The notes below the pieces were generated by a model. It made no database searches and had not been told where the DNA came from. It saw nothing but the letters and a program-made list of their open reading frames with translations. Shown piece by piece: positions 1 through 18,571 of a stretch of 18,571 nucleotides of DNA. The DNA comes from Candidatus Poribacteria bacterium. Its GTDB lineage: Bacteria > Abyssobacteria > SURF-5. The DNA lies in NCBI GenBank assembly GCA_016215705.1, contig JACRIR010000025.1, forward strand, positions 1 to 18,571. The letters run 5' to 3'. A program made the translations under genes and the position numbers. Numbering within the stretch: the stretch's first letter is position 1; each line of letters begins with the position of its first letter.

Positions 1-6
1 CAGGAT

Positions 7-115
7 TGTCATTCTGAGGAGCGAAGCGACGAAGAATCTCTCGTTTTCCTGCAAATTTGCGACCTATAGACAGAGATTCTTCGCTCGGGCCTGCGGCCCT
101 TCGCTCAGAATGACA
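7..115. repeat. MITE-like palindromic intergenic element, about 109 bp
   Basis: The outer arms TGTCATTCTGAG (7-18) and CTCAGAATGACA (104-115) are exact inverted repeats. An inner pair, GAAGAATCTCT (31-41) and AGAGATTCTTC (72-82), is also exact, so the whole unit can fold into one long hairpin. Sub-motifs recur elsewhere in the window: TTCGCTCGGGCCTGCG again near 4667-4683, the GTCATTCTG end at 9998, and TGTCATTC/GAATGACA ends at 1902-1946. There is no coding capacity, so a non-autonomous, dispersed element is the best reading. Confidence 0.8.
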
Positions 116-230
116 AATGGCTATTACCATTTGGGCAACACTCCGTTCACATTTCACTCTTCCCCCGTTTCCCAAGATCCCTCCCCAGACAAGCCGGAAG
201 CAATGAGGGTGTAAGGTCGGGGGCAATGTT

Positions 231-259
231 TTGAATTTGGGTGTCGTTTCCGATATACT
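231..259 (+). promoter_or_regulatory. Probable sigma-70-type promoter of the exported protein
   Basis: TTGAAT (231-236) and TATACT (254-259) are separated by 17 bases, which fits a vegetative promoter. Transcription would start near 266 and leave about 84 bases before the ATG at 350. A 15-codon frame begins at 264 inside this leader; it has no visible ribosome site and is not called as a gene. Confidence 0.5.
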
Positions 260-349
260 AGCCATGAACAAAATCGAACTTTCGGGCCTGTCAAGCATCT
301 ATATAGTGTGAATGTTCTCCGTTCTAGGCCAAGAAAGGAGGGTTTTCCC

Positions 350-940
350 ATGTTTCTGAGAAATACCATTCTACGATCTGTGCCCCCGATTTGTTGGCTG
401 CCGCTCATCACGGCTTTTGGTTGTCTGATCACGGGAACCGCTATCGCAAGCTCCTCCAATCCGCAACCACCAGCTTTCTCCGAAATCACTGCGTCGGTCA
501 AGGATGACGGCAATACAGTCTTCTACAGCAAGCATCAGATCAGGAACTGGTTCCCCATCTCGCTGGAAAGCATCAGACTGAACACTACGGAGCAAGTGGA
601 GATAATCGACGTAAGGGATCTTGATGGACGTTTTCTCAGGTTCAGTCAAACGGCGGAGAACGGGCGCAACGACATAATCGTGATTCCTCGCGAACCGGTG
701 CCGGTGGATGAATCCATAGAGCTTTTTACTGTTTCGCTGCACAAGAATCTCGTGCAGAAAAGGGGAGACACAGTAGTCTTCGAGTATGACTATACGCCTG
801 ACTTACCTACTCGACTCAAATACACGGCTATTATTCCTGCCGGCGCGCACGACGAGAGGGATACAATACTCCTACTGCTTCGCGCGGTCACGGGACAAGT
901 ACTCATGCGCTTTTACGAATTGGATATGCAGACGCAGTGA
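350..940 (+). CDS. Small exported protein of unknown function
   Basis: This is a 196-residue protein that I do not recognise. The start at 350 is chosen because AAGGAGGG (335-342) lies 7 bases before it; an upstream GTG at 308 would remove this signal and put charged residues ahead of the export signal. The N-terminus has Arg-4 and Arg-9, then a hydrophobic stretch (about residues 12-33) ending in small residues (TAIASSS), as in a Sec signal peptide. The mature part is predicted beta-rich, with alternating polar and hydrophobic residues and many Arg/Asp. The end is hydrophobic (DTILLLLRAVTGQVLMRF) and could be a natural terminus or a truncation. It stands alone behind its own promoter and is followed by a hairpin element. 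A periplasmic or envelope location is inferred from the signal peptide only. Confidence 0.6.
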   Translation: MFLRNTILRSVPPICWLPLITAFGCLITGTAIASSSNPQPPAFSEITASVKDDGNTVFYSKHQIRNWFPISLESIRLNTTEQVEIIDVRDLDGRFLRFSQTAENGRNDIIVIPREPVPVDESIELFTVSLHKNLVQKRGDTVVFEYDYTPDLPTRLKYTAIIPAGAHDERDTILLLLRAVTGQVLMRFYELDMQTQ

Positions 941-979
941 GCGCAGCGCGGCGCCGACGCAACCAAAGAGCACATATTG

Positions 980-1078
980 GGCGCGATGAATCGCGCCTCA
1001 GAAAATCGGGGATATGATGCCTCATCGTGTCCCCGATTTTCTTCATTCTTGTCTGTAGGGCACAATTCATTGCGCCCT
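980..1078. repeat. Nested inverted-repeat unit, possible terminator for the gene upstream
   Basis: A central hairpin has 12-bp arms, GAAAATCGGGGA (1001-1012) and TCCCCGATTTTC (1030-1041), followed by a T-rich stretch. It is flanked by two short palindromes in opposite orientation: GGCGCGAT/ATCGCGCC (980-997) and AGGGCACAAT/ATTGCGCCCT (1057-1078, one G-T pair). The outer two are diverged copies of one motif, so the unit is symmetrical about the central hairpin. It could end transcription from both sides, because the broken MFS gene converges on it. Confidence 0.6.
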
Positions 1079-1157
1079 CGTGATTTCCATGCAGGGTGCG
1101 GTGCGAAGTCACGACGGGAATTCAAGATTTCGAAACTGAGTAGTACAGGGGCTGGTT

Positions 1158-1811
1158 TCAGCTTTGCGGATAATCTGTCTCTGTGCATCGTTCGGTCCCG
1201 ATGGTTTCGGACCGAGAAAGCTGTAGAGGCTTGGTCTTGAGTATGCAGTATGCGCTCAGGAGAGTCGGGATGACCAGAAGTCCCCAAGAAAACCGATTCC
1301 CAAAGATGAAGTTATAAATGTGCCCGCTGGAGCCGTGGCTAAACCCTATTGCCAAGACTCCGGCGATGCCAATATTCTCCCCAATCGTTCCGACCAAGCT
1401 CAGCACTCCGTAAATTGCTCCAAAACCGGCCAATCCGTGACACTCCAAAGCAACTAGCGGGATGAGCAATTCCGGACCACACCTCGCCAACCATAACAAA
1501 TATATCGACGCTGGCGGATTCAACCTGATAGGGATCAGAGTCAGCATAATGATACTGACCGCCGTCATGGCTGCACCGGCGCTGAAGGCTTTGCGGACTC
1601 CCCATCTGTCGGCAATCAAGCCGAAGCCAAGTAGGCCCATAAGTGTGGAAATCAAAGACCCCGACCTGAATACTATGGCCTTGCCGGAGTGACCCATATC
1701 AGAGAGATGCGCTTGATAGAGGGTAGGGAGAGTAAGGTGAACAAAGCCCGCGAGTGACATGCCGCCCACTATAAGCCAAAAGGCCGGAGTGCGAATGCCC
1801 TCTTTCTTTGT
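1158..1811 (-). pseudogene. MFS transporter, C-terminal half only
   Basis: The frame reads as the second six-helix bundle of a major facilitator transporter. An RTPAFWLIVGG segment leads into the first helix of the half, then come the loop motif GLIADRWGVRKAF, typical of MFS, and several further hydrophobic helices rich in Gly (for example YGVLSLVGTIGENIG). Only about 217 residues are open, against roughly 400 for the family. Reading upstream, homology-like sequence runs past the GTG at 1769 and stops at a TAG (1812-1814) in low-complexity sequence, so the whole N-terminal bundle is missing. No ribosome site precedes the GTG. A half transporter is unlikely to work; this is called a remnant. 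The substrate cannot be inferred. It converges with the exported-protein gene. Confidence 0.75.
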
Positions 1812-2207
1812 CTAATGCTCTTTTTCTTTGCGAACATTCCACAGTTTATCACCTATGCTTTAATTCGAGTAATTCGTGATCCAACTCTTCTTCTTCATTT
1901 GTGTCATTCGTCTCGCGCCTTGCGTCCCGCGTTTCGCGGAATGACATTCGTGTTCCCAGAGTTTCTTCTTCTTTTTTTTCTTAGTTGCGGCTACGCCCCG
2001 CCGTGTCAATACGTGGTTAAAGACGCCTCTTCTTTTTTTTCTTCTTCTTTTCCCCGTGACTCCCGCGCCGAGGCCCCGCGTTTCGCGGGGTCCCGCCCCC
2101 GGCGGGATGCTCCCCGTGGTAAACTGCCTCTTTTGTTTCTTCTTCTCTTGGTTGGTTGAGGCTCCGCCGCGCTGTGCAACAAAACGAGAATGACAGAGGG
2201 GGCGCGG
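1812..2207. other. Gene-free, pyrimidine-rich spacer with hairpins and repeat ends
   Basis: No convincing gene is present. The plus strand has long C/T runs with TTC triplets (about 1885-1897, 1966-1981, 2028-2056, 2128-2147), so the other strand is purine-rich. A 45-bp element with TGTCATTC (1902-1909) and GAATGACA (1939-1946) ends resembles a shrunken version of the element at 7-115. Two adjacent perfect stems lie at 2074-2090 (CCCCGCG/CGCGGGG) and 2091-2107 (TCCCGCC/GGCGGGA). The motif TTGCGGCTACG at 1984 recurs inverted near 11316, and GAGAATGACA at 2186 is another repeat end. A plus-strand frame of about 114 codons here is low-complexity and is not called. Confidence 0.6.
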
Positions 2208-3071
2208 CTACGCGCGGAAACGTTCGTCTAGCTCATATTTTTTCTTGAGGCCGATTACTTCGGCGAACTCGTTGAAATCCATCATTCGGTCGCGCATAGG
2301 GGCGGATGTGCCGTGTTCACGCAGACAGGCATAGACATCGGCAAGCGCTTTTGCCGAGGCGTACAGGCCGGAGAGCACATAACCCACGGCAATAAATCCA
2401 AGAGCTTTCAGTTCTTCGAGTGACAGCAGAGGAGTCTGGCCGCCTTCGATGCAATTTATCACGAGCGGAGGCGGAACCTGTCTTCCGATCTCTCGCAAAT
2501 CATCGACAGTGCGAGGCGCTTCAACGAAAATCAGGTCTGCTCCGGCTTGTTTGTATAAATTCGCCCGGTGGATCGCTTCATCGAGTCCGTGCACGGCCAA
2601 CGCGTCCGTTCGCGCTGTTATCATGAGGGCGTAGTCGCCGCGGGCCTCGACCGCCGCGCGTATTTTCTGAGCGTGTTCCTCTGCCGGAATGACTTCTTTT
2701 CCTCTCATGTGTCCGCAGCGTTTCGGCCACGTCTGGTCTTCCAGCAAGACCCCGCGCGCGCCCATCTCCTTGAGCGCGCTTACCAGCCGAAACACGTTCA
2801 GCGCTCCGCCGTAGCCTGTGTCACCATCGACCGATACGGGGATACTCACGGCATTGCAGATTCTGCGGGCTGTGTCGATCAACTCGGTTTGTGTCATAAG
2901 CCCGAAATCGGGCTCTCCCAGCAGCGAGGCAGAGACACCGTAGCCTGTGACGACGACCGCGTGGAAGCCGGCGCGTTCAGCCAGTTTGGCCGATAGGGCG
3001 TCATACACCCCCGCAATCAGGTAGATGTCTCCCTGCTCGATTAGTGGATGGACTTTGGGTTCGCTTTTCAT
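2208..3071 (-). CDS. PEP mutase/isocitrate lyase-superfamily lyase
   Basis: This 287-residue protein is an (alpha/beta)8-barrel enzyme of the isocitrate lyase/PEP mutase superfamily, close in length to methylisocitrate lyase (PrpB), 2,3-dimethylmalate lyase and carboxyphosphonoenolpyruvate mutase. Visible motifs are GYGVSAS (43-49), the metal-binding DGDTGYG (82-88), EDQ (111-113), KRCGH (117-121) with the lyase-type Cys-119, and ARTDA (153-157). The Cys loop favours C-C bond cleavage over phosphonate formation. The start at 3071 is preferred over 3158 because GGGGAG lies about 8 bases upstream and the longer form would run into the corrinoid gene. The gap to that gene is 31 bases, so they are probably cotranscribed. 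Its job beside methyltransferases is unclear; it may process the demethylated carbon skeleton. The exact substrate is not determined. Confidence 0.85.
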   Translation of the reverse strand: MKSEPKVHPLIEQGDIYLIAGVYDALSAKLAERAGFHAVVVTGYGVSASLLGEPDFGLMTQTELIDTARRICNAVSIPVSVDGDTGYGGALNVFRLVSALKEMGARGVLLEDQTWPKRCGHMRGKEVIPAEEHAQKIRAAVEARGDYALMITARTDALAVHGLDEAIHRANLYKQAGADLIFVEAPRTVDDLREIGRQVPPPLVINCIEGGQTPLLSLEELKALGFIAVGYVLSGLYASAKALADVYACLREHGTSAPMRDRMMDFNEFAEVIGLKKKYELDERFRA

Positions 3072-3102
3072 TAAATGTGCTCCCCGTGTTTGGTCCTCTC
3101 CC

Positions 3103-3738
3103 TCATACTCCGACCAGTTGGCGGGCTTTGTCGACGGCGGAGGCGGCATCGGGCGCAAAGCCGTCCGCTCCGATCTCGGTGGCGTATTTTTGAGAAATGG
3201 GGGCGCCGCCGACCATCGTCTTGATCTTGCTTAGCAGGCCCGCTTTATGAAGAGCTTCAATGATTATGCGCATCTGCGGCATTGTAGTAGATAGAAGAGC
3301 CGACATCGCTACAATCTGCACGCCCTCTTCGCCGGCTGCTGCCACAAACTTATCTGTTGTCACATCGATTCCCAGGTCACGCACATCAAAGCCGGCGCCT
3401 TGAAGCATCATTTTGACGAGGTTTTTGCCGATATCGTGGAGGTCGCCCTTGACTGTGCCGATTACGATTCTGCCCGCCGGTTTTGCGCCGGTTTCGGCGA
3501 GTTTGGGCTTGAGAACATCCAGTCCGGCGTGCATCGCCCTTGCGGCAATCAGCACCTCAGGAACAAAAAGCTCGTTCTTCTTGAATTTTGCGCCGACAAT
3601 GTCCATTCCCGCAATGAGACCTTCGGAGAGGATCGTCTTCGGCGATAGGCCTTCTGCGAGCGCTTGTGCGGTGAGTTCGCCGACTTTCTTGGCGTCGCCT
3701 TTTTGAAGGTATTCAGAGAGTGTTTTGAGATCGAACAT
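3103..3738 (-). CDS. Corrinoid (B12-binding) methyl-carrier protein, MttC/MtvC type
   Basis: This 211-residue protein is the cobalamin shuttle that takes a methyl group from a substrate-specific methyltransferase and hands it on. Residues 1-80 form the helical cap domain (motif NELFVPEVL), and residues 88-211 a Rossmann-like B12 domain. DLHDIG (99-104) carries His-101, the expected lower cobalt ligand; SAL (146-148) and MVGGAPI (175-181) complete the B12 site. Length and order match the small corrinoid proteins of methylamine, betaine and O-demethylase systems. The start is set at 3738: GGAGG lies 8 bases upstream of it but only 2 bases from the other in-frame ATG at 3744. It sits between the methyl-THF methyltransferase and the lyase. 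Which upstream methyltransferase loads it is inferred from proximity. Confidence 0.93.
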   Translation of the reverse strand: MFDLKTLSEYLQKGDAKKVGELTAQALAEGLSPKTILSEGLIAGMDIVGAKFKKNELFVPEVLIAARAMHAGLDVLKPKLAETGAKPAGRIVIGTVKGDLHDIGKNLVKMMLQGAGFDVRDLGIDVTTDKFVAAAGEEGVQIVAMSALLSTTMPQMRIIIEALHKAGLLSKIKTMVGGAPISQKYATEIGADGFAPDAASAVDKARQLVGV

Positions 3739-3787
3739 TTTCATTTCCTCCGTTCAGCCTGTCTGATGATTTGCAATCGTCCCGTGA

Positions 3788-4585
3788 CTATCGTCCCAAT
3801 CGGTTGTTCCTGAATGCCGTGATGTATTCGCCACAGCAATAATCCAGACCCAAGAGTGTATTGGCGGCCGTGAGGGTGGCCATCATTTCCTTGTCCAGCG
3901 GGTCCATGATTACGGCGTCGAGTCCGGCGGCCATTGCCATTGTAAGAAAGGTTCGATTCAGGAGTTTTCTCACCGGCAGGCCGAACGAGATGTTGCTTAA
4001 CCCGGAGATCGTGTGAATGTCCGGATATTTTGTTTTCAATTCCTTGATCATTGCGAGCGCGACTCTGCCCGTCTGTTGGTCGACTCCGATCGCCATTATG
4101 AGTGGATCGACGTAGATGTTTTCCGCCTTGACGCCGTCCGACAGGAGGGCTTCCACCAAATCGAGGCCGATCTTCAGTTTGCTGCTTAGCTCGGTCGGAA
4201 TCTCGCCTCCCGCCAGACACAGGGCGACGACTTTGCAGCCGAACTCTTTGATGAGCGGGAGTATCGCCGGGTATTTTTCCTTTTCCGCACTGATGGAATT
4301 GAGCATCATCCCTTTACCACAAATCTCGAGCGCTGCGTGAATGGCCTCCGGGTCCGAGCTGTCGATGCACAGGGGAGAGTCAACCTTAGACCTGATTGAT
4401 TTGACCAGCCAGATGAGGTTTTCTGTCTCTTTTTCCCCGAAAGTGCCTGCGTTCACGTCGAGGAAACTGGCGCCGACCTCCAACTGGGCGCGCGCTTCCT
4501 GACAGATGAAGGCTGCATCCCGCTTTTCAGTCGCTTCGGCGATCGGCCGTCTGCTCGTGTTGATACGTTCTCCAACGATTAGCAT
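3788..4585 (-). CDS. Methyltetrahydrofolate:corrinoid methyltransferase (AcsE/MtvA/MtgA type)
   Basis: This 265-residue protein has the pterin-binding TIM-barrel fold of methyl-THF methyltransferases, and its length matches AcsE. It should move methyl groups between the corrinoid protein and tetrahydrofolate in the cytoplasm, feeding the Wood-Ljungdahl carbonyl or methyl branch. Residues in the expected pterin-site positions are DVNAG (43-47), Asp-75 in CIDSSD, Asn-96 in MLNSIS, Asp-160 in YVDPL, and SNISFGLP (197-204) with the conserved Asn-198. GGGAGGA lies 7 bases before the ATG. It is the first gene of the minus-strand operon and diverges from the TetR/MttB pair across a 352-base AT-rich spacer. 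MetH, dihydropteroate synthase and MtrH share the fold, but the small single-domain size and corrinoid neighbour argue for the role given. Confidence 0.92.
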   Translation of the reverse strand: MLIVGERINTSRRPIAEATEKRDAAFICQEARAQLEVGASFLDVNAGTFGEKETENLIWLVKSIRSKVDSPLCIDSSDPEAIHAALEICGKGMMLNSISAEKEKYPAILPLIKEFGCKVVALCLAGGEIPTELSSKLKIGLDLVEALLSDGVKAENIYVDPLIMAIGVDQQTGRVALAMIKELKTKYPDIHTISGLSNISFGLPVRKLLNRTFLTMAMAAGLDAVIMDPLDKEMMATLTAANTLLGLDYCCGEYITAFRNNRLGR

Positions 4586-4937
4586 GCTGCGATTCCTCCC
4601 AAGGAAAAGTGAAAGGCGAAAAGAGCAAGACGAAAGGGAATGAAAGCCAAGAAAACAGAAAGATTGCTTCGCTCGGGCCTGCGCCTCTCCGCTCGCAATG
4701 GCTGCGACAGAAAGAGGCGAAGGGCGAAAGCGAGAGATTCGAGAGGGGAAAAACGAACTTGTTCATGGGTTCCGACTGCATGTGCATTATTCATGACGTA
4801 TGCTCAGACAACATTTCTCTTGACTTATAATGTAACATGTGTTATTTTATAATATGTAAGACATTTGATTACAGTATATAACAGCATATGTTTTCGCATA
4901 ACGTGAGTTATAATATCACCTTCTTAAGGATTTGTCA
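4586..4937. other. Divergent regulatory spacer of the methyltransferase operons
   Basis: The left part (4586-4760) has no gene and holds a repeat: ATTGC (4663-4667) and GCAAT (4695-4699) bracket TTCGCTCGGGCCTGCG, a string shared with the element at 7-115. The right part (about 4800-4930) is strongly AT-rich, unlike its surroundings, and carries the promoter and operator signals described separately. I see no cobalamin-riboswitch-like conserved box. Two short frames spanning 4609-4852 are purine-rich noise. Confidence 0.6.
4820..4920 (+). promoter_or_regulatory. Promoter and candidate operators for the TetR/MttB operon
   Basis: TTGACT (4820-4825) and TATTTT (4843-4848) are 17 bases apart. Inside the spacer lies the inverted repeat TAACA-tg-TGTTA (4833-4844). 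A related pair, TATAAC (4877-4882) and GTTATA (4907-4912), lies downstream, and TTATAAT-like strings recur (4826, 4847, 4908). Repeated TAACA/TGTTA and TATAAC/GTTATA half-sites next to a TetR gene suggest autoregulation and control of the divergent operon. Which site the protein binds is an inference. Confidence 0.5.
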
Positions 4938-5552
4938 ATGCCAAAGATTGTTGATTACGATTCCAAACGGGAAGAAGTGGCGGAGGCCACGTGGAGAGTC
5001 ATAGCCAAAAGGGGAATAGACAACGCCACAATCAGGGAAATTGCGAAAGAGGCCCACTGTTCGACCGGCGTTATCACTCATTATTACAGAGACAAGAAGG
5101 AGCTTCTTCTCTATGCGCTCCGTCTTGCGCGGGTGCGGCTGGCCCGGCGGGTCGAGAGAAAAATGGCAGGGGTGGTTGACAGAGAGACAATCAGAAGCGT
5201 GGTCTTTGAGTCTTTGCCGCTGGACACGGAAGGCCGTTTGGGGATGCAGATTTGGTTGAGCTTTTGGGGGAGGACGGTGAGTGATCCCTCGATGTTGGAG
5301 GAACAGAAACTGAGATACAGCGAGTCGCGGAGGTTCATGACGGACCTGATTCTCGAAGCGCAGCGAAACGGCGTCATTCGGGCGGACGTCGATGCCCTTG
5401 CTGAGGCCGACTCAATCACCGCGATGGGCGATGGCGTGGGCATCCAGGCGACATTGGAGCCCTCTCGCTTCCCGGCGGAGCGCCAGATGGCAATTATGGA
5501 CAAGTACCTTTCGACTCTTTTTTCGGCAAATTCAAAGGAGGCGGTTTCATGA
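4938..5552 (+). CDS. TetR-family transcriptional regulator
   Basis: This 204-residue protein is a TetR/AcrR-type repressor. The N-terminal helix-turn-helix spans about residues 12-56 (ATWRVIAKRGIDNATIREIA, then CSTGVITHYYRDKKELL), with the family's usual turn and the closing Y-F/Y-x-x-K pattern. The C-terminal 140 residues form the ligand-binding helices, with IWLSFWGR (about 107-114) as in BetI-like regulators. The start is the ATG at 4938: AAGGA (4926-4930) is 7 bases upstream, while the TTG at 4932 would be 1 base away. Its last codons overlap the MttB gene by four bases (ATGA), so the two are translationally coupled. It most likely senses the methylated substrate or its product and controls both divergent operons; the similarity to BetI hints at a betaine-like ligand, which is inference. 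Confidence 0.9.
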   Translation: MPKIVDYDSKREEVAEATWRVIAKRGIDNATIREIAKEAHCSTGVITHYYRDKKELLLYALRLARVRLARRVERKMAGVVDRETIRSVVFESLPLDTEGRLGMQIWLSFWGRTVSDPSMLEEQKLRYSESRRFMTDLILEAQRNGVIRADVDALAEADSITAMGDGVGIQATLEPSRFPAERQMAIMDKYLSTLFSANSKEAVS

Positions 5553-7042
5553 AGACAAGGAGATTCGAGGTTCTAAGCGAGGACGAAATACAGAAGATTC
5601 ACGAAGGTTCCCTTACGGTTCTTGCGGAAAAAGGTGTAAAGGTTGAGGCCGATGACCTGCGAGACCTTTTCAGGAAACGCGGCGCGCTCGTGAACGACAC
5701 GGAACAAGTGGTCCGCATTCCCGAAGAAATCGTGCTGTGGGCCATCGAACAAGCTCCGAGCGGTTTCATGGTCTACGGGCATGACCCGAATTTCAAAGTT
5801 CGCATCGATTGCCGGTCATCTCTGTTCTGCGGGCTCGGCACGCCTACTCATATGCTCGACAGCAAGGGAAACCTCACGCTCGCGACGCTTGAGGACCTCC
5901 GCAAACATATTATCCTGATAGATGATCTCGAAAACCTGACAAACGATCAAATGGATATCTGGCCGGGCGACATCCCGATGACGACGATCCACGTGGAGGC
6001 TGCGCGAGTCTGGGCGCGCGAGGCGCGAAAGCCGTTCGGAACCGGCACTCTCGGATACCTGGCCACCAAGGACACGGTGGATATGACGGCCATGATAGTC
6101 GGGGGTATCGACGAATTGATGAAGAGGCCGCGCCTCGTGGGCATTTGCAGCGTCGTTAGTCCTCTCAAGATTGACACCGCGCAAGGTCACGGAATGAAAG
6201 TTTTCGCCGAGCACAACCAGCCGCTCATTATGGCGCCCGAAGCGATGGCGGGCACAACTGCGCCGGTGACTCTGGCCGGCCTGCTTGTGCAGCACAACGC
6301 CGAGGTGCTCGCGCACATCACGCTCGCACAGATAATCAATCCCGGAGCGCCGGTGTTGTGGGGAACGGTCTCGACCGTGGCCGATATGAGAACCGGCAAC
6401 GTTGCAATCGGCTCATTCGAGACCGGCCTCATTACGGCGGCATGCGCCCAGATTGCCAGATACTACAATATCCCTTCGCGCGGGGTTGGGGGAACCACGG
6501 ACTCGAAGCTGCTCGATGTCCAATGCGGATTTGAGAGAATGATGAACCTGTTCGCCGCGTACATGTCAGGCATTAACTACATCACATGCATGGGCACGCT
6601 CGAGAGGACCGTCGTCGGGTCGCATGAACTCATGGTTCTGGACAATGAGATCGCCGGAATGCTGAAAAGGATCGCGCGCGGAATCGAAGTAAACGACACC
6701 ACGCTCGCAGTTGACCTGATCAAGAACCTAGACTGGTCGGAGAACTACATGAACCAGATGCACACTGCGCAGCATTTTCGTTCCGAACTGTATCTAAGCG
6801 ATCTGATTGACCATAATCCGCGCGACGCATGGGAAAGCGCCGGCTCGAAGGGCGTGCTCGACCGTTGCGCCGACAAGGTGGAGAAGATTATCGCAAATCA
6901 CAAGGCCAACAAACTGAGCGGTGAGCTCGAGAGCAAGATGCAGAAGTTTATCGACGAGGTTGCGGCAAGGCCTCTCGAAGAGTTCTATAAATACGAAGGC
7001 ATGGAAGCGCCGGAGTCGCCTCCCGCCGGGCTGCCGATTTGA
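5549..7042 (+). CDS. MttB-superfamily methyltransferase without pyrrolysine
   Basis: This 497-residue protein matches the full length of the trimethylamine methyltransferase (MttB) superfamily. Family-typical stretches are seen throughout: an N-terminal LSEDEIQKIHEGSLTVLAEKGVKV, VRIPEEIV near 65, GLGTPTHMLD near 96, APEAMAGTTAPVTLAG near 230-245, and GGTTDSKLLDVQ near 315. True MttB reads an internal amber codon as pyrrolysine; here the frame is open from start to TGA, so this is the non-Pyl group that includes glycine betaine methyltransferase (MtgB) and relatives acting on other quaternary amines. It should move a methyl group from such a substrate to the corrinoid protein encoded across the spacer. 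AAAGGAGG precedes the ATG and the start overlaps the regulator's stop. The substrate is not established. Confidence 0.92.
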   Translation: MKTRRFEVLSEDEIQKIHEGSLTVLAEKGVKVEADDLRDLFRKRGALVNDTEQVVRIPEEIVLWAIEQAPSGFMVYGHDPNFKVRIDCRSSLFCGLGTPTHMLDSKGNLTLATLEDLRKHIILIDDLENLTNDQMDIWPGDIPMTTIHVEAARVWAREARKPFGTGTLGYLATKDTVDMTAMIVGGIDELMKRPRLVGICSVVSPLKIDTAQGHGMKVFAEHNQPLIMAPEAMAGTTAPVTLAGLLVQHNAEVLAHITLAQIINPGAPVLWGTVSTVADMRTGNVAIGSFETGLITAACAQIARYYNIPSRGVGGTTDSKLLDVQCGFERMMNLFAAYMSGINYITCMGTLERTVVGSHELMVLDNEIAGMLKRIARGIEVNDTTLAVDLIKNLDWSENYMNQMHTAQHFRSELYLSDLIDHNPRDAWESAGSKGVLDRCADKVEKIIANHKANKLSGELESKMQKFIDEVAARPLEEFYKYEGMEAPESPPAGLPI

Positions 7043-7118
7043 AGGAAAACGAAACAAGGAAAAAGGAGGGGGTGCTGCGTTTCGTAAGTTATGTGAAGTA
7101 TCTGTTTCATGATCCGAT

Positions 7119-7140
7119 GGGGCGACTCGCGAGTCGCCCC
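7119..7140. repeat. Perfect 22-bp palindrome
   Basis: GGGGCGACTCG is followed directly by its exact reverse complement CGAGTCGCCCC, with no spacer. There is no T-run after it, so it does not look like a classical intrinsic terminator, though it separates the MttB gene from the cysteine synthase gene. It resembles the 32-bp palindrome at 9904-9935 in length, position (between genes) and GGGGC/GCCCC content. Confidence 0.85.
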
Positions 7141-7309
7141 TGCTGCGGGACAAGTCCAACCTCCTTTTCTTTCAGTATTGCCTACCTGTACTGATATAAT
7201 TGAATTGTTGTTTTTGATCCGAATCGCAAGACCGATAAGAATTCAGAAGACAATTATGGAAGATGCTAACATCGACCGCCACGCAGAAACGCGGGGGGAG
7301 AAAACCACG

Positions 7310-8248
7310 GTGTCAAAAGACGCAATTCTTCACAGTGCCCTGGGCATGATCGGCAATACGCCGCTGGTGTCGCTTGAAAGGATTCATCCCGGTCCGGGCC
7401 GATTATTGGCAAAAGCTGAATTCGTTCAGCCCGGCGGCAGCGTCAAAGACAGGGCGGCGTTACGAATCATTCAGGATGCTTATTCGGCCGGGAAACTGTC
7501 GCCCGGGAAGCCGGTAGTGGAAATGACCAGCGGCAACATGGGGGCCGGCCTGGCCGTCGTTTGCAACGTAATGGGCAATCCCTTTGTCGCCGTAATGTCG
7601 GAAGGCAATAGCCCTGCGCGAGCGAGGATGCTCGAATCTTTGGGGGCGGAGGTTGTGCTTGTTCCGCAGGTTGATGGCGCGCCCGGTCAGGTGACAGGAA
7701 GAGACATTGAGAAGGCGACTGAGCGGGCCGTCGAGTTGGCGCAGACGCGCGGCGCATTCTACGTCGACCAATTCAATAATGTTTCGAGTGTCCTGGCGCA
7801 TGAGGCGGGGACGGGACCGGAGATTTGGGAGGCCGTAGGCGGCGAGATCGATGGGTTTGTCGCCGCAGTGGGCAGCGGAGGCGCCTTCGTGGGGACAAGC
7901 CGGTTCCTGAAAAGGCGGAAGCCCTCCGTTTATTGCGCAGCCGTGGAGCCGGAGGGCGCTGAGATATTGGCCGGAAAAAAGGTAACAAAGCCCAAGCATA
8001 TTATTCAGGGCATTGGATATGGAATTGTTCCTCCGCATTGGGACGTCTCGCTCGCAGACACGACGATAGCGGTCTCCGACGAACAAGCCGCACGCTTTCG
8101 GAAGGAATTGGCAAATAAGGAAGGATTGTGCGTCGGATTCTCGGCTGCCGCAAACGTCTGCGCATCCTTGAAACTGCTTTCCAGCGGCCGCCTGGGCGCA
8201 TCTCCCACGGTCGTAACGATACTGTGCGACACTGGATTGAAGTACTAG
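7310..8248 (+). CDS. PLP-dependent cysteine synthase-family protein
   Basis: This 312-residue beta-family PLP enzyme normally makes cysteine from O-acetylserine (or a related activated serine) and sulfide. Motifs are IGNTPLV (14-20), the cofactor lysine Lys-46 in GGSVKDRAA, TSGNMG (73-78; usually TSGNTG) for the substrate carboxylate, the phosphate-cradle glycines GSGGAF (188-193), and GIGYGIVPP (234-242). The GTG at 7310 is chosen because GGGGGGAG lies about 9 bases upstream; an ATG at 7256 would add 18 unconserved residues behind a weak site. Longer frames would translate through the palindrome at 7119. A TATAAT (7195-7200) with TTCAGT (7171-7176) may be its promoter. Cystathionine beta-synthase or a homocysteine-forming relative remain possible. 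Its link to methyl metabolism could be sulfur assimilation. Confidence 0.88.
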   Translation: MSKDAILHSALGMIGNTPLVSLERIHPGPGRLLAKAEFVQPGGSVKDRAALRIIQDAYSAGKLSPGKPVVEMTSGNMGAGLAVVCNVMGNPFVAVMSEGNSPARARMLESLGAEVVLVPQVDGAPGQVTGRDIEKATERAVELAQTRGAFYVDQFNNVSSVLAHEAGTGPEIWEAVGGEIDGFVAAVGSGGAFVGTSRFLKRRKPSVYCAAVEPEGAEILAGKKVTKPKHIIQGIGYGIVPPHWDVSLADTTIAVSDEQAARFRKELANKEGLCVGFSAAANVCASLKLLSSGRLGASPTVVTILCDTGLKY

Positions 8249-8271
8249 TACAAAAGACATTTGGTTGAAGA

Positions 8272-8300
8272 TGGACATCGGCGTTTTCATATGTTATACT
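8272..8300 (+). promoter_or_regulatory. Strong sigma-70-type promoter
   Basis: TGGACA (8272-8277) and TATACT (8295-8300) are 17 bases apart, each one mismatch from consensus. It points at the acyl-CoA synthetase gene and gives that gene its own transcript, about 107 bases before the ATG at 8414. The 5' leader (8306-8413) holds no obvious riboswitch. Confidence 0.65.
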
Positions 8301-8413
8301 GAGGCTACTATTGTGGTAGATTCATTCACATCGCCCCTGTGATCGTCCCAATCTTATCCCGGCGCCCAATACGTGTGTTCTCCCTTTTATGATCTGAATT
8401 CGGAGGTAATTCG

Positions 8414-9859
8414 ATGGCCGTTGATGCGAACATGGATACAAACAACTCCCTGAACACCCTTTTCTATCCGAAAACCATCGCAGTCGTGGGCGCTTCGCCC
8501 GATGGAGACCCCTTTCGCTGGGGCGGGAAAACATTTATCGAAGGGCTTGTAAAGCAAAATTATCGCGGAAAGGTGTACCCTGTTCATCCGAAGGCCGATA
8601 CCGTCCTCGGCCTCAAGGCATACAGAAGCGTGGACGAAGTTCCCGATGAAGTGGACCTCGCGATATTCAGCGTGCCCGCATCGGCAGTGATGGGCGTAAT
8701 GGCGGATTGCGTCAAGAAGCGCGTCAAGTTTGTCCACATCTTCACTGCCGGTTTCAGCGAGACGGGCCTGGAGGATCGCGCGAAGCTCGAGAGCGACATG
8801 GCAACGCTCGCGCGGGAAGGCGGCGTGAGAGTGGTCGGCCCCAATTGCATGGGAGTGTACTGCCCCGACGGCGGCGTCGCGTGGGTGAAGGACTTCCCTT
8901 CAGAGAGCGGACCGGTTGCCTTCGTTTCGCAAAGCGGCCAACTCGCAGGCCACTTCATCGAGGTGGGCAAGCCGAGAGGAATCACGTTCAGCAAGGTCAT
9001 CAGCTATGGCAACGCGAGCGACCTGCAATGCCACGATTTCCTTAAATACCTCGCGGACGACGAAAAGACCAAAGTCATCGGCTCATATATCGAAGGTCTC
9101 AAAGACGGGCGCGCATTCTTCGAGATGGCGAAGAAACTCACAGTGAGAAAGCCGTTGGTTGTCTGGAAGGGCGGACAAACCGAGGGCGGCTCGAGAGCGG
9201 TCAGTTCGCACACGGCCTCGATAGCCGGCTCTCGACATCTCTGGCGCGCGCTATGCAGGCAGACCGGTATCATTTCCGTCGATTCGATTGAAGAGCTTGC
9301 AGCCACGATTGTCGCATTGCAAGACCTGACCCCGCCGAAGGGACCAAACGTGGCGATTGTGGGCGGAGCAGGCGGCGGAAGCGTGACGATGACCGACGCG
9401 GCTGAGAGGGCCGGCCTGAAAGTGCCTCACCTTTCGGAAGCCACCATCCGCGGACTCGAAGAGTTTGTGCCGGTGCACGGCCAAAGCGTGAAGAATCCGC
9501 TCGATATATTCAGCGTGCTCGTCAACCCCGACCATTTCAGCAGGATGATAGCGTTTCTGCGCGACGATCCGCTGGTTGATGCGCTCATCTACATGCAGCG
9601 AGCGGAATGGGCGCTCAGGCGCGAGCGCGTTTTTCTCGAAGTTGCCGTCCGGATGACAATCGAAGGCGCGCGCGAACTCAAGAAGCCGCTGTTCCTTATC
9701 TTGACGGGCGGCCAGACACTGGAAGGCGACATACTCCGCAGGGAAGCGCAGCAAAGATACGCTCACGCAGGGATTCCTACGTTTCCGACATTCGATGAGG
9801 CCGCGCAAGCAGCCTACAATTTGAGCGAGTATCAGCGATATCTAACGTTGCGGCTGTGA
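8414..9859 (+). CDS. CoA-binding acyl-CoA synthetase (NDP-forming), alpha-type
   Basis: This 481-residue protein has the succinyl-CoA synthetase alpha architecture used by ADP-forming acetyl/acyl-CoA synthetases. The CoA-binding Rossmann domain (about 15-145) has VVGAS (24-28) and VGPNCMG (141-147). Two ligase-CoA domains follow: SQSG (172-175), VSYGN-like ISYGN (196-200), the SSHTASIAGS loop (264-273) with His-266 as the phospho-histidine candidate, and GGAGGGS (317-323). AGGAGGT-type ribosome site GGAGG (8402-8406) precedes the ATG. There is no ATP-grasp (beta) domain in this protein or elsewhere in the window, so it needs a partner from another locus, or it has another role. It would interconvert an acyl-CoA and acid with ATP, possibly on the carbon skeleton left after demethylation. 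Its substrate is unknown. Confidence 0.88.
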   Translation: MAVDANMDTNNSLNTLFYPKTIAVVGASPDGDPFRWGGKTFIEGLVKQNYRGKVYPVHPKADTVLGLKAYRSVDEVPDEVDLAIFSVPASAVMGVMADCVKKRVKFVHIFTAGFSETGLEDRAKLESDMATLAREGGVRVVGPNCMGVYCPDGGVAWVKDFPSESGPVAFVSQSGQLAGHFIEVGKPRGITFSKVISYGNASDLQCHDFLKYLADDEKTKVIGSYIEGLKDGRAFFEMAKKLTVRKPLVVWKGGQTEGGSRAVSSHTASIAGSRHLWRALCRQTGIISVDSIEELAATIVALQDLTPPKGPNVAIVGGAGGGSVTMTDAAERAGLKVPHLSEATIRGLEEFVPVHGQSVKNPLDIFSVLVNPDHFSRMIAFLRDDPLVDALIYMQRAEWALRRERVFLEVAVRMTIEGARELKKPLFLILTGGQTLEGDILRREAQQRYAHAGIPTFPTFDEAAQAAYNLSEYQRYLTLRL

Positions 9860-10217
9860 GAATGTGCCCGTCAAATCTGCACACAGGGACTGTCTATTGA
9901 TTGCTGTAGGGGCACGGCGCGCCGTGCCCCTACAGGCGAAGCGCCGGGGTGGTTAAATGTAAAAGAAAGGTAGAGTGTGAGGCGAACTGTCCGTAGCGTC
10001 ATTCTGCGCGAAGCGAAGAAGCTCCCTTTCGCCTTGCTCTTTTCTAGTCTTTCCCGTTTCTTAGGAACGGCTGACCCCTCTGAGCGGGGCTAATTATGAA
10101 AGAAAGAGCGCGTTCATTAGGATCATTGCGAGCGGAGCGAAGCAATCTTTCTTTTCTTGCTTCTCCCCTTTCGCCTTTGCCCTTTCACCTTTCGCCTGTT
10201 TCTTAGGAGGCTCTGCT
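9860..10217. other. Gene-free spacer with repeat elements before the UroD-family gene
   Basis: No gene is visible. The spacer holds a perfect 32-bp palindrome (9904-9935), a degenerate copy of the window's repeat family at 9998-10024 (GTCATTCTGCGCGAAGCGAA), and a related solo end at 10125-10146 bounded by ATTGC and GCAAT. C/T-rich runs fill 10022-10060 and 10145-10205. TTAGGAGG just before 10218 is the ribosome site of the next gene. Confidence 0.65.
9904..9935. repeat. Perfect 32-bp palindrome
   Basis: CTGTAGGGGCACGGCG is followed immediately by its exact reverse complement. The arms are 16 bp with no loop bases, so the single-stranded form would make a hairpin with a tight GC-rich tip. It sits 45 bases after the acyl-CoA synthetase stop. 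No T-run follows, so it is called a repeat and not an intrinsic terminator. Confidence 0.9.
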
Positions 10218-11306
10218 ATGACCGGAAGAGACCGAATACTCGCCGCACTCAGCCTTCAACAACCTGATCGCGTGCCGCTCTTTGAACTCGCCTACAATGA
10301 GGCGAGTGTTATCGGAATCGCCCGCCATTTCACCGACAAGCTCCCGCCGCCCAAGCCGGTCGCCGACATGACTCCCGAGGAACTGCTCATGATCTTCGAC
10401 GCGCTCGCACTCTTCCTGGAGGAACTTGATATCGAAGGAGTGTCTGCGCGCGTGCTTCATCATGAGGAACCGATGGGCAACGACTATTTCAAGGACAAGT
10501 GGGGCATCACTTACAAACGCAACCCGTTCGGGCTCGCCTTTCCTATGGAAGGCCCAATAAAATCGGCGTCCGACCTCAAGCGCTACACTCCGCCAAAATT
10601 CGACCCTGATGTCGACCTGTTTATGCTGAGCATGATCAAAGCACGCTTCAGCGGCAAGAAAGCAATCGTATTCTGCTCGCATGATTGTTTCCGGTACAGT
10701 TGGGGATTGCGGGGTGGCCTCGAACACTTGCTGATCGACTACATAGATAACCCTAAACTCGCGCATGAGCTCGCCCGCATCTCGACCGATTACCACAAAG
10801 AAGAAGTCGCCGCTGCCCTCGACGCAGGCGCAGACGCCGTTGCCCTCGAGGATGACCTTGCCTTCAATGCGAACACCTTGATGTCGCCCGCGCAGTTCGA
10901 TGAATTCATCGGCCCTTACCAGAAAGAGCTTGTGGATGTGATTCACAGCAAGGGCGGCAAAGCAATCAAACACACTGACGGCAACATCTGGCCGATAATA
11001 GACCGTTTCATCGAGATAGGCTTCGATGGAATCCATCCGCTTCAGCCGCAAGCAGGCATGGACTTGAAGAGAGTGAAGGAACTCTACGGAGACAAGGCCT
11101 GCCTGCTCGGAAACATAGACTGCATGGAAGTGCTTCCTTCGGGAACAGAGGAGGAGGTCGAGCAAGCAGTCAGACAGGCAATCGAAGACGCTGCTTCCGG
11201 CGGCGGCTACATCATGACTTCCTCGAACACCATCCACCCCGGCTGCAAGCCCGAGAACTACATCGCCATGGTCCGCGCCGCCCGGAAATACGGAAAATAC
11301 TCGTAA
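10218..11306 (+). CDS. UroD/MtaA/MtvB-family methyltransferase
   Basis: This 362-residue protein belongs to the uroporphyrinogen decarboxylase fold group. It opens with TGRDRILAALSLQQPDRVP, the classic start of the methyltransferase branch (methylcobalamin:CoM methyltransferases and the MtvB/OdmB aryl-ether demethylases). Candidate zinc ligands are His-252 and Asp-254 (KHTDGN), with Cys-343 in NTIHPGCKPEN near the end; Cys-302 (NIDCME) is a further candidate. CoM methyltransferases normally show HxC, so the HxD is a difference to note. True heme-pathway UroD is unlikely: its Arg-rich N-terminal substrate loop is absent and no heme genes are near. GGAGG lies 8 bases before the ATG. With the corrinoid and methyl-THF genes nearby, a methyl-donor demethylase is the likeliest role. 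A 376-codon antisense frame covers the gene but looks like composition only. Confidence 0.85.
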   Translation: MTGRDRILAALSLQQPDRVPLFELAYNEASVIGIARHFTDKLPPPKPVADMTPEELLMIFDALALFLEELDIEGVSARVLHHEEPMGNDYFKDKWGITYKRNPFGLAFPMEGPIKSASDLKRYTPPKFDPDVDLFMLSMIKARFSGKKAIVFCSHDCFRYSWGLRGGLEHLLIDYIDNPKLAHELARISTDYHKEEVAAALDAGADAVALEDDLAFNANTLMSPAQFDEFIGPYQKELVDVIHSKGGKAIKHTDGNIWPIIDRFIEIGFDGIHPLQPQAGMDLKRVKELYGDKACLLGNIDCMEVLPSGTEEEVEQAVRQAIEDAASGGGYIMTSSNTIHPGCKPENYIAMVRAARKYGKYS

Positions 11307-11404
11307 AGTGGGGACGTAGCCGCAACCAACCAAAAAGAAAAGAATTCACCACAAAGGCATCTAAGAAAGAGCCGATGTCGCGATCTTACCGACGGCAACG
11401 CCTG

Positions 11405-11535
11405 CGGCGAGTTCTTTCTTATATGGCGCTTGCGGCAGGATTTCTCTATGGCTCCCAATCTATTGATACTCGAATCATATTGTCGATCTCCGTATCTGAT
11501 TCAGTTGAAAACACCGGCAAAACCAAGTATAAAGG
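11405..11535 (-). pseudogene. Decayed 5' end and promoter of an mntA-like gene
   Basis: Read on the minus strand, this stretch is a diverged copy of the promoter and first codons of the intact mntA gene (12,730-12,860). The leader matches well by eye (TTTTGCCGGTG, TCAACT, AGATACGGAGA), and the ATG at 11478 opens the same peptide MIRVSID before a TAG at codon 11. Matches continue, out of frame, through TGCCGCAAGC and ATATAAGAAAG to about 11405, then end. The -35/-10 equivalents are altered to TTGGTT and TGAATC. It is therefore a dead duplicate of an antitoxin gene start. The plus-strand 74-codon frame over it is a shadow. Confidence 0.75.
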
Positions 11536-11627
11536 GACAAGTCTTGTCAGCGCATCCGTGATGAGTTTGCAAATATGGCGGGTTTTGGCAAGTTACTGAG
11601 AACTCAGAATGCAGAACGAAACATGCC

Positions 11628-12029
11628 GGACTAACCAAACTCAACAAGTTTCTTTTTTATGCCGACTTCAAACATTTCAAGGAAACCACTGTGTCCATCA
11701 CGGGCGCGCGCTACGCCCATCTTCCCCATGGTCCTGTCCCGAACAACTATGAGCACTTCTTCCTGGCGATGCAGGAGGAGGGTCTGCTGGAAGTTCGCGA
11801 AGAGTATTGGGGCGAGACATGCGCAGGGGAAATACACGTCGCGCTTCAAGAACCGGAAATGACCGTTTTCTCGGACAAAGAGAGGGAAGTTCTCGATCTG
11901 GTGAAGAGCACGTTTGAGCCTTACACGGTCAAGGCCATCGAGCGTTTTTCCCATGATGAGCGGGGGTATAAAGAAACAAAGAATGGCGAGTTGATATCAT
12001 ACAAGTGGGCGCGGGATTTGCGCATCTGA
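11628..12029 (+). pseudogene. Panacea/SocA-like (DUF4065) domain, N-terminally truncated
   Basis: From 11628 the frame reads GLTKLNKFLFYADFKHF, then SITGARYAHLPHGPVPNNY and a helix EHFFLAMQEEGLLEV, which is the pattern of the Panacea domain (SocA-like antitoxins and phage GepA-like proteins). The domain runs to about ELISYKWARDLRI at the stop. The open frame upstream extends only to 11565, has no ATG or ribosome site and no helix-turn-helix or zinc finger, although related proteins often carry one ahead of this domain. The only in-frame start is a GTG at 11691, inside the domain. It is best seen as the tail of a larger antitoxin-type protein. A short functional form translated from an unusual start cannot be excluded. 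Confidence 0.65.
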
Positions 12030-12054
12030 AGTACGGGAGAAGCCTTTCTCTCTT

Positions 12055-12094
12055 TCATCCACGAAGATCACGAAAGGCACGAAGCAAAGCAAGA
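12055..12094 (+). repeat. Left copy of a 40-bp direct repeat flanking hepT-mntA
   Basis: TCATCCACGAAG begins a 40-base unit that recurs at 12894-12933 in the same orientation with four differences. The internal pattern is itself repetitive (CACGAAG, CACGAAAGG, CACGAAGC). The two copies lie just outside the hepT-mntA cassette. Confidence 0.75.
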
Positions 12095-12178
12095 CCGCCG
12101 ATGGGCGCCGATGAATGCGAATTCCGGGGTCACGAATGACAGGAATCCAGAACAGTTGCGCAGACGCGCGGTTGATTT

Positions 12179-12511
12179 TCACAGAATTGATTCAAGCGCC
12201 ACGATGAGGGGAGGTAAATCGCTCGTAACGATTTGCCAGAGGATATCGAAGTCCACTGAGTCGTACCCGTGAATTAAGCGGTTCCGCATGCTGACCACTT
12301 GTGACCACGGGATTTCGGGATGATTGGACCGCTCCTCTTTCGACACACGGCTTGCGGCTTCCCCAATAATTTCAAGCAAGCGCGTCAGTGAAAGGTTCAA
12401 AGTGCGATCAGTATCGAGGTCCTCCCGCATTCTGCCTCGGCTGAGAGAGACCGCTTCTTTTGCGTAATCAAGCATGTGGCGATAGCGAATAACGTCAGCA
12501 TGCTTTGTCAT
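12179..12511 (-). CDS. hepT: HepT-type HEPN ribonuclease toxin
   Basis: This 110-residue all-helical protein is of the HepT (formerly DUF86) family, RNA-cleaving toxins of type VII toxin-antitoxin systems. The catalytic RX4HXY motif is complete: Arg-76, His-81 and Tyr-83 in MRNRLIHGYDSVD. The tyrosine is the residue that the partner nucleotidyltransferase modifies with AMP in studied systems. Other family features are LLEIIGEAASRVS (45-57) and HPEIPWSQVVSMRN (64-77). The gene overlaps the upstream mntA by 17 bases, so both come from one transcript with coupled translation. Length matches the family, and nothing suggests damage. The pair sits between two direct repeats, as if carried as a cassette. 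Confidence 0.92.
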   Translation of the reverse strand: MTKHADVIRYRHMLDYAKEAVSLSRGRMREDLDTDRTLNLSLTRLLEIIGEAASRVSKEERSNHPEIPWSQVVSMRNRLIHGYDSVDFDILWQIVTSDLPPLIVALESIL

Positions 12512-12794
12512 ACTGGACTTCGGCCTCGGACAAAACTTCGTCGCGGAAGTAGCGGCTCAGAAATTTAGGGGTATGCAGGTCAACTTTGCGGTGAAGAAGT
12601 TCCGACAACTCTGCCTCCATTTCAAAGAAAGACAGCCCGGGCACATGGCCGGCTTCAAACTCAACAAGCACATCAATGTCGCTCTCAGGCCCAAAGTCCT
12701 CTCTGAGGACCGATCCGAAGAATGAGAGCTTTCTCATATAGTGCTTGCGGCAGAATTGGGCTATAACCGCTTGATCTATCGATACGCGAATCAT
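12495..12794 (-). CDS. mntA: MntA-type nucleotidyltransferase antitoxin
   Basis: This 99-residue minimal nucleotidyltransferase neutralises HepT, in studied systems by adding AMP to its active-site tyrosine. The signature is intact: FFGSVLREDFGPESDIDVLV (25-44), with Gly-27/Ser-28 and the metal-binding Asp-39 and Asp-41, and a third Asp-72 in KVDLHT. The start at 12794 is taken because GGAG lies about 10 bases upstream and the same ATG and leader are repeated in the fossil copy at 11405-11535; a longer frame to 12866 would translate through the promoter. TTGATT-17-TAAATT sits directly upstream. It is the first gene of the pair, with antitoxin before toxin. Confidence 0.9.
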   Translation of the reverse strand: MIRVSIDQAVIAQFCRKHYMRKLSFFGSVLREDFGPESDIDVLVEFEAGHVPGLSFFEMEAELSELLHRKVDLHTPKFLSRYFRDEVLSEAEVQYDKAC

Positions 12795-12813
12795 ATTCTC
12801 GGTCTCCGTATCT

Positions 12814-12842
12814 AATTTAGTTGAAATCACCGGCAAAATCAA
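12814..12842 (-). promoter_or_regulatory. Probable promoter of mntA-hepT
   Basis: On the minus strand, TTGATT (12842-12837) and TAAATT (12819-12814) are separated by 17 bases and lie about 20 bases before the mntA ATG. The same region is recognisably duplicated at 11479-11535, where both boxes have decayed. Confidence 0.55.
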
Positions 12843-12893
12843 GTATAAGGGGTCGAACCCAGTCAAAGGCAGAGCTTTCTTTGAAAGAACTCC

Positions 12894-12933
12894 TCATCCA
12901 CGAAGTTCACGAAGGGCGCGAAGCAAGGCAAGA
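12894..12933 (+). repeat. Right copy of the 40-bp direct repeat flanking hepT-mntA
   Basis: It matches 12055-12094 at 36 of 40 positions by eye, in the same orientation. It lies about 50 bases upstream of the mntA promoter. Confidence 0.75.
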
Positions 12934-12973
12934 GAACAGCGCTGACTGCCGAATTTTGGTTGAATGGAGAGAC

Positions 12974-13021
12974 ATGGGACACTACTGCAAGGTATGCGGG
13001 CGCAGACGCGCCAACGAAAAT
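12974..13021 (+). pseudogene. Start of a small zinc-ribbon protein, broken
   Basis: The frame MGHYCKVCGRRRANEN has the CxxCGR(x)RxNE opening of short zinc-ribbon proteins whose usual continuation is a second Cys pair (CKDC-like). After 16 codons the similarity ends, and the frame runs on to 13123 with an unrelated composition and no second Cys pair of that type. It is called a 5' fragment. The identification rests on a short motif and is tentative. Confidence 0.4.
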
Positions 13022-13029
13022 CTTTTCCC

Positions 13030-13225
13030 CTGCATCCTCTTGTGTATATTCCTCAAAAGGAACTCCCGGCGAAGCGTCCGGATACCTGCTCACGAAATAG
13101 TCACTTTCAGAGACGTTACTTGATCGATCATCTCTTTGGGTAATCCAAGTTCTCTCGCGAGATTATATCATTCACGAGTTTCTCAAACAAATCGAAGAAC
13201 GCTGTCAGACCAATATTGTTCGGCT
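13030..13225 (-). pseudogene. HEPN-domain protein remnant with a frameshift
   Basis: On the minus strand one frame reads DLFEKLVNDIISRELGLPKEMIDQV (about 13195-13121), then hits a stop. A second frame reads SDYFVSRYPDASPGVPFEEY followed by TQEDAG (about 13112-13036). Joined, they match the C-terminal half of HEPN proteins of the COG2250 type, where an LP-E helix is followed by a Y-x-x-x-RYPDA segment and a TxEDA helix. A one- or two-base shift around 13110-13120 would explain the break. The N-terminal helices and the last helix are missing. The neighbouring fragments on both sides belong to other genes, so this is a fossil within a mosaic. Confidence 0.6.
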
Positions 13226-13327
13226 GACGGCGACAATATGCCGGTCGGAATTCTTTTCTGCACGCAAAAGGATCATGCGCTGGCCGAATACGCTTTCGCA
13301 GGCGCGGACAACAAAAGGCATTTGTAA
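13223..13327 (+). pseudogene. Fragment of a DUF1016 (YhcG-like) nuclease C-terminus
   Basis: ADGDNMPVGILFCTQKDHAL followed by AEYAFAGADNK resembles the C-terminal strand-helix region of DUF1016/YhcG-type PDDEXK nucleases (DNPPIGILLC-x-x-KD...EYAL-x-G-DN). The family continues with a Ser/Ala-Lys-Tyr segment; here a stop follows within three residues. Sequence upstream of 13223 does not continue the match. It is a gene fragment of about 34 codons, with no start signal. Confidence 0.5.
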
Positions 13328-13435
13328 CCGCTGATGAACACGGGTTTCGGGGTCACTGACCCTCGAGATGTCAAAAGAATTTGAATGTTATTGCCGTTTC
13401 TGCTAAGCTTACTGAGAATAGGAAAGGGGAATATG

Positions 13436-13798
13436 ATGGCGAATCTCGCGGAGAGGTTCTTCAATGCGGGGCTAAAACCCAAAGGAATAACGGTTTCCGA
13501 AGATGTCCGGAGATTCCTCTGCGAAGAATTGCCCGAAGCTGAAGCCCACAGCATTGTTTCCGGCTTGAGCGACTTGGAGAGAATCATCCGTGATTCATTC
13601 ACAAATATAGTGTCCGTCTCGCTCGAGATGTTCGAGAACCCGGAAGTCCCGGAAGAAAAGAACATTCGAATCAGGATTCATTTGAGAAAATCAGGGAAAA
13701 GAGCCTTTCAACAGTATCGATCATATACTCGTCTTTTCGTAAAGAAATTCCCATCCGAATTCGGCCGATGGTTTGTCACAAGCGTGGACTACATTTAG
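13436..13798 (+). CDS. Unrecognised 120-residue protein, partner of the next HEPN gene
   Basis: I do not recognise this family with certainty. The start is the second of two adjacent ATGs (13433, 13436); AAAGGGGA (13423-13430) fits the second better. The N-terminal two thirds look helical, with VSEDVRRFLCEELPEAEAHSIVSG-like amphipathic segments and an Asp/Glu-rich helix. Residues 56-85 look like beta strands (IVSVSLEMFENPEV, IRIRIHLRKSG), followed by a basic, aromatic end (RSYTRLFVKKFPSEFGRWF). There is no GSx10DxD signature, so it is not a nucleotidyltransferase antitoxin. The next gene, a HEPN protein, starts 19 bases after its stop on the same strand, so the two probably form an operon. 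Weak promoter: TTGAAT (13381-13386) with TGcTAAGCT (13401-13409). A role as antitoxin or regulator of the HEPN protein is inferred from position only. Confidence 0.65.
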   Translation: MANLAERFFNAGLKPKGITVSEDVRRFLCEELPEAEAHSIVSGLSDLERIIRDSFTNIVSVSLEMFENPEVPEEKNIRIRIHLRKSGKRAFQQYRSYTRLFVKKFPSEFGRWFVTSVDYI

Positions 13799-13817
13799 CC
13801 AGTCATTCCCAGCCTTC

Positions 13818-14252
13818 ATGAACCCCAAAGACTTTCTCATCCTTGCGCGAGAGCTTCACAAGGGCGGCAAAGCCGCGAGGCGAACGGCAGTAAGCCGGGC
13901 ATACTATGCCGCCCATCACATGGGACGACGACTGCTGCAATCAATTGGCATTGACTTGTCGAGGCCGGCGGAAAGACGGGAAATACACGTTCTCACATAC
14001 AGTTGTTTCAATCAATCAGGAAACGACGCGCTTGTTGAAGCAGGTCGGTTACTGAGAGATTTGCACGCAAGCAGGATTGAAGCTGACTACGAGTTGGACA
14101 AGGAAGAGATCGAAGACGAAGCCGTCGTAATGGATTGTCTGGACGCCGCCGAGGAGATAATCGGCATGCTGGAAGCAGATTATCCCGCCGACACGCTGGA
14201 AGCGACCAAAAACACAATAGAATTCTGGCGCAAGGTTAAATATGGGCGTTGA
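13818..14252 (+). CDS. HEPN-domain protein
   Basis: This 144-residue helical protein shows the HEPN pattern in which a basic helix leads into SRAYYAAHHMGRRLL (26-40), followed by an H-containing helix (EIHVLTYSCFNQSGN, 55-69) and LLRDLHASRIEADYEL (78-93) before a long acidic helix. This resembles the HEPN group annotated near small partner genes. The canonical RX4-6H catalytic motif is not clearly present, so RNase activity is uncertain. The ATG at 13818 is used; the in-frame TTG at 13773 would overlap the preceding gene. No strong ribosome site precedes the ATG, which fits translation coupled to the upstream gene. The likely role is the effector (toxin) of a two-gene module. Confidence 0.75.
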   Translation: MNPKDFLILARELHKGGKAARRTAVSRAYYAAHHMGRRLLQSIGIDLSRPAERREIHVLTYSCFNQSGNDALVEAGRLLRDLHASRIEADYELDKEEIEDEAVVMDCLDAAEEIIGMLEADYPADTLEATKNTIEFWRKVKYGR

Positions 14253-14562
14253 TGGTTCTTTTGCATTTCTTGTATCTTCGCGGGGTCAGGTCTTGCAATA
14301 TGATTCCGCTGCAAAACCACCTATTTGTGGTATAAGAACATGCAGTTGGATAAACTTGTCTAATTTGACTGCAAAGACGTGCCGTGGGCCATCCTTGGTT
14401 GCGTAGAAGCCTTTCTATGAAGGCTCCCAGGCATTCGATTTTTCGACCCCGAGAGGGGGTTTTGCAGCGGAATCGCAATATCACATCCGGACAAGCACAA
14501 ACTGCTACCTCGCAACACTGCCAAGCGCGGCTTCTCGTCGATTTTGCACCTCTGAGCTCCAG
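14253..14562. other. Gene-free stretch with a 17-bp inverted repeat
   Basis: No gene is visible on either strand. GATTCCGCTGCAAAACC (14302-14318) and its exact reverse complement (14458-14474) enclose about 139 bases that contain a small hairpin (ACCAC/GTGGT near 14316-14330). GCAATAT occurs next to the outside of both arms. The layout resembles the ends of a small, non-coding mobile element. The rest (14475-14562) is unremarkable. Confidence 0.55.
14302..14474. repeat. 17-bp perfect inverted repeats, possible MITE or transposon remnant
   Basis: The arms at 14302-14318 and 14458-14474 match exactly in inverted orientation. The interior (139 bases) lacks coding potential. The string GGGGTCAGGTCTTGCA just to the left (14283-14298) resembles sequence I associate with REP-type transposase fragments, but no transposase is present here. 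Confidence 0.55.
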
Positions 14563-14866
14563 TGCATAAGTCGCGCTAACATCTCCAAAATCTGTACCTC
14601 TGCGCGTCACTAGAAATGTCTTGGGAAACAGCGCAACCCCTAAGCCGCCAATTCCTCTTCGACCGATTCGCGTCGGTCCATGGGGGGGTGACATCGTAGT
14701 TGCGCAGGGTTTCGATGACACCTTGTGGCACGCTCTGGTCCACATGTTAAGGAGCGCATACGCCCGGGAGTCCGGCGGCCTCACTTCCTTTGTGTCAATC
14801 CACTTAAAGGCGATGGCTTCGGCTGTGTCCCGGTTCGGCTTCGTCGCACTTCGCCTCTGAATGGCT
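14563..14866 (-). pseudogene. Duplicated, decayed 3' end of the DUF1829-type gene
   Basis: The minus strand repeats the last third of the DUF1828/DUF1829-type gene (15,963-16,742) and about 80 bases beyond its stop. One stretch is translated almost identically: [20 protein letters not shown], then DSRAYA. After that small indels shift the frame, and the stop and conserved downstream string (GTTGCGCT-TTTCC, AGCGC-A-TTATGC-CTGAG) are still recognisable in DNA. It lacks any start. The 237-codon frame that spans it is an accident of indels. Both copies lie in the same orientation, on either side of the HEPN/nucleotidyltransferase pair. Confidence 0.8.
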
Positions 14867-14918
14867 GAATGCCTTGGCCATGTCAGATTCAAGGATGACG
14901 ATGCTTGGACAGTCGCCT

Positions 14919-15335
14919 TCAGAATCCTTTCAGCATCGCACTTGCCCACGCCATAACAAGTTCAGCCATCCGCATCGCTTCATTCAAGTCAGTTTCAGTA
15001 ACTTCATATGAGTAGCCTGGATATCGCGTCTCAACTGCGTATGGAGTCAGAAGACCTGCCTCACAGATATTTTCCGGCAACTGCACGCCGTTGTCTTCCG
15101 CAATCTTCAAGAGCTCTTCGATATCATGCGTCAGGGGAAATTCGATTTCTCGTGATAGCAGAACGGCCTTGATCGCTTTTTCGGCAGCTTGCTGGGCATG
15201 AAAGCACACCTGTTCCCGACGGATTGAGGAATCGCCTGCCGCCAATCGCGCCATCTTCAGGTCACTTTCCGCATAGGTCATCCACTCCGCCGGCGAGCCC
15301 GGCGCCCTACCGGAGTCTTTAGGACTCATAGACAA
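14919..15335 (-). CDS. HEPN-domain protein of a HEPN/nucleotidyltransferase pair
   Basis: This 138-residue protein is a HEPN-family (COG2250-type) helical protein. Key stretches are MTYAESDLKMARLA (19-32), CFHAQQAAEKAIKAVLLSRE (44-63), LTHDIEELLKIAEDNGVQLP (68-87) and TPYAVETRYPGY (97-108), ending in a helix that begins TETDLNEAMRMAELV. These match the family's order and length. The strict RX4-6H motif is not evident: Arg-62 and His-70 are seven residues apart, so catalytic activity is open. It overlaps the nucleotidyltransferase gene by 17 bases, exactly the overlap seen in the hepT-mntA pair. Its stop lies about 50 bases from the fossil DUF1829 copy. The likely role is the toxin-like partner of a HEPN-MNT system. 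Confidence 0.88.
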   Translation of the reverse strand: MSMSPKDSGRAPGSPAEWMTYAESDLKMARLAAGDSSIRREQVCFHAQQAAEKAIKAVLLSREIEFPLTHDIEELLKIAEDNGVQLPENICEAGLLTPYAVETRYPGYSYEVTETDLNEAMRMAELVMAWASAMLKGF

Positions 15336-15663
15336 CTTTCCCGTTGCGCAGAGCTTCGCGGTAAATCATGCCCGGCCGGTCCTTCAGTTCTTCCCACTTT
15401 TCTTGCGGGACAACGAGAATATCCATGGGCATTGATACGCCTCGCAACGCGCGGCGAATCCGAATGCTTTCCTTGCGAGGGTCCTCTACTGCATCATTGA
15501 CAATCACCAGAATGTCAAGATCGCTGTTGATCGTGACGTTGCCGCTGACATAAGAGCCAAACAGTATGACTTTGACCGGCTGGACCAGACCAACGATTGT
15601 GCGAATGGCAAATTCGACTTTCTCAGAAGTTATCGCCCAAGCGTGTTCTCGTCTTGCTTCCAT
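15319..15663 (-). CDS. Minimal nucleotidyltransferase (MNT) of a HEPN/MNT pair
   Basis: This 114-residue nucleotidyltransferase-fold protein carries VILFGSYVSGNVTINSDLDI (32-51), with Gly-36/Ser-37 and metal-binding Asp-48/Asp-50, and a third acidic residue Asp-81 in MPMDILVV. The C-terminal tail (ALRNGKVVYES) is typical of MNT proteins paired with HEPN genes. It is transcribed first. GAGGAAAG lies about 6 bases before the ATG, and a strong promoter lies about 95-120 bases upstream. It differs from the mntA at 12,495 in sequence and length and is not a recent duplicate. The expected role is to modify and silence the HEPN partner; this is inferred from the family. Confidence 0.88.
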   Translation of the reverse strand: MEARREHAWAITSEKVEFAIRTIVGLVQPVKVILFGSYVSGNVTINSDLDILVIVNDAVEDPRKESIRIRRALRGVSMPMDILVVPQEKWEELKDRPGMIYREALRNGKVVYES

Positions 15664-15756
15664 TGTCGGCTTTCCTCATCAGGTCGCCAGTTGCGCGATC
15701 GTCTCATAAGTCTTCTAAAAAGGGTCCTAACAATTCATTCTCCCATCTGTTTTTCT

Positions 15757-15785
15757 ATCATACATAAATGGCGTCAGGGAGTCAA
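15757..15785 (-). promoter_or_regulatory. Strong promoter for the MNT/HEPN pair
   Basis: On the minus strand TTGACT (15785-15780) and TATGAT (15762-15757) are 17 bases apart, each one base off consensus. It points toward the MNT gene, leaving an AT-rich leader of about 90 bases. The rest of the 15,664-15,962 spacer shows no gene; its right end carries the conserved region downstream of the DUF1829-type gene. Confidence 0.65.
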
Positions 15786-15884
15786 AGAAGACACGTGAAA
15801 GCAAAGATGTCAGACGCACATAATTAAAAGCGCAGGAACCTGACTATCCTTGCAGGGAGACCGATGGCAAGCAGATTGGGTCTC

Positions 15885-16187
15885 AGCGCATAAATTGCGC
15901 TGACACGTCCCAATCCATATTTCCGGGAACCACTGAAAATGTTTTTGGAAAAAGCGCAACTCTCACGCCGCCAATTCTTCTTTCATCGCTTCGCGTTCGG
16001 TCCATGAGACGGGGGTTACATCGTAGTTGCGTAGCGCTTCGATGACGCCCCGTGGCACGCTCTGGTCTACATCGTTGAGGAACGCATACGCCCGGGAGTC
16101 CGAAGGCCTCACTTCTTTTGTGTCGATCCACTTGAAGGCAATGGCTTCGGCTGTGTCCCGGTTCGGGCGCGTGATCGTCTGAAGGAT
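15885..16187. repeat. Source copy of the duplicated DUF1829-end segment
   Basis: This segment includes the last 75 codons of the intact DUF1828/DUF1829-type gene and about 78 bases after its stop. It matches 14563-14862 in the same orientation over nearly its whole length, with scattered substitutions and small indels. The shared non-coding part includes an imperfect GCGCA/TGCGC stem near 15887-15901. Confidence 0.75.
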
Positions 16188-16742
16188 TCGTTCCGGCCGT
16201 TTCCTCGATTTTGGGATAACGAAATCGAAAAGGTGGTCGTACCCGCTCTTGCCCGTGAATTTTACCTTTGGCGTATAGCGAATGTCGTTCGTTTCTAACC
16301 ACGTAACCACATCCTCATAGAACAGATTCGCCACCATCGGCACGGCGAGAAAGAAAAGGTCGTTCACTGCGAGCATCGCCTGAACGAGATTGTGTTTGCG
16401 GAGACCAAAACTTTCCGGCGATGCGTGAATTTCCAGCGCCCCTTTGTTGTTTTGCACGCCGAATCCCGCCAACGTTATCCTGAGCAAATCCTGCCTCTTT
16501 GGGCTATCAAGTTTGCAGCCGGACTTTCGGAGGTCTTCCAGGACATAACCGTCGTCTGTCAGGACAAAGATTCCATTCTGTCTCTTTGCGTAAATCTGGA
16601 GGCAGTCGTTATGACGGTCCATGTACGGCGTCGTGATTTCCACCCAGTCCTTGTTGACCTGCCGGAGCGTGGTCTTGTCTCTTAGCCATTTGAAGTACTG
16701 CTCCAACGACTCCCGGATTTCATCGATCATGTGAATAGTCAT
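15963..16742 (-). CDS. DUF1828/DUF1829-type protein
   Basis: This protein of about 259 residues looks like the two-domain DUF1828 plus DUF1829 family, whose function is not known to me. The N-terminal domain has [20 protein letters not shown], then [19 protein letters not shown] (about 58-76), then [15 protein letters not shown]. The C-terminal domain has [32 protein letters not shown] and [14 protein letters not shown]. The length is what the family shows, and the frame is intact. The ATG at 16742 is used; TTG 16745 and ATG 16730 are alternatives, and none has a clear ribosome site. It lies between the HEPN/MNT pair and the TOTE-type primase, both conflict-type systems, so a role in defence or in a mobile element is possible. 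Its 3' end is duplicated at 14563-14866. Confidence 0.7.
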
Positions 16743-16833
16743 CAAGCGCCGCGCAACGGACTCCGCCCGAACATGATTCTTCGTCTGTGTCTCTTCGGAA
16801 AAGATCTCCCATAGTCATGGGCTTTGCATTGCC

Positions 16834-16863
16834 TTGAATTTAACAGATTTGTTTGTCTAAAAT
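16834..16863 (+). promoter_or_regulatory. Probable promoter of the TOTE-type primase operon
   Basis: TTGAAT (16834-16839) and TAAAAT (16858-16863) are 18 bases apart. It lies upstream of a short frame and the primase gene, with the divergent DUF1828-type gene on the other side. Confidence 0.45.
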
Positions 16864-16906
16864 CAAGCGCAACGATTCAATTGCCTGCAAACGCCACCGC
16901 GCTCAA

Positions 16907-17053
16907 ATGAAAATGTCACCGGTCTTCGATATACTCGTATTCGGATTCATCGGTGCGCAGGAGCATTTAGAGAAGTTGATCGAACACTCGGAGAACCATG
17001 AAGCCAAGTCCCGTAGGCATTACCGGGTTCTGTCAAGACATGAGAATGCGTGA
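16907..17053 (+). CDS. Possible 48-residue protein coupled to the primase gene
   Basis: The frame begins MKMSPVFDILVFGFIGAQEH and continues with a charged helix (LEKLIEHSENHEAKSRRHYR). No family is recognised. Its TGA (17051-17053) overlaps the ATG of the primase gene (17053) in a TGATG arrangement, which suggests coupled translation. There is no clear ribosome site before its ATG, and a second ATG is two codons on. It could be a real leader protein, a fragment, or chance; the overlap is the main support. Confidence 0.3.
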   Translation: MKMSPVFDILVFGFIGAQEHLEKLIEHSENHEAKSRRHYRVLSRHENA

Positions 17054-18309
17054 TGGTAGCCGATTCGAAAAACAGTATTCAATCCAATGAGCATTCGGAG
17101 ACGTTGAAAGAAGCGCTGGAGGAAAACGCTCGGCTCCGCGAGGAAAACGAGCGGCTTCGCCGAATGCTGGGATTGGCCTCTGGGTCTTCTGCGCCTGAGG
17201 ACTCTGCGGAATCGAAGGAGCTATTTCCAGATGTAAAGCCCTTTCCCGCGGTAAATTCAAGGTCTTCTGTTCAGGAGAAGATAACCCTATTCAGATGTCT
17301 TTTCAAAGGTCGAGAGGATGTCTTCGCAGTTCATTGGATTGATGAGAGAACGGGGAAGAAAGGATACTCGCCCGCTAAGATGGGGAGATACGGGAAAGCA
17401 GCGAAATCCAAACAGAAGTACCTTCCTCTGACAGATGAAGTCGTCCGCGATCACTTATCAGGAAACAGGGTTGTAGGCGTCTATCCGCTTCTTGAAGACG
17501 ACACATGTTGGTTTCTTGCCTGCGATTTCGACGGAACAGGATGGGATCTCGATGCGCACGAATATTTGGCGACGTGCAGTCGCTGGAAGGTTCCCGCCTA
17601 TTTGGAACGCTCGCGATCAGGCAACGGAGCCCACGTGTGGATATTCTTCTCGACTTCCGTTCCCGCCGTATCAGCGCGTCGATTAGGGGTCTCACTCCTC
17701 CGAGAAACCATGGTGACTCGAGCAGAAATGGACTTGTCCAGCTACGACCGATTCTTTCCCAATCAGGATTTCCTGCCCAAAGGCGGCTTCGGGAATCTCA
17801 TTGCGCTTCCCTTGCAGAAGAAAGTTCGGGTATTGGGGAATACTGAATTCTTGAATGAGAAACTTGAGTCGTGGCCGGATCAATGGGCCTTTCTCAGTCA
17901 GATCAAACGTCTATCTCATCAGCAACTGGAGGCTCTCCTGGAACTGCTGCCTCCTGTCATCGTCGGTCCGGAGAGTTTCGGAGTAGTCATCAAGCCCTCC
18001 AAGAAGGAACATCCGCCGCCGAAGGAAATTCGGTGCGCGCTTCGAGCACAGATTTCTATTGAAAAGTCCGGGCTTCCTCCATCTTTACTTTCGCGTGTCA
18101 AGCATTTGGCCTGTCTGCACAACCCTGAGTTCCACAAGAAACAGAAGCTGCGTCTCTCGACCTATGGAACACCCCGATTCGTCAAATGCTATGGGGAAGA
18201 TATTACGCATCTCCATTTGCCCCGAGGTCTGCTTTCAGAACTCAAAGATGTCATGAAACAAGTCGGCAGTCGGCACGGATTCAGGAGCTCATTGAGGAAG
18301 CCATCGTAG
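17053..18309 (+). CDS. TOTE-type archaeo-eukaryotic primase, truncated before its helicase
   Basis: This 418-residue protein matches the front of TOTE conflict-system proteins, which join a primase-polymerase (AEP) to a helicase and sometimes a nuclease. An N-terminal leucine-rich coiled coil (EENARLREENERLRRMLGL, 23-41) precedes EKITLFRCLFKGREDVFAV (75-93). The AEP core has ACDFDGTGW (156-164, acidic DFD), ERSRSGNGAHVW (185-196, catalytic-type His-194), SSYDRFFPNQD (229-239) and GGFGNLIALPLQ (244-255). A linker domain follows, with LACLHNPEFHKKQKLRLSTY (352-371), PRFVKCYGED and LPRGLL. In relatives a DEAD-type helicase comes next; here matching ends at about residue 407 (QVGSR) and the frame stops 11 codons later. 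The ATG at 17053 overlaps a short upstream frame; GTG 17050 is an alternative. A stand-alone primase role is possible but unproven. Confidence 0.85.
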   Translation: MVADSKNSIQSNEHSETLKEALEENARLREENERLRRMLGLASGSSAPEDSAESKELFPDVKPFPAVNSRSSVQEKITLFRCLFKGREDVFAVHWIDERTGKKGYSPAKMGRYGKAAKSKQKYLPLTDEVVRDHLSGNRVVGVYPLLEDDTCWFLACDFDGTGWDLDAHEYLATCSRWKVPAYLERSRSGNGAHVWIFFSTSVPAVSARRLGVSLLRETMVTRAEMDLSSYDRFFPNQDFLPKGGFGNLIALPLQKKVRVLGNTEFLNEKLESWPDQWAFLSQIKRLSHQQLEALLELLPPVIVGPESFGVVIKPSKKEHPPPKEIRCALRAQISIEKSGLPPSLLSRVKHLACLHNPEFHKKQKLRLSTYGTPRFVKCYGEDITHLHLPRGLLSELKDVMKQVGSRHGFRSSLRKPS

Positions 18310-18571
18310 ATGCCCATGATGGGGAGGAGCAAGAATGCGGCTTCCTGACGATGCTTCAAGACGATGTCTCAGTTCCCTTCAAGTCTCTCGCAGTTGGCGA
18401 AGAGGTTGAGGTGACGGGCTTCGATGTCGGCGATGGAGACCGTGGCATTGTAGCGGTCTGCTTGCGCAAAGGCAAGGAATACCGCGTGAGTGTTACTTCA
18501 TTGGAATGGAAGTGCAAGTCTCCGGAAGGCGCCGAATATATCGAAGCATACAAGGCATGGGTTCAGGGAAA
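18276..18571 (+). pseudogene. Headless small acidic ORF (calcium-binding-like), runs off the window
   Basis: From 18276 a second frame reads RIQELIEEAIVDAHDGEEQE, then CGFLTMLQDDVSVPFKSLAV and GAEYIEAYKAWVQG at the window edge. It resembles a family of roughly 110-residue proteins often labelled calcium-binding, with an EEAVVDAYDxEEQ opening, a D-x-xx-PF strand, V-V-G-D strands and a G-EW/YIEAYRxW end. The frame overlaps the last 34 bases of the primase gene. No ATG, GTG or TTG lies at a sensible place: the first ATG is well inside the conserved region (about 18350). It may be a 5'-truncated gene, or may use an unusual start such as the ATT at 18279. Family and function are tentative. Confidence 0.5.

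Follow-up and report, generated by a model that had tools for sequence, protein, structure and literature searches.

How did a primase gene come to be cut off before its helicase and to run into the body of a second gene devoid of a start codon? The question arises at the right end of the window, which is the whole of contig C72 (positions 1 to 18,571) of a 5.47 Mb draft assembly in 270 contigs; the joint between the two genes thus lies at the contig end, about 300 bp from position 18571. The first-pass annotation had proposed either a deletion or recombination joint, or a compact primase expressing the second frame by reinitiation or programmed frameshift. After a search for relatives of both genes across 386 genomes, we consider that the joint is probably a scar left by an ordinary deletion in a defence locus under decay, and not a new kind of gene.

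The primase open reading frame occupies positions 17053 to 18309 of the forward strand, with a GTG at 17050 as an alternative start. It matches the AEP-TOTE primase profile PF22548 over 17275–17934 (residues 72–291 of the translated segment 17062–18306) with 291 bits and an E-value of 6.9e-87, well above the curated cut-off of 27 bits. The AEP catalytic motifs are all present and align with those of intact relatives: the DxD motif, DFD, in the stretch DFDG at 17524–17535 (residue 158, counted from 17053 as are the following), which is conserved in all aligned relatives, the sxH-like motif SGNGAH at 17617–17634 (residue 189) and the third motif GNLIALP at 17791–17811 (residue 247). The similarity to the family was first placed up to about 18270 with a stop at 18309, and both limits hold: protein similarity to the relatives ceases at query residues 398–411, i.e. 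about 18270, at the DNA level the identity with another copy in this genome ceases at 18274, and the TAG stop codon is at 18307–18309, 35 bases past the end of similarity. The stretch 18275–18309 is an out-of-phase tail of the primase frame.

Matches to the primase were found in 32 of the 386 genomes. The complete close ones each consist of one gene, whose open frame mostly has about 800–980 codons and in which the primase is followed by a short linker, then by the ResIII/DEAD and Helicase_C domains. With these primase-helicase fusions, e.g. L004 in genome G030—61% identical to the window primase over residues 12–403—or the second gene of L010, the window frame has in common the primase domain and the catalytic motifs; what it lacks is the helicase half of about 400 codons. 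It ends within the linker preceding the helicase, so that the C-terminal SF2 helicase is absent from the polypeptide. A helicase query, which aligns nearly full-length with relatives of about 38–43% identity, detected no separate helicase half in the window's own assembly, and no second complete primase-helicase gene was found in the genome. Additional searches in its own phylum and in that of G030 (three genomes each) gave nothing new, and a primase-only gene followed by a properly started second gene, which would have spoken against a truncation, was looked for among the relatives and was not encountered. The view of a TOTE-type primase cut off before its helicase is thus borne out, the helicase following the primase in the complete close relatives. 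The primase domain could still be produced, but a system deprived of its helicase is presumably dead or dying. Besides, genome G030 carries a second AEP-TOTE copy (contig C6; L006 1453–3143), in which an internal deletion fuses the primase part to a later part of the helicase and the frame is also broken.

TOTE designates TPR, OB, TBP and Effector (PMC12458937), and the primase domain found in the window owes its Pfam name to these conflict systems. However, TOTE systems have TPR-OB and TBP genes beside the effector, and none was recognised among the window neighbours scanned; these cover part of the ORFs between 11.7 and 16.7 kb and are HEPN/MNT and DUF1828/1829 genes. The Pfam AEP-TOTE domain alone does not make the window locus a TOTE system.

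From 11.4 to 17 kb the window contains HEPN/MNT pairs and DUF1828/1829 with SocA-like genes, some of them as partial copies: 14608–14838 is 85% identical to 15931–16166, and 11414–11536 is 81% identical to 12729–12852. This toxin-antitoxin and defence region is in decay. A short interspersed repeat around TCTTCGCGGGGTCAGGTCTTGCAATAT is also found at 14274–14301 and, in reverse orientation, at 9316–9340, as well as on contig C5 (L013 5665–5692) and at several sites of the genome.

The second frame is that of a CcbP-family gene without start, at 18258–18571 of the forward strand, in the frame of 18186 and reaching the contig end. The first-pass annotation had recognised there the conserved body of a different protein family; this family is CcbP (PF11535), whose gene adjoins or overlaps primase-helicase genes in two other lineages. 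The profile matches 18291–18563 with 33.2 bits (curated cut-off 21.5; E 8e-8), and is matched through its last position despite the contig end. The segment is 51% identical to an intact CcbP gene of 112 amino acids in L044; compared directly with the solved Alr1010, it shows no significant similarity (E 0.22). The window frame thus shares with the CcbP/Alr1010 family a full-length profile match above the cut-off, but is short of the start and of about a dozen initial residues: in L044 and L010 the intact CcbP genes have their own start and about 12–17 extra N-terminal residues. Devoid of its own start, the window CcbP is not a complete gene.

This second frame had been described as opening within a few bases of the joint and lacking a start codon. 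There is indeed no usable start near the joint: neither ATG, GTG nor TTG occurs in the CcbP frame from 18189 to 18330. On the other hand the frame opens at 18129 and not at the joint, so that it overlaps the primase frame over 18129–18306, and it does contain one ATG, the sole in-frame one, at 18186, deep within conserved primase DNA. The window CcbP is probably not translated, and there is no second CcbP copy in the genome.

When searched directly in the 386 genomes, the window CcbP matched only one other genome (G032). We surveyed the neighbourhoods of about 19 independent AEP-TOTE loci, roughly 10 kb each, the near-identical loci L009 and L011 of Actinomycetes being counted once. In a Candidatus Eisenbacteria MAG (L010), the end of a primase-helicase gene (locus positions 1–449) is followed by a CcbP gene of 119 amino acids whose ATG overlaps the stop codon (TGATG), while another CcbP-like domain precedes the next primase-helicase gene of the same cluster. 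In the Actinomycetes loci the order is the opposite: a CcbP homologue comes first, and its stop codon shares bases with the ATG of the primase-helicase gene (ATGA, as seen in L009). An adjacency at two of about 19 loci, where roughly 0.0002 would be expected for a gene met once per about 1.2 Gb, is far above chance, given that the direct query matches a single other genome. The other 17 loci have no CcbP neighbour, so that the link between CcbP and AEP-TOTE genes is sporadic, not universal; this counts against a deletion within such a pair.

Outside these genomes, no CcbP was found in phages; one is present in viral contigs (L086), with no primase-helicase gene nearby, and eight plasmid records carry one, the four neighbourhoods inspected being without primase-helicase gene. 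On a Rhodococcus opacus plasmid (L045 7950–9613) the CcbP gene overlaps the start of the Helicase_C_3 gene directly after it, an overlap that hints at a possibly wider partnership of CcbP with helicase genes. As for the Eisenbacteria locus, the interval between its two primase-helicase genes (449–4463) holds the CcbP gene, an AAA ATPase gene, a short ORF and the second CcbP-like domain, the latter fused to a longer C-terminal portion that matches TPR weakly; this is possibly a larger defence cluster.

The existence of fusion relatives, the failure to detect a helicase half and the possession by intact CcbP relatives of their own start support the initial suggestion of a deletion or recombination joint. 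The joint itself is at 18261–18274 of the forward strand: as AGTCGGCAGTCGGC fits the last bases of the primase match and equally the first ones of the CcbP match, a microhomology of about ten bases is likely there. Since no close relative carrying an intact primase-helicase and CcbP pair was found, we infer the ancestral order in this lineage: a full AEP-TOTE primase-helicase gene, of about 800–850 codons, would have had a CcbP-family gene directly behind it. Some 1.3 kb—the size of the equivalent stretch in the Eisenbacteria pair of L010, 411 codons plus about 15—would have been deleted, and with it the whole helicase half, the stop/start junction and the initial CcbP codons, a dozen or so. 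This would have brought the CcbP body out of frame behind the primase linker, probably via the short GC-rich microhomology at 18261–18274, with the primase frame running into a chance stop after 35 bases and CcbP left without start. Such a scar fits a region where broken toxin-antitoxin genes already abound.

A second fragment of the same primase region lies on contig C5 of the same genome. The stretch 17865–18274 of the window (forward strand) is 90% identical to this fragment of 410 bp, and both copies end at the same base. On C5 (14554–15449, or L002 1490–2388, for the copy and its downstream partner), the primase fragment is joined to the last AbiEi codons, then to a cut-off AbiEii gene (PF08843), and the bases CGGC are common to both partners at the joint. 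We rejected the idea that the C5 tail, RPYLEAIL, is a natural C-terminus of the primase: it is the C-terminus of the AbiEi antitoxin, according to the AbiEi gene on contig C84 of the same genome, and also resembles AbiEi tails on plasmids. A scar of the same kind is seen on C84 (L076 900–1620), where the AbiEii gene downstream of AbiEi breaks off after about 38 codons. The two primase copies differ with a dN of 0.04 and a dS of 0.33, so that they mostly diverged under selection and were probably broken later. Their common break point is not explained by a simple one-off deletion and stands against the deletion reading; a local hot spot is possible, as is an older shared scar with later exchange. 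The joint of the window was also searched in viral contigs, with no exact match.

The C5 copy, itself joined to an unrelated gene, is also in favour of an illegitimate recombination of two loci, which would have linked a broken AEP-TOTE fragment to a CcbP gene from elsewhere, the donor lying for example just upstream of a second, tandem primase-helicase gene. Such arrangements exist: CcbP is upstream of the primase gene in L009, and the L010 cluster has two primase-helicase genes with CcbP-like genes between them. However, a simple deletion in a pair like that of L010 takes fewer steps, and the search of the genome gave no second complete primase-helicase gene; we find this recombination unlikely, including with the tandem donor. 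A little less credible still is an assembly artefact, i.e. a chimeric contig end present in no cell. The position of the joint near a contig end, in a draft of 270 contigs, would suit it, but the sequence common to both sides of the joint is at most about 14 bases and the usual assembly k-mers are longer. Moreover the partner, CcbP, adjoins this very primase gene elsewhere, which random chimerism would not favour, and the C5 copy breaks at the same base although it lies mid-contig.

Could the two frames instead form a working compact system, a primase-only protein with the CcbP body obtained by reinitiation, from the internal start at 18186 or by frameshifting? The frames do overlap openly over 18129–18306, and the catalytic motifs of the primase are intact. 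Nevertheless no slippage heptamer of the X XXY YYZ type occurs in 18101–18310, the ATGs that closely follow the primase stop lie in the frame of the primase, not in that of CcbP, and translation from 18186 would read conserved primase DNA out of frame. With no usable in-frame start near the joint and no slippery heptamer, a programmed expression of CcbP is unlikely, and the reinitiation or frameshift put forward at first was rejected. As, in addition, the arrangement is seen in no relative among the matches in the 386 genomes, we give a working compact system hardly any credit.

The deletion scar, which we prefer to these alternatives, has consequences for annotation: 17053–18309 should not be called a compact primase, nor 18186–18571 a new protein. 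On a broader scale, a tentative reading, to which we lend rather less than even credence, combines two proposals. Small CcbP proteins would be an unrecorded, sporadic and translationally coupled partner of AEP-TOTE primase-helicase genes, placed after them in Eisenbacteria, before them in Actinomycetes, and once present here; and the linker preceding the helicase would be, in this genome, a recurrent break point joining the primase to other small defence genes. The lead offered by this locus is that a rare CcbP gene, adjoining or overlapping AEP-TOTE genes in unrelated lineages, may be an uncharacterised part of the system.
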